In this document: positions 1 to 64,000 of the stretch, piece by piece
Layout of the letters: each line of letters starts with the position of its first letter
How positions within the stretch are numbered: position 1 is the first letter of the stretch
Assembly (NCBI GenBank): GCA_002238645.1
Contig: MPMT01000001.1
Location: forward strand, 1 to 64,000
From: Alphaproteobacteria bacterium bin52
Lineage (GTDB): Bacteria; Pseudomonadota; Alphaproteobacteria; Thalassobaculales; Thalassobaculaceae
Direction of reading: 5' to 3'
DNA length: 64,000 nt
The notes under the pieces: generated by a model
Told to the model about the DNA's origin: nothing
Database searches by the model: none
The model's input: the letters and a program-made list of their open reading frames with translations, nothing else
Position numbers and translations under genes: made by a program

Positions 1-180
1 CACCAGAGTGCTTCAGTCTACATCGTTACCTCCGTAAACCGCCCTGGCTGCTACCAACCGAAGCGACAACTGTTGGGTGGGGTTTGCACCCACTAGGAAA
101 ACGCACCTTTCCACGGCGCACGTTAAACTTGGGTTAACCGCCTCGACCGTCGGTTCGAAGGGGATGTCCACCGCCTCGTT

Positions 181-654
181 GTGGGTGATGCCGCCGACGC
201 AGGGGCTAAGTCCTGTGCACGGGATTATTGGGGCGACTCGAACCTGTATCTGCGACGCCGCGACAAGCGGATCCTCATGACCGTCGAGCGTCGCGACGCT
301 CCCGGCCTCGAAGACCTCGAGATCGAACTCGCCGATGACAGCAAACGGCCCGCACTGCGGCTGCGCGAGAAGAGGCCGGATGACGATGCGCCGGAGCAGG
401 AAACCGCCGCGCGGCGCATCCTCGAAAACCTCGCCGGGGCCGAAACCCCGCTCGCCCAGACCCGCATCCGGAAACGCGCCGCACTGCGCAACGCCACCGT
501 CACCGCCGTACTCCACGAACTCGTCCGGGAAGGCCGCGTCGAGCGGATGGACGGCGGGCGCTACCGAACCGCTCCGAAGGGTGCCGCTGGCAACGGAAAA
601 GAACAGAACGGACGCGGTTCCGATGCCGTTCCCGGGTCCCAACCCTGGCGTTGA
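181..654 (+). pseudogene. C-terminal remnant of a RepA-like (AAA) ATPase
   Basis: The frame is open without a convincing start. Its first useful motif, WGDSNLYLRR at about 218-247, followed by a TVERR segment and a Glu/Asp-rich beta segment, resembles the end of RecA-fold RepA-type ATPases found on phages and plasmids. A winged-helix-like tail follows (RRILENLAGAETPLAQTRIR, then TVTAVLHELVREGRVER). The whole N-terminal ATPase core with its Walker motifs is absent, and bases 1-180 contain no recognisable upstream part in any frame. I read this as a truncated mobile-element relic. The family assignment rests on motif memory and is moderate; a small intact winged-helix protein is the alternative. 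Confidence 0.45.
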
Positions 655-1194
655 GCGGAACGGGAACGGCCGCCCCGCGTCCCGCGCGGCGAACCCGCAA
701 TGCCGCTCCGTCGCGTCGAGCGATGGGTCACCCGAAGGGCCAGAGCGAAGCGAAGGAGCCGCGCAGCGGCGTGACGCGCCGACGGCCGTCCGACAACACC
801 CCCGCCGTCACACCCGGCCCCACGACCGAGACCCATAGGCCGGAATCCCGCGCTCCTGCATCGCCGCCGACGAAGGATCGCTGACTGCAACGGTGTCCGG
901 GTTCGCACAGGAACATCGGTCATGTCAGGAGCTCGGGACAATGTCCGCACCTGCCCCTTCGGCTTGGATTGCCCCCGGCCGTACGTCGGGTGCCGGACGG
1001 AATTCCCGCCGCGAACCGGGTACAACCTCGCGGCACCCAATTCCGTCCATGTTTCCTTGCCGCATTCTTGCTGGAACGGAATGCCACCGAGCCTGACAGC
1101 CGGGTCCGCGCCGGATGACGGGCACTCCCGCTCCGCCTCGCGCCGGGTTTACTGTGGTCCGCGAGCAGACTGTGCATCGGTTCTCGGTCTCGGT
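655..1194. other. Non-coding stretch with no recognisable gene
   Basis: About 540 bases separate the ATPase remnant from the end of the minus-strand operon. The open frames here lack recognisable domains. The only structure noticed is the swapped-order inverted repeat at 988-1048. I see no promoter, tRNA or terminator that I can defend. Confidence 0.5.
988..1048. repeat. Interleaved inverted repeats (pseudoknot-like arrangement)
   Basis: GGGTGCC (988-994) is directly followed by GGACGGAATT (995-1004). Then GGCACCC (1032-1038) is directly followed by AATTCCGTCC (1039-1048). Each downstream block is the exact reverse complement of the matching upstream block, but the order is A-B-A'-B', so the two stems are interleaved rather than nested. 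This could form an H-type pseudoknot or two alternative hairpins in RNA. Function unknown. Confidence 0.45.
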
Positions 1195-1584
1195 TCAGAC
1201 CGTGTCGTCCTGTTCGCTGTCCACGGTGCCGGGATCGGCCCCTTCACCCTCATTTGCGTCGACGGCGTTCTCGACCATCTCGCCTTCGGCCTCAACCTCC
1301 TCCGGCGGAAGCTCGATCTCGATCTCGCCGTGTCGGAAAGGAACCCAGGAGCCCGACTTCTCGAGGTAGCGGACGCCATAGGCGCCGGTGCACCACACGC
1401 GGCGCGGCGGCGAGTCGCCATCGCCCTCCTTCCCGGTCCGTTCCGGGTCGACGAGGTCCGACTGCCCGAGAACCTTTTCCCAGGCCTGCGAGCGTTCCTG
1501 CGGATCTTCGCCGGAAACCTCGTTCAGCAGTGCCGCCAGCGCCAGCACCTGCTCGAGATCGCTCCAGTACGCGTCGAGGGTCAC
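1195..1584 (-). CDS. Hypothetical acidic protein, 129 aa
   Basis: No family is recognised. The protein starts at a GTG that overlaps the stop of the upstream phzF-like gene by four bases (GTGA), so the two are probably translationally coupled. The N-terminal half is helical; the middle has a short basic and aromatic stretch (about residues 55-85); the last 40 residues are strongly acidic and low-complexity. No signal peptide or membrane segment is visible. It is the last gene of the leftward operon. Being real is supported by the coupling and GC-rich codon use, not by homology. Confidence 0.55.
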   Translation of the reverse strand: MTLDAYWSDLEQVLALAALLNEVSGEDPQERSQAWEKVLGQSDLVDPERTGKEGDGDSPPRRVWCTGAYGVRYLEKSGSWVPFRHGEIEIELPPEEVEAEGEMVENAVDANEGEGADPGTVDSEQDDTV

Positions 1585-2531
1585 GTCTGGCTCCCGCCCA
1601 TCGTCGAGGACCGGTCACTCCGATCCTGCAGTGTCAGGACGCCAGCCATGACAGGCACCGCCCTTCCCCCGACGGTCACCGTGGGCTCATCGGTCCCCGA
1701 CCTGCTGACACCGACGTCGATCCTGCTCGGCCGGTTCATTTCGATTCCCTGGTCGATGACGATGCGCAGGTCGTCGCTGCCCGGTTCGACCTCGCCGAGC
1801 AGGGCACCGATCATCGCCGCAGCACTCCCGGTCGCAGGATCCTCGACGATGTCCTGCATATGGGCGAACACACGGGCCCGCAGGCGGATTTCGCCGTCGT
1901 CACCCCGGTCCCGGGCGTACAACACCAGTCCCTCGGCCAGCTCGGCCGACAAATGGGCGCCAAACGCCGTGCGGGCCGGCTGGCAGCGTGCCAGCATTTC
2001 CACCGAGACCAGTTCCGCGAACACGAAGGAAATGCCCAACGAAACGATGCGTGGGAGGTGTTTCTCGAGGCACAGGCTGCCGGGCGGCAACCCCACACAC
2101 TGGGCGATTGCGTCCTCCTCGAACATCGAGCCGCGCTCGGCCTGACCCGGTGCGACGAACCGCGCGCCCACCACTTCGTCGCCTTCCCTGAGGATGTCGA
2201 CTTCAACAATACCGATCCTCTCCTCGAACCGTACCCGGTCGCCGATTGACCGGCCGAATGCGCTTCCCGTGCGTGCGAGCGCCACTGCCGTGCCGACGTT
2301 CGGATGGCCTGCAAACGGCAATTCGTGGGCGGGGGAGAAAATGCGGACCGCGGCGGTACAGCTCGGATCCGTCGGCTCGACCACGAAGGTGGTCTCGGAG
2401 TAGTTGAACTCCCGGGTAATGGCCTGCATCTGTTCGGTACTGAGCGCATCGGCGCCGGTCACCACCGCCAGCGGGTTCCCGCCGAATACAGTTTTCGTGA
2501 AGACGTCGAGTGTCACGAAATCCACCTTCAT
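1581..2531 (-). CDS. PhzF-family isomerase/epimerase
   Basis: This is a 316-residue member of the PhzF/YddE fold family, two alpha/beta barrels around a central helix, related to diaminopimelate epimerase and to the phenazine enzyme PhzF. The family hallmarks are visible: the N-terminal FGGNPLAVV strand, the catalytic-type Glu in NYSETTF (about residue 46), GHPNVGTAVA (about 75-84), and the C-terminal DPATGSAAA loop (about 230-239). Length is typical. No phenazine genes are nearby, so the substrate is unknown; most chromosomal copies are uncharacterised. It lies 57 bp downstream of the AlaX-like gene on the same strand and is coupled to the small acidic protein after it. Confidence 0.85.
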   Translation of the reverse strand: MKVDFVTLDVFTKTVFGGNPLAVVTGADALSTEQMQAITREFNYSETTFVVEPTDPSCTAAVRIFSPAHELPFAGHPNVGTAVALARTGSAFGRSIGDRVRFEERIGIVEVDILREGDEVVGARFVAPGQAERGSMFEEDAIAQCVGLPPGSLCLEKHLPRIVSLGISFVFAELVSVEMLARCQPARTAFGAHLSAELAEGLVLYARDRGDDGEIRLRARVFAHMQDIVEDPATGSAAAMIGALLGEVEPGSDDLRIVIDQGIEMNRPSRIDVGVSRSGTDEPTVTVGGRAVPVMAGVLTLQDRSDRSSTMGGSQT

Positions 2532-2588
2532 CGGCGTTCTCCAATCCGCCAGTGCAGGTGCTCGCCCATCCTGACCGAAACGTCGACG

Positions 2589-3293
2589 TCAGCCGAGCAC
2601 GAAGGAAATCCTTCGGTTCCGCCTGCCCTTGTTCTCGATCTTTGCCACCGAGACAGGTCCGATCTCACCGGTCGCTGCAACGTGGGTACCACCGCAAGGC
2701 TGGAAGTCGACACCAGCGCCGATACGGATCATCCTCACCCGGCCGGACCCCGAGGGAGGCTTGACCGACATGGTCCGGACCAGGTCGGGATTGGCGGCAA
2801 GGTCTGCGTCGGTGATCCATGAGATGCCGACCTGCTCGTTTGCCTCGATCACCTGCATCATCCGGTCGGTCAGCTGCTGCTTGTCGGGTCTCTCTCCGGG
2901 AATGTCGAAGTCGATCCGTCCGCGCCCGGCGCCAATCGACCCGCCGGTCACCGCGCCGTCGACCAGCGAACAGAGGACATGCATCGCGGTGTGCACCCGC
3001 ATGTGCACATGGCGGCGGTCCCAGTCGATCTCCGCCGTGATCTCCTCTCCCGCCGCCGGCAGGCCGGTGATGTCCTCGACCACGTGCAGGATTCCGTCCG
3101 GACCCTTGCGGGTATCGGAAACCTGCAGGCGTTTTCCGTCCTTCGTGGTCAGTATCCCGGTATCTCCCGGCTGGCCGCCGCCCGTAGGGTAGAATACCGT
3201 CCGGTCGAGGACGACACCCGCCCCGGTTGCCGCCACGACCCGTGCCGTGCAGGTGCGCAGGTATGAATCGGTGCGGAACAGTTCATCGGTCAT
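2589..3293 (-). CDS. Alanyl-tRNA editing protein (AlaX-type trans-editing hydrolase)
   Basis: This is a 234-residue free-standing editing domain homologous to that of alanyl-tRNA synthetase, expected to hydrolyse Ser- or Gly-tRNA(Ala) in the cytoplasm. The zinc-binding motifs are present: HTAMH (residues 101-105) and CGGTH (200-204), i.e. HxxxH plus CxxxH. The N-terminal FYPTGGGQPGD segment is typical of the family. The length fits the medium AlaX class without the C-Ala domain. The start codon overlaps the stop of the threonine dehydratase-like gene (ATGA), so the two are probably co-translated. Confidence 0.9.
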   Translation of the reverse strand: MTDELFRTDSYLRTCTARVVAATGAGVVLDRTVFYPTGGGQPGDTGILTTKDGKRLQVSDTRKGPDGILHVVEDITGLPAAGEEITAEIDWDRRHVHMRVHTAMHVLCSLVDGAVTGGSIGAGRGRIDFDIPGERPDKQQLTDRMMQVIEANEQVGISWITDADLAANPDLVRTMSVKPPSGSGRVRMIRIGAGVDFQPCGGTHVAATGEIGPVSVAKIENKGRRNRRISFVLG

Positions 3294-4285
3294 GCCGCCG
3301 TCCCCTCCTGCCGGTCGGGCTCGGCCAGGATGTCCTGGTAGAGTGTCCGGTCAATGTTGCCGCCGCTCAGTACCACGCCGACCCGCCTGCCCGCCATTCG
3401 ACGGCGCTCCTGCAGCAGCGCAGCGAACGGCGCCGCTCCGGCTCCCTCGGCCACGCTGTGGGTATCGGTATACAGATGGCGGATCGCGGCCCGGACCTCG
3501 GCATCGGTCACGCGCACGATCCGGTCGGCCCCCGCCCTGATGACGTCGACCGCGTCGGAGACCGGGACCCGGCAGGCCATGCCGTCCGCCATGGTATCGG
3601 CGGTATTGGTCGAGACCGGGTATCCGGCCTCGAAGGAGAGCGCATAGGTCGGCGCATGGTCCGAGACCACGCCAACGACCTCGGCGCGACATGCCAGTGC
3701 GTCGCGTGCCGCGATCACGCCGCAGATCCCCGAACCGAGACCGATCGGCACGTAGACGGCATCGAGATCACGGACCGCCGACATCAGTTCCCATGCGTAG
3801 GTTGCAACACCACGGACCAGCAGCGGGTGGAAGCTGGGGAACATGTGAAGACCACGCTCGTCCGCCAGCTGCTGGGCGTGTTCGAGCGCCTCCTGGAAAT
3901 CCACCCCGTGCACGACCAGCTCGGCACCCTGTGCCGCCATGGCGGCGTTTTTTTCCACCGAGTTTCCGTGCGGAACCACCACCACCGAGGCCATGCCGGC
4001 CCGTGCGGCAGCGCAGGCAACACTCTGTCCGTGATTGCCCCGGGTCGCGGCGATGACGCCCGCTACCTCCGGTTCCCGCCGTCGCAGGTCATCGGTGTAG
4101 ACCACGCCGCCGCGCAGCTTGAAGGCGCCGGTCGGCGTGTGGTTCTCGTGCTTGACCCAGACTTCTGCCCCGGCCCTGCGGCACAGCAGCGGCCAGGCAT
4201 ACTGTGGCGTCGCCGGAACGACGGTCCGGATCGCTTCCGCAGTCTCTTCCAGTTCCGCCGCAGAAAACCCGTAATCAGACATCAT
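3290..4285 (-). CDS. Threonine/serine dehydratase-like PLP enzyme
   Basis: This is a 331-residue fold-type II PLP enzyme without the C-terminal ACT-like regulatory domain of biosynthetic IlvA, so a catabolic-type threonine or serine ammonia-lyase, or a related dehydratase such as hydroxyectoine-type EutB, is most likely. The PLP lysine lies in PTGAFKLRGG (K56). TRGNHGQSVA (81-90) contacts substrate and GLGSGICG (182-189) is the phosphate-binding loop. The start has tandem Met codons. It is the first gene of a short leftward run with alaX and phzF. Exact substrate cannot be fixed from sequence alone. Confidence 0.85.
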   Translation of the reverse strand: MMSDYGFSAAELEETAEAIRTVVPATPQYAWPLLCRRAGAEVWVKHENHTPTGAFKLRGGVVYTDDLRRREPEVAGVIAATRGNHGQSVACAAARAGMASVVVVPHGNSVEKNAAMAAQGAELVVHGVDFQEALEHAQQLADERGLHMFPSFHPLLVRGVATYAWELMSAVRDLDAVYVPIGLGSGICGVIAARDALACRAEVVGVVSDHAPTYALSFEAGYPVSTNTADTMADGMACRVPVSDAVDVIRAGADRIVRVTDAEVRAAIRHLYTDTHSVAEGAGAAPFAALLQERRRMAGRRVGVVLSGGNIDRTLYQDILAEPDRQEGTAA

Positions 4286-4359
4286 TTCCGCCTCTGGTAC
4301 CGGTTCCGGACACTGCGGGTCCGATTAACACGGATCGGCACCATGGCATAGCTGACCGT

Positions 4360-5187
4360 TCACTGCTGCACCGCGACCGGGTGCGCATGGTTGAGCGGCC
4401 CATGGCCCTGTCCGATGCCGGGCGCAGTGCGGATGGCCTGCTCGACGTAGCGCCGGGCGCGCATGATCGCCGCTTCCAGCTCGAGTCCCTGCGCGAGACT
4501 CGCCGCGATCGCCGAGGCGAGGCTGCAGCCGGTGCCGTGGGTGTGCCGGGTGTGTATGCGCCGGCTTTCGAAACGCCGCATGCCGTCCGCCGTCGCCAGC
4601 AGGTCAACGAGGTTATCGCCGGGAAGATGACCTCCCTTGACCAGTACCGCCGAGGCACCGAGTTCGAGGATGGTCCCTGCCGCGCGGCGCATGTCGTCAA
4701 CACCGCCGATCGACAGGCCTGTCAGGTCCTCGGCTTCCGGGATGTTCGGAGTCACCAGGCGCGCGCGCGGCAACAGCACCTGGCGCAACGTATCGAGCGC
4801 CGATGCGTCAAGCAGGCGGTGACCGCCCTTCGCCACCATCACCGGATCCATCACCAGCGGCACATCCGCGGCATATCGATCCAGCGCCGAGGCCACGGTC
4901 TCGATCACGACCGCGGAATGCAGCATTCCGGTCTTGATGCAATCGGCTCCGATGTCATCGAGCACCACCTGCATCTGCCGGGTCAGGAACTCCGCGGGCA
5001 CCTCGTGGATTCCGAATACGCCCCGGGTGTTCTGGGCAGTGAGCGCCGTTACTGCCGTCGCGGCAAAGCCGGCAAGCGCAGTCACCGTCTTGATATCGGC
5101 CTGCAGCCCGGCGCCGCCACCCGAGTCGGACCCCGCGCAGATCAGCACCCGGCCCCGCATGACCGAGCCCGGAGCCGGGCGGCTCAT
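4360..5187 (-). CDS. thiD: Hydroxymethylpyrimidine/phosphomethylpyrimidine kinase
   Basis: This is a ribokinase-family enzyme of thiamine synthesis that phosphorylates HMP and then HMP-P. The start chosen at 5187 overlaps the glmM stop (ATGA) and gives 275 residues, the usual ThiD length; a nearby ATG nine codons later is the alternative. Visible motifs are [18 protein letters not shown] near residues 17-34, the substrate loop around TALTAQNT, and the C-terminal [12 protein letters not shown] anion hole. The longer upstream frame is out of the family and is antisense-like sequence of glmM. No thiE or thiC lies nearby. Confidence 0.93.
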
Positions 5188-6551
5188 GCCGTGATCCTTT
5201 TCGGCGCCCCGGCGATCCGGGACACGGTCTCGACGATCCTGTCGGCAACCGCGTTGATCACGACGGCATCCTCGCCTTCCACCATCACCCGGATCAGGGG
5301 TTCGGTTCCCGAAGCACGAACGAGAATGCGCCCCGCGCCGTCCAGACGGGATTCGCCTTCCCGGATGGCGCCTTCGACCGCGGGCGCGTCGAGCACGCCG
5401 GCCGCCGAGCAACGCACGTTGCGCAGCACCTGGGGAAACGGCGAATAGGGCCTGGCGATCCGACTGAACGGCCGGTCCGAGCGAAGCAGCACCGCAAGAA
5501 CCTGCAGCGCCGCCAGGATCCCGTCGCCGGTGGTGGCGTGTTCGCTCATGATGATGTGGCCCGACTGTTCGCCGCCCAGGTTGTATCCGCCGTCCCGCAT
5601 GGCCTCGAGCACGTAGCGGTCGCCGATGCTGGCGCGAACCAGTGTCAGTCCGCGTCCCGAGAGGTAGCGTTCCAGACCCAGGTTCGACATGCCGGTGCCC
5701 ACGACCCCGCCGGCGCCAAGGCGCCCGTCGTCCTGCCAGGACGCGGCGATCAGCGCCAGGATGCAGTCTCCGTCGACGAGGACCCCGGTCTCGTCCGCCA
5801 TCGCCAGCCGGTCACCGTCGCCGTCGAGCGCAATTCCGGCGTGGGCACCGTGCTCGACCACCGCCCGACACATCTCCTCCGGCGCGGTGGCACCACAGTC
5901 CATGTTGATGTTGAACCCGTCGGGTTCCACCCCGATCGGGATCACGTCGGCCCCGAGTTCGAACAGGATCCGCGGCGCCAGGGCATAGGACGCACCGTGG
6001 GCGCAGTCGACGACCAGCTTCAGCCCGTCGAGCCTCAGTCCCTTGGGAAAGGTCGCCTTGGCGATCTCGATATAGCGGCCGCGGGCATCGTCGAGCCGGC
6101 GCGCCCGGCCAAGCCGGGCGGGTTCGGCAAGCTGCGCCGGTCGCGCCATCAGCTCCTCGATCCGGGCCTCGTTCTCGTCGGTCATCTTGCGTCCGTCGGG
6201 ACCGAACAGCTTGATACCGTTGTCCTCGTGCGTGTTGTGGGACGCGGACAGCATGACTCCCAGATCGGCCCTGAGCGAGCGGGTCAGCATTGCGACCGCA
6301 GGTGTCGGCATCGGCCCGACCAGCACCACGTCCACGCCGATCGAGGTAAACCCGGCAACCATGGCGGGTTCGAGCATGTAGCCCGACAACCGGGTATCCT
6401 TGCCGATCACCGCGGTCGGACGGTGTCGGGTCACCGTTGGCGCGAAGAACTGCCCGGCCGCCATCGCCAGCCGGAGCACCGTTTCGGCTGTCATCGGTTC
6501 GGTGTTGGTGGCGCCACGGACACCGTCGGTCCCGAAATACCTGCGATTCAT
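5184..6551 (-). CDS. glmM: Phosphoglucosamine mutase
   Basis: The enzyme converts glucosamine-6-phosphate to glucosamine-1-phosphate for UDP-GlcNAc, peptidoglycan and LPS synthesis. The start at 6551 gives [13 protein letters not shown], the canonical GlmM N-terminus, and 455 residues. The phosphoserine loop is LSASHN (catalytic Ser104), the metal-binding loop is DGDGDR near residue 237, and the C-terminal phosphate-binding RASGTEP is intact. It is downstream of folP with about 60 bp between them, the common alphaproteobacterial order ftsH-folP-glmM, and is coupled to thiD. Confidence 0.96.
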
Positions 6552-6610
6552 GCACCCGCTTCCAGTCTGCGTTGTGTCCGCCACCCCTGTACCCCGGCTA
6601 AACCGAAGAC

Positions 6611-7723
6611 TTAGCCGGCGTCAAGTACCGCCTGGCGCACCGCAAGTGCCTGACAGGTTTCGGCGACATCGTGCACCCGCAGAACCTGGACACCCTGCTC
6701 GACGGCGCCGAGCGCGAGAGCAAGCGACCCGCCAAGGCGATGCTCGGGTTCCTCGCCACGGCTCATCCGCGCGATGAGCGACTTGCGCGATGCTCCCAGC
6801 AGGACCGGCGCTCCGAGCGAGTGCAGGATCCCGATGCGGGCCAGCAGTGCCGCATTGTGATCGACGGTCTTGCCGAACCCGATCCCGGGATCGACCAGTA
6901 TTGATGCGCCCGGAATCCCGGCCCGCTCGCAGGCGGCGAGGCGCGAGGCAAGGTAGTCGGCGACATCGAGCGGGACACAGTCGTAACTCGGGTTGTCCTG
7001 CATGGTTCTCGGCTTGCCCAGCATGTGCATCAGCACAACCGGAGCCCCGGCCTTGCTTGCGAACCCGAGACTCTCCGGATCACCGGTCAGCGCTGTCACG
7101 TCATTGATGACCGAGGCACCTGCGGCAAAGGCCGCGCACATCACCGGAACCTTGCTGGTATCGATGCTGATCGGCACTCCGAATCCGACGGATGCCTCAA
7201 TGACCGGCACCACCCGATCGATCTCCTCGGCCCATCCCACTCTTCCCGCCCCCGGGCGTGTGGACTCGCCCCCGACGTCAAGCATGTCGGCACCTGCGGC
7301 GATCAGCGCGTGCGCACGCGAGATCGCCGCCTTCACGGTCCGCCGGGGCGAGCCGTCATAGAAGCTGTCGGGTGAGGCATTCACTACCCCCATGACCAGC
7401 GGCCGGTCCCAGGAACGGCCAAAAAGCGGCTGGCGGCGGCGTGTGAGCCCGAGTACGGCTGTGTCGAACTGGTGCCCGAAGCCCTCGAGACCGGCCCAGT
7501 CCCGCAATTCGTCGAGCGGTCCGGTAAATGCGACGATGCGCTCGCGCATGCGCACGACGACCTCGACCCGGCTGAACCGGGATGGCCCGCCGCCGAGCAG
7601 GCGGTCCGACGGGTCCGGACGGGCGCTGGCGTGGGCAAGGTCGACAGGGCACAGGTAGAGACCGGCTGCCCCGGGGCCTCCGGTACCGCGGAGCGGTCGT
7701 TCAAGGTGGACGATCGGCCGCAT
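6611..7723 (-). CDS. folP: Dihydropteroate synthase
   Basis: This TIM-barrel enzyme joins p-aminobenzoate to dihydropterin pyrophosphate in folate synthesis and is the target of sulfonamides. Core motifs are [29 protein letters not shown], and the IDTS and ASRKSLI elements near the C-terminus. The protein starts about 110 residues before the barrel at MRPIVHL; such an N-terminal extension is familiar in alphaproteobacterial FolP proteins, so I keep the 370-residue reading. It lies 22 bp after ftsH on the same strand. Confidence 0.93.
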
Positions 7724-7745
7724 CGCCGTCGCCGACCGGCCGGGG

Positions 7746-9683
<1,938 letters not shown>

Positions 9684-9750
9684 GGCTCGGTCCCCGGAAG
9701 TATGTCCAGCGCGCCTGCTTTGCGCCTAAGGACTGCAGCGAAAAGCGGGG

Positions 9751-11085
9751 TCATGTCCCGTGCGTCGGCATCGCGAGGATCCTGATCCAGTCCTGGTCGG
9801 GGCAGAAGCGTAACACAACCCGACCGCCGGACCGTATCCGACGCGCACCGACATCTCTTACAAAGTGGGGAAGCGATGTCGTTCCGTCAAGGTGACGGAC
9901 AACCGGATATGCCAATCTGGCGGCCCGTGGCCAGCTCCACGGGTCCGGCTGCGGGACCTGGCCCCGCATCTGTCTTGCGAGCACACTCCAGCCGCGTGCG
10001 TCGAGCGTTCCGAGCCGGGCCGGCTCATCGCCTTCAAGCCTGACCTCGAACCGGTTATCCCAGCGGGCCCGCAGCCCGGGATCGAGTTCGACCGGTCCGG
10101 CACAGAGACCGGGCTCGCGACTGAACTCGAGACCGTCGCCAAGGCGGATCGTGCAGCCGCCGAGCGTTCGCGCCTTCACGCCGGAGCGAAGCGCCACAAC
10201 GAGGCGGGCAATCCGGGCCCGGCGGGGCGGCCACGGCATTCCCCCCACGGCGCGCAGCAGTCGTGCTAGCAGCAGTTCGGCGAAACGCCGGTCAAGGCCC
10301 TGGAAGGCCCCGGCATCGAGTCGCACGAATCCTGCCGGCGAAACAGCGCCATGATCGAGGATGAACCGGGAGCAGTGATCGTCGAGGACGGCACGCGCAG
10401 CTGTCATTGCGTGCGCGATCCCGAGAATTTGCGCCGGACCTGCGCCGGACCGGGCCAGTTCCGGTGCGAGCGATCGCAACCGGACCCGGGCGAAACGCAG
10501 GTCGCGATTGCTGGGATCGGAGATCCACGGTTGCCCGAAATCGCGGCAGGTTGCCGCCAGACGCCCTCTTGCAACCGCAAGCAGCGGTCGCGAGAGCGCG
10601 GTCCCGCCCACCCGGTTCTCGGCGCCGATTCCGGCAAGACCGTCCGGACCACTGTCGGCCATCATTCGCTGCAGGACGGTCTCGACCTGGTCATCGGCGC
10701 TGTGGGCGAGCAGGATCCGGTCCGCCCCTGTCTCCCGCACCCAGCGGTCGAACAGTGCGAGCCGCCGCTCGCGTGCCGCACGCTGGATCCCGGTGACGGG
10801 TCGCGGCCCGCTCGCCACCAGGATCCGGTGGGCGATGCCCCGGCCAGCCAGCCAGCGGCCGACCTGCCGCGCCTCGGCGCGCGCCTCCTGCCTCAGGCCG
10901 TGATCGACGGTCAGCGCGTCGAGCGCCACGCCCCGGGGCCGGGCCCAGCGATCCGCGAGCAGGCAGAGCGCCATGCTGTCCGGACCGCCCGAGACGCCGA
11001 CACCAAGCCTGCTGGCACCCCTCGCACCGGGGCAGGATGCCATCAGGGACGCGAATTCACGTTCCGTGACGGGTGGGTGCTGCAC
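9751..11085 (-). CDS. tilS: tRNA(Ile)-lysidine synthase
   Basis: This is a PP-loop ATPase that converts C34 of tRNA-Ile(CAU) to lysidine so that AUA is read as isoleucine. The N-terminal PP-loop is VSGGPDSMAL (SGGPDS at 32-37), followed by TVDHGLRQEA and LLAHSADDQVETVLQRM, both TilS signatures. The C-terminal third corresponds to the tRNA-binding substrate domain and is less conserved. Length 444 is normal. It sits 18 bp after the cpoB gene and before ftsH. Confidence 0.93.
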   Translation of the reverse strand: MQHPPVTEREFASLMASCPGARGASRLGVGVSGGPDSMALCLLADRWARPRGVALDALTVDHGLRQEARAEARQVGRWLAGRGIAHRILVASGPRPVTGIQRAARERRLALFDRWVRETGADRILLAHSADDQVETVLQRMMADSGPDGLAGIGAENRVGGTALSRPLLAVARGRLAATCRDFGQPWISDPSNRDLRFARVRLRSLAPELARSGAGPAQILGIAHAMTAARAVLDDHCSRFILDHGAVSPAGFVRLDAGAFQGLDRRFAELLLARLLRAVGGMPWPPRRARIARLVVALRSGVKARTLGGCTIRLGDGLEFSREPGLCAGPVELDPGLRARWDNRFEVRLEGDEPARLGTLDARGWSVLARQMRGQVPQPDPWSWPRAARLAYPVVRHLDGTTSLPHFVRDVGARRIRSGGRVVLRFCPDQDWIRILAMPTHGT

Positions 11086-11103
11086 TGCCGGCTTGCGCGA
11101 CTC

Positions 11104-12039
11104 TCACCCGTCGCACGCAAGACGCTTGCGTTCGCCGTCGGCACCCCGGGTGATGACGCGCGAGGCATTCGGGAACCGGGCCCCAAGTTCGTCAAGCGCA
11201 ACGCAGGCGTCCTGCTGCCGATCGAGGCGGGCAAGCGACAGCGCGAGCTTGAGCAGGTTGTCCGGCGCCTTGGGATTTTCCGAATAGTCCCGGAAACCGT
11301 TGGCGAAGGTGATGGCCGCCTGCCGGTAGTCGCCGCGCACGTAGTAGGTCTCGCCGAGCCAGTAGGTCGCGGTCCCCGCCAGCGGGTGGTCGGAGTGTTC
11401 CTGCAGGAAGGTCTGGAACGCCCGCTCGGCCCGGGGGTAGTCGTGGCTGACCACGAGCGAGAACGCATGGTTGTAGCGGGCAGCCGCGATATCCACGTCC
11501 AGGTTCTGGTCTTGCGTTCCAGACGGGGTCCCGTCGGCAATGTCGTCCTGGTCGAGCTGACCGAGCGTGCCGGTACCGGTGCCGGAATCACTCCCGGTGC
11601 TGCCCGGAACACCCGATATCCCGGCCTGCGGTGCCGGGCGAGGAACGGTCGCAGTCGCGGGAGCAGGCGGCACCTGCGCCGCCTGGGGAGAGGCATCAAG
11701 CCTCGCCGCAAGTTCCGAGATGCGCTCCCCGAGCTTCTCGTTTTCGAATCGGAGGGTGTCGAGCTGCCCGACCAGTTCCTTCAGCTGGTTCTCGAGCTGC
11801 TGGACCCGCAGCAGCAGTTCGGGAGTGGCGGCAGGCCCCGGAGCTGCACCCGGCGCCGTCGGCGGCCTGGCGGGCGGGGTGCCGGCAAACACCGCCCGTT
11901 CCAGGTCGATCACCTGGGACTGCAACCGGTTCAGCCGGTTGAGAAGTTCATTGTTCGATTGCGCCGCAAGCGGCACCGGGGCGAGCAGAAGCAATACCGC
12001 AACGGCGGTGCATGCGGCGGGAACAGACATCCGGAACAT
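11104..12039 (-). CDS. cpoB: Tol-Pal system protein CpoB (YbgF)
   Basis: This periplasmic coordinator of Tol-Pal and peptidoglycan synthesis at the division site begins with a clear signal peptide (residues 1-26, cleavage after PLAAQ-like AxA). A trimerising coiled coil follows, with LLNRLNRLQSQVIDLER and a second stretch LRVQQLENQLKELVGQ. A Pro/Ala-rich linker and a C-terminal TPR block with HPLAGTATYWLGETYYVRG complete it. All are typical YbgF features. It is the last gene of the tolQRAB-pal-cpoB run, 77 bp after pal. Confidence 0.93.
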   Translation of the reverse strand: MFRMSVPAACTAVAVLLLLAPVPLAAQSNNELLNRLNRLQSQVIDLERAVFAGTPPARPPTAPGAAPGPAATPELLLRVQQLENQLKELVGQLDTLRFENEKLGERISELAARLDASPQAAQVPPAPATATVPRPAPQAGISGVPGSTGSDSGTGTGTLGQLDQDDIADGTPSGTQDQNLDVDIAAARYNHAFSLVVSHDYPRAERAFQTFLQEHSDHPLAGTATYWLGETYYVRGDYRQAAITFANGFRDYSENPKAPDNLLKLALSLARLDRQQDACVALDELGARFPNASRVITRGADGERKRLACDG

Positions 12040-12116
12040 CTCGACCTCCTGTCAACCCGCCCGGACCCCGGGGCAAGAGGCAGCAGGCATTCGGGTACGG
12101 CAGCCGACCGACCGGC

Positions 12117-12644
12117 TCAGTTGATCACGGTCACGCCACGCCGGTTCAGTGCCCAAGACGCCTCGTCACTGCCAAGGGCCACGGGACGCTCCTTGCCATA
12201 GCTGATGGTCTCGATCCGCGCCGCGTCGATACCGCTGGCAATCAGGTACTGGCGCACCGCGTTCGCCCGCCGTTCGCCAAGTGCCAGGTTGTACTCCCTG
12301 GTTCCCCGCTCGTCGCAGTGCCCCTCGATCACCACGGTGATGTCGGTATACCTGTTGAGCCACAGCGCCTGCCGGTCGAGCGTGAGCCTGGCCTCCTCGC
12401 TGATGTCGGACCGCTCGTAGTCGAAGAACACCCGATCTCCCACCTCGACCAGGAACTCTTCCTCGGATCCCGGAACCGGCCCGGCGGCGACCGGTGCAAC
12501 TGGCGCAGTGGCAGCGGGTGCGGGCGCGGTCACGGCGGGAGCCGTCGTGGTCCCCGCACCCGATGTTTCGGTCGTATCCGGATCCTGCGCGCAGGCGGCC
12601 AGCACGAGCGAGGCGGCAACGAAGAGGAGCGATCTGATACCCAT
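12117..12644 (-). CDS. pal: Peptidoglycan-associated lipoprotein Pal
   Basis: This is an outer-membrane lipoprotein that anchors the envelope to peptidoglycan and binds TolB. The start at 12644 gives a lipoprotein signal ending in the lipobox LAAC (Cys18). A Thr/Ala/Pro-rich spacer leads to the C-terminal OmpA-like domain, with VFFDYERSDI, IEGHCDERGTREYNLALG and ERRANAVRQYL. Length of 175 residues is typical. A longer upstream frame exists but would bury the signal peptide, so I reject it. Confidence 0.95.
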   Translation of the reverse strand: MGIRSLLFVAASLVLAACAQDPDTTETSGAGTTTAPAVTAPAPAATAPVAPVAAGPVPGSEEEFLVEVGDRVFFDYERSDISEEARLTLDRQALWLNRYTDITVVIEGHCDERGTREYNLALGERRANAVRQYLIASGIDAARIETISYGKERPVALGSDEASWALNRRGVTVIN

Positions 12645-12843
12645 GGATAAATTCCTTCGCAGGGACGGTCGACGCTCAATCGACTGAGAGGTCGGGAACC
12701 CGGTGTTCACATGTTCACATGCGCGCCCTTGTAACAGGTTGACGGGCATATCAACACGGTTTTCTCCCGGACCTCCGCCAGCCGGGAACCGACGCGGCGG
12801 TCACGGGGTTCACGACGGGCACAGGGAGGCTCGAATCGGCCCT

Positions 12844-14220
12844 CTACTGAAGCAATCCCGACCACGCCGGGTCCGAAGCCTCCAACGGGGTGGGCACGAC
12901 ACGGTGGTTCTGACCGGTCAGATCGACCGAGCGCAGCACGCGGCGGATGGTTCCGGTCGCGCGCTCGAGCTGCTCCTCGGCATAGAGCAGGACCCGCCCG
13001 TTCGGCGACCAGGTAGGGCCCTCCACCAGGTACCCGCCGACCAGCAGTCTCTCGCCCCTGCCGTCCGGGCGCATCACTCCGATGTAGTACCTGTCGGTGC
13101 TGCCCGGGACGGGCGGACGGGTCTTGGTGAAGGCGATGAGATCGCCGCGCGGTGACCAGACCGGGGTGTCGTACTGTCCCTTCTCCCTGCTGATCCGCAC
13201 CATGTTGCTGCCGTCGTCCCGCATTACGTAAAGCTGCTTGGTCCCGGTCCGGTCCGAGACGAACACGACCTGTTCGCCGTCCGGGGAATATGTGGGCGAG
13301 ACGTTGATGTCCGACACCGAACCGGTCAGTCGCCGCTGCACGCGTGTGGCAAGGTCCAGCGTGTAGATGTTGGTTGCCCCGTCCTTGGCCATGCTCATGA
13401 TGACGCTGGTTCCGTCAGGCGCGAAGCGGGGTGCGAGCGTCATCCCCGGGAAGTCGCCGAGCACCGCCTGCTGCCCGGTCACGATGTTGAACAGGTACAC
13501 CCTTGGCCTGTTGCGCTGGTAGTAGCCGAGGTAGACCAGTTCCTGCGCCGTCGGTGAGAACCGCGGCGTGAGAACAAGGTGCTTGCCGTCAGTCAAATAG
13601 CGGTGGTTCGCCCCGTCCTGGTCCATGACCGCGAGCCGCTTGACCCGACGGTCCCTGGGACCGGTTTCGGCAATGTAGACGATCCGGGTATCGAAGTACC
13701 CGGTCTCCCCGGTCACCCTTTCGTAGATCTGGTCGCTGATGAGATGGGCAACCCGGCGCCAGTTCCGCTCCGGGGTGGTAAAACTCGACGCTACGAGATC
13801 GGCCCGGCGTGCGACATCCCAAAGCCGATACTCGAACTTCAGCCGGCCGTCCGGTTCCGGGGTGATGCTGCCCTTGACCAGTGCCTCCGCCTTCAGGGCG
13901 GCCCAGTTGCCGAACCGCGGGCGAACCTGGACACCGGTTACCGGTCCGATGAACGCCGCCGGATCGATGGGATCGAACAGGCCGGAGCGGTGCAGGTTTG
14001 CCGAGATCACGTCCGCAACGTGGGTACCGAGCGTCTCGGTATCGGGCTGTGTCCCGTAAAACGGGCGCACTGCAATCGGAATCGGATCGAAGCGGCCCTG
14101 GGTGATGTCGATTCGCAGGTCTTCCCTGGCAAGCGAGGTCGCTGACCCGAGACAGGTGACGGCAAGGCCAAGCAGCAGGCAAAGGGCGGTCGCGCCCTGG
14201 TTCCACGCTCTCATCATCAA
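12844..14220 (-). CDS. tolB: Tol-Pal system beta-propeller protein TolB
   Basis: This 458-residue periplasmic protein has a signal peptide (residues 1-30), an N-terminal alpha/beta domain (DLRIDITQGRFDPIPIAV) that contacts Pal or TolA, and a six-bladed propeller. The propeller WD-like repeats recur, for example ISREKGQYDTPVWSPRGDLI and PTYSPDGEQVVFVSDRTG. The distance to tolA upstream is 13 bp. About 200 bp lie between tolB and pal, where I see no gene. Confidence 0.96.
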   Translation of the reverse strand: MMMRAWNQGATALCLLLGLAVTCLGSATSLAREDLRIDITQGRFDPIPIAVRPFYGTQPDTETLGTHVADVISANLHRSGLFDPIDPAAFIGPVTGVQVRPRFGNWAALKAEALVKGSITPEPDGRLKFEYRLWDVARRADLVASSFTTPERNWRRVAHLISDQIYERVTGETGYFDTRIVYIAETGPRDRRVKRLAVMDQDGANHRYLTDGKHLVLTPRFSPTAQELVYLGYYQRNRPRVYLFNIVTGQQAVLGDFPGMTLAPRFAPDGTSVIMSMAKDGATNIYTLDLATRVQRRLTGSVSDINVSPTYSPDGEQVVFVSDRTGTKQLYVMRDDGSNMVRISREKGQYDTPVWSPRGDLIAFTKTRPPVPGSTDRYYIGVMRPDGRGERLLVGGYLVEGPTWSPNGRVLLYAEEQLERATGTIRRVLRSVDLTGQNHRVVPTPLEASDPAWSGLLQ

Positions 14221-14233
14221 TCTGCTCCGGGAA

Positions 14234-15109
14234 TCATTGTACCAGTTTCCTCGGGTCGAAGTTAAAGGTGAAGGTCTTCCAGACCTCGTACTTGTCGTCG
14301 GGCAGGACCAGCACCCTGCAGTCCGGGTGCCGGATCGCGCGCAGCGCCCGTTCCGCCGCGATCCTGAAGGCGGTATCGCCCGTCATGCGAGACTCGTTCA
14401 CGACCGTGGCATCCCGAACCGTCCGGTCAGGGTTCATGACGATCCTGACCTCCACGGCGAGTGTCTCGGCCTCCTCGACACCCGCACCGGCGACACCGAT
14501 GTTCCAGCAAGCCGCGATCTGCTGCCGCACCCTGCTGATCTCCGACTGCGTGACCGTCTTCGTCGGGTCGAAGTCCGGGTCGGAGCCGAGCCTTGTGGTC
14601 CGGTCAATCACATCGGCAAGGCTCTGGCGTTTCTCCGCCCGGGGTGGATCCTTCTCGCGCTTCAGGTCGGTCAGAACGCTCTCGAGGTCCAGTCGCCGGG
14701 GCTTCGGCCGGGGCCTGGGCCTTGGCGGGACCGGCTGCGGGCGTTCCGGAGCAGGCTCGGCCGTGGGTGCGGGCGGCGGTTCGGGCCGCACCCTGGGCTC
14801 GGGCGGTGGTTCGGGGGCGGGAGGCGCCGGTGCCGGAGACGCCGGTGGCTCCGGCGCGGGAGGTGGAGGCGCCGGCGGTTCGGGTTCGGGAGCCGGGGGC
14901 GGGGAAGGTTCCGGCTCGGGACGAGGGGGTTCCGGCGGGGCCTCCCCGGGCTCGGGCGGCAGGTTCGTGACCTCTGCAAGGTCGCTCAGCTGCACGAAAA
15001 TCACCTCGTCGAGTTCCGGCGGCTCCGGCTGCAGGTACGGCAGGCCGAACCACGCAAGGGCAACGAGAGCCGCATGCATGGTCACCGAAACCAGCAGGCT
15101 GCCCCGCAT
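14234..15109 (-). CDS. tolA: TolA-like energy transducer
   Basis: The protein has an N-terminal membrane anchor (about residues 5-25), a long Pro/Glu-rich linker (about 50-150), and a C-terminal domain with QIAACWNIG and a beta-strand pattern like TolA/TonB C-domains. The linker is polyproline rather than the Ala/Lys helix of enterobacterial TolA, as is usual in this class. It transmits TolQR proton-motive-force energy across the periplasm to TolB-Pal. Position between tolR (5 bp) and tolB (13 bp) supports tolA over tonB. Confidence 0.9.
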   Translation of the reverse strand: MRGSLLVSVTMHAALVALAWFGLPYLQPEPPELDEVIFVQLSDLAEVTNLPPEPGEAPPEPPRPEPEPSPPPAPEPEPPAPPPPAPEPPASPAPAPPAPEPPPEPRVRPEPPPAPTAEPAPERPQPVPPRPRPRPKPRRLDLESVLTDLKREKDPPRAEKRQSLADVIDRTTRLGSDPDFDPTKTVTQSEISRVRQQIAACWNIGVAGAGVEEAETLAVEVRIVMNPDRTVRDATVVNESRMTGDTAFRIAAERALRAIRHPDCRVLVLPDDKYEVWKTFTFNFDPRKLVQ

Positions 15110-15114
15110 GGACG

Positions 15115-15636
15115 TCAGCCGCCGTCAGCTGCCGGCAAGGGCCCGGCATTGCCCGATGCTCCCCCGTCAACGACCCTGTCCGGGAAGCTCTCCACTTCCC
15201 GTTGCCGCAACGCCATCTCGGTCCGCAGCGCAATGACCTGGATCCCGGCGTTGCGAATCTCTCCTGCAACCACCACCACCGCCCCGTAGTTGAGCCGGGC
15301 ATCGCCACGCAGGTGCACCCTGAGATCGGCATTGGTCTCCTTCATCGCCCGCAGCCGTGGGGCAAGTTCAGCGAGCGTGATCTCGGTCTTGTTCAGGTAG
15401 ATCCGCTTGTTTTCGTCGATCTCCACGTTGAGCGGTTGCTCCTCGTCGGCGATCACGTATTCCTTCACCACCTTCGGAAGCTGGACCGGAATGCCCAGCA
15501 CCAGAAGCGGCGCCGTGACCATGAACACCACCAGCAGCACCAGCATCACGTCGACGAACGGCGTGACGTTGATCTCGCTCATCGGCCGGTACCCCTTTCG
15601 GCCGTTCCGGTTCGTCTTCGCCGGTTTGAGCGCCAT
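15115..15636 (-). CDS. tolR: Tol-Pal system protein TolR
   Basis: This is a TolR/ExbD-family inner-membrane protein. The single membrane segment carries the proton-conducting Asp in INVTPFVDVMLVLLVVFM (near residue 29), followed by a periplasmic domain. It forms the stator-like proton channel with TolQ. Length 173 is slightly longer than usual because of an Asn/Ala/Gly-rich C-terminal tail. The gene is three bases from the tolQ stop and five from tolA. Confidence 0.95.
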   Translation of the reverse strand: MALKPAKTNRNGRKGYRPMSEINVTPFVDVMLVLLVVFMVTAPLLVLGIPVQLPKVVKEYVIADEEQPLNVEIDENKRIYLNKTEITLAELAPRLRAMKETNADLRVHLRGDARLNYGAVVVVAGEIRNAGIQVIALRTEMALRQREVESFPDRVVDGGASGNAGPLPAADGG

Positions 15637-15639
15637 GCG

Positions 15640-16371
15640 TCAGGCTCCCTCGTCGAGCTGCCGCGACAGGATCGAGATGAAGTCGCCGGAGAACCGCTCC
15701 AGGTGCTGGGCGAAGCGGTCGAGGTCCTGGCTGATCTTGTTGTAGGCGATGACGGCAGGAATGGCGGCAACGAGGCCCAGGGCGGTGGCAAACAGGGCCT
15801 CGGCAATGCCGGGAGCAACCACCGAGAGCGCCGTGGTCTTGGTGGCGGCAATGGACTGGAAGGAGCCCATGATCCCCCATACCGTCCCGAACAGCCCGAT
15901 GAAGGGAGCGGTGGCGCCGACCGAGGCCAGGAAGGTCATGTTCCGCTCCAGTGCCTCCATTTCCCGGCTGATGGTCAGTGTCATGATCTGCTCGATGCGC
16001 ATGCGCAGGCTGGCACGGACCTGCTCGCTCTTGCCGATCAGTCCGAGCGAGGCGGACCGGCGCCACTCCCGCATCGCGGCCGAGAATACTGCTGACATCG
16101 GGTCGGTAAGCGTCCCGCCGATCCGGTCGTACAGGTCCTCGAGCGTCCCGGTGGACCAGAAACTGTCCTCGAAGGAACGGGTGCGCCGGCGCAGCCGGCG
16201 CATGCGAATCGCCTTGTTGATGATGATCGCCCAGGTCCATACCGAGGTGATCAGCAGACCCAGGATCACTGCCTTGACCACCGGGTCGGCGGCAAGGAAC
16301 AGGCCGACCAGACTCAGATCCAGATCCGCCGACCCGCCCAGGTACACGCTGTCAACTTGATCCTGTCCCAT
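15640..16371 (-). CDS. tolQ: Tol-Pal system protein TolQ
   Basis: This is a MotA/TolQ/ExbB channel protein with three membrane segments: near residues 25-45, around FLASVGATAPFIGLFGTVWG and around IAEALFATALGLVAAIPAVI. The start at 16371 overlaps the stop of ybgC (ATGA) and gives 243 residues. A longer in-frame N-terminal extension lies inside ybgC and has no membrane character. It powers constriction of the outer membrane during division. Confidence 0.96.
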   Translation of the reverse strand: MGQDQVDSVYLGGSADLDLSLVGLFLAADPVVKAVILGLLITSVWTWAIIINKAIRMRRLRRRTRSFEDSFWSTGTLEDLYDRIGGTLTDPMSAVFSAAMREWRRSASLGLIGKSEQVRASLRMRIEQIMTLTISREMEALERNMTFLASVGATAPFIGLFGTVWGIMGSFQSIAATKTTALSVVAPGIAEALFATALGLVAAIPAVIAYNKISQDLDRFAQHLERFSGDFISILSRQLDEGA

Positions 16372-16841
16372 CAGCCCTCCATCTCTCCGCGGTCCCGGTC
16401 GGCCGCGACCACCGCAAAAGCATCGATCATCCGCCCGGGCAGCCGTACCGGGCGTCCCGACCGGTTGACGCACGCAAGGTGCACGTCCAGCCGGACAAGC
16501 CATGGCTCCTGCACGGTGCCGTCCCTGCAGGCGTGCACGGACTGGACCGCGTGCACCCGCGCGCCGCTGATCCGCCCGAGCGCGGTCCTGACCTCGAGCA
16601 GGTCATCAAGCCGGGCGGGCGCCCGGTACTCGATGGTGCAGCGTGTCACGGCAAATCCCAGCCCATCACGACGCCGCAGCGCCTCCTGGCAAAGACCGAC
16701 CGAACGCAGGAACTCGGTGCGCGCCCGCTCGGCAAAGTTCAGATAGTTCGCATGATAGACGACGCCCTGCGCATCGGTGTCCTCGAAGTAGACCCGAAGG
16801 CGGAACCGGTGCTCCGGCGCCGCCTCCACGACGTCAACCAC
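16371..16841 (-). CDS. ybgC: Tol-Pal-associated acyl-CoA thioesterase YbgC
   Basis: This is a hot-dog-fold thioesterase of 156 residues, the first gene of the tol-pal operon. The 4-hydroxybenzoyl-CoA thioesterase signature [20 protein letters not shown] includes the catalytic Asp. It overlaps ruvB at its start by eight bases and tolQ at its end by one base, so the ruv and tol operons run together here. Physiological substrate is likely short-chain or phospholipid-related acyl thioesters; that is family knowledge, not visible in the sequence. Confidence 0.93.
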
Positions 16842-17889
16842 GATCTTCCTCCGGCGCTTCGAGCCCTGACAGCAGATCGGCCTGGCCGGCAGCCGCTGGC
16901 AGCCCGAGGTAACGGAACCCGGCCCGGGTCAGTACCCGCCCCCGCGGAGTACGGCCAATCAGTCCCTGTTGCAGCAGGTATGGCTCGATGACCTCCTCGA
17001 TCACGTCACGCTGCTCCGACAGCGCGGCGGCGATGGTGTCCGCCCCGACCGGTCCGCCGGAGTAGTTCACGCCGACGCAGCCGAGGTAGCGCCGGTCCAT
17101 GGCGTCGAGGCCGGATTGATCGATATCGAGCCTCGTGAGCGCCGAATCGGCTATCTCTGCTCCGATCCGGTCGGCTGACTGGTTGAATGCGATGTCGCGC
17201 ACCCGCCGCAGCAGGCGCCCGGCGACCCTCGGGGTTCCGCGCGATCGCCGGGCGATCTCCTCGGCACCCTCTTCGGTGAGAGGCATCCGCAACAGGGCGG
17301 CGTTACGAAGGATAATCCGCTTCAGTTCGTCAACGGTATAGAACTGCAGCCACAGCGGGATGCCGAATCGGTCCCGCAACGGCCCGGTGACCAGCCCGGT
17401 CCGGGTCGTCGCCGCGACCAGGGTAAACGGCGGCAGGTCGATGCGCAGGGACCGTGCGGCCGGTCCCTCACCGATCACGAGGTCAAGCTGAAAGTCCTCC
17501 ATCGCAGGGTAGAGGGTTTCCTCGATGGCCGGATTGAGCCGGTGGATCTCGTCGATGAACAGCACGTCGCGCGGTTCGAGGTTGGTGAGAATTGCGGCCA
17601 GGTCGCCCGCCTTGGCGATCGCGGGGCCGGAGGTCATGCGAAACCCGACCTCGAGCTCGCGCGCCACGATCTGGGCGAGCGTGGTCTTGCCAAGTCCAGG
17701 CGGTCCGTGGAACAGCACGTGATCGAGCGCCTCGCCGCGCGCCGCCGCCGCCATGACGAACTGGCCCAGGTTGTCGCGAAGCTTCTGCTGGCCAATGAAG
17801 TCGTCGAGCCTCGCGGGCCTGAGCGTCCGGTCGGACGCGTCGCCGCCGGCTTCCTCCGGCTGCACCAGCCGGTCGGACGGATCGGTCAC
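16834..17889 (-). CDS. ruvB: Holliday junction branch migration helicase RuvB
   Basis: This is an AAA+ motor that drives branch migration with RuvA. The N-terminal [12 protein letters not shown] motif, Walker [10 protein letters not shown] (62-70), Walker [11 protein letters not shown], arginine-finger region and C-terminal winged helix ([20 protein letters not shown]) are all present over 351 residues. The start overlaps the end of ruvA by four bases (GTGA/ATGA type). Confidence 0.97.
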
Positions 17890-18473
17890 GGGGACAGTTC
17901 CTTCAGGCTGGCTGTGATCAGCCCTTCAAGGGGCAGGTCGGGCCCGGCGCGGGCCGCGGCAGCCACCGCGCCATGCGCCTTCGACCGGCTCCAGCCGAGA
18001 TTGACCAGGGCGGAGATCGCCTCCTCGGCAATACCGCCTGCGGGTGGCTCGGCAGCGCCGGTCACGCCGAATGCGGATACCCGACCCGCCAGTTCGTTCA
18101 CGATCCGGCCGGCGATGCGCGGCCCGATCCCTTCTGCCCGTGTCAGCGACTTGCTGTCACCGGCCGCAATGGCGCCGATCACCTCGTCGGTGCCAAGTCC
18201 GGACAGCAGTGCGAGGGCCGCGCGTGAACCGACCCCCTGGACTGTCTGCAGGAGACGGAAACACTGGCGCTCGGCCTCGTGTTGGAACCCGTAGAGGTGG
18301 ATGTGATCCTCGCGAACATGGGTTTCGATATGCAGCGAAACACTGCCGCCGGGAGCCGGAAGATGCGCCAGGGTCTTGCCGGAGCAGAACACGAGGTAGC
18401 CAACGCCGCCAACGTCGATGACCACTGCATTGTCGGTGTGACTGTCCACGATCCCCCTCAGCCGCGCGATCAT
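17886..18473 (-). CDS. ruvA: Holliday junction DNA-binding protein RuvA
   Basis: This tetrameric junction-binding protein of 195 residues has an N-terminal OB fold ([22 protein letters not shown]), two helix-hairpin-helix motifs ([15 protein letters not shown] and [14 protein letters not shown]) and a C-terminal domain that contacts RuvB. It overlaps ruvC and ruvB by four bases each, so the three genes are tightly coupled. Confidence 0.96.
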
Positions 18474-19036
18474 CGCCGCTGAGCCTCCCGCGCCAGTGCC
18501 GCGGCGATGGCGCGGCTCATGCCATCGGTGGGTGTGCCGTCAACCCGATTGCCGGCTCCCGTGTAGTGCGCGTGACAGATGGCAGCCGCAAGGGCGTCCG
18601 CGGCATCCGACGGGATGGTCGAGGCAACCGCCAGCAGCCGTCCGACCATGACCTGGACCTGGCGCTTGTCGGCATGGCCCACGCCGACCACCGCCTTCTT
18701 GACCCGGTTGGGCGCGTATTCCGTCACCCTGAGGCCCGCAAGCCCGGGGGCCAGCAGGACGGCGCCGCGCGCCAGTCCCAGCTTCAGGGTGGAGTCGGGG
18801 TTCCGGTTGACGAAACTCTTCTCCACCACTGCCTCGTCGGGCTCGTGGGCGGCAATGACCTCGACCAGGCCGCGGTGCAGCTGCACGAGCCGTTCGGCGA
18901 TGGTCCCGGAACTGTCCGAACTGACGATGCCACTGGCAACATGGCCCAGCCGGCTGCCGGAAACCGTGATGACACCCCAGCCGGTGCGCTGGAGCCCGGG
19001 ATCAAGCCCGAGCAACCGTCGGCCAAAAGCAGACAT
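18470..19036 (-). CDS. ruvC: Crossover junction endodeoxyribonuclease RuvC
   Basis: This is a Holliday junction resolvase with an RNase H fold. The first catalytic Asp lies in [31 protein letters not shown] supplies the second acidic residue; the C-terminal [15 protein letters not shown] carries the last two Asp residues. Length is 188. It follows yebC by 13 bp, the widespread yebC-ruvC-ruvA-ruvB order. Confidence 0.96.
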
Positions 19037-19049
19037 CTCCGCCTCCCGT

Positions 19050-19799
19050 CTAGTTGCCGGTCAACCGCGCCAGGAGTTCGTCGGAAATATTGAAGTTGGC
19101 CGAGACAACCTGGACGTCGTCATTGTCATCGAGCGTGTCAAGCAGCCGGAGCAGGGCCGGAGCCCGATCCTCGGACACCTCGACCGATGTCTGCGGCTTC
19201 CACGCAAGACCCGCCTCCTGAGGTTCGCCAAATCGCTCTTCCAGATACTCGCGCACGCTTGTGAAGTCCTCCGGTCGGCAAGTCACCTCGTGGATCTCGC
19301 CCGAGGAATCGACATCCTGCGCGCCGGCCTCCAGCGCCGCCTCGAACATCTCTTCGGAACTCGCACTGCCGAGCGGGTAGGTGACCTGGCCGACCCGGTC
19401 GAACATGTAGCTCACGCTGTTGGTCTCGCCGAGGTTGCCACCGTGCTTGCTGAATGCGGCCCGGATCTCCGAAGCGGTACGGTTGCGATTGTCCGTCATG
19501 GCGTCGACGATGATGGCAGCCCCGCCCGGACCGTAGCCCTCGTAGCGGATTTCCTCGTAGTTCGCGTCGTCACCGTCGCCGGCTGCCTTCTTCATAACCC
19601 GTTCGATGTTGTCGCGCGGCATGTTGGCCGTCCTCGCCGCGGTGATTGCCGACCGCAGGCGCGGATTCGAGGCCGGGTCCGGACTGATGCGCGCCGCCAC
19701 CGTGAGTTCGCGGATCAGCCGCGCGAAGATCTTCGCCCGCTTGCGGTCCTGCGCACCCTTGCGGTGCATGATGTTCTTGAACTGGGAATGACCTGCCAT
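19050..19799 (-). CDS. yebC: YebC/PmpR family transcriptional regulator
   Basis: The start at 19799 gives [18 protein letters not shown], the invariant YebC N-terminus, and 249 residues; a twelve-residue upstream extension is not conserved. The three-domain cytosolic protein contains [13 protein letters not shown] and a [19 protein letters not shown] stretch. Family members act as DNA-binding regulators, and some have been linked to translation of difficult peptides. First gene of the ruv-tol run. Confidence 0.95.
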
Positions 19800-19984
19800 G
19801 CTTCCGTCCCGATACCTTGCGGGCATCGGAACCACGCGGGTGAGTCGTCCCGGCCCCGCACCGCATGATCGAACCCGGGCGCCCGGTTCCGGACAGGTGC
19901 AAGTTCCGATGCCGCACCGTGTTCACGAAGCCATACCATATTGCGCGCGCGCGCTCACCTGTCGTGCCGGCCCGGCGACGGTAT

Positions 19985-20800
19985 TCAGCTGTCGGGCCAG
20001 GTCTCGGAGAGCACGCCCCCGGTCCGCAACGGCTCGATGCTCCGCGCCAGTCCGGTCCTGTCATCGCTGATGACGAGGGCACCGCAGATTGTCGCCTCGC
20101 CGACCGCGGGCTCCAGGCGCGGTCCCGGCATCCGTGTCACGAACCGCTCGACCGGGTGCCGCTTGGCCATCCCGATCACCGAATCATAGTCGCCACACAT
20201 GCCGGCGTCGGTCTGGTACGCGGTCCCGGTGGCGAGCACCATGGTATCTGCGGTCGGCACATGCGTGTGGGTCCCGATCACGGCTGAAACCCTGCCGTCG
20301 AGATGATGGGCGAATCCCATCTTCTCGCTGGTCGCCTCGCCGTGCATGTCGACCAGCACGAAGTCCGCCACCGATCCGAGGGGCGAATCCTCGAGCACCT
20401 GGTCAACCACGGCAAAGGGATCGTCGAGAGCGTCCATGAACAACCGGAGCATGATGTTGATGACCAGCACCCGCCGCCCGTCGGCTGTCTCGAACAGGCC
20501 GGCGCCGCGCCCGGGGGTTCCGACCGGGTAGTTGACCGGCCTGAGCAGTCTTGGCTCCCGGTCAATGTGGGCAATGATTTCGCGCTGGTCCCAGACATGG
20601 TTGCCGGTGGTCAGCACGTCGGCCCCGGCCTCGAACAACCGGTTGCAAATCGCCTCGGTAATCCCGAAACCGGCGGCAGCGTTCTCGCCGTTGACCACCA
20701 CCAGGTCCGGCGCGAGCCGCTCGCGGATCTCCGGGAGCCGCTGCACCACCGCTGTCCGGCCGGTTCGTCCGACAATGTCACCGAGAAACAGGACTCGCAT
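19985..20800 (-). CDS. YmdB-family metallophosphoesterase
   Basis: This is a 271-residue calcineurin-like phosphodiesterase of the Bacillus YmdB type, described as acting on 2',3'- or 3',5'-cyclic nucleotides. MRVLFLGDIVGRTGR opens the fold with the first metal Asp. VVNGENAAAGFGI and TTGNHVWD supply further metal ligands, and IGTHTHVPTADTM is at the C-terminal end. A GGGAG ribosome-binding site lies nine bases before the start, inside the end of the preceding cyclo-ligase gene, which it overlaps by 23 bp. The 185 bp between its end and yebC hold nothing I recognise. Confidence 0.9.
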   Translation of the reverse strand: MRVLFLGDIVGRTGRTAVVQRLPEIRERLAPDLVVVNGENAAAGFGITEAICNRLFEAGADVLTTGNHVWDQREIIAHIDREPRLLRPVNYPVGTPGRGAGLFETADGRRVLVINIMLRLFMDALDDPFAVVDQVLEDSPLGSVADFVLVDMHGEATSEKMGFAHHLDGRVSAVIGTHTHVPTADTMVLATGTAYQTDAGMCGDYDSVIGMAKRHPVERFVTRMPGPRLEPAVGEATICGALVISDDRTGLARSIEPLRTGGVLSETWPDS

Positions 20801-21410
20801 CTGCCGGTTCTCCCTGGGTGATGATGCGGCGTTCGGTCACAATGGCGTCGAGCTGCTCGTCCAGAGGTCCCCGCGGGACCCGGTCGACCCGCTGGCCGTC
20901 GTAGGCGATCCCGATAGCCCGCACGTGGCGCGACGCACGCAGGTTCGCGAGCGTGATGTCATAGAAGCCGCCGCCATATCCGAGGCGATAGCGATCCGTG
21001 TCCCACGCCAGCAACGGGACCAGCAGCCAGTCAGGCACTCCGGCCCGGGCACCGGGCCCGGGCACCTGCACCCCGAATCCGTCGGGCTCCAGCACATCTC
21101 CGGGCCGCCAGACCCTGAACGCGAGCGGCCGGCCCCTGCCGGCCACCACCGGGAGCAGGACCGTGCTGCCCCTTGCGACCAGCGCATGCATCAGCGGCCG
21201 GGTGTCGGGCTCGGAGCGGAACGGCCAGAAGGCGGAAACCGCGGTACCGGGCGGGGGAGACCAGCGGGCAAGGAACTGCGCGGCAATCAGCTCCCCGGCG
21301 TCAACGATATCCCGGCGCAGTCTGTCGCGCACCCGTGCGGCGGTCCGGCGCAGGGCATGCTTCGCCTCGGCCAGCCGCGCAGTTTCGGCCCGGTCGGGTG
21401 CTGGATGCAC
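20778..21410 (-). CDS. 5-formyltetrahydrofolate cyclo-ligase
   Basis: The enzyme converts 5-formyl-THF to 5,10-methenyl-THF with ATP (FthC/YgfA). It has the C-terminal signature DRYRLGYGGGFYDITLA and the substrate segment around PVVAGRGRPLAFRVW. Two starts are possible: ATG at 21416, directly against an AGGAG sequence, or GTG at 21410 with a better six-base spacing, which I chose. The AGGAG itself lies in the 3' closing stem of the 6S-like RNA upstream, a gene arrangement conserved in proteobacteria. Confidence 0.9.
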   Translation of the reverse strand: MHPAPDRAETARLAEAKHALRRTAARVRDRLRRDIVDAGELIAAQFLARWSPPPGTAVSAFWPFRSEPDTRPLMHALVARGSTVLLPVVAGRGRPLAFRVWRPGDVLEPDGFGVQVPGPGARAGVPDWLLVPLLAWDTDRYRLGYGGGFYDITLANLRASRHVRAIGIAYDGQRVDRVPRGPLDEQLDAIVTERRIITQGEPADASPVSR

Positions 21411-21414
21411 ACGC

Positions 21415-21568
21415 ATCTCCTGGGGAACAACAAGCGGGAAACGGTGCCGCGTCGGCCGTCGGTCACGACTATCCTCTGTGGCCTGCTCGTGCAGGTGGGC
21501 ACCGCAGTACCGAGGCCACGGCCCCGGCAGAGGCAGTTCCCGAGGGTCTGTCTATAGCCCCAGGGATA
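21415..21568 (-). ncRNA. ssrS: 6S RNA (SsrS-like)
   Basis: Located between zapA and the cyclo-ligase gene on the same strand, the standard 6S position in proteobacteria. The RNA can fold as one long hairpin. The closing stem CCTGGGG (21564-21558) pairs with CCCCAGG (21425-21419). Inside it, CGGGAA pairs with TTCCCG, CCTCTG with CAGAGG, and CCTGC-ACGA-GCAGG forms the apical hairpin, with a large internal bubble between stems. 6S RNA mimics an open promoter and sequesters housekeeping RNA polymerase in stationary phase. Ends are approximate; no covariance model was run. Confidence 0.72.
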
Positions 21569-21611
21569 AACCGACCGGTCGTACCGCGCAGCGACCGTTT
21601 CGAAGCCATAC

Positions 21612-21923
21612 TTAGGTCTGATTGCCCGATCCCGCAATGGCTTCGAGCCGCTGCGCCATCTGCTCGAGCTGGTCGGCCATCGCATCCTCTGTCGAACCGG
21701 TCCGGCGTGTGTCCAGTTCGTCGCGCAGCCGGATCAACTCGTCCATCGCCTGCAGACAGGTCATCAGCAGCAACCGGGCCTGCCCCACCTGTCCGACGTG
21801 GCGCACGAGGTCGCGCACTTCTGCATCGATCACCTGGGCGAGTTCCGCCAGACGCGCTTCCTGGCCATCCTCGCATGCCACCAGGTAGGGCTGACCATTG
21901 ACCTGGACCTCGACCTGCGCCAC
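21612..21923 (-). CDS. zapA: Cell division protein ZapA
   Basis: This is a small Z-ring-associated protein of 103 residues. The N-terminal beta region VEVQVNGQPYLVACEDGQEARLAEL is the ZapA signature; a dimerising helix and coiled coil occupy the rest. It stabilises FtsZ protofilaments at mid-cell. It is three bases downstream of a small coiled-coil gene and upstream of the 6S RNA. Confidence 0.93.
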   Translation of the reverse strand: MAQVEVQVNGQPYLVACEDGQEARLAELAQVIDAEVRDLVRHVGQVGQARLLLMTCLQAMDELIRLRDELDTRRTGSTEDAMADQLEQMAQRLEAIAGSGNQT

Positions 21924-21926
21924 CGG

Positions 21927-31127: not shown

Positions 31128-31529
31128 CCGGCTGATCTCCGTACAGGTTTGCCGACGGATCGTCAGCATACTGCCGGGGGGGTTCCTGTCGAAACCGATT
31201 ATGTTGCCGGTCCCGGTCCCGGTGATCGGGCAAGAGCCACCGCGGTTGCCGCATGTACGAAAAACAGTTGGAAAGTTCTCGGCTTGGCCAATGTCTTGAT
31301 GCTCCAGCGTCCTGGCGCACCAGGTGACCGGTGCGATCACCGGCACGAACAACCGTCACACAATCGGTAACGGCGCAGGCCGAAGCGATGCGCCGACAGG
31401 GATCGGCGGGGGGCGGAACTCCTGGAGGCCCGATCATTGGCAGGGCCGTCGGTGTGCGTGATTGCGCCGCCTTGATTGCATCGCAATCACGCGTGGAATC
31501 GGGCATTGGCCGGAACGGAAGGCAGGTCC
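31128..31529. other. Intergenic region with FitA-type operator
   Basis: About 400 bp between the divergent alcohol dehydrogenase and the FitA-like frame. It contains no gene I can defend. The notable element is the inverted repeat at 31456-31492, treated separately. Confidence 0.5.
31456..31492 (+). promoter_or_regulatory. Inverted-repeat operator upstream of FitA-like antitoxin
   Basis: Perfect 11-bp arms GCGTGATTGCG (31456-31466) and CGCAATCACGC (31482-31492) are separated by 15 bp, 37 bp before the ATG of the FitA-like gene. FitA-type ribbon-helix-helix antitoxins autoregulate through such spaced inverted repeats in the promoter. The link to this gene is inferred from position. Confidence 0.5.
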
Positions 31530-31631
31530 ATGGCGGGCATCACGACCCGCAACCTCGACGACAACGTGAAGACACGCCTTCGGGTACGCGCGGCGAACAA
31601 TGGACGGTCCATGGAAGAGGAAGCGCGGCTC
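31530..31631 (+). pseudogene. FitA-like antitoxin, split by the transposon
   Basis: The start codon lies behind a GGAAGGCAGG ribosome-binding stretch. The 34 codons encode an Arc/MetJ-type N-terminus (MAGITTRNLDDNVKTRLRV, then RAANNGRSMEEEARL) ending exactly at the transposon edge. On the other side, 37997 onward reads ILRDAGGRREDPG in the frame expected once the insert and one target copy are removed, restoring the EEEARxILRDA signature of FitA proteins. The downstream part is poorly conserved and runs without a stop into the phyH gene. No FitB/VapC toxin follows, so this was an orphan or decayed pair before or after the insertion. Confidence 0.7.
31624..31631. repeat. Target-site duplication, left copy
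   Basis: CGCGGCTC, identical to 37989-37996 at the far side of the element. Confidence 0.88.
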
Positions 31632-31656
31632 GGTAGTGGCTCAGTTTGAAATTCTG
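31632..31656 (+). repeat. Left terminal inverted repeat of the transposon
   Basis: Begins GGTAGTGGCTCAGTTTGAA. It matches the reverse complement of 37964-37988 at 23 of 25 positions. Confidence 0.88.
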
Positions 31657-31964
31657 TCCGCTGCCCCGCGCAGGCCGCGGTCAGGGTTAGCCGAGGAGAA
31701 GGATTTGTGGGCCGATGTCTTGACCCGACCCGCTGATGCTGCGACCGTTCGCCCATGCTACCACCCACACCAAAGCCCCGATGCCCGCGAGACGGCAACC
31801 AGCTTGCCGTTCAGGTCGTTCAGGAATCAGTAGCCGAGGCCAAGCCTTCCGCAGCTCGTCTGTCGAGGTAACCCATCGAGGGTGACACTACTGTGCCTCA
31901 TGGGGGGGTCGGCCTGAGCCCCGAGTCCCCTGAGCCTTGGGCGGCCCCAGCGAAGGCAGGACGC
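31657..31964. other. Left-end non-coding region of the transposon
   Basis: About 300 bp between the left inverted repeat and the start of the restriction-modification gene. No gene or clear promoter is visible. It presumably carries the passenger gene promoter. Confidence 0.45.
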
Positions 31965-33014
31965 ATGACAGACAAGAACGAGACGCCAGCCCAGAAGAAG
32001 CTTGAGGACGCGCTCTCTGAAATCAACGAGACGTCGCGTAGGGCTACCGACGGCAAATGGCTTGAACGGCTGACGGCGGACTGCGCCCCTCTCATCGCTG
32101 AGTGGGATGTCCGCGAGGCGTGGACGTGGGAGGAATGGCCTGGGAGCGATCACCCCGATAGTGGCATTGATGTAATCGGTGAGCGGTCCGATGGCCAACT
32201 CATCGCGATCCAGTGCAAGTCTCGGCAACTCGATGACCAGGGTTCGGGACCACCCATCACCAAGAACGAGATCGACAGCTTCATCGCGGAGTCATCCGGT
32301 GTTGAGGTCTCGTTTGCCGAGCTCTGGCTGGTCGTCAACGGCGGGGTCGACGTCAACGCAAATGCGCAGCGGGTCATGGAGGGGAACAAGGTTGCGCACG
32401 TCAATCTCTATGCGGACATCGAGAAGCAATGCGACGGTACGCGTAGCGCACGTCTGGAGGGCTGCCCCCACTGCGAACCCGACTCCGACGCCGCTGCCAT
32501 ACAGACGCGGGATTGCATGCAACGGGAAGCTGTGCGGGTGGCCGTTTCCACCCTGAGAGCGCATGCGAAAAGCGGTACGGGAGCCGCCAGAGGGCGGATC
32601 ATCCTCCCGTGCGGCACGGGCAAATCGCGCATCGCACTCCGGCTAATCGAGGAGCTGACCGAATCGAGACAGGTCTCGGCCATCCTCTGCCCTTCAATCG
32701 CGTTGGTTGCGCAGCTGCGCCGTGAGTTTCTGATCCACGGCAGCAGGCCGCTTGTCGCGCTCGCCGTGTGCTCCGACCAAACCGCCGCCCGCGGAAGCGA
32801 CCTGTCGCAGGACCAAGCGGCGGACTTGAGCCGGGCCAGCGCCCGCGACGTGAAGGGGCGCGTGACCCACGGAACCCGACGAGATTGCAGAATGGATGGA
32901 GACCTTGCCCGAAGCCCGCATCGGCGTGATCTTCGGCACGTATCAGTCGAGCCACAAGATCGCCGAGGCTTTGACTTCAAGTCGCACGACGCTTGCGGTG
33001 CTGATCGCCGATGA
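31965..33014 (+). pseudogene. Type ISP restriction-modification enzyme, N-terminal part (nuclease and ATPase lobe 1)
   Basis: The ATG at 31965 has an AAGGCAGG site four bases upstream. Residues 1-120 contain an Mrr-like PD-(D/E)xK nuclease with Asp69 in SGIDVIG and Gln83-Cys-Lys85 in LIAIQCKSR. Helicase motif I follows at ILPCGTGKSRIAL (about residues 212-224). The frame is true until about 32865; an extra C in the run at 32866-32868 throws it into a different frame, giving the meaningless tail to 33014. Removing one C yields VTTEPDEIAEWMETLPEA and joins the C-terminal part. The combined protein of about 1,665 residues has the layout and length of the LlaGI/LlaBIII single-chain translocating enzymes. 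Confidence 0.8.
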
Positions 33015-36000
33015 GGCGCACCGGACGGCGGGTATCCGGCGGATCAAGGGGGACAATGAACGCTTGCGAGACTTCACCGTCTGCCACCACGAGCAACGCT
33101 TCCCGGCGACTTACCGTGTCTACCAGACGGCCACTCCGAAGATCTACAAAACCCCGAGAGAGCGCAGGGCCGAGAGGCGGATGAGACAACCGGACTGGAT
33201 CGTTCGCAGCATGGACGATGAAAACGTGTTCGGCCCTGAGCTCTACCGGAAGTCCTACCGGGATGCCGTGAACAACGGCTGGCTTTCGGATTACCGGATC
33301 ATCGCGCTCGGCGTGAACGACCCCGAGGCCTACCAAACCGCCAACGGACTGGCTGGACAAAGGGGTAGTCGCCTGTCCACCGTTCAATTTCTGCGTGGGC
33401 TCGCCTTGGCCCTGGTCATGGGCGGTGCCACCCGAAAGGGAGAAGACAGGCAGGTCATCCGTTCCTCCATCAACTTTCTGAACACCGTAGACAAGTCGAA
33501 GGAGATGACCAAAGCACTCGAATCGAGGACCGTCCGCGATTGGGTAGGCAGCAGGCTTGATGCGTATGGCGTGAAGGAGGAGCCTGCCGACTATCGCCTG
33601 CAACATCTCGATGCGCAGAGCAATGTGGCGCAGCGCGAACAGGCCAAGGCGCAACTCGCCGCGGCGACGGATACTGAGCCACGTGGCATCCTCAATGTGG
33701 GGATTTTTGGCGAGGGGACGGATGCGCCCTCTCTCTCGGCGGTCGGTTTTCTCGAACCGCGCAAGTCGCCGGTGGACGTGATTCAGGCGGTCGGACGTGT
33801 GATGCGCCTCTCCGAAGAGAAGGACTGGGGCTACATCCTCTGCCCAATTGTCATTCCACCGAACGTGGACGCCGAGAGGTGGCTTGCAAACACGAACAAT
33901 CCCGATGAAGGCTGGCAGGCGTTGGGCCAAATCCTGATGGCGCTGCGTGCTCACGACGACCGCATCGAGGAAGGGCTTGCGGATTTGATGAGCGTCTACC
34001 TCCCTCCCGAACCGCCGGAGGAGCAGGAAGTGACCACCGTCGTGGCCGTGGGTTCGGAAACGGGCCGCGCCGCGTTCTACCTGCACAAAGGCAAGCAGGG
34101 CAGCGCCGAGCGTGCTGTCGAGCGTGTGGTGAGGGGCACAGCGCGACGCGCTGATGAGTTTCGCCCTCTCAGCGAGGCGATGCCGGAAGGCTCAGGCGGC
34201 AACGGGGGAACGACTGTTCCCGAACAGCCGCCGGAAACCGAAACGCATCGGATCCTGACCGGGAAACTAAACCGGGACGGCAGCGTTGAGATGCGCGAAC
34301 AAGGGGTTGAAAGGGAAAAGCCCAAAGCAGACGGCACACTCGGTCCCGTCAACGTGAAAAAGACCAAGGCAACGGGCCGTAAGATGCTCAACGGTGAATC
34401 AGGCGACAAGATCTTCGCGCGAAAACGGAAAACTCCGGAAGAATTGGTGGAACTCCGTGAACAACGAACCCTGAACCTTCTCACGGCTTCTCGGGCCGAC
34501 GACATGGGAATTTTCGTCAACCTTCTGGAAAAGTCGGGCCTTTGCCGCAACAAGGCGCAGCGCAGCGTCAACACCCTCGAGGAGGCTATTGCGGAAGCGA
34601 GACTACGCCTCGAGGAGGATGAGCTTGCCGCCCCACTCGACGCGCACTTCGGCCTGAACAAGCACTCAAACGCGACGGACAAGGACTCCGCGGACGGCTG
34701 CACCATCGCGTCGTTGTTGCTGATGAACGCGGCCATGCTGCATCAGCGAATTGCCGCTGGCGGTTGGCTCCCGGGGGTCGTGGGCCTGGACGCCATCAAG
34801 GTTGCGCCGAACGCGGCCCAGCTCGCGTTGCGCCATTGGAACATGATCACCCGTCACGACTTTCGCCCGGTGCTCGAACCCGCCATTGAGGTGATTTCGA
34901 GCGTGCAAGACACCGGGCGCGAATCGGGGTTGAACAAAGCGGTGAGGCACATTGCCGCCGAAGCGGAGCGACTTGCGGAGAACTACGCGGACCTTGGTGC
35001 CGATTACGCCGGCGAATTGTTCAACAAGGTCATGGGCAACCAGGCGTCGGACGGCGCTTATTTCACGCGCCCGGTGGCGGCTTCGCTGCTAGCCCGGCTC
35101 GCGCTCGATGTGGCGGCGCCCGATGCCGACTGGACCAGTCCCGAAACATGGGAGACGAACCGCGTCGTTGACTTGGCGTGCGGCTCGGGAACGCTGCTTG
35201 CCGCGTCGCTCACCGAAATGAAGCGTCGGGCGCGGGAACGGGGCGCGGGCGAGCGACAACTCGCGGCACTGCAAAAGCTCGCGGTGGAGAACACCATCGT
35301 TGGGCTGGACTTCAACCCCGTATCGCTGCAACTGGCCGCAGCCCAACTCACGTCGGGTAACGCCGACGTGACGTACCGGAACATGGGTCTGCACCGAATG
35401 CCCTATGGGTCTAATGGCGACAATGTGCAGCGCGTGCGGGCTGGGTCTCTTGAGTTGCTTGGACAGCGCAGGATCATCGGTAGAGATGGTGAATTCGATC
35501 TGGACGAACCGGATGTTGGCTCAAGACGGCTGCAGATGGCGCAGGATGATCCGACCCTTGAAGATGCGGTCGACGCTGCGTTGGGAGCGCGCGTGGTGAT
35601 TATGAACCCGCCGTTCACGAGCAGAGAAAATATGGGGGAGAAGTTCTCGGATGGGATCAGGAGACGTTTGAGAGAGAGGGTCGATGGGCTGGAGAGAGCG
35701 CTGGTCCAAAACGATCCCGAACTGGACGGGTTTGTGAGCAAGACCTCGATTGGGCCACTGTTCGAGGCGCTTGCCGAGAAGTGCGCAGGTGCGGCCAGTG
35801 GCGTTGTAGCTATGGTGACGCCAACCATTGTGTTTACAGGGCCTGCGTCGATGCACATGCGGCAGGTCTTCGCGAGGCGATTCCACATCCACACGCTTCT
35901 CACCTGCCATCAACCGGGCCAGATCAACCTGAGTCAAAATACGTCCATCAATGAGAGTTTAATCGTTACCCGACGTCACGATCCGAGGGAGGGGGCAAAG

Positions 36001-36963
36001 CCCCCAACGCGAATCATCAGCTTGGACAGAATGCCGAGTGACGATCAGGCGGTTGCCGAACTCCACGATCGCCTCGTCCGATGCGAAACGGGGCCGCTGT
36101 CTGATGGTTGGGGCGAGGTCTCCGAGTGGCCGGTGGCGCGCATCGAGGCCGGCGACTGGACGGCAGGGGTGTTTCGGGCGCCTGAACTGGCTAATGCGGC
36201 CTTCGAGGTCTCCACTGACGAGTCGCTTCTTCGGATGGAAGATCAGGACATGGTGCCATCCGCAGTGTTGGGTGGAGGTGGGCGAATGCGCGACTTCGGG
36301 CGGGCCGATGCTGACGCGCCGGGCGTATTTCCGGTGTTGTATTCCAAGGCGGCAGAGGCGCAGCGAACCATTCGGGGTGTACCCGATCAGCATTGGGCAG
36401 CCAAGAGGCCGGTTCCGCGGCGTGAATGGATTGAAGTTCTCGGCACAGATGGACCTCAGCACCCTGACATCGCCCGTCGGATCGTGAATCAAACTGCCCA
36501 CCTGCTGGTAACGGCTGGGCAGGATACCGGCACAGGCCGTCTCTCGGCCGTGGCGCAGGAACAGCGGTGTGTGGGCCGAGGTTGGCTCCCGGTGCCGGGC
36601 GTCACTCTGGAAAAGGCGAAGGCCGCAGCCGTCTTCCTAAATTCGACTGTGGGACGACTACAGCTGCTACGCAATCCCGGGAAGAAGTTGGCATTTCCGA
36701 ACTACGAACCTGCGGGCCTGAAAACCATCCGTTTGCCCAATCTCTCCGACACCTACCTCGTTGACGGCTTGGCCCGCTGCTGGGAGGCCACGGCGGAGAC
36801 GGAAGTGCCGCAGTATCGTGACGGGGAGTGCGAAGTGCGGCGCGTTTGGGACGATGCCGTGGCTGATGCGTTGGGATGGGACAAGAACCGGCTTGCCGCG
36901 ATTCGGCATCTGCTGCACCAGGAACCTCATGTCAGGGGGCTTGGTTACAACCAGTTTGGATAA
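32896..36963 (+). CDS. Type ISP restriction-modification enzyme, C-terminal part (helicase, methyltransferase, target recognition)
   Basis: 1355 codons in the frame that continues the nuclease part. Helicase motif II is LIADEAHRTAG (DEAH at residues 39-42), with QTATPK as motif III and QAVGRVMRL as motif VI. A coupler follows. The N6-adenine methyltransferase has motif I VVDLACGSGTLL (near 35169) and motif IV IMNPPFTSR (near 35600). The remainder is a target-recognition-like region with YSKAAEAQRTIRGVP and GRGWLPVPG. Known Type ISP enzymes methylate one strand, translocate along DNA and cut on head-on collision. If the upstream frameshift is real this half lacks the nuclease and Walker A, so it may only methylate or be inactive. 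Confidence 0.85.
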   Translation: METLPEARIGVIFGTYQSSHKIAEALTSSRTTLAVLIADEAHRTAGIRRIKGDNERLRDFTVCHHEQRFPATYRVYQTATPKIYKTPRERRAERRMRQPDWIVRSMDDENVFGPELYRKSYRDAVNNGWLSDYRIIALGVNDPEAYQTANGLAGQRGSRLSTVQFLRGLALALVMGGATRKGEDRQVIRSSINFLNTVDKSKEMTKALESRTVRDWVGSRLDAYGVKEEPADYRLQHLDAQSNVAQREQAKAQLAAATDTEPRGILNVGIFGEGTDAPSLSAVGFLEPRKSPVDVIQAVGRVMRLSEEKDWGYILCPIVIPPNVDAERWLANTNNPDEGWQALGQILMALRAHDDRIEEGLADLMSVYLPPEPPEEQEVTTVVAVGSETGRAAFYLHKGKQGSAERAVERVVRGTARRADEFRPLSEAMPEGSGGNGGTTVPEQPPETETHRILTGKLNRDGSVEMREQGVEREKPKADGTLGPVNVKKTKATGRKMLNGESGDKIFARKRKTPEELVELREQRTLNLLTASRADDMGIFVNLLEKSGLCRNKAQRSVNTLEEAIAEARLRLEEDELAAPLDAHFGLNKHSNATDKDSADGCTIASLLLMNAAMLHQRIAAGGWLPGVVGLDAIKVAPNAAQLALRHWNMITRHDFRPVLEPAIEVISSVQDTGRESGLNKAVRHIAAEAERLAENYADLGADYAGELFNKVMGNQASDGAYFTRPVAASLLARLALDVAAPDADWTSPETWETNRVVDLACGSGTLLAASLTEMKRRARERGAGERQLAALQKLAVENTIVGLDFNPVSLQLAAAQLTSGNADVTYRNMGLHRMPYGSNGDNVQRVRAGSLELLGQRRIIGRDGEFDLDEPDVGSRRLQMAQDDPTLEDAVDAALGARVVIMNPPFTSRENMGEKFSDGIRRRLRERVDGLERALVQNDPELDGFVSKTSIGPLFEALAEKCAGAASGVVAMVTPTIVFTGPASMHMRQVFARRFHIHTLLTCHQPGQINLSQNTSINESLIVTRRHDPREGAKPPTRIISLDRMPSDDQAVAELHDRLVRCETGPLSDGWGEVSEWPVARIEAGDWTAGVFRAPELANAAFEVSTDESLLRMEDQDMVPSAVLGGGGRMRDFGRADADAPGVFPVLYSKAAEAQRTIRGVPDQHWAAKRPVPRREWIEVLGTDGPQHPDIARRIVNQTAHLLVTAGQDTGTGRLSAVAQEQRCVGRGWLPVPGVTLEKAKAAAVFLNSTVGRLQLLRNPGKKLAFPNYEPAGLKTIRLPNLSDTYLVDGLARCWEATAETEVPQYRDGECEVRRVWDDAVADALGWDKNRLAAIRHLLHQEPHVRGLGYNQFG

Positions 36964-37031
36964 GGGTGAGGAGGGAAGAACTCTCGCAACTGAAGTCGTG
37001 GAAATCGAGGCTTCATTCTTTCTTTCGAGGC

Positions 37032-37052
37032 TCACGCTTTGAGCCACCTACC
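37032..37052 (+). repeat. Internal sequence resembling the transposon right end
   Basis: TTTGAGCCACCTACC within 37032-37052 resembles the right-end ACTGAGCCACTACC, with one extra C, in the same orientation. It may be an older right end or chance. It lies just before the transposase remnant. Confidence 0.25.
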
Positions 37053-37097
37053 ATATAAGCTCCTTCGCCCATCGAGCCTTTCGGGTCATCGGTCCTG

Positions 37098-37967
37098 ATG
37101 AATCGTCCTTCTTGAGAGAAGCGTGGCCAAATCATCGCGATGCTCTGCGAAGGCATGTCAATGCGCGCGGTGGCACGGGTGGCGGACGTCTCCAGGAACA
37201 CCGTCGACAAGCTTCTCCAGAACGCGGGCTCAGCTGCTCTCGACTACCAGGACCAGATGATGGTGAACCTTCCGCGTCGCCGCGTCCAATGCGACGAGAT
37301 CTGGTCCTTTGTCTATGCGAAGGAGAAGAACGCGTCGCGGGCCACGGCGGCACCCGAATAGGCCGGGGATGTGTGGACCTGGGTGGCCATCTGCGCGGAC
37401 ACGAAAATTGCCCGTGCTGGCACGTGGGGGCCCGGGACGGGGGTCACGCCTTCGATTTCATGGGGACCTGCGTCCCGGCTGGCAAACCGCGTCAAGCTCA
37501 CCACGGACGGACTCAGCGCGTATCTGGAGGCCGTCGAGGACAACTTCGGTACCGATATCGACTATGCCATGCTCGTCAAGTTATACAGCGAGCCTCCTGG
37601 CCGTGAGGACGAGCGGCGCTACAGTCCGGCCGAGTGTGTCGGGATCAACATTCGACCGGTGCACGGGGTCCCAGACCCCGATCACACCAGCACGAGCTAC
37701 GTGGAGCGTCAGAACCTCACGATGCGGATGAACATGCGCAGGTTCACCCGGCTCACCAACTCGTTCTCGAAAAAGCTCAAGAACCACATGCACGCGATCA
37801 GCCTGCACTACCTGTTCCACAACTTCTGCCGCATCCATACGACTCTGAAGGTCGCGCCGACGATGGCGGCCGAGGTGACGGACACGCTTCACGATGTGGC
37901 CTGGATCGTGGAACTCGTGGAGGCCGCGACACCGACGCCCGGACCGCGGGGGTCATACAGGCCCTGA
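37098..37967 (+). pseudogene. IS1-family transposase, decayed
   Basis: The sequence reads MNRPS, an in-frame TGA (37113), then EKRGQIIAMLCEGMSMRAVA and a helix-turn-helix VARVADVSRNTVDKLL. RRVQCDEIWSFVYAKEKN carries the first acidic residue of the DDE core. A TAG follows at 37359-37361. Frame changes around 37405-37470 separate VWTWVAICADTK from CWHVGARDGGHAFDFM and SRLANRVKLTTDG. The C-terminal part (RRYSPAECVGI, TSTSYVERQNLTMRMNMR, MAAEVTDTL) is intact and highly typical. Two stops and several indels make it inactive; these are not the programmed frameshift of IS1. Confidence 0.85.
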
Positions 37968-37988
37968 AATTCAAACTGAGCCACTACC
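37964..37988 (-). repeat. Right terminal inverted repeat of the transposon
   Basis: On the minus strand it begins GGTAGTGGCTCAGTTTGAA, pairing with 31632-31656. Confidence 0.88.
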
Positions 37989-37996
37989 CGCGGCTC
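37989..37996. repeat. Target-site duplication, right copy
   Basis: CGCGGCTC, identical to 31624-31631. Confidence 0.88.
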
Positions 37997-38137
37997 ATCC
38001 TGCGTGATGCCGGCGGGAGGCGGGAAGACCCGGGCTCCCGCACCCTGATGGCGGTCTGCGTCGGGTTGCGCCATGGCCCCGGTGTGCGCGATGCTGCGCT
38101 GCCTTTGCAGTTCCATCAGCAGACGGGAGTTTCCACC

Positions 38138-39124
38138 ATGCCGCGTGACCTGCCGCGCCCGACCCGGGACCCGGACCGGGTCCGCGCCGACATCGACCGC
38201 TGGGGCTACGGGCTGCATGAGGGCCTGCTTGAGGACCCGCTGTTTTCGGCCGTGCGCGACCGGCTGCTTGAACAGGCTGCCGCCGAACTCGCCCGGGGCC
38301 ATGCGTTCGAGGACGGCGGGCCGACCCAGCAGTGGGGCCAGTTTCGCGACGAACACGGCCGGATCCGTCCCGAGGCCTTCACGGGGGCGCACGGGGGTGT
38401 GAATCAGCGGGTGTGGCTGCTTCCCAACAAGGGGGCCGCGTTTCTCGATGTCCTCGAAATCGACAGCATGCACGACCTGGTCGAACACGTACTCGGCGAT
38501 GAGTACCAGCTCTCTTCCTTCAGTTCCAACATCGCAAAGCCCGGTGGACTGCCGATGAACCTGCACACCGACCAGTGGTGGGCGCCGGAACCGACCCGGC
38601 CGGGACGCCGGCCGCTTCCCGTCGGCTCGATGACCCGGACGCGATTCGACAACGACCCGGACCGGCCGGATACCTCGGACATGCTGGCGCCGGCGGCCTG
38701 CAGCAACGTCATCTTCATGATGAACGACTTCACCGATGCCAACGGCGGGACCCGGGTGGTTCCCGGCAGTCATCTTGCCGGCCGGCACCCGGACCCGGAG
38801 CGTGACCACGACGTCGAGACCGTGGCGGCGGAGGGACCGGCGGGAACCGCACTGGTGACCGACGGCCGGATCTGGCACGGCACCGGCGCCAACCTGACCA
38901 ATGGAGCCCGGGTTGCCATGCTGCTCACCTTCTGCGGACCGCAGTACCGGCCCCAGGTCAACTACCCGGTCGCACTCGACCACCGGATCCTGGACGAGGC
39001 GTCGCCGCGGCAGAAAGCGATGTTCGGCCTCAAGGTCTGGTGGGGATACGGACGGACCGGACATCCGAGCGTCGAGTTCATCCGGCCCGATCAGCAAGGG
39101 CTGGGCGAACTGCACCTGGACTGA
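38138..39124 (+). CDS. Phytanoyl-CoA dioxygenase (PhyH) family protein
   Basis: This Fe(II)/2-oxoglutarate dioxygenase of 328 residues starts at ATG 38138, which has a GGGAG site eight bases upstream. The iron ligands are visible as HTD in MNLHTDQWWAP (His143, Asp145) and the distal His247 in RIWHGTGAN; VVPGSHLAG is a typical core strand. The frame is open upstream through the FitA remnant, but the internal start is well supported. It heads an apparent operon with a CoA transferase (20 bp) and a second dioxygenase, suggesting side-chain hydroxylation followed by CoA activation. The substrate is unknown. Confidence 0.85.
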   Translation: MPRDLPRPTRDPDRVRADIDRWGYGLHEGLLEDPLFSAVRDRLLEQAAAELARGHAFEDGGPTQQWGQFRDEHGRIRPEAFTGAHGGVNQRVWLLPNKGAAFLDVLEIDSMHDLVEHVLGDEYQLSSFSSNIAKPGGLPMNLHTDQWWAPEPTRPGRRPLPVGSMTRTRFDNDPDRPDTSDMLAPAACSNVIFMMNDFTDANGGTRVVPGSHLAGRHPDPERDHDVETVAAEGPAGTALVTDGRIWHGTGANLTNGARVAMLLTFCGPQYRPQVNYPVALDHRILDEASPRQKAMFGLKVWWGYGRTGHPSVEFIRPDQQGLGELHLD

Positions 39125-39144
39125 ACGCAACCCGGAGAACGCGC

Positions 39145-40341
39145 ATGGGCGCCGCACTCGAAGGCATCCGCATCATCGACATGACTCACAACCAGGCCGG
39201 TCCGGCCTGCACCCAGGTCCTGGCCTGGCTCGGCGCCGAGGTGATCAAGCTCGAGGAACCCGGCAAGGGTGACGTTGCCCGCATTCACATGCGCGAGAAG
39301 TCTGACGGCGACAGCCTGTTCTTCCTGGTGCTGAACGCCAACAAGCGCAGCCTGACCCTCAACCTCAAGCACGAGGAGGGCAAGGCGCTGTTCCGCCAGG
39401 TGATCGCCAGCGCCGATGTCCTGGTCGAGAACTTCTCTCCCGGCGCGCTCGACCGGCTCGGCTTCGGCTACCAGGCGCTGCGCGAGATAAACGAGCGGCT
39501 TATCTACGCCACCATCAAGGGCTTCGGAACCTGGGGGCCCTACAGCGGTTTCAAGAGTTTCGAGCCGATCGCCCAGGCCATGGGCGGAGCGATGTGCACC
39601 ACCGGGTTCCCGGAAAACCCGCCGACCTTCGTGTGGCCTGGCATCGGGGATTCCGGAACCGGCATGCACCTTGCGATCGGCATCCTCGCCGCGCTGCAGC
39701 AGCGCCACAGCACCGGCACCGGTCAGCAGGTCGAGGTCTCGATGCAGGACAGCGTCGTCAACATCATGCGGATCAGCCTTCGGGACCACCAGAGGCTTGG
39801 CGGGGTGCAGCCGCGCACCGGCAACCAGCTCGGACGCACGGTACCGGGCTCGACCTATCCCTGCGCCCCGGGCGGGCCCAACGACTACATCTTCATCTTT
39901 GCGCAGCAACAGATGTGGCGTGCCTTCGCGACAGTAATCGGACGGCCCGACATCATCGACGATGCACGCTATGCCACCTTCGACGCCCGTTGGGACAATC
40001 GCGAGAGCCTGAATGCGATCATCGAGGGCTGGACCCGGCAGCATACCAAGCACGAAGCCATGCGATTGCTGGGCGACGCAGGAGTCCCGTCCGGCGCCTG
40101 CCAGGATACCGGCGAGATCTTCGATGACCCGCATCTGCGGGAACGCGACATGATCGTCGACCTCGACTATCCGGATCGCGGGGGCTACATGACTGTGGGG
40201 TGCCCGATCAAGTTGTCGGACTCGGCCGCGTCTGTGGTGCGGCCGCCGGTGCTGGGAGAACACACCGACACGGTGCTGACCGAGCTGTGCGGGGTCACAC
40301 CAGACGAGATTGCGCGCCTGCGCAACGAGGGCGTGATCTGA
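39145..40341 (+). CDS. CaiB/BaiF family (class III) CoA transferase
   Basis: This is a 398-residue formyl-CoA-transferase-like enzyme. GIRIIDMTHNQAGPACTQVLA and LGAEVIKLEEPGKGD form the N-terminal core with the catalytic Asp expected near LSLTxD-type positions. LVENFSPGALDRLGFGYQAL and GQQVEVSMQDSVVNI are family-typical. It moves CoA between organic acids. It lies between two dioxygenases in one transcription unit, so it probably activates or recycles an acid they handle. Confidence 0.9.
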   Translation: MGAALEGIRIIDMTHNQAGPACTQVLAWLGAEVIKLEEPGKGDVARIHMREKSDGDSLFFLVLNANKRSLTLNLKHEEGKALFRQVIASADVLVENFSPGALDRLGFGYQALREINERLIYATIKGFGTWGPYSGFKSFEPIAQAMGGAMCTTGFPENPPTFVWPGIGDSGTGMHLAIGILAALQQRHSTGTGQQVEVSMQDSVVNIMRISLRDHQRLGGVQPRTGNQLGRTVPGSTYPCAPGGPNDYIFIFAQQQMWRAFATVIGRPDIIDDARYATFDARWDNRESLNAIIEGWTRQHTKHEAMRLLGDAGVPSGACQDTGEIFDDPHLRERDMIVDLDYPDRGGYMTVGCPIKLSDSAASVVRPPVLGEHTDTVLTELCGVTPDEIARLRNEGVI

Positions 40342-40365
40342 AGAAAGGCCGCCACGGAGGAAGCA

Positions 40366-41253
40366 ATGTCGATCACCATCAGGCAAGTCCACCCGCATTT
40401 CGTCGGTGAGGTCTCGGGTCTCGACCTGCGCCGGCCGCTCGACCCCGAACAGGCCCGGGAGATCCACGAGGCCATGGACCGGCTGGGCGTCCTGGTCTTC
40501 CACGACCAGGACCTGTCCGACGACCATCAGGTGGCGTTTTCCCGTAGCTTCGGAAAGCTCGAACTTGCGGTCGGCTCGAACGTGGTCAAGCCCGAACAGC
40601 GCCGGTTGCGGCTCGAGATGGCGGACGTGAGCAACCTGGACAAGCACGGCCAGATGCTCGAACGCAACGACCGACGACGCATGTTCAACCTTGGCAACAG
40701 GCTCTGGCACTCCGACAGTTCGTTCCGCGCCACTCCGTCCAAGTTCTCGATCCTGTCGTGCCGGTCGAAGCCCAGTACCGGCGGGAACACCGAGTACGCC
40801 TTCATGCCCGCCGCCTATGAAGCACTGGATCAGGAAACCCGCGAAGAGATTGCGGACCTGGTGACCGAGCATTCGCTGATCTTCTCGCGCGGCGTGATGG
40901 GGTTCGCGGACTTCAGCGAGGAGGAGCGCGCAACCTTCGAGCCCGTGCGCCATGCGCTGGTCCGGACCAACCGGCTCACCGGGCGCAAATCGATCTACCT
41001 GTCGTCCCATATCGGCTCCATCGTCGGCTGGCCGGTGCCCGAGGCCCGTGATTTCATCCGCGACCTTATCGAGCACGCTACCCAGCCGGAGTTCCGTTAC
41101 GTGCACGAGTGGCGGGTCGGCGACCTGGTGATGTGGGACAACCGGCAGTGCATGCACCGCGTGCGGCGGTTCCGCGACACCGGCGAGGTTCGCGACATGC
41201 GCAGGACTACGGTCGCCGGCGAAGGACCGACGATTGAGGCCGAGGCCGCCTGA
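40366..41253 (+). CDS. TfdA/TauD family 2-oxoglutarate dioxygenase
   Basis: This is a 295-residue alpha-ketoglutarate-dependent dioxygenase. The 2-His-1-carboxylate facial triad appears as His115 and Asp117 in LWHSDSSF and His264 in CMHRVRRF; DMRRTTVAG supplies the 2-oxoglutarate Arg. The LWHSDSSF motif is closer to TfdA/phenoxyalkanoate-type enzymes than to taurine dioxygenase, but both remain possible. It is 24 bp after the CoA transferase, with a GGAGGAAG ribosome-binding site. Confidence 0.88.
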   Translation: MSITIRQVHPHFVGEVSGLDLRRPLDPEQAREIHEAMDRLGVLVFHDQDLSDDHQVAFSRSFGKLELAVGSNVVKPEQRRLRLEMADVSNLDKHGQMLERNDRRRMFNLGNRLWHSDSSFRATPSKFSILSCRSKPSTGGNTEYAFMPAAYEALDQETREEIADLVTEHSLIFSRGVMGFADFSEEERATFEPVRHALVRTNRLTGRKSIYLSSHIGSIVGWPVPEARDFIRDLIEHATQPEFRYVHEWRVGDLVMWDNRQCMHRVRRFRDTGEVRDMRRTTVAGEGPTIEAEAA

Positions 41254-41401
41254 GGGCCCGCGCCCGGTGCGCCGCCGGCGACACGGTGGCACTGGTTGCT
41301 GATGGCCGGCTGAACGCCCCGTACCCCGGGGCGCCGCCCGCTTGTATGCTCTGGCAGGTCTGATCTACCGTTGCGGGGAGGAACTGCACGGGAGATCAGC
41401 C

Positions 41402-42703
41402 ATGACAACCAGAGACAGCAATCGTGAGGCCAGCCTGTTCGATCTCTACGCCCGGGATCCGGAGCGTGCGGACTGGCTGGTGTTCGGGCGCAGGAGCCAC
41501 GGTGACCGACGCGGTTTCCTGAAGGGCGCCGGCCTTGCAACCATGGGAGCGCTGGTCGGCGCCGCCATCCCGTTCCACCGGTCGATGCCGTCGGGATTCA
41601 TTCCCGAGGCCATCGCCGCCAGCCCGGAGGCCATCGCCGGCAAGGACGGTCTGACAATCCTGAACGACCGGCCGGTCAACGCGGAAACACCACCGCACCT
41701 GCTGGATGACGAGGTCACGCCGACGTCGCGTCACTTCATCCGCAACAACGGCCTGCTGCCCGACGACATGGACGCGGCGACCTGGTCACTCACCGTCGAT
41801 GGCCTGGTCAACACGCCGCTCACGCTCTCGATCGAGGATCTCCGCTCCCGGTTCGAGGTCGTGACGCGTCGGCTGACCATCGAGTGCGGCGGCAACGGAC
41901 GCGCCTTTTTCGATCCGCCCGCACGCGGCAACCAGTGGACACTGGGCGCCGTCGGCTGCGCGGAGTGGACCGGTGTACGGCTGCGCGACGTGCTGGAAGC
42001 CGCGGGACTGGGGAACGGCGTGGTCTACACCGCCCACGAAGGGGCGGACACCCACCTGTCGGGGTCCGACAAGCTGCCGATCTCGCGCGGTGTGCCGATC
42101 GAGAAGGCGATGGACCCGAACAACCTGGTCGCGTTTGCCATGAACGGCGGCCCGCTGCATGCGATGAACGGCGCGCCGTTGCGACTGGTCATACCGGGCT
42201 GGCCGGGATCGTGTTCGCAGAAGTGGCTGAAGCGCATCTGGCTTCGTGACGTGGTCCACGACGGCGCCAAGATGACGGGAAGTTCCTACCGGGTTCCGGA
42301 CTACCCGGTGGCGCCCGGCGAGAAGGTGCCGAAGAGCGCCATGAAGATCATCCATTCCATGCCGGTCAAGTCGTTGATCACCACGCCCGAGACCGGCCTT
42401 GAAATCGCGGGACGCTCGCTTGAGGTTGCCGGCCACGGCTGGGCCGGGGATCACGAGGTGGCGCGGGTCGACGTGTCCATTGACTTCGGAGCGACCTGGC
42501 AGCAGGCCGAGCTTGCGGCACCGGCCAATCCCTACGCGTGGCAGAGATGGTTGGCGACGGTCACCTTTCCGCAGCACGGCTACTACGAGGTCTGGGCCCG
42601 CGCGACCGATACGGAGGGACACAGCCAGCCCTTCGCCATCGCGTGGAACCCGAAAGGCTACCTCAACAACGCGATGCACAGGATCTCGGTCCGGGTGACG
42701 TGA
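41402..42703 (+). CDS. Sulfite dehydrogenase/oxidase, molybdopterin subunit (SorA-like)
   Basis: This is a periplasmic Mo enzyme of the sulfite oxidase family, 433 residues. A twin-arginine signal is visible (RRGFLKG, 36-42, then a hydrophobic stretch). The Mo-binding core has LTIECGGNGRAFF with the cysteine ligand Cys162 and LRLVIPGWPGSCSQKWLKR. The C-terminal dimerisation domain includes VARVDVSIDFGATWQQAEL. It oxidises sulfite to sulfate, passing electrons to the cytochrome c encoded by the overlapping next gene (GTGA junction). It may detoxify sulfite from organosulfonate breakdown. Confidence 0.9.
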   Translation: MTTRDSNREASLFDLYARDPERADWLVFGRRSHGDRRGFLKGAGLATMGALVGAAIPFHRSMPSGFIPEAIAASPEAIAGKDGLTILNDRPVNAETPPHLLDDEVTPTSRHFIRNNGLLPDDMDAATWSLTVDGLVNTPLTLSIEDLRSRFEVVTRRLTIECGGNGRAFFDPPARGNQWTLGAVGCAEWTGVRLRDVLEAAGLGNGVVYTAHEGADTHLSGSDKLPISRGVPIEKAMDPNNLVAFAMNGGPLHAMNGAPLRLVIPGWPGSCSQKWLKRIWLRDVVHDGAKMTGSSYRVPDYPVAPGEKVPKSAMKIIHSMPVKSLITTPETGLEIAGRSLEVAGHGWAGDHEVARVDVSIDFGATWQQAELAAPANPYAWQRWLATVTFPQHGYYEVWARATDTEGHSQPFAIAWNPKGYLNNAMHRISVRVT

Positions 42704-43020
42704 TCGCGCGGTGCCGCCTGCCGGTACTGGCACTGGGTGCAGCTCTGCTCACCTGGTCCGGTACGGCAGTGGCCGAGGACGAGACGCTGCCGGCGGGAAC
42801 CGGACGGAACGATGTCGAAGCGCTGTGCGGTTCCTGCCATTCGCTGCGCCTGGTTACCCAGCAGGGCCTTGCGCGGGACGTCTGGTCCGAGGTCATCGAC
42901 TACATGGTCGAGGAACAGGACATGCCGGAACTCGAACCGAACGAGGAAGTCCTGATCCTCGACTACCTCGCACGGTTCTACGGCCCCGACCGGCTTGGAG
43001 CGAGAACCGCCGGACAGTAG
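42700..43020 (+). CDS. Small c-type cytochrome (SorB-like)
   Basis: The GTG start at 42700 overlaps the sulfite dehydrogenase stop by four bases. 106 residues: signal peptide (1-25, cleavage near TAVAED), one haem motif CGSCH (43-47), and a Met-containing EEQDMPELEPNE region as possible sixth ligand. It is the expected electron acceptor of the molybdopterin subunit. No reductase or oxidase genes are close. Confidence 0.88.
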   Translation: MIARCRLPVLALGAALLTWSGTAVAEDETLPAGTGRNDVEALCGSCHSLRLVTQQGLARDVWSEVIDYMVEEQDMPELEPNEEVLILDYLARFYGPDRLGARTAGQ

Positions 43021-43054
43021 CCGGGCGAACTGCGGGCAGCGAGGGAAAACGCCA

Positions 43055-43666
43055 GTGATCATGATTTCGACCTTTCAGGCACACTCCCGCCGCGGCGGGC
43101 TGCTGTACGCTCTGCTCCTGCTGGCGGTGATCGGCATCCTGGCGGTCGGTGCCGCGAACGCCGACGACCGGGCAACGGGAACCCGGGAGGGCGCGGAAAC
43201 CGAAGAGGACTGGCGGGGCCTGGTCGAGGCGGCGGCCTATGCCTACGAGGCCCGCCGACCCTACCAGGCGCAGGAACTGCTCGAACGCGCGGTCGGGAAG
43301 ACGGAACCCGGCAGCGAGGAACGGGCGGCCGTGCTCAACAACCTCGCGATCGTACTGGAGACCAACGGGCACCTCTCGGCAGCCGAGCAGCTCTACGTCC
43401 GCGTGATCGGGCTGTGGACGGCTCTGCTGGGGCCCGACGACATCAACGTTGCGCGCACCCTGGGCAACCTGGCCGATCTCCATCACCGCCAGGGACAGCT
43501 CGAAGAGGCCGCCGAGGCCTACGGGCTGGCACTGCAGAGCATCGGGCTTGTCTCCGGGCCCGAGGCGGAACAGGTTCGCGGCATCCTCGAGGAGGGGCAG
43601 ATCAGGGTCCGTGATGACCAGGAACGACAGGCGTCCGAAGGTGGCGCCAAGGACCGCGGTTCCTGA
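43055..43666 (+). CDS. Tetratricopeptide-repeat protein, exported
   Basis: Read from a GTG at 43055 with GAGGG nine bases upstream; an ATG two codons later is the alternative. An N-terminal membrane/signal segment (about 15-32) leads to a helical region with at least three TPR-like units: AAVLNNLAIVLETNGHLSAA, VARTLGNLADLHHRQGQLEE and further Ala/Leu-rich helices. Such proteins bind partner proteins. It lies directly after sorAB-like genes, and a role with them is inferred only from position. Confidence 0.65.
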   Translation: MIMISTFQAHSRRGGLLYALLLLAVIGILAVGAANADDRATGTREGAETEEDWRGLVEAAAYAYEARRPYQAQELLERAVGKTEPGSEERAAVLNNLAIVLETNGHLSAAEQLYVRVIGLWTALLGPDDINVARTLGNLADLHHRQGQLEEAAEAYGLALQSIGLVSGPEAEQVRGILEEGQIRVRDDQERQASEGGAKDRGS

Positions 43667-44017
43667 CGCCGGGCGACCGGCATCACCGTGAGCGAATGCC
43701 CGTCGATCGTTCCCCGCAGAGTGCCCGATTGTCGATCACAGCAGAGAAACGCTGGTCCGACACGATCCGGACACTCTAGGCCACGGACAGACAGGGACGC
43801 GTCGGCAGGCAAGGTTCGCGTGCCCGCCAGTTCAGCGTGCGTGCGCAATACAGGTCCAGAGACACTGTCATAATGGCACTGTGTGTTCTGCGGGCGACCA
43901 CCTGTCGCCGACAGCGGTCATCTCGCTGCGCTGTGACATCGTTGGCGACTGCAGCGGCGGTCACAGTGTCGGCCAGGTCCCTGAAAGCGACAAGGTGCAG
44001 GTTGCGGCCGACGCGCT
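43667..44017. other. Non-coding stretch
   Basis: About 350 bp between the TPR gene and the AbiEi remnant. Only short open frames without domain character are present. I see no terminator with a U-tract. Confidence 0.45.
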
Positions 44018-44514
44018 TCAGATCGCGAGATCGCGGTATTCAGCTGGCGCCGTGGCCGGTCGGAGACGCGGCTGGTCCGAGAGGACCGACTTTCGGACGA
44101 TGTCGGCGGCGGTGCGCTTTGCGTGGGTACACTCGATGGTGCCGTAGGAGGTCCTGAACACTCCCTTGCGCCCTGTCGTCATGAAGGTCAAATACTGTAC
44201 GGGAACCTGGGAAATGACGCCCCACTCCGAAAGGACGCATTCCAGGCTGGTGTAGTTGAATTCGCCGGCGCGCATCGCTGCGGCACTCTCCTCGAGCAGT
44301 CACCCGTGGCTGCGGCCCGACAAGGGATACAAGTAGAGGCCCTTGCCGAGCCGACCCGCTCGAGCAAGTCGACCCACGCCAGGCCAGCGAGGCTTTCCGA
44401 GAGAGCCTTCGCGGAATCGTCCGGGAACATCATTCGCGTGTCGGAGAATGTGAACGCGGCTCGCCCGCACCGCTCCCAGTCGGTGAGCGTATTGATGGCT
44501 TCGGCAATGCGCAT
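44018..44514 (-). pseudogene. AbiEi-type antitoxin remnant, frameshifted
   Basis: From 44514 the minus strand reads MRIAEAINTLTDWERCGRAAF and a winged-helix-like region to LLERVG, then shifts frame at about 44350. A second piece, GKGLYLYPLSGRSHG, ends at a TGA. The third piece resumes with GEFNYTSLECVLSEWGVISQ and TTGRKGVFRTSYGTIECTHA, matching the C-domain of AbiEi/DUF6088 antitoxins of type IV toxin-antitoxin systems (Y/S-x-L-E-S-x-L-S-x-W-G and RTxYGxIE). No AbiEii nucleotidyltransferase partner is adjacent. It ends only 37 bases from the direct repeat bracketing the Zorya-like cassette. Confidence 0.65.
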
Positions 44515-44550
44515 CCGGGTTCTCGTTGGTGGTCATATACCTGAGCCGCT

Positions 44551-44853
44551 CTTGCAAACAGCGGGATCACGCGATTTCAGGGCCCTGAATAGGGGCAATT
44601 TTCTGAAAGAGAGGGGGCATAGGGATCACCCAGTGGTATGTTGAAGTTGCAAAACCAACAACATACTGACGAAAAGCAGTCTCCCCGATGCCCTGTTTTG
44701 AGAGTGTGTCCGACCTCTGGTACCGATTCCAAGGCGAGTTGTTTCCCGAACTGACCGCCGCCGTGGATCGTCTGTCGGATTGGCGCCGGAAGTTGATCGT
44801 GGTACTGGAGTCTGCGCCTCCCGAAGACCATCTCAGCCCGCAATTTTGCAAGC
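44551..44853 (+). mobile_element. IS-derived direct repeat, copy 1
   Basis: Begins CTTGCAAACAGCGG and ends with ATTTTGCAAG, so both ends carry CTTGCAAA as inverted termini. Inside is a short transposase-like N-terminus (VSDLWYRFQGELFPEL, then RRKLIVVLE) as in IS1182/IS5-type transposases, without the rest of the gene. The sequence recurs with many changes at 50793-51116 in the same orientation. It is probably an internally deleted, non-autonomous copy. No target duplication was found around it. Confidence 0.6.
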
Positions 44854-44883
44854 AGTTCGTGGTGCCGATCCGAATACAGACGT

Positions 44884-47007
44884 TCACCTACGGGCTCTGT
44901 CATGGCCTTGCTGTTTCACTCTCTCGCGTTTCGACGTTCCGCGCCATTCCCACGGCGGTACGGGGGGACGGCCGGACCAGATTCCGCGCCGGGCTTGGCG
45001 GGCGACGGCTTCATCACCGGCATAGGTTTTTGAGGACTTGACGAATGCAAAGGCCCATCCGGCTTCTACCACCCAACGGTTCAGTTCGACTTCCTCTCCT
45101 TCAATCCTACAAACACCCCGAAGCCGCACCAAACCGGGACGCAAGCGATCGCAGACTACATTGCGGCCTGCGATGTGCCGCTCCAGCGCCAGGCCCGCCT
45201 CGCGGCCGCAGGCCCATTCGGACTCGTCCGCGGCGGTACAGGGCTGCTTGAGTTCGGGCGCATCGATACCGTCGAGCCGAACCTGTGTTGCGGCCTCCCC
45301 GATCTTTATCGTATCGGCGTCGATCACCTGCGCCTTGCCGCCGAGCCGCCGAATCGCGCCCCTGCTGGTTTCAATCCGTCCGGCATCTCCGAGATCGGCG
45401 ATAAGCCTGTCGCGGTTGAATTCATGCCCGAGCACGACGCGCCGCGATGCGCTCGGGTCTTCCCTTCCATCCACCGTTACAGGCCTGGACGACGAATATC
45501 CGACGGCCGTGAGCTTGCCGCGCGCCCACTCTCCGAGCGGCGTTCCGGCCGCATGGTCCAAGCAATGCGCCAGCACCGACTGCGCCCGGCGTTGCGACAG
45601 GCCGAGATTCGCCACCCATGCATCCCGTTTCGTTTGCGCGCTCTTCCATTCCGGCGAGGAATGGCCTTCGATGCGGATTTCGTCGATGTCGAACCGGTCC
45701 GCCGAGTTCCTGAGTTCTGCCAGCCATCGAGGGCAAATGTCGTCCAGAACGGCCTTGAAACTTGGCGGTATAACTGCGCTACCGGTCTCGAAAACCACCG
45801 TTTCGGGAAAGACGACCCGGCCGGAAGGGTCGATCTTCCCGCCCGCCTTCTCCACGTCCGTCGCAAGCTCGCGTTTCAGACTGTCGATGAATTCCCCGCG
45901 CGCCGCCGCGTCTTCGGCGAGCCGGTCCTTGACCGCCGCAAGCCGGCTATCGACGGCGCGTTCCTTTGCCAGCAGATCCTCGATCCGGCTCACCAGCTCT
46001 TCGTTACTGTCTTCTCCGTCGGGATCGAGCGCGCGGCGCAGGTCAATTGCTTCGACGATCTCCTCTTCGTTCTCCTTGATCCATTGCTCGTAGCCCTCCA
46101 ACGCCGCCAGACGCTCCGGCGACACCGGGATCGCATCCGTCGAAAGCGCGTCCGGGTCTCGCGCAAGTCCGGTAAGTTTCTGCAACTCGTCCGGCTCCAG
46201 GGCTGCCGCCGCTTTCGCCAGATCACGTTGCGCCGGGTCCTCGACTAGCCCTGCCCGTTCTTCCAACGTTGCCAGCCGTTCATTCGACACCGGGACCGCC
46301 CCTTCCGTCAGCGCCGCCGCCGCCACAATCGCCTCCGGGTTGCGGGCAAGTTCGGCGAGCTTTCGCAACTCGCCCGGCTCCAGGGTTGCCGCTGTCTCCG
46401 CCAGTTCGCGCCGCGCCGGGTCCTTGACCAACCCCGCCCGTTCCTCCAACGCCGCTAGCCGTTCCTCCCGCACCAACGCAGCGCCTTGTTCAACCAGCCG
46501 CCAGTCCTCCGGTGACAGTTGTGACACCCGTTCCGCCTGTTCCTTCAACGCCGCCAGCCGTTTACTCGACACCGGGACCGCTCCTTCGGACAGCGTCGCC
46601 GCCGCCGCAACCGCCTCCGGGCTGCGGGCAAGTTCGGTGAGCTTTCGCAACTCGGCCGGCTCCAGGGCTGCCGCCGTCGCCGCCAGTTCGCGTCGCGTCG
46701 GGTCCTTGATCAACCCCGCCCGTTCCTCCAACTCCGCTAACCGTTCCTCCCCCACCAACACAGCGCCTTGTTCAACCTGCCGCCAGTCCTCCAGTGACAG
46801 TTGCGACGCTCGTTCCGCCTGTTCCTTCAACGCCGCCAGCTGCTCCGCCGGCACCAACGCAGCCCCTTGCTCAATCAGCGCCCAGTCCTCGGGAGACAAT
46901 TGCGATGCCCGTTCGACCTCATCCTGCACTTGATGGCGCCAGAACAGCAGCAGCATCAGCAGCACGAAAGCGACCAGCATGAACGCCTCGGCGACCGTCA
47001 GCCCCAT
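44884..47007 (-). CDS. ZorB/MotB-like motor subunit with OmpA and nuclease domains
   Basis: 707 residues from the ATG at 47007, which has a GGGGAG site close upstream. An N-terminal membrane helix (about 4-23) carries Glu in TVAEAFMLVAFVLLMLLL where MotB/ZorB have a proton-binding Asp. Three imperfect 94-residue helical repeats follow (about 30-320), with SQLSPEDW, LVxEERLAxLEERAG and ARxPEAxxAAA. The OmpA-like peptidoglycan-binding domain (about 400-537) has VVFETGSAVIPPSF and IEGHSSPE. The C-terminal thermonuclease domain (about 564-679) keeps Asp in IDADT, Arg in VRLDGIDAPE, its Asp and Glu, and a later Arg. The one-helix topology puts the nuclease in the periplasm. Confidence 0.82.
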   Translation of the reverse strand: MGLTVAEAFMLVAFVLLMLLLFWRHQVQDEVERASQLSPEDWALIEQGAALVPAEQLAALKEQAERASQLSLEDWRQVEQGAVLVGEERLAELEERAGLIKDPTRRELAATAAALEPAELRKLTELARSPEAVAAAATLSEGAVPVSSKRLAALKEQAERVSQLSPEDWRLVEQGAALVREERLAALEERAGLVKDPARRELAETAATLEPGELRKLAELARNPEAIVAAAALTEGAVPVSNERLATLEERAGLVEDPAQRDLAKAAAALEPDELQKLTGLARDPDALSTDAIPVSPERLAALEGYEQWIKENEEEIVEAIDLRRALDPDGEDSNEELVSRIEDLLAKERAVDSRLAAVKDRLAEDAAARGEFIDSLKRELATDVEKAGGKIDPSGRVVFPETVVFETGSAVIPPSFKAVLDDICPRWLAELRNSADRFDIDEIRIEGHSSPEWKSAQTKRDAWVANLGLSQRRAQSVLAHCLDHAAGTPLGEWARGKLTAVGYSSSRPVTVDGREDPSASRRVVLGHEFNRDRLIADLGDAGRIETSRGAIRRLGGKAQVIDADTIKIGEAATQVRLDGIDAPELKQPCTAADESEWACGREAGLALERHIAGRNVVCDRLRPGLVRLRGVCRIEGEEVELNRWVVEAGWAFAFVKSSKTYAGDEAVARQARRGIWSGRPPVPPWEWRGTSKRERVKQQGHDRARR
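46303..46853 (-). repeat. Tandem 282-bp coding repeats
   Basis: Two long, closely similar DNA units lie in register inside the ZorB-like gene; the same words recur 282 bp apart, for example GCCTCCGGG at 46331 and 46613. They encode 94-residue helical modules, with partial units on both sides. Unequal exchange could change the module number. Confidence 0.75.
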
Positions 47008-47084
47008 GATCGCTCCCCGGCGGTACTGGCTGCCGGAGTCCCCCGCAGGGAAGTATCTGTGCACCGCTCAGTGCCCCGTTTCGC

Positions 47085-48476
47085 CTAACGGCCGCGGTTG
47101 AACAAATTGCCTAAAGGCCACGAGGAGTCCGGCCTTCTATCCGCCAGGTCGCCGAGTTTCCCTATGGCTGTGGACAGCGCAGTATTCGCTGTTTCCAGCC
47201 TTTCCGCGGCGTCCGCAATGCGCTCCGCCGCGCCGGCAATATTCGTTTGCAAGTCGGCTGCGGTAGTGCGTTCCGCCGCCGCCTCGAAGTTTTCCGCCGC
47301 CGATTTGAGCTTCCCGGATGAGTCCGCCAACGTTGTAGAGACGGTGGATGCGCTCTCACCTATACGCGCGACCGCAGGTTCGAGCTTAGTTGCAATGCCA
47401 TCCTCGACCCTTGCAAGTGTGCCGACGAGGCCGGACAGCGCCGCGTCAAGGCCATGGCTCTCGCGCGATAATGTAACTATACCACCGGTCAACGCCTTCA
47501 TGCGCTCCAGTTCGTTGCGGACCGCTTCCGCGCTCTCTCCCGTTTGCTCGAAGGTTGTCCGGCTCAGGTTCGCCAGCTGGCCCACCTCCTCCCGGTATTC
47601 CGCAATCGCCTGTACGGCATCGCCCAGGACACGGCGCAGGTCGGCCATGGTACTTTCGAGTATCTGCCCGTATTCCCCGCTGCTGTGCTGCAGCGCTTCC
47701 CGAATGGAGCCATGACGCTCGGAGATAGTTTCAGTAATGTCCTTCAGGGCTTTGCGAAAAGCGGAAACGCTTTCTTGCGCAGCCACCCGATACGTCTCGG
47801 CGTCGTGGGCCACGCCTTCCTCTACGGCTGCCCAGTGCTCCGACAGCTTGCTTTCGGTTTCCTCGGAGAAACGGGTCAGCGCCGTTGAGCTGGACTCCAA
47901 AGCCTGCCGGTGTGCATCCGTATCCTGCGCCAAGGTTTTCCGAATTGCGTCCCGCTGTTCGGCCAATATCTGGCTCGTTTCGACTGAATAGCGCTTCAAT
48001 TCACCAATGCTCATGCTGAGATGGGTGCGGAAATCGCGCACGGCGAGATCGAAATCGACGCGCGTTTCGCTTTCCTGCTGCGCAATATCGGGGGCCATCC
48101 TCTGCATCAGAACCCGCAACACAATACCGGCGATTGTCGAGGAAAGCGCAACGCCGAAGCCCGCAATCGTCTTCCCGAGCAACTGGTCCTGCGGGGCTGC
48201 ATCGGCCGGCTCGTAGAGCTGGTAGAGGGTAACGGCTAGGCTCGTCAGTGTAAACACGAAACCAAGATAATAGCAGTTATCGCCGATTATGTCGTAGATG
48301 CGCTTGTCACTGATTGCGAGCGCAATCATCCAATAAACAAACAAAACCGCTATTGGCAGTCCAATGACTTCATAAATTGTAAAGTCCTGCAATCTAAAAT
48401 ACAGAATGCCGCCACTTCCCGCCAAAAAAGCAAGTGCAAGCGTCCCTCTGTTCAAACTCTCTCGACTGCTTCGCAT
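47085..48476 (-). CDS. ZorA/MotA/ExbB-like channel subunit with long coiled coil
   Basis: 463 residues read from the ATG at 48476 with an AAAGG site nine bases upstream; an ATG nine codons earlier (48503) is possible. Four hydrophobic segments lie in the first about 130 residues, including LPIAVLFVYWMIALAI, YYLGFVFTLTSLAVTLY and GFGVALSSTIAGIVLRVLM, the last like the pore helices of MotA/ExbB/ZorA. From about residue 140 to the end it is an unbroken Ala/Glu/Ser-rich coiled coil, comparable to the cytoplasmic tail of ZorA. With the next gene it would form a 5:2-type proton-driven motor; that is inference from family architecture. Confidence 0.75.
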   Translation of the reverse strand: MRSSRESLNRGTLALAFLAGSGGILYFRLQDFTIYEVIGLPIAVLFVYWMIALAISDKRIYDIIGDNCYYLGFVFTLTSLAVTLYQLYEPADAAPQDQLLGKTIAGFGVALSSTIAGIVLRVLMQRMAPDIAQQESETRVDFDLAVRDFRTHLSMSIGELKRYSVETSQILAEQRDAIRKTLAQDTDAHRQALESSSTALTRFSEETESKLSEHWAAVEEGVAHDAETYRVAAQESVSAFRKALKDITETISERHGSIREALQHSSGEYGQILESTMADLRRVLGDAVQAIAEYREEVGQLANLSRTTFEQTGESAEAVRNELERMKALTGGIVTLSRESHGLDAALSGLVGTLARVEDGIATKLEPAVARIGESASTVSTTLADSSGKLKSAAENFEAAAERTTAADLQTNIAGAAERIADAAERLETANTALSTAIGKLGDLADRRPDSSWPLGNLFNRGR

Positions 48477-48509
48477 GACAAAAGACCTTTGGTGAAAATG
48501 CACGTAATC

Positions 48510-49337
48510 TCACAGATCGCCAAGCAGGCAAGTGGTAGTACGGACACGGCTTGCACCCGCCCGATCGAAATAGTTAACCCAAAAGTCATCCACCGCCGCC
48601 TTATCAACCCCGGCGCCGGGCCTTGGAACGCGGCATATCTCGACCTCGACGCCCCGCAAACGGCCCGCCAGGCGTTCCGCGTCCTGCGAGCGAACGAAAC
48701 GCCGCCAAGTGTCGCCACGATAGAAGCTGAAAGCCTCGCTGTTCTGGATCAGGTCCGAAACGATGATCACCCGCCGGGGATACGACGCATCGACGAAGCC
48801 CGGAGCCGATACAAGCAGCGCCTGCAACGACTCCATAATCGGCGAGCGCTCCGCCGCCGAACTGTCCAGCATCGCCGAAACGATAGCCTCAAAGGGCTCC
48901 AGAAACTCCTCCCGGTAACGCTCCTCGATCATGCGCGGGTTCTGGTAAATCTCGCTCGCCTCTTTCCCCGTCGCCGGCTTGCAGCGGGCAAAAACCGCGC
49001 CTCGCTCAGCGGCATCCACTCGCACTGCGCCCACTGCAATAAGCGTCCCCTGCCTGGCGTCATCGATCCGGCTGTCGAGCAGGCCCCGGAGACGATTATG
49101 CTGCACCGGATTCAGCGAATCGGTCAGATCAAGAAGCACCGCCAACCCGGCTGCAGAGCCGGAAGTCTTCGGGCAGAGCCTTTCATCGACGGTCTCCCCC
49201 TTGAATACGAACTGCACAAGGACGACCGCACCGATTGCGACGACGACGGCCACGGCCATTACAGCGGCCCACACCCAATTCGGAGCGCGCCCTCCGCGTT
49301 CGCGTGTCGTCCAACGCCTTCGCGGATAGCGGCTCAC
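48510..49337 (-). CDS. Membrane-anchored von Willebrand A-like protein
   Basis: Read from a GTG at 49337 that overlaps the preceding gene by four bases (GTGA), 275 residues. A longer ATG reading would overlap by 52 bp and add an Arg-rich tail. One membrane helix (WVWAAVMAVAVVVAIGAVVLV) is preceded by basic residues. The following domain starts LAVLLDLTDSLNP, with a DxTxS motif like the metal site of vWA domains, and has VDASYPRRVIIVSDLIQNS as a later core strand. Such domains form protein-protein contacts. Predicted to face the periplasm. Its role beside the motor genes is unknown. Confidence 0.65.
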   Translation of the reverse strand: MSRYPRRRWTTRERGGRAPNWVWAAVMAVAVVVAIGAVVLVQFVFKGETVDERLCPKTSGSAAGLAVLLDLTDSLNPVQHNRLRGLLDSRIDDARQGTLIAVGAVRVDAAERGAVFARCKPATGKEASEIYQNPRMIEERYREEFLEPFEAIVSAMLDSSAAERSPIMESLQALLVSAPGFVDASYPRRVIIVSDLIQNSEAFSFYRGDTWRRFVRSQDAERLAGRLRGVEVEICRVPRPGAGVDKAAVDDFWVNYFDRAGASRVRTTTCLLGDL

Positions 49338-50701
49338 GCGCGGCCGCTCCGGTCGCCATCGAACGAATCCATGGCGTCTTGGCATGTCCGATGGATGCGC
49401 TCCACCGCCTTCTCCACGACGTCGGCAAGGTGTCGCGCAACTTTCGAATTCGGCGGCGGGGGCTCAACCAACTCCTCTTCGGCGGGGAAGCTGAACGCCT
49501 GTCGGAAATAGCCAGGTTCCGGCGTGCTGCGGGCTTTGCGGTTGGCATCTCGGTAAACAGCCAGCAGATCACCAGAAATCCGGTCGCACTCCTGTAGAAA
49601 AACCCGCCGCTGGCCAGCAAGCGCCAAAAGTCCTGTCCGGGCGCCTTGAGCGGTTTTGAATCCGCTCTGAAGTTTGTCACACTCAATCCCCAGATCGGTG
49701 ACCGCACTGTCGCGGGTCTCGATCAGAGCCCTGAATGTCTCGTCTCGCAATTCTTGCCAATCACGCCGTTTCTGGTCGAATTTATCTGATACCCGGCTGT
49801 AACCGGGGTATGGATCGACCGCGCCATACGCTTTCCAGCCGGCAATGGCTGCAAACAGCAGTCCGAGACCGGTTAACAGCCAAGCATCTAAACTTTGCAT
49901 TTGCGCATGTCCGGCAACCACACGTTCGAATGCCGCTCCAGCGGCTTCATTCCAATCGACTGTCGCGGTCAAGTCCCGAAAGTGCCCAACCAAAAAATTA
50001 GTAAAAAAAGCAAAACATACGCCAAGGATCAACGCAAGACAACCCACGAGTTTACGCAAGAACGTCGCATGATTTTTCTGACGGACACTATGTCCTGCAA
50101 TACTCGCGGCTCCAACATTGACAATTGAAATTACCAAGGCAGTAATCACACCGCCCGCCAATCCTGCTACATTAGCATCAGCAAAGAAGACTCCGTTCAG
50201 TGCCGATTCCGCAAGAATTATGATGGAGCACAACGCCCACCACTGCCACATACCTCCCGTTTGGTACGCCTGCCGGTCTAGACCATTGTCCTGCTTGAAT
50301 CGCATGAGGCCGGCTTCGCTTCCATTCAGGTCGTCTCGCGCATTATTCAATCGGGTACGTCTCGCATTCACCTCCCTACGAAAATCGGTTTCGGTATTGT
50401 TGGCAATGTTCCGAATCCCCGGTCCGATAGCGTCAACGGCCTCAATGCGCTCCCGGTACACCTGTTCGTGCTCGGCCGCGTTCCCCAACCCCTGCCGCCG
50501 AAGCTTCCCGACGGCGGCGATCGCCTCCCGCTCCACCGGATCAAAATCGACGGCGTTGCTGTCGGGTTGGCCGACCCTGCCGTTCTCCAGTCCGCGCACT
50601 TCCAAACGGAGTTGCTTCCCGATGGCGTCGAGATCGACTGGAGGGAATATCTCGCCCGGCAAGGTGGTTTGGTGGTTCTGTTTCTTGTTCAGGCCGAACA
50701 T
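49334..50701 (-). CDS. Multi-TM protein with flanking coiled coils, family not recognised
   Basis: 455 residues, first gene of the four-gene operon. An N-terminal cytosolic-like region (about 1-140) is helical. Four membrane helices follow: WWALCSIIILAESAL, GLAGGVITALVISIV, LVGCLALILGVCFAFF and AWLLTGLGLLFAAIAG. The remainder is again helical (DKFDQKRRDWQELRDETF and beyond) with a Pro-rich stretch near PAEEELVEPPPP. I do not recognise a family. Part of this gene and the bases after it are visibly less GC-rich than neighbouring genes, in line with horizontal origin. Confidence 0.7.
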   Translation of the reverse strand: MFGLNKKQNHQTTLPGEIFPPVDLDAIGKQLRLEVRGLENGRVGQPDSNAVDFDPVEREAIAAVGKLRRQGLGNAAEHEQVYRERIEAVDAIGPGIRNIANNTETDFRREVNARRTRLNNARDDLNGSEAGLMRFKQDNGLDRQAYQTGGMWQWWALCSIIILAESALNGVFFADANVAGLAGGVITALVISIVNVGAASIAGHSVRQKNHATFLRKLVGCLALILGVCFAFFTNFLVGHFRDLTATVDWNEAAGAAFERVVAGHAQMQSLDAWLLTGLGLLFAAIAGWKAYGAVDPYPGYSRVSDKFDQKRRDWQELRDETFRALIETRDSAVTDLGIECDKLQSGFKTAQGARTGLLALAGQRRVFLQECDRISGDLLAVYRDANRKARSTPEPGYFRQAFSFPAEEELVEPPPPNSKVARHLADVVEKAVERIHRTCQDAMDSFDGDRSGRA

Positions 50702-50772
50702 GCTCTCGAACGCTCCCTTCCCGCCACCCTCTCCTGCCTACGCCCGCCTTCCGAACTCAGCACGGCAGAGTA

Positions 50773-50799
50773 ACTATACTATAGAGCCATGCCTTGCAA
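50773..50799 (-). promoter_or_regulatory. Possible outward promoter at the IS-derived repeat
   Basis: On the minus strand TTGCAA (50799-50794), part of the terminus of repeat copy 2, is followed by 15 bases and TATAGT (50778-50773), upstream of the first cassette gene. The spacer is shorter than the usual 17, and a second overlapping TATAGT lies closer. A hybrid promoter formed by the repeat edge is possible but not proven. Confidence 0.35.
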
Positions 50800-51116
50800 A
50801 TCAGCGGTCTCACACGATTTCAGGGACCTGAACAGGGGCGATTTTCGGAAAGAGAGGGGGCACAGGGACCACCCAGTGGTATATTGGTGTTGGGATACCA
50901 GTAACATACTGACGAATAGCAGTCTACCCGATACCCTTGTTCAAGAGTGTGTCCGAATTTCTGGCGCTGATTTCAAGGTGAGTTGATTCCCGAACTGACC
51001 GATGCCGTGGGTCGACTGTCGGATCGGCGCCGGAATCTGGTTGCGGTATTGGAGTTTGCGCCCTCTGAAAACCGGTCAGCGTCTCTCCCACCACTCTGAG
51101 TTCACAGTTTTGCAAG
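50793..51116 (+). mobile_element. IS-derived direct repeat, copy 2
   Basis: CTTGCAAATCAGCGG start, TTTTGCAAG end. It aligns throughout with 44551-44853, with matching blocks such as GAAAGAGAGGGGGCA, AACATACTGACGAA, GAGTGTGTCCGA and TTCCCGAACTGACCG. Same orientation as copy 1, so the two bracket the four-gene operon with only 30 and 91 bases to spare. Confidence 0.6.
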
Positions 51117-51615
51117 TAGCTCACCTGATATTGATATAGGTGTTTTGTCCACCAGAACCGACGGACATTCCGTGTCCCGGAGAGCCTCGAGCGGCTGACT
51201 GCGAGCCTGGCGCGGCCCCGACAACGCTGCGGAACCGGCCGGCGACCTCGCGGGTCCGGAGGAGCCGATCACTCCCCCGGTGGCCTGTGGCCGGTCGGGT
51301 TCAGCGACCACGTCGACGTGCCGGAAGCGGGCCACGGGAATGCCCGGCACAGGCGCCGGCCGGGACCTGAGCGGCGGGGTCCTCGGGAGCCGCCCGCACT
51401 CCGGATAACCGGCGTGAAATCCGTGGCACCTGCAACGGGACATGACTGTCGCCCTCCGCACGGGCGGTAGTTCTTGACGCACGCCATGATGCGTCCCATG
51501 GTCGATCGATGGTCGCCTGCGTCCGCAAAGGCCGGAACCGGGCATCCGTCGCAACCCTCATGTTTAGCGGTCAGGCGCTGCATTGGCCGGACCGTCCCGC
51601 CAGGAGGTCCGCGTC
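51117..51615. other. Non-coding stretch before flotillin
   Basis: About 500 bp. No gene, tRNA or inverted repeat that I trust. An AGGAGG ribosome-binding site at 51602-51607 belongs to the flotillin gene. Confidence 0.45.
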
Positions 51616-53214
51616 ATGACATGGTTTGTCACCATCGTCGTCGTCCTGATCGTTGCCGTTCTGGTCGTCCTGTTTCTCAACCGGTACTTCCGCAAGGCAA
51701 CGCGCGAAGTGGCGCTGATCCGGACCGGTGCCGGCGGGCAGCGGGTCATTCTCGATGGGGGCTGCCTGGCGCTGCCGTTCCTGCACAAGGTATCGGAAAT
51801 CAACATGCGGACCTCGAAGCTGGAGATCGAGCGCCTGGGTCCGAAGTCGATGATCACCTCCGATCGCCTTCGGGTCGACATCGGCGCGGAGTTCTATGTC
51901 CGCGTCGACGCCAGCAGGGACGGTGTGGCAACGGCAGCCCAGGCACTGGCCGGCAAGACCTTTCGCGCTTCCGATCTTGCCGAAACTCTCGAAGGCAAGC
52001 TGGTCGACGCCATGCTCTCGGTCGCGGCCGGTTACACCATGGATGAACTCCAGGACAACCGGGCCCGTTTCAGCGCCGAGGTCAGCGAAATCCTGGCATC
52101 CAACCTGGCGCAGAACGGCCTGCTGCTGGAATCGGTCTCACTGACCCGGCTGGACCAGACCCCCTTCCATGCGCTGGATGAAAACAACGCATTCAATGCG
52201 CTCGGCATGCGGCGGCTGTCGGAAATCATCGCGATCAACAGGAAGGAACGTGCCGCGATCGAGGCGGACGCCGAGGTTTCCGTTCGCCAGAGCGAACTCG
52301 AAGCGACCAAACGCAAGCTCCTGCTCAGCCAGGAAGAGGAAAAGGCGACGATCGACCAGCACCGGGAAATCGAAACCGCCCAGGCGCGCAGCCAGGCAGT
52401 CGTGGCCGAAGAACAGGCCGCCAGCGAACAGCGCCGCGATACCGCCCGGCTCGAGCGCGAGCGCGAGGTCCGCATGGCTGAAATTGCGCGCGACCGCACA
52501 CTTCGCCAGCAGCAGCTGGACAGCGAACTGAACGTTGCAACGACACGGGTCGACAACGCGGTGAAGCTCGCCGCAAAGCAGATCGAGGAAGCCCGGGCCC
52601 AGGCGGAGGCCCAGGCCGCGAAGGCCGAAGAAGCAGCGGCCGAGGAAGACGTACGCACCGCCCGAGAAACCGCGGTGGCAATGCGCGACCGGCGTCTGGC
52701 GGTCATCCGGGCCGAGGAACAGGCCGAAGTGGACGATACAAGGGTCCGGTCGGAAACGGGTACCGTCGTTGCAATGGCCGAGGCGGAAGCCAGGGCGCTT
52801 CTGGAACGCGCCAGGGCCGAAAAGGAGGAAATGGTCGCCAGGGCGGAAGGCACGGCGGCCCTGGTCGATTCCGAAAACGCGCAAAGTGATGAATTGCTGC
52901 GCTACAAGCTGAACCGCGCACGGATCGAAGCCCTGCCCGGCGTGGTCGAGCGGGTGATGAAGCCGACCGAGAAGATCGAGTCGATCCGTGTCAATCACAT
53001 CACCGGAATGAGCGGCGGCAGCGGCAGCGGATCGCCGGATGGCAGGTCCGGCGTCAACGATGTCGTGGACGGTGTGCTCAATCTCGCTCTGCAACTGCCG
53101 GCAGTGAAGCGCCTCGGCGAAGAGGTCGGTGTCAATATCGGCGACGGCGTGAGCGGCATCACCCGTATCCTGGAAGACGACGACACCGACACCACCGAAG
53201 AACCGGAAAAATGA
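51616..53214 (+). CDS. Flotillin family (SPFH-domain) protein
   Basis: 532 residues from ATG 51616 with AGGAGG eight bases upstream. One N-terminal membrane helix (VTIVVVLIVAVLVVLFL) is followed by an SPFH/PHB domain (about 25-210, with VALIRTGAGGQRVILDGG and VSLTRLDQTPF). A long Glu/Ala/Arg-rich coiled coil (about 220-430) then leads to the C-terminal tail. It organises membrane microdomains, often for signalling or envelope stress. No NfeD-type partner is adjacent. It begins right after the accessory cassette and looks like host-genome sequence. Confidence 0.88.
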   Translation: MTWFVTIVVVLIVAVLVVLFLNRYFRKATREVALIRTGAGGQRVILDGGCLALPFLHKVSEINMRTSKLEIERLGPKSMITSDRLRVDIGAEFYVRVDASRDGVATAAQALAGKTFRASDLAETLEGKLVDAMLSVAAGYTMDELQDNRARFSAEVSEILASNLAQNGLLLESVSLTRLDQTPFHALDENNAFNALGMRRLSEIIAINRKERAAIEADAEVSVRQSELEATKRKLLLSQEEEKATIDQHREIETAQARSQAVVAEEQAASEQRRDTARLEREREVRMAEIARDRTLRQQQLDSELNVATTRVDNAVKLAAKQIEEARAQAEAQAAKAEEAAAEEDVRTARETAVAMRDRRLAVIRAEEQAEVDDTRVRSETGTVVAMAEAEARALLERARAEKEEMVARAEGTAALVDSENAQSDELLRYKLNRARIEALPGVVERVMKPTEKIESIRVNHITGMSGGSGSGSPDGRSGVNDVVDGVLNLALQLPAVKRLGEEVGVNIGDGVSGITRILEDDDTDTTEEPEK

Positions 53215-53258
53215 CGGGCAACGGCCCGCCACGCACACAGTAACGGAGGGGATGCGCC

Positions 53259-54509
53259 ATGCAACTCAAACGCAGACAGTTCCTTGCCTCGGCCTCGGCC
53301 GCCGCGCTCGCAAGTCCCGCCATCATCGGCCGGGCCGTGGCGGCCGACGGGATCAAGTTTGTTTCGATACTCGACCAGTCGAACGGCCTCGACATCTATG
53401 GCAAGCCGATGGTCGAGACAACGCGGATGGCGGTGGATGAAATCAACGCCGCCGGCGGGTTGCTCGGACGACCGATCGACCTGAAGGTCTATGATCCGCA
53501 GTCGAGCATTCAGCTCTACACCCAGTTTGCCACCCAGGCCGCAGCCGGCGACAGGGCCGACGTGGTCCATGCCGGCATTACCTCTGCAAGCCGCGAGGCG
53601 ATCAGGCCGACATTCAGTCGGTTCCGCGTGCTGTACTTCTACAACGTTCTGTACGAGGGCGGTGTCTGTGACATCAACAATTTCTGCACCGGCTCGACGC
53701 CCGCACAGACGGTCGAAAAACTGGTTCCCTACACGATGAACAAGTGGGGCAAGAAGGTCTACATCATCGCTGCCGACTACAACTACGGACAGATTACAGC
53801 GCAGTGGGTGCAGAAATATGTCCGGGACAACGGCGGCGATCCGGTTGCGACCGAGTTCTTCCCGCTTGATGTCACGAATTTCGGACCGACCATCAAGAAG
53901 ATCCAGCAGGCCCAGCCGGACATGGTCATGTCGGCCCTGGTCGGCGGAGCCCATGTCTCGTTCTACCGCCAGTACGCGGCTGCCGGCATGAATGCGTCGA
54001 TTCCGATCGCGTCCACGACCTTCGGTGTCGGCAACGAGCACAAGCTGATCTCGGCCGAGGAAGGCAATGGCATGATCTGTGCCTATTCCTACTTCGAGGA
54101 AGTCGACAACGCGACCAACAAGGCGTTCGTGCAGCGGTTCCGTGACCGGCTCGGCGACGACGCCCCGGCGCTGAACGAACTGGCGGCCCGGGCCTACGAA
54201 GGCGCCTATATCTGGGCCGAAGCGGTCAGGCAGGCCGGCACCACCGAACGCATGGCGGTCATCGAGGCGCTGCGAAGCGGCGTGTACTACGACGGTCCGT
54301 CGGGACGGGTGCAGATCGAACCAAAGACCAACCACGCCAACCAGAACGTGTACCTGGCCGAACTGAAGGACCAGTCGTTCCAGATCCTTGAGACATACGA
54401 GAACCAACCTCCGACCGATACGCTGCTGGTCTGCGATCTGGTCGCTGACCCGAACCAGTCGACCTTCAAGTTCGAGAACGGTCTGAAGGCCGCGGGCATC
54501 GATATCTGA
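53259..54509 (+). CDS. Amide/urea-type ABC transporter substrate-binding protein
   Basis: 416 residues with a twin-arginine-like signal (KRRQFLASASAAALASPAII). This is a periplasmic type-1 binding protein of the UrtA/FmdD/AmiC group: KFVSILDQSNGLDIYGKPM, VYDPQSSIQLYTQFATQA and ADYNYGQITAQWVQKYV follow the family pattern. A hairpin terminator-like element after it may allow higher expression than the permeases. With the amidase encoded downstream, short-chain amides are the best guess for substrate; urea or branched-chain amino acids remain possible. Confidence 0.85.
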   Translation: MQLKRRQFLASASAAALASPAIIGRAVAADGIKFVSILDQSNGLDIYGKPMVETTRMAVDEINAAGGLLGRPIDLKVYDPQSSIQLYTQFATQAAAGDRADVVHAGITSASREAIRPTFSRFRVLYFYNVLYEGGVCDINNFCTGSTPAQTVEKLVPYTMNKWGKKVYIIAADYNYGQITAQWVQKYVRDNGGDPVATEFFPLDVTNFGPTIKKIQQAQPDMVMSALVGGAHVSFYRQYAAAGMNASIPIASTTFGVGNEHKLISAEEGNGMICAYSYFEEVDNATNKAFVQRFRDRLGDDAPALNELAARAYEGAYIWAEAVRQAGTTERMAVIEALRSGVYYDGPSGRVQIEPKTNHANQNVYLAELKDQSFQILETYENQPPTDTLLVCDLVADPNQSTFKFENGLKAAGIDI

Positions 54510-54519
54510 CCTGTCTCGA

Positions 54520-54548
54520 CCGGGGCCGGCAACGGCCCCGGTTTCTTT
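54520..54548 (+). terminator. Hairpin with T-rich tail between binding protein and permease
   Basis: CCGGGGCCG (54520-54528), loop GCAA, CGGCCCCGG (54533-54541), then TTTCTTT. A leaky Rho-independent terminator would explain higher expression of the binding protein than of the downstream permeases, a common ABC-operon feature. Confidence 0.65.
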
Positions 54549-54563
54549 CCGGAGATCGACGCC

Positions 54564-55433
54564 TTGGATCTCGTCGTATCACTGGCACTGCAGATCCTCT
54601 ACGGGATCGCCAATCTTGCACTGATCAGCCTCGGCCTTGCGATCATTTTCGGAATGATGAGGGTGATCAACCTTGCCCACGGCGAGTTCCTGATGCTTGG
54701 TGGCTACACGGTCGTGATCGCCACCAACAACGGGGTCAACATCTGGATCGCCATGCTGGTCCTGGCGCCGCTGGTGGTGGGCGTCATCGGCGTCGTGGTC
54801 GAGCGTCTGCTGATCCGCTGGCTGTATGGCCGGATGATCGACACCCTTCTCGCGACCTGGGGCCTGTCGCTGCTCATCATCGGCCTGGTGACGTCCATAT
54901 TCGGTGCCTCGACCGCGACCACGATTTCTCCGCCGCTTGGCGTGATCACCATCGGCTCCTACACCTCGTCCGGCTACGAGATGTTCCTGATCGTGGTGAC
55001 CGTGCTGCTGCTGGTCGCCGTCTATGCGACACTCAAGCTGACGACGCTCGGACTGGTGGCCAGGGGCACCATGCAGAATGCCGAGATGTCATCTGCCCTC
55101 GGCGTTTCGACCTCGCGCATCTACATGATCACCTTTGGCCTGGGTGCAGCGGTGACCGGGCTTGCCGGCGGGCTGCTGGCGCCGATCACCGGCATCCTGC
55201 CGACAATCGGCGCCGTCTACATCGCCAAGGCCTTCATCACCGTGATCTCGGGAGGCATGGCGATCCTTGCCGGTACCGCCACGGCGTCCGCTCTGCTCGG
55301 CGGCGTCAACGGGATCGTCGCCTTCCTGACCGGACCGACACTCGGCGAGGTGGCGCTGCTCGTGACCGCGATCATCCTGCTTCGCCTGATGCCACGCGGG
55401 ATTACCGGCACCCTGTTCCGGAAAAGCCTGTGA
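54564..55433 (+). CDS. Branched-chain/amide ABC transporter permease (LivH/UrtB-like)
   Basis: 289 residues from a TTG start (54564) with a GGAG site. Eight or more hydrophobic segments are visible, with the family loop INLAHGEFLMLGGYTV near residue 36 and LGLVARGTMQNAEMSSALGV in the coupling region that meets the ATPase. The next permease starts within its stop codon. Confidence 0.92.
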   Translation: MDLVVSLALQILYGIANLALISLGLAIIFGMMRVINLAHGEFLMLGGYTVVIATNNGVNIWIAMLVLAPLVVGVIGVVVERLLIRWLYGRMIDTLLATWGLSLLIIGLVTSIFGASTATTISPPLGVITIGSYTSSGYEMFLIVVTVLLLVAVYATLKLTTLGLVARGTMQNAEMSSALGVSTSRIYMITFGLGAAVTGLAGGLLAPITGILPTIGAVYIAKAFITVISGGMAILAGTATASALLGGVNGIVAFLTGPTLGEVALLVTAIILLRLMPRGITGTLFRKSL

Positions 55434-56497
55434 TGCGCCTTTCCCGGGACTTTCGCGGAACGCTTGTCATCGCCGTCTGCGGGCTGGCCTTCACGCTCTT
55501 CGCGCCCGAGGTGCTCGAGTTCTTCACGATCATCACGCTGAGCCAGGTCATCGGCCTTGCCATCCTGGCGCTCAGCCTCGCGCTGGTCTGGGGATTCGGC
55601 GGCATCCTGTGCTTCGGGCAGACCGCCTTTTTCGGGCTCGGCGCCTACGCCTACGCGGTGACCGCAACCAATATCGGCGGTTCGACCGGGGCTATCCTGA
55701 TGGCCATCCTCGTCGCCGCGGCCTTTGCGGCGATCCTGGGATACTTCATATTCTACGGACGGGTGTCTGACGTCTATCTCGCCATCATCACCCTGACGGT
55801 GGCCCTGATCCTGTATTCGTTGACGCGGCGAACATCCGGGCCGGAATACAAGATCGGCAACGCGCTGCTCGGCGGCTTCAACGGAACCGCGGCACCGCCT
55901 CTCAACCTGCCGGGAGACGCCGGGACCGTCCTGTTCCCCGAAGACACGTTCTACGTGGCGATGATCGCCCTGATTCTCGCCTATGTCTTCTGCTGCTGGC
56001 TGGTACGCACCCATTTCGGCCGGGTCTGCATCGCCATTCGCGAAAACGAGACCCGGGCCGAACTGCTGGCCTACGACATCCGCCTGTACAAGCTCGGCAT
56101 CTTCATCATCGGTGCGGCACTTGCCGGGCTGGGCGGCGTGTTCTTCTGCGTCGGTGTCAGCCGGGTGACGCCGGATGTCTTCAGCCTGTCGCAGGCGGCG
56201 GTCGCCATCATCTGGGTGATCGTGGGGGGCCGCGGCACACTGATCGGACCCATTCTCGCGACCTTCGCGCTCCACTATCTCACGGCATCGCTGGGATCGC
56301 AGGCACTCCTGAACGCGAACCTGGTACTCGGCACCGTGCTGATCGTCTTCGTCCTGCTGGTACCGAAAGGCGTGGTGCCGTCGATCATTGATCTCGCCGA
56401 TATCCGCCGCCAGCGCCGGGTGGCACGGTCGCGAGAGCGACGGCTGCGGCTGCGCCGGACACGCAACGGAAACGAAACCGCCGGGGTGGGGAAATGA
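55433..56497 (+). CDS. Branched-chain/amide ABC transporter permease (LivM/UrtC-like)
   Basis: 354 residues. The start is ATG 55433 (TGATG overlap) or GTG 55430 (GTGA). Multiple membrane helices, LALVWGFGGILCFGQTAFFGLGA and VCIAIRENETRAELLAYDI are typical of the second permease in these systems. The C-terminus is Arg-rich. It overlaps the ATPase gene start by four bases. Confidence 0.92.
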   Translation: MRLSRDFRGTLVIAVCGLAFTLFAPEVLEFFTIITLSQVIGLAILALSLALVWGFGGILCFGQTAFFGLGAYAYAVTATNIGGSTGAILMAILVAAAFAAILGYFIFYGRVSDVYLAIITLTVALILYSLTRRTSGPEYKIGNALLGGFNGTAAPPLNLPGDAGTVLFPEDTFYVAMIALILAYVFCCWLVRTHFGRVCIAIRENETRAELLAYDIRLYKLGIFIIGAALAGLGGVFFCVGVSRVTPDVFSLSQAAVAIIWVIVGGRGTLIGPILATFALHYLTASLGSQALLNANLVLGTVLIVFVLLVPKGVVPSIIDLADIRRQRRVARSRERRLRLRRTRNGNETAGVGK

Positions 56498-57216
56498 ACC
56501 GGGCCGAGATCGTCCTGGAAACCCGCAACCTGTCGATGCATTTCGGCGGTGTCAGGGCGGTTGACCGGGTCGACTTCAGCCTGTCGGAAAACGAACTGCG
56601 CTGCCTGATCGGCCCCAACGGCGCCGGCAAGTCGACATTCTTCAAGTGCCTGACCGGGCAGTTGCGGCCGACCGCCGGCGATGTCCTGATCCGCGACGTC
56701 GATGTCACCGGCCGGGAACCGCACGAAATCGGGGCGCTGGGTGTCGGCATCAAGACCCAGGTGCCCAACGTGTTCGAGGGCCTGACCACCGAGGAGAACA
56801 TCTGGATATCGGCGCGCCGCTGGCACCGCTCGTCGCGCGCCCGGACCCTGACCACCGAAACCATCGAACGGCTCCAGCTGGGTGACGTTCGCTCCGAACC
56901 CGTCGGCCGGCTGGCGCACGGACAGCGGCAATGGGTCGAACTCGGCATGGTGGTGGCTGCAGAGCCGTGGCTCGTGCTGCTTGACGAACCGGCGGCCGGC
57001 ATGACCCACGAAGAAACCGTTCGCACTGCCGAACTGATCAGGGAGATCAACCGGACCGCGACCCTGATCGTCGTCGAGCACGACATGCAGTTCATTCGCA
57101 TGATCTCGCGCAGGGTCACGCTCTTTCACGAAGGCGGGATCCTGATGGAGGACACGATGGAGGCGATTTCGGCTGACGCCCGTGCCCGCCAGGTCTATCT
57201 GGGACACCGGGCGTGA
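56494..57216 (+). CDS. ABC transporter ATP-binding protein (LivG/UrtD-like)
   Basis: 240 residues. Walker A is GPNGAGKST (40-48). The signature is LAHGQRQWVELG in place of LSGGQ, as in UrtD-type subunits, and Walker B is LVLLDEPAAGM. The LivG-type ACT-like region IKTQVPNVFEGLT is also seen. It powers import with the fused second ATPase. It overlaps both neighbouring genes by four bases. Confidence 0.92.
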   Translation: MNRAEIVLETRNLSMHFGGVRAVDRVDFSLSENELRCLIGPNGAGKSTFFKCLTGQLRPTAGDVLIRDVDVTGREPHEIGALGVGIKTQVPNVFEGLTTEENIWISARRWHRSSRARTLTTETIERLQLGDVRSEPVGRLAHGQRQWVELGMVVAAEPWLVLLDEPAAGMTHEETVRTAELIREINRTATLIVVEHDMQFIRMISRRVTLFHEGGILMEDTMEAISADARARQVYLGHRA

Positions 57217-59567
57217 CCGCGCTGCTTGATGTCAAGGCGCTGCGCTCCGGTTACGGCCGGGTACCGGTGCTGCATGGAATTGACCTGAGCGTCGAGAGCG
57301 GCGAAATCGTCGGCGTGCTCGGCCACAACGGCATGGGCAAGACCACGCTGCTTCGCACGCTGATGGGGTTGCTGCCGACCCAGGGTGGCACGATCGTCTA
57401 TTCCGGTGTCGATCTGACCCGCGAACGGCCGGGCGAACGCGCGCGTCTCGGGCTCGGCTACGTTCCGCAGGGACGCGGCATCTTCCCGAACCTCAGTGTC
57501 TACGACAACATCCGGATGGGCATCGCGGCGCACGAACTTGACGAAGAGGACGCGGTGCGCCGGATCCTGCTGGAGTTTCCGCGCCTGGAGCCGCTGCTCG
57601 ACCGGGAAGGCGGCGCCCTTTCCGGCGGTGAGCAGCAATTGCTCGCCATCGCCCGGTGCCTGGTGTCGGAGCCGGAACTGGTCCTGCTCGACGAGCCGAC
57701 CGAGGGCATCCAGCCGTCCATCGTTGACGAGATCATCGACCTTCTTCGCGACCTCAACCGCCGTCGCGGTGTCGCGATCGTGCTGGTCGAGCAGTCGCTT
57801 GACTTCATCACCGAGCTCTCGAACCGGGTCATGCTGCTGCAGAAGGGTGCGATCACCGGTGTGATTGCCGGTTCCGATGCCGTCAATCCGGCGTTGATCG
57901 AGGAGTTTACCGGGTTTGGCGGCGGCGGCGACCACGCCCTGCCGCGTCATGTGGTGCCGGCCCTGGCTGTCGAACCGTCGGCAACGCCGCCGGCTGTGGC
58001 GGCCAGCCCCCAGGTATCGATGCACCCCGTTCTCAGTGAGAGGATCGCCTTCATGACTGTCCAGAGACCGACCCACGCCCAGCTCAGGGACATTGTCGAG
58101 GAACTCGGGATGCACATGACCGATGCTCGCATCCAGGAATTTCTCGACGTCATGCAGGGTACACTCGACGCCTACGACGTTGTCGACTCGATGCCGGACA
58201 ACCTGCCGCCGGTCCTGTATCCGCGCACGGCCGGGATCCGCCCTGCACCCGAGGAGAACCCGTACAATGCATGGTACGTGAAGACCGAGGTTCGGGGAGC
58301 GCCCCGGGGGCCGTTGCTGGGACGAACCGTGGCGCTGAAGGACAACGTGTGTCTTGCCGGCGTACCGATGATGAATGGCGCCTCGACGCTGAAGGGCTAT
58401 ACGCCCGATGTCGATGCGACCATCGTCACCCGCCTGCTTGATGCCGGCGCAACCATCGTCGGCAAGGCCCACTGCGAGTATTTCTGCCTGTCGGGCGGAT
58501 CCCACACCAGCGCGGCCGGACCGGTCCAGAACCCCCACAAGACCGGGTATTCCGCCGGAGGATCGTCGTCCGGTTCCGGCGCCCTGGTCAGCAGCGGCCT
58601 TGTCGACATGGCCATCGGCGGCGATCAGGGTGGTTCAATCCGGATGCCGGCGTCGTTCTGCGGGTGCTACGGGCTGAAACCCACGCACGGACTTGTGCCC
58701 TACACCGGGGTCATGCCGATCGAGACCACCATCGACCATACCGGTCCGATGACGGCGAACGTCATTGACAATGCCGTGATGCTCGAGGTGCTGGCCGGTC
58801 CTGACGGGCTCGATCCTCGCCAGTACAACGTGGAGACCGATCGCTACAGCCTGGCTGTCACCCGGGGAGCGTCGGGGCTGAAGATCGGCATGGTGAAGGA
58901 AGGGTTCGGCCGGGCAGAATCACAGCCCGATGTCGACACCAAGGTGCGTGCCGCCGCCGACACGCTGGCCCGGCTGGGTGCGACCGTCGACGAAGTCTCC
59001 ATTCCCTGGCACCTGAAGGGGCCCGCCATCTGGACCCCGATCGCCGTGGAAGGCCTGACCAACCAGATGATGCATGGCAACGGCATGGGGACCGGCTGGA
59101 AGGGGATGTACACGACTTCCCTGCTCGACTTTCATTCCAACTGGCGCCAGCGGGCCGACGAACTGAGCGAGACGCTGAAGATCTGCATGTTCATCGGCCA
59201 GTACTATCTCAAGCACCACCGCGGACACTACTACGCGAAGGCGCAGAACCTGTCGCGGCAGTTGCGCGAAGAGTATGACAAGGTGTTTGCCAGCTACGAC
59301 CTGCTGCTGATGCCGACAACGCCGATGAAGGCGACGCCGATTCCGGATTCCTCCCAGGACCTCGCCCTGTGGTGCCAGCGGGCCTTCGAGATGCTCAACA
59401 ACACCGCACCGTTCGACGTTACGGGTCATCCGGCCATGGCCATCCCCTGCGGCATGACGGACGGTCTGCCGGTGAGCATGATGCTGGTCGCCCGGCGCTT
59501 CGACGAGAGCACGATCTATCGCGCTGCCGGTGCCTTCGAGGCCGCTGGTGACTGGACGAAGATGTGA
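57213..59567 (+). CDS. Fusion of LivF/UrtE-like ATPase and amidase
   Basis: 784 residues in one frame. Residues 1-235 are an ABC ATPase: Walker [10 protein letters not shown] (37-45), LSGGEQQ (136-142), [12 protein letters not shown] Pro/Ala linker (about 240-280) leads to an amidase-signature domain. The catalytic triad is Lys376 in VALKDNV, cis-Ser451 in GGSSSGSGA and nucleophile Ser475 in [12 protein letters not shown], with the same spacing (75 and 24) as the Rhodococcus aliphatic amidase. An internal ATG at 58053 with AGAGG nine bases upstream could also give a free 504-residue amidase. The domain order links amide import directly to hydrolysis. Confidence 0.88.
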
Positions 59568-61261
59568 GCGCCCGCCACCGCGGGATCATGCCGGTCGATG
59601 GTCTGTCCCATGTCCGGGGACCCACTGACCGGCCGCTTCTCGAAGCCACGATACCCGGCTTCCTGGGAGAGGTCGTCCGCCGCCACGGGGACCGCCCGGC
59701 GGCGGTATTCTGCCAGACCGGCGACCGGTGGACCTACGATCAGCTGTACCGGCGTGCCGACCGGCTGGCGGCAGGACTGCTTTCGCTCGGCCTCTACAAG
59801 GGCGACCGTGTCGGGATCTGGGCGCCGAACCGGCCGGAATGGCTGATCGCGCAGTTCGCGACGGCGCGGGTCGGTCTCGTCCTGGTCAACGTCAACCCGG
59901 CCTACCGCACCTCGGAACTGGAATATGCCCTGAACGCGGTCAAGGCCAGGGCACTGCTGCTGTCACGACAGTTCAGGAGTTCGGCCTACTACGACATGCT
60001 GCGTGAACTGGCGCCGGAACTCGACCGATCCGCTCCCGGACGTCTCCGGTCGGAGCGCCTGCCGCATTTGCGAACCGTCATCCTGCTGGGACCGGACCCG
60101 GCACCCGGCGCCTGGTCTTTCGACCAGGTCATGCATCGCGGAGAAGGCGGGCCCCGGTCGCGGCTGGATGCAATTGCACGCGGCCTGTCTCCGAATGATG
60201 CCATCAACATCCAGTTCACCTCCGGCACCACGGGCGAACCGAAAGGGGCAACACTGACCCATCACAACATCGTCAACAACGCCATAAGCTGTGCCCGGGC
60301 CATGCGTTTCGGCCCGACCGACGCGTTGTGCATCCCGGTGCCGCTGTATCACTGTTTCGGCATGGTGCTGGGCAATCTCGCCGCGGCCGCCTACGGCGTG
60401 AAGATGGTGTTCCCGGGCGAGGGCTTCGATGCCGGACAAACGCTGGCCGCGCTGTCGGAAGAACGGTGCACGGCCGTGCACGGCGTTCCGACCATGTTCT
60501 CGGCGATGCTGGATCACCCGGAGTTTCGCCGGTTCGATCTCTCGGCCATGCGCACCGGCATCATGGCGGGTGCTCCCTGTCCGGAACCGCTGATGCGCCG
60601 TGTGGTGCGCGACATGGGCTGCCGCGAGATCACCATCGCCTACGGCATGACCGAGACAAGCCCGATTTCGTTCCAGAGCGAGGTCAACGACCCGATCGAA
60701 CGGCGGGTCGGAACCGTTGGGCGCATCCAGCCGCACTGCGAGGCCCGGGTGGTCGATGACAGCGGACGAACCACACCGGTCGGAGTGCCTGGCGAGTTGC
60801 TCACCCGGGGATACCTGGTGATGAAGGGCTACTGGGACGATCCGGAGCGCACGGCGGAAGCGATCAGGGATGGCTGGATGCACACCGGCGACATGGCGAC
60901 GATCGACGCGCAGGGGTATTGCCGGATCGTCGGGCGGGTCAAGGACATGCTGATCCGCGGTGGCGAGAACATCTATCCCGCCGAGGTCGAGGCTTTCCTG
61001 CTGACGCATCCGGAGATCAGCCAGGCCCAGGTATTCGGTCTGCCCGATGCGCGATACGGGGAAGAGGTGGCCGCGTGGATCATTCCGCGTACCCCGTCGC
61101 TCACGGCACAAGCCGTCCAGGAGTTCTGCCGCGAGAGCATCGCCCATTTCAAGGTGCCGAGGCATATCCGCTTCGTCCAGGAAATGCCCATGACGGTGAC
61201 GGGCAAGGCACAGAAGTTCCGGATGCGTGAAGCGATGCTTGCCGAACGGGGCGAAAACTGA
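59564..61261 (+). CDS. Acyl-CoA synthetase (AMP-binding)
   Basis: 565 residues from GTG 59564 overlapping the amidase stop (GTGA); ATG 59588 is an alternative. Adenylation motifs are [44 protein letters not shown] and the catalytic Lys in [11 protein letters not shown]. It would convert the acid released by the upstream amidase to an acyl-CoA. Chain-length preference cannot be told from sequence. Confidence 0.93.
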
Positions 61262-61275
61262 AACCGGAGCCACAG

Positions 61276-61572
61276 ATGAAGACGATCACCGCGATTCTCC
61301 GCACCCGCCCGGGCACCGAGGCCACCATGCGCGACGCCCTGCTGAAGATCGCCGATCACGTCCGCGACAGCGAACCCGAAACCATCGGGTACCATATCAG
61401 CCAGGACGCATCCGACCCCTGCGTGTTTACCACCTACGAGCGGTTTGCCGACCAGGCGGCCATGGACCGTCACGGCACTTCACCGGCGCTGGCGGAGTTC
61501 TTCAAGACCGCCAACCCGATCCTGGATGGCGCGGTCATCATCCACACGGGCGACGAGATTTCGGCAAAATAG
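61276..61572 (+). CDS. ABM-domain (quinol monooxygenase-like) protein
   Basis: 98 residues of the antibiotic-biosynthesis monooxygenase/YgiN type: a dimeric alpha-beta barrel with TITAILRTRPGTEATMRDAL, VFTTYERFADQAAMDRH and a His near SPALAEFF. These small enzymes act on quinones or aromatic intermediates without cofactor, though many are uncharacterised. It follows the synthetase by 14 bp in the same unit. Confidence 0.85.
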   Translation: MKTITAILRTRPGTEATMRDALLKIADHVRDSEPETIGYHISQDASDPCVFTTYERFADQAAMDRHGTSPALAEFFKTANPILDGAVIIHTGDEISAK

Positions 61573-62023
61573 GGAACGTGCCCGCATGCCCGATGGCGCG
61601 GGACGGCCTGCCTGCGATCGGTTCGCGTCTCCCGGACCCGAAACACTTGTTCGTGCAGACGATCGAGGAGCCAGAGGACACCATGGCACTCGACCGCCTC
61701 CGCCATGGCCAGGGCGCGTTGCGAGCCGTCTGCGCAGAGCAGTGTCCATGACCTGGCCCCGGGCAGGGCGAGCACGAAGCTGTCAGGAAGGGAGAGGGCG
61801 CGCCGCGCGCGGCGGTACCCGAGAGCCAGGGTGACCGCCGCGTCGTCCAGTTCCTCAATGCGGAACCCATGTCGATCAGTTCCGGTCCACCGTGTTCCCT
61901 GAGTTCGCGCTCGTAGAGCAAGTCGGGGACGGCGAAGTCGAACGGCGGACGGAAGACGGGCTCGAGGAATGACCCCCGTTCGAGGTCGATCAGCACCGAA
62001 GTGTCGGAGACGAACACCGGCAC
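61573..62023 (-). pseudogene. PIN-domain toxin, frameshifted
   Basis: Start region VPVFVSDTSVLIDLERG (the first PIN Asp) at about 62023, then FAVPDLLYERELREHG. One base is missing near 61865. The next frame continues GFRIEELDDAAVTLALGYRR, LSLPDSFVLALPG and CHGVLWLLDRLHEQ, the rest of a PIN domain. The 3' end is unclear and may be lost. No antitoxin is recognisable in the 270 bp upstream, so this is a broken VapC-like remnant. Confidence 0.6.
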
Positions 62024-62292
62024 GGAAATCAGGTGCCGGTGGAAGCGGCTTCCAAGTCGCGAGGCAAGCATCGGATCGTCCGCCATGCGCGGGGACCTGC
62101 TGGATCGGGCATGGATCCACATCCCTGTGCGGAGAACTCACCACGCAAGGTCCGGCCTGACTTGACCGCGAGTCCACCCGCACTTGACCGCTTGAATCCC
62201 GCGCACTTGACGGGCAGTCCTGCGTGATCTGACGCCGCCCGAAGCAGCGCGCGTCGACGCAACTGCCGCGCGCGTCCGGGGCTGTCACCAGG

Positions 62293-63138
62293 TCAGGCCG
62301 AGGTGATACCGATGAGACCGCCGACGACCCGTTCCGAGCCCCCGAGTGCGAGGGCGGCCGCCGCGATCAACCCCCTGTCGTGATAGTCGCGCGCCCTGGC
62401 GGCACCGCGGTCGAGCGCGCATGAGATCTCGGCTTCGTCAAGCGGTCCCACGGAGACGGTCACGGGGCGGTCTCCCAGGTCGCTGTCGGGCGACAGTTGG
62501 CTGGCCGGGGTCCGCCCGATCGCCGGATGACCCGGGAGATCAACCGCATTGGCAATCAGTGTCGTCGCCACATCAGCCTCCGCGGCGTTCCGGCCCAGCA
62601 CCGTCACCCTCTCGGCAATGCCGAGAGAGTGGGAGCGTCCGCCGCGTCCCGAAGTGGCGATGCCGCGCACTGGATGATCGGAGCTGACACGGATCCTTGT
62701 ACCGGAGCTCGTTCCGATCGACGCCTCGATCGACCGGCCCGGAGCGAGGAAGAACGCGACGTCGCCACCATTGTTGACCCACGCCCTGTCGATGCCGCCC
62801 TCACCCGTCATCACGCCGAGGATCTCGTCTGCAACCGCACCGGCAACGCACGCCATTGGGGTCACGAAGACGGGCAGGAACAGCTGCGCCGCCCGAACCA
62901 TGCGGCGCGCGATCGGGCCGTGGACCACAAGCCCGTCCCGGACCGACTGGCGCAGCAGCGGAAGTTCCGAGACCAGTCCCGGCAACACGGTCACGAACCG
63001 CTCGGTCGCACGCCGGTACCCCTCGTTTCGGCCGGTCCCCTCTGCCTCGGCGATGATGTCGATGGGACCGTGGCCCAGCAACAGGCGCCCGTCCCGCACC
63101 CGGCAGCGCGGCTGTTCGGCGAATCCCTCAGCCGGCAC
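62293..63138 (-). CDS. UPF0280 family protein
   Basis: 281 residues of a family related in fold to the flavin transferase ApbE. Typical stretches are MACVAGAVADEILGVM, AWVNNGGDVAFFLAPG and SSGTRIRVSSDHPVRGIATSG. Function is unproven. It overlaps the next gene by 11 bp on the same strand, as this family often does with a 6-hydroxynicotinate reductase-like gene. Confidence 0.8.
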   Translation of the reverse strand: MPAEGFAEQPRCRVRDGRLLLGHGPIDIIAEAEGTGRNEGYRRATERFVTVLPGLVSELPLLRQSVRDGLVVHGPIARRMVRAAQLFLPVFVTPMACVAGAVADEILGVMTGEGGIDRAWVNNGGDVAFFLAPGRSIEASIGTSSGTRIRVSSDHPVRGIATSGRGGRSHSLGIAERVTVLGRNAAEADVATTLIANAVDLPGHPAIGRTPASQLSPDSDLGDRPVTVSVGPLDEAEISCALDRGAARARDYHDRGLIAAAALALGGSERVVGGLIGITSA

Positions 63139-64000
63139 CGTCGTCGCCGGGCGGGACTGCCCGGATGTCGGCCCCGTATTCGCCGCCCGTATTCACGATG
63201 TCATCAAGCGTGCGCACCGCCTCGTCGTGGCCGCCGAGCGCGCGGTATTCCGCGCGGGTGACCGTGAACTCGACCGGCGCGACGATGGCCGGGGTCGGAA
63301 CCGATCCGAACGACCGGTCGGGCATTCGCGACACGTCGACCATGATGGTGATCCCGCCGCCGGGCCACACGTAGGCCGGCACGCCGCCGCAGGTCACGCG
63401 GGTCCGTCCCTCCTGAACCGAGCGGGTCAGGCGGATCGGGTTGCGGGTTGCACCCGACCGCAGGGAACCTCCCGCGCCTCCCATGAACATGACAGTGCAC
63501 AGGGCCGGCTCGCAGTTCTCGCCGATCAGGGCCACGGAAGCGGCCAGTTCAGGCGGCATGTCGCGGCGCTGCGGCATCAGGTTCTCGTCGAGAACGTAGT
63601 AGCCGCTGTGCTCGCCGGTGGTCGAGACCATGAGCATGCTCAGTCCAGGCCGCGCGCCCTTGCGTGCATTCCACTCCTCCAGGATCACCAGTGGATCGTC
63701 AATGTCGGTACCGCCCCACCCGAGACCCGCTCCCGCGACCTGGAAGTAGCGTCCCGGGGTGGACCGGCGCCCGCGGATCCGAATTCCGGTATCGGGCCAC
63801 CCCAGCACCTTGCCGGCCTGGTGTTCCGAGACCACTCCGGTAATGTGGTCGTCGACCACCACCACTTCGTCGACCAGGTCGACCCACTGCGAGGCAAACA
63901 TGCCGATCGCCGCCGACCCGCACCCCACCCTCATCCTGGCCTCGACCTGGCCGTCGATGACCGGCGGTTCGCCGGCCTGGACCACCAGGTCGGAACCGCC
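63128..64000 (-). CDS. 6-hydroxynicotinate reductase-like protein, 5' end outside window
   Basis: A minus-strand frame open to the window edge. The 291 visible residues include EVVVVDDHITGVVSEHQAG, GRYFQVAGAGLGWGGTDIDD and a C-terminal THR/GITIMVDVSRMPD segment. Paired with UPF0280, it resembles proteins annotated as 6-hydroxynicotinate reductase, an iron-sulfur enzyme of nicotinate degradation. The N-terminal iron-sulfur part would lie beyond 64000. The name rests on neighbourhood and recalled similarity; treat it as provisional. Confidence 0.5.
   Translation of the reverse strand, partial: GGSDLVVQAGEPPVIDGQVEARMRVGCGSAAIGMFASQWVDLVDEVVVVDDHITGVVSEHQAGKVLGWPDTGIRIRGRRSTPGRYFQVAGAGLGWGGTDIDDPLVILEEWNARKGARPGLSMLMVSTTGEHSGYYVLDENLMPQRRDMPPELAASVALIGENCEPALCTVMFMGGAGGSLRSGATRNPIRLTRSVQEGRTRVTCGGVPAYVWPGGGITIMVDVSRMPDRSFGSVPTPAIVAPVEFTVTRAEYRALGGHDEAVRTLDDIVNTGGEYGADIRAVPPGDDGAG

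What the first reader, a model, noticed from the sequence alone, without database searches (positions are those of the whole stretch)
44551..51116. Candidate new Zorya-like defence cassette with a fused nuclease, bracketed by direct IS-derived repeats
Seen: four tightly spaced minus-strand genes (multi-TM coiled-coil protein, membrane vWA-like protein, MotA/ZorA-like channel with long coiled coil, MotB/ZorB-like protein with OmpA and SNase domains) sit between two diverged direct repeats with under 100 bp to spare on each side. Known: Zorya uses ZorA/ZorB as a proton-driven sensor with cytosolic effectors ZorC/ZorD or ZorE. Inference: here the effector is fused to the ZorB-like subunit and faces the periplasm. 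Neither ZorC, ZorD nor ZorE is present. This looks like a distinct motor-based anti-phage or envelope-defence system.
Basis: partly seen in the sequence, partly recalled or inferred. Interest (0 to 1): 0.92.

Follow-up and report, generated by a model that had tools for sequence, protein, structure and literature searches.

The report
Motor-linked periplasmic nuclease defence cassette
A conserved four-gene bacterial cassette pairs an ion-driven membrane motor related to the Zorya anti-phage system with a DNA-cutting enzyme on the outer side of the inner membrane, and it probably destroys foreign DNA as it crosses the cell envelope.

Summary
Four tight minus-strand genes (A, B, C, D) lie between two ~320-bp direct repeats, and an empty site in a sister genome shows that 44538-51128 is a 6.6-kb insertion. 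It is a new, recurrent system. C is a ZorA-type motor subunit; D is a ZorB2-type subunit with Glu where ZorB has Asp, plus a C-terminal SNase. A is a 4-TM coiled-coil protein with no solved relative found. B is a membrane-anchored periplasmic vWA protein. In C-anchored loci with room, all four genes are present in 71 of 71, in order in 70. The nuclease is modular: SNase fused to D (13 loci plus the window), an unrelated secreted-type HNH fused at the same place (5), or a separate SNase gene, usually with a signal peptide, within ~1.1 kb (26). Neighbouring genes are rich in known defence systems; control genes are not. No Zorya effector is among the four genes, and no held paper describes the set. 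Best reading: a motor-gated periplasmic nuclease barrier against incoming DNA, sister to Zorya. Caveats: no experiment exists; ~35 loci show no recognised nuclease (some are cut off); A+B can occur without C+D.

The parts
44538..51128 (.). 6.59-kb insertion that carries the whole cassette; absent from the sister genome, where the flanks are contiguous
   Evidence: G001 matches window 38007-43719, 43974-44537 and 51129-56787 with only ~7 bp between the last two
44542..44858 (+). left copy of the ~320-bp direct repeat
   Evidence: 81-84% identical to the right copy
50784..51122 (+). right copy of the ~320-bp direct repeat
   Evidence: a 56-bp fragment is the only other match in the genome
49334..50701 (-). 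gene A: protein with 4 TM helices flanked by two long, probably cytoplasmic coiled-coil helices (55-139 and 301-390); no Pfam family, no solved relative found
   Evidence: (mean pLDDT 93.4); invariant polar residues E165, N235 and R242 in the membrane region, with N169 and N195 over 90% conserved
48510..49385 (-). gene B: one TM helix (36-61) plus a periplasmic vWA domain with a MIDAS-like D86-x-T-D89 and an invariant Cys pair (C71, C135); true start may be slightly downstream
   Evidence: 13 K/R before the TM helix: N-in, C-out
47085..48503 (-). gene C: ZorA/MotA/ExbB-type motor subunit with a ~300-aa coiled-coil cytoplasmic tail
44884..47064 (-). gene D: ZorB/MotB-type subunit, TM helix + repeat linker + OmpA (peptidoglycan-binding) domain + SNase
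46945..47001 (-). D TM helix with the family motif Y-x-[RKQ]-G-x-x-x-G-x-T-x-[AG]-E; Glu26 stands where MotB and ZorB have the ion-carrying Asp
46131..46928 (-). 282-nt (94-aa) tandem repeats in the D linker, which lengthen its periplasmic part
   Evidence: families D1-D3
45400..45897 (-). D OmpA domain (aa 390-555), nearest to ZorB2
   Evidence: PDB 8vvi chain A E 8.5e-19
44941..45330 (-). D SNase domain (aa 579-708) with catalytic-type residues D582, D584, R596, D601, E604, R647 and conserved Cys609/638/652

Best explanation
This is a defence system against incoming DNA, a sister of Zorya. Step 1 (inferred from homology): five C and two D subunits form an inner-membrane ion-driven motor, with Glu26 of D as the ion carrier; the D OmpA domains bind peptidoglycan and the C tails form a cytoplasmic rod. 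Step 2 (inferred by analogy with Zorya): wall puncture or local damage by a phage, or possibly a conjugation apparatus, lets D engage peptidoglycan and opens the channel. Step 3 (topology signals and nuclease presence shown by sequence; action inferred): the nuclease tethered to D, or secreted beside it, cuts DNA while it crosses the periplasm, so host DNA is spared by compartment rather than by sequence or modification. Step 4 (least certain): A and B are a membrane module that couples to the motor; A's cytoplasmic coiled coils may bundle with the C rod, and the B vWA domain may bind D, the wall or the entry apparatus in the periplasm. The nuclease module is swappable (SNase or HNH, fused or separate).
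For: Unit: 71/71 C-anchored loci with room hold all four genes, 70 in order; A and C queries each hit 24 plasmid records with the same make-up by genus; two IMG/VR contigs carry all four plus an SNase. Motor. Nuclease: SNase fused in 13 loci + window, HNH (PF07510, E 2e-11 to 2e-13) fused at the same place in 5, separate SNase within ~1.1 kb in 26, against one weak isolated SNase-like hit in 400 kb of control DNA. At least 25 state changes on the A+B tree; L027 (separate SNase) is nested in the HNH clade, and L032 (separate) is sister to L035 (fused). Compartment: most separate SNases start with a Sec-like signal peptide; conserved Cys in SNase, HNH and B; positive-inside pattern. Defence context: 64 and 80 PADLOC families at 1e-20 in 135 and 140 neighbour genes (BREX, Gabija, pAgo, Lamassu, type II and IIG R-M, PD-Lambda-1, HEC-05) against 1 family in 121 control genes. 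Accessory: ~3% of class genomes, on plasmids, absent from the sister species' site.
Against: No phage or plasmid challenge data. About 35 of 82 loci show no SNase or HNH by the profiles used (some have truncated D or contig ends), so a nuclease may not be obligatory or other effectors are unrecognised. A+B occur without C+D in divergent loci. The defence hits are concentrated in a subset of loci (one of ten large neighbours in a spot check). In the window itself the immediate neighbours are metabolic genes. The 5:2 stoichiometry was not modelled.
Confidence: 0.62

Rival explanations
1. It is in effect a Zorya subtype: the motor conducts ions or signals through the C tail to cause growth arrest or cytoplasmic action, and the periplasmic nuclease is an optional accessory.
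For: About 35 of 82 loci have no recognised nuclease; C keeps a long cytoplasmic tail and A adds large coiled coils; in Zorya the ZorA tail is proposed to recruit cytosolic effectors (PMC11890865).
Against: No cytosolic effector gene is conserved in the four-gene unit; two unrelated secreted-type nucleases were recruited to the same place, with many gains and losses.
Confidence: 0.17
2. The real target is conjugative or transforming DNA rather than phage DNA; the mechanism is otherwise the same.
For: A periplasmic nuclease would meet any DNA in transit; the cassette is on plasmids, where exclusion of rivals pays.
Against: Zorya, the nearest relative, acts on phage; phage puncture of the wall is the better-documented trigger for a peptidoglycan-binding sensor.
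Confidence: 0.2
3. It is an envelope-maintenance or DNA-scavenging machine (like Tol-Pal plus a periplasmic nuclease that recycles DNA phosphate), not defence.
For: OmpA, vWA and motor parts also occur in envelope machines; secreted SNases are common in Alphaproteobacteria (general knowledge); one Rhizobium locus has a PBP1A gene upstream.
Against: Patchy presence (~3% of class genomes), recent insertion, neighbours rich in defence genes against a near-empty control, nuclease swapping.
Confidence: 0.1

Closest known systems
Zorya type II (ZorA2-ZorB2-ZorE)
   Same: ZorA-type channel subunit with a long cytoplasmic coil; ZorB2-type OmpA domain (E 6.8e-20; PDB 8vvi E 8.5e-19); operon order A-subunit then B-subunit; an HNH nuclease associated in some members
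   Different: Nuclease is periplasmic (fused to D or secreted) instead of cytosolic ZorE; Glu instead of Asp in the B-subunit TM helix; two extra core proteins (A, B) upstream; no ZorE among the four genes
Zorya types I and III
   Same: Same motor core plus additional genes
   Different: No ZorC, ZorD, ZorF (DUF3348) or ZorG (DUF2894) match among the four proteins; type III definition from PMC8565338
SNIPE (PMC13190303)
   Same: Membrane-tethered nuclease that cuts phage DNA during genome injection, so self/non-self is decided by place
   Different: Described as a membrane-bound nuclease defence protein; a motor or peptidoglycan-binding part is not mentioned in its abstract; no sequence relation was tested; here the nuclease faces the periplasm
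MotAB / Tol-Pal / ExbBD motors
   Same: Ion-driven inner-membrane motor with a peptidoglycan-binding partner
   Different: Accessory distribution, two extra membrane proteins, nuclease cargo, no flagellar or Tol genes in the insertion

Membership tests
Zorya | ZorA: MotA/TolQ/ExbB-type channel subunit with long cytoplasmic tail | tested here: met
   PADLOC ZorA2 2.8e-6; hhalign with E. coli ZorA2 over TM3-TM4 probability 92%, E 7e-7; far below NCBIfam ZorA cut-offs
Zorya | ZorB: OmpA-type peptidoglycan-binding domain | tested here: met
   scores 88 bits against the NCBIfam ZorB2 equivalog cut-off of 400, so a relative rather than ZorB2 itself
Zorya | ion-carrying Asp in the ZorB TM helix | tested here: not met
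   Glu at this place in the window and in the relatives read; four ZorB2-type sequences have Asp
Zorya | ZorC+ZorD, ZorE, or ZorF+ZorG in the operon | tested here: not met
   None of the four proteins matches these PADLOC families, and the insertion holds no other gene of note; genes outside the insertion were not all scanned
Zorya | 5:2 assembly | not testable with these tools
   No complex prediction was available
Zorya | protects against phage | not testable with these tools
   Needs a phage challenge
vWA domain proteins (gene B) | vWA fold with MIDAS-like residues | tested here: met
   Predicted model: Foldseek best E 1.7e-5, VIA-align Z about 12 over ~160 residues to many vWA/I domains; D86-x-T-D89, S181, D211
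Staphylococcal nuclease family (D C-terminus) | family match and catalytic Asp/Arg/Glu residues | tested here: met
   Pfam SNase 1.8e-5, above cut-off; D582/D584, R596, D601, E604, R647 conserved across 41 family members
Composite transposon / IS-bracketed cargo | terminal elements are IS copies with a transposase and target-site duplication | tested here: inconclusive
   Repeats at both ends of a clean insertion, but no transposase, no clear target duplication, no other full copies in the genome

The most novel reading that the evidence does not exclude
A distinct class of immunity in which a wall-sensing ion-driven motor gates a periplasmic nuclease, so that any DNA in transit across the envelope is destroyed before entry, with interchangeable nuclease heads and a new A/B membrane module as essential coupling parts.
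Probability: 0.45. Interest if true: 0.93.

Novelty: new variant of a known kind. Interest (0 to 1): 0.86.

Why it matters
Zorya shows that a flagellar-type motor can serve phage defence, but its nucleases work in the cytoplasm and can damage the host chromosome. Here evolution repeatedly placed different nucleases on the other side of the membrane, where host DNA is absent. If correct, this is a second way of coupling a motor to immunity, it explains self/non-self by compartment, and it makes the open question of what the motor does directly testable, because the effector is covalently attached to the wall-binding subunit.

Tried and rejected
Rfam and tRNA scan: nothing in the cassette and no tRNA attachment site. 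Repeat element in plasmids by distant blastn: no match. Gene A in phage records: no match. Gene A against solved structures by sequence and fold: only generic helical bundles, no family assigned; absence is not evidence of a new fold. Gene B against solved structures by sequence: nothing, fold search needed. PDB hits of C over its tail are coiled-coil noise; only the TM-region comparison was used. Viral contigs with B's pattern: none, while C's pattern found two. Idea of a penicillin-binding protein as a fixed partner: annotated only at L007; the upstream genes of L061 and relatives gave no such match. An S1/P1 nuclease beside one 'none' locus was not traced to its locus. Papers: eight searches found no description of the set, but most subscription papers are not held.

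Full report
WHAT IS THERE. The four minus-strand genes are at the stated place: A 50701-49334, B 49385-48510, C 48503-47085, D 47064-44884, overlapping or separated by at most ~20 bp. D has OmpA and SNase domains. Two ~320-bp direct repeats, 81-84% identical, flank them. A genome of the same genus has the flanking DNA at 86-94% identity but contiguous: window 38007-43719 and 43974-44537, then 51129-56787, map to one continuous stretch. The 6.59-kb segment 44538-51128 is therefore a discrete insertion, and the repeats are its end segments. Their outer ends form a short imperfect inverted repeat, but no transposase is recognisable and the genome holds only one further 56-bp piece, so 'IS-derived' stays unproven. 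The genes are under purifying selection (dN/dS 0.10-0.28 against the closest relative, L009; the value for A rests on a saturated dS).

WHAT THE PROTEINS ARE. C: its TM3-TM4 region aligns with E. coli ZorA2 (probability 92%, E 7e-7), followed by ~300 residues of coiled coil; PADLOC gives ZorA2 2.8e-6. D: one TM helix with a near-invariant motif Y-x-[RKQ]-G-x-x-x-G-x-T-x-[AG]-E. The Glu sits where MotB and ZorB carry the ion-binding Asp (ZorB2-type sequences read). An OmpA domain nearest to ZorB2 follows (E 6.8e-20; PDB 8vvi E 8.5e-19), then the SNase with its catalytic-type residues. A: a confident predicted model (mean pLDDT 93.4) of four TM helices between two ~85-90-residue coiled-coil helices; no known family or solved relative was found. 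B: TM helix plus a vWA fold (predicted model pLDDT 89.9; Z about 12 to many vWA/I domains), with thirteen Lys/Arg before the TM helix, so the vWA domain should be periplasmic, and an invariant Cys pair.

IT IS A UNIT. A scan of 84,980 species genomes with the C alignment gave 211 relatives, 80 of them kept. Of 71 C-anchored loci with enough flank, all 71 hold A, B, C and D, 70 in the order A-B-C-D. In 72,556 plasmid records, A and C searched independently each hit 24 records with the same make-up by genus. Two IMG/VR contigs also carry all four plus an SNase. So A+B is a module that can stand alone, while C was not seen without the rest.

THE NUCLEASE IS A SWAPPABLE HEAD. Of 82 loci with a usable D, 13 have an SNase fused to the C-terminus of D, and 5 have an HNH domain (GmrSD_C, PF07510, E 2e-11 to 2e-13) at the same place; its D-H-L-V-P, N-L and W-L-P-P motifs are invariant. 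A further 26 have a separate SNase gene within ~1.1 kb, most often just upstream of A; 400 kb of control DNA from four genomes gave a single weak, isolated SNase-like hit. Most of these separate SNases begin with a Sec-like signal peptide, which independently places the nuclease in the periplasm, as the D topology does. On a tree of A+B (79 rows, SH-aLRT support only) the nuclease state changes at least 25 times; L032 (separate SNase) and L035 (fused) are sisters, and L027 (separate SNase) is nested among HNH-fused loci. Around 35 loci show neither by these profiles; some are truncated or have short D, and one neighbour set includes an S1/P1 nuclease.

DEFENCE CONTEXT. For 40 loci, the seven nearest genes of 120 aa or more were scanned against PADLOC at 1e-20: 64 families matched in 135 proteins and 80 in 140, including BrxL, PglZ and PglX (BREX), GajA and GajB (Gabija), LmuA, pAgo, type II and IIG R-M, PD-Lambda-1 and HEC-05. 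In 121 genes from nine fixed positions in two genomes (G719, which carries the system, and G610, which carries A+B), one family matched. My notebook entry calls this four genomes; two is correct. Several families can hit one protein and the hits are concentrated in some loci (one search found only BrxL, in L013, among ten large neighbours), so the contrast is strong in kind but is not a per-locus rate. Presence is patchy: 13 of 385 genomes of the class, 13 of 398 in the phylum sample (two of these marginal).

HOW IT MOST LIKELY WORKS. By homology C5D2 is an ion-driven motor whose B-type subunit binds peptidoglycan. For Zorya the published model is that wall disturbance by phage lets ZorB bind peptidoglycan, opens the channel, and the ZorA rod recruits a cytosolic nuclease, which may also damage the chromosome (PMC11890865). 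Here the nuclease is on the other side, either attached to the wall-binding subunit or secreted beside it. The simplest reading is that it cuts DNA in transit through the periplasm, sparing the host genome by compartment, in the manner of SNIPE, a membrane nuclease that cuts phage DNA during injection (PMC13190303). Shown: gene set, order, domains, topology signals, nuclease swapping, context. Inferred: stoichiometry, trigger, ion use, DNA target, roles of A and B. Whether the main target is phage or plasmid DNA is open.

WHAT IT IS NOT. It fails two defining Zorya features (TM Asp; a ZorC/D, E or F/G effector among the four genes), so I file it as a sister of Zorya rather than as a Zorya. No held paper names such a system; the library lacks most subscription papers, so prior description cannot be excluded.

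Noticed in passing
window 31893-36963: Mrr_cat_2 + ResIII ORF (31893-33014) and overlapping 1355-aa ORF with Helicase_C and N6_Mtase (32896-36963), in different frames: looks like a single-polypeptide (type ISP-like) restriction-modification gene split by a frame change, in a lower-GC patch where the match to the sister genome ends.
   Followed up: partly
window 37371-37967: Weak IS1-type transposase match (8.8e-4, below cut-off) beside that R-M-like gene.
   Followed up: no
L154, L155, L160, L169, L170, L171: A+B pair without C and D; in L169 beside a coupling-protein-like gene and a recombinase, in L160 beside tatABC-like genes (judged from sequence), in L170 in the sister genome of the window.
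   Followed up: partly
window 46131-46928: 94-aa tandem repeats in the D linker, which is longer than in the relatives aligned; may tune the periplasmic reach of the nuclease.
   Followed up: no
window 51583-53214: SPFH/flotillin gene next to the insertion, shared with the sister genome at 97% protein identity.
   Followed up: no
L006:10405-11163 and other neighbours: SH3_3 (bacterial SH3) proteins in 5 of 65 scanned neighbours of the system: possible further wall-binding partner.
   Followed up: no
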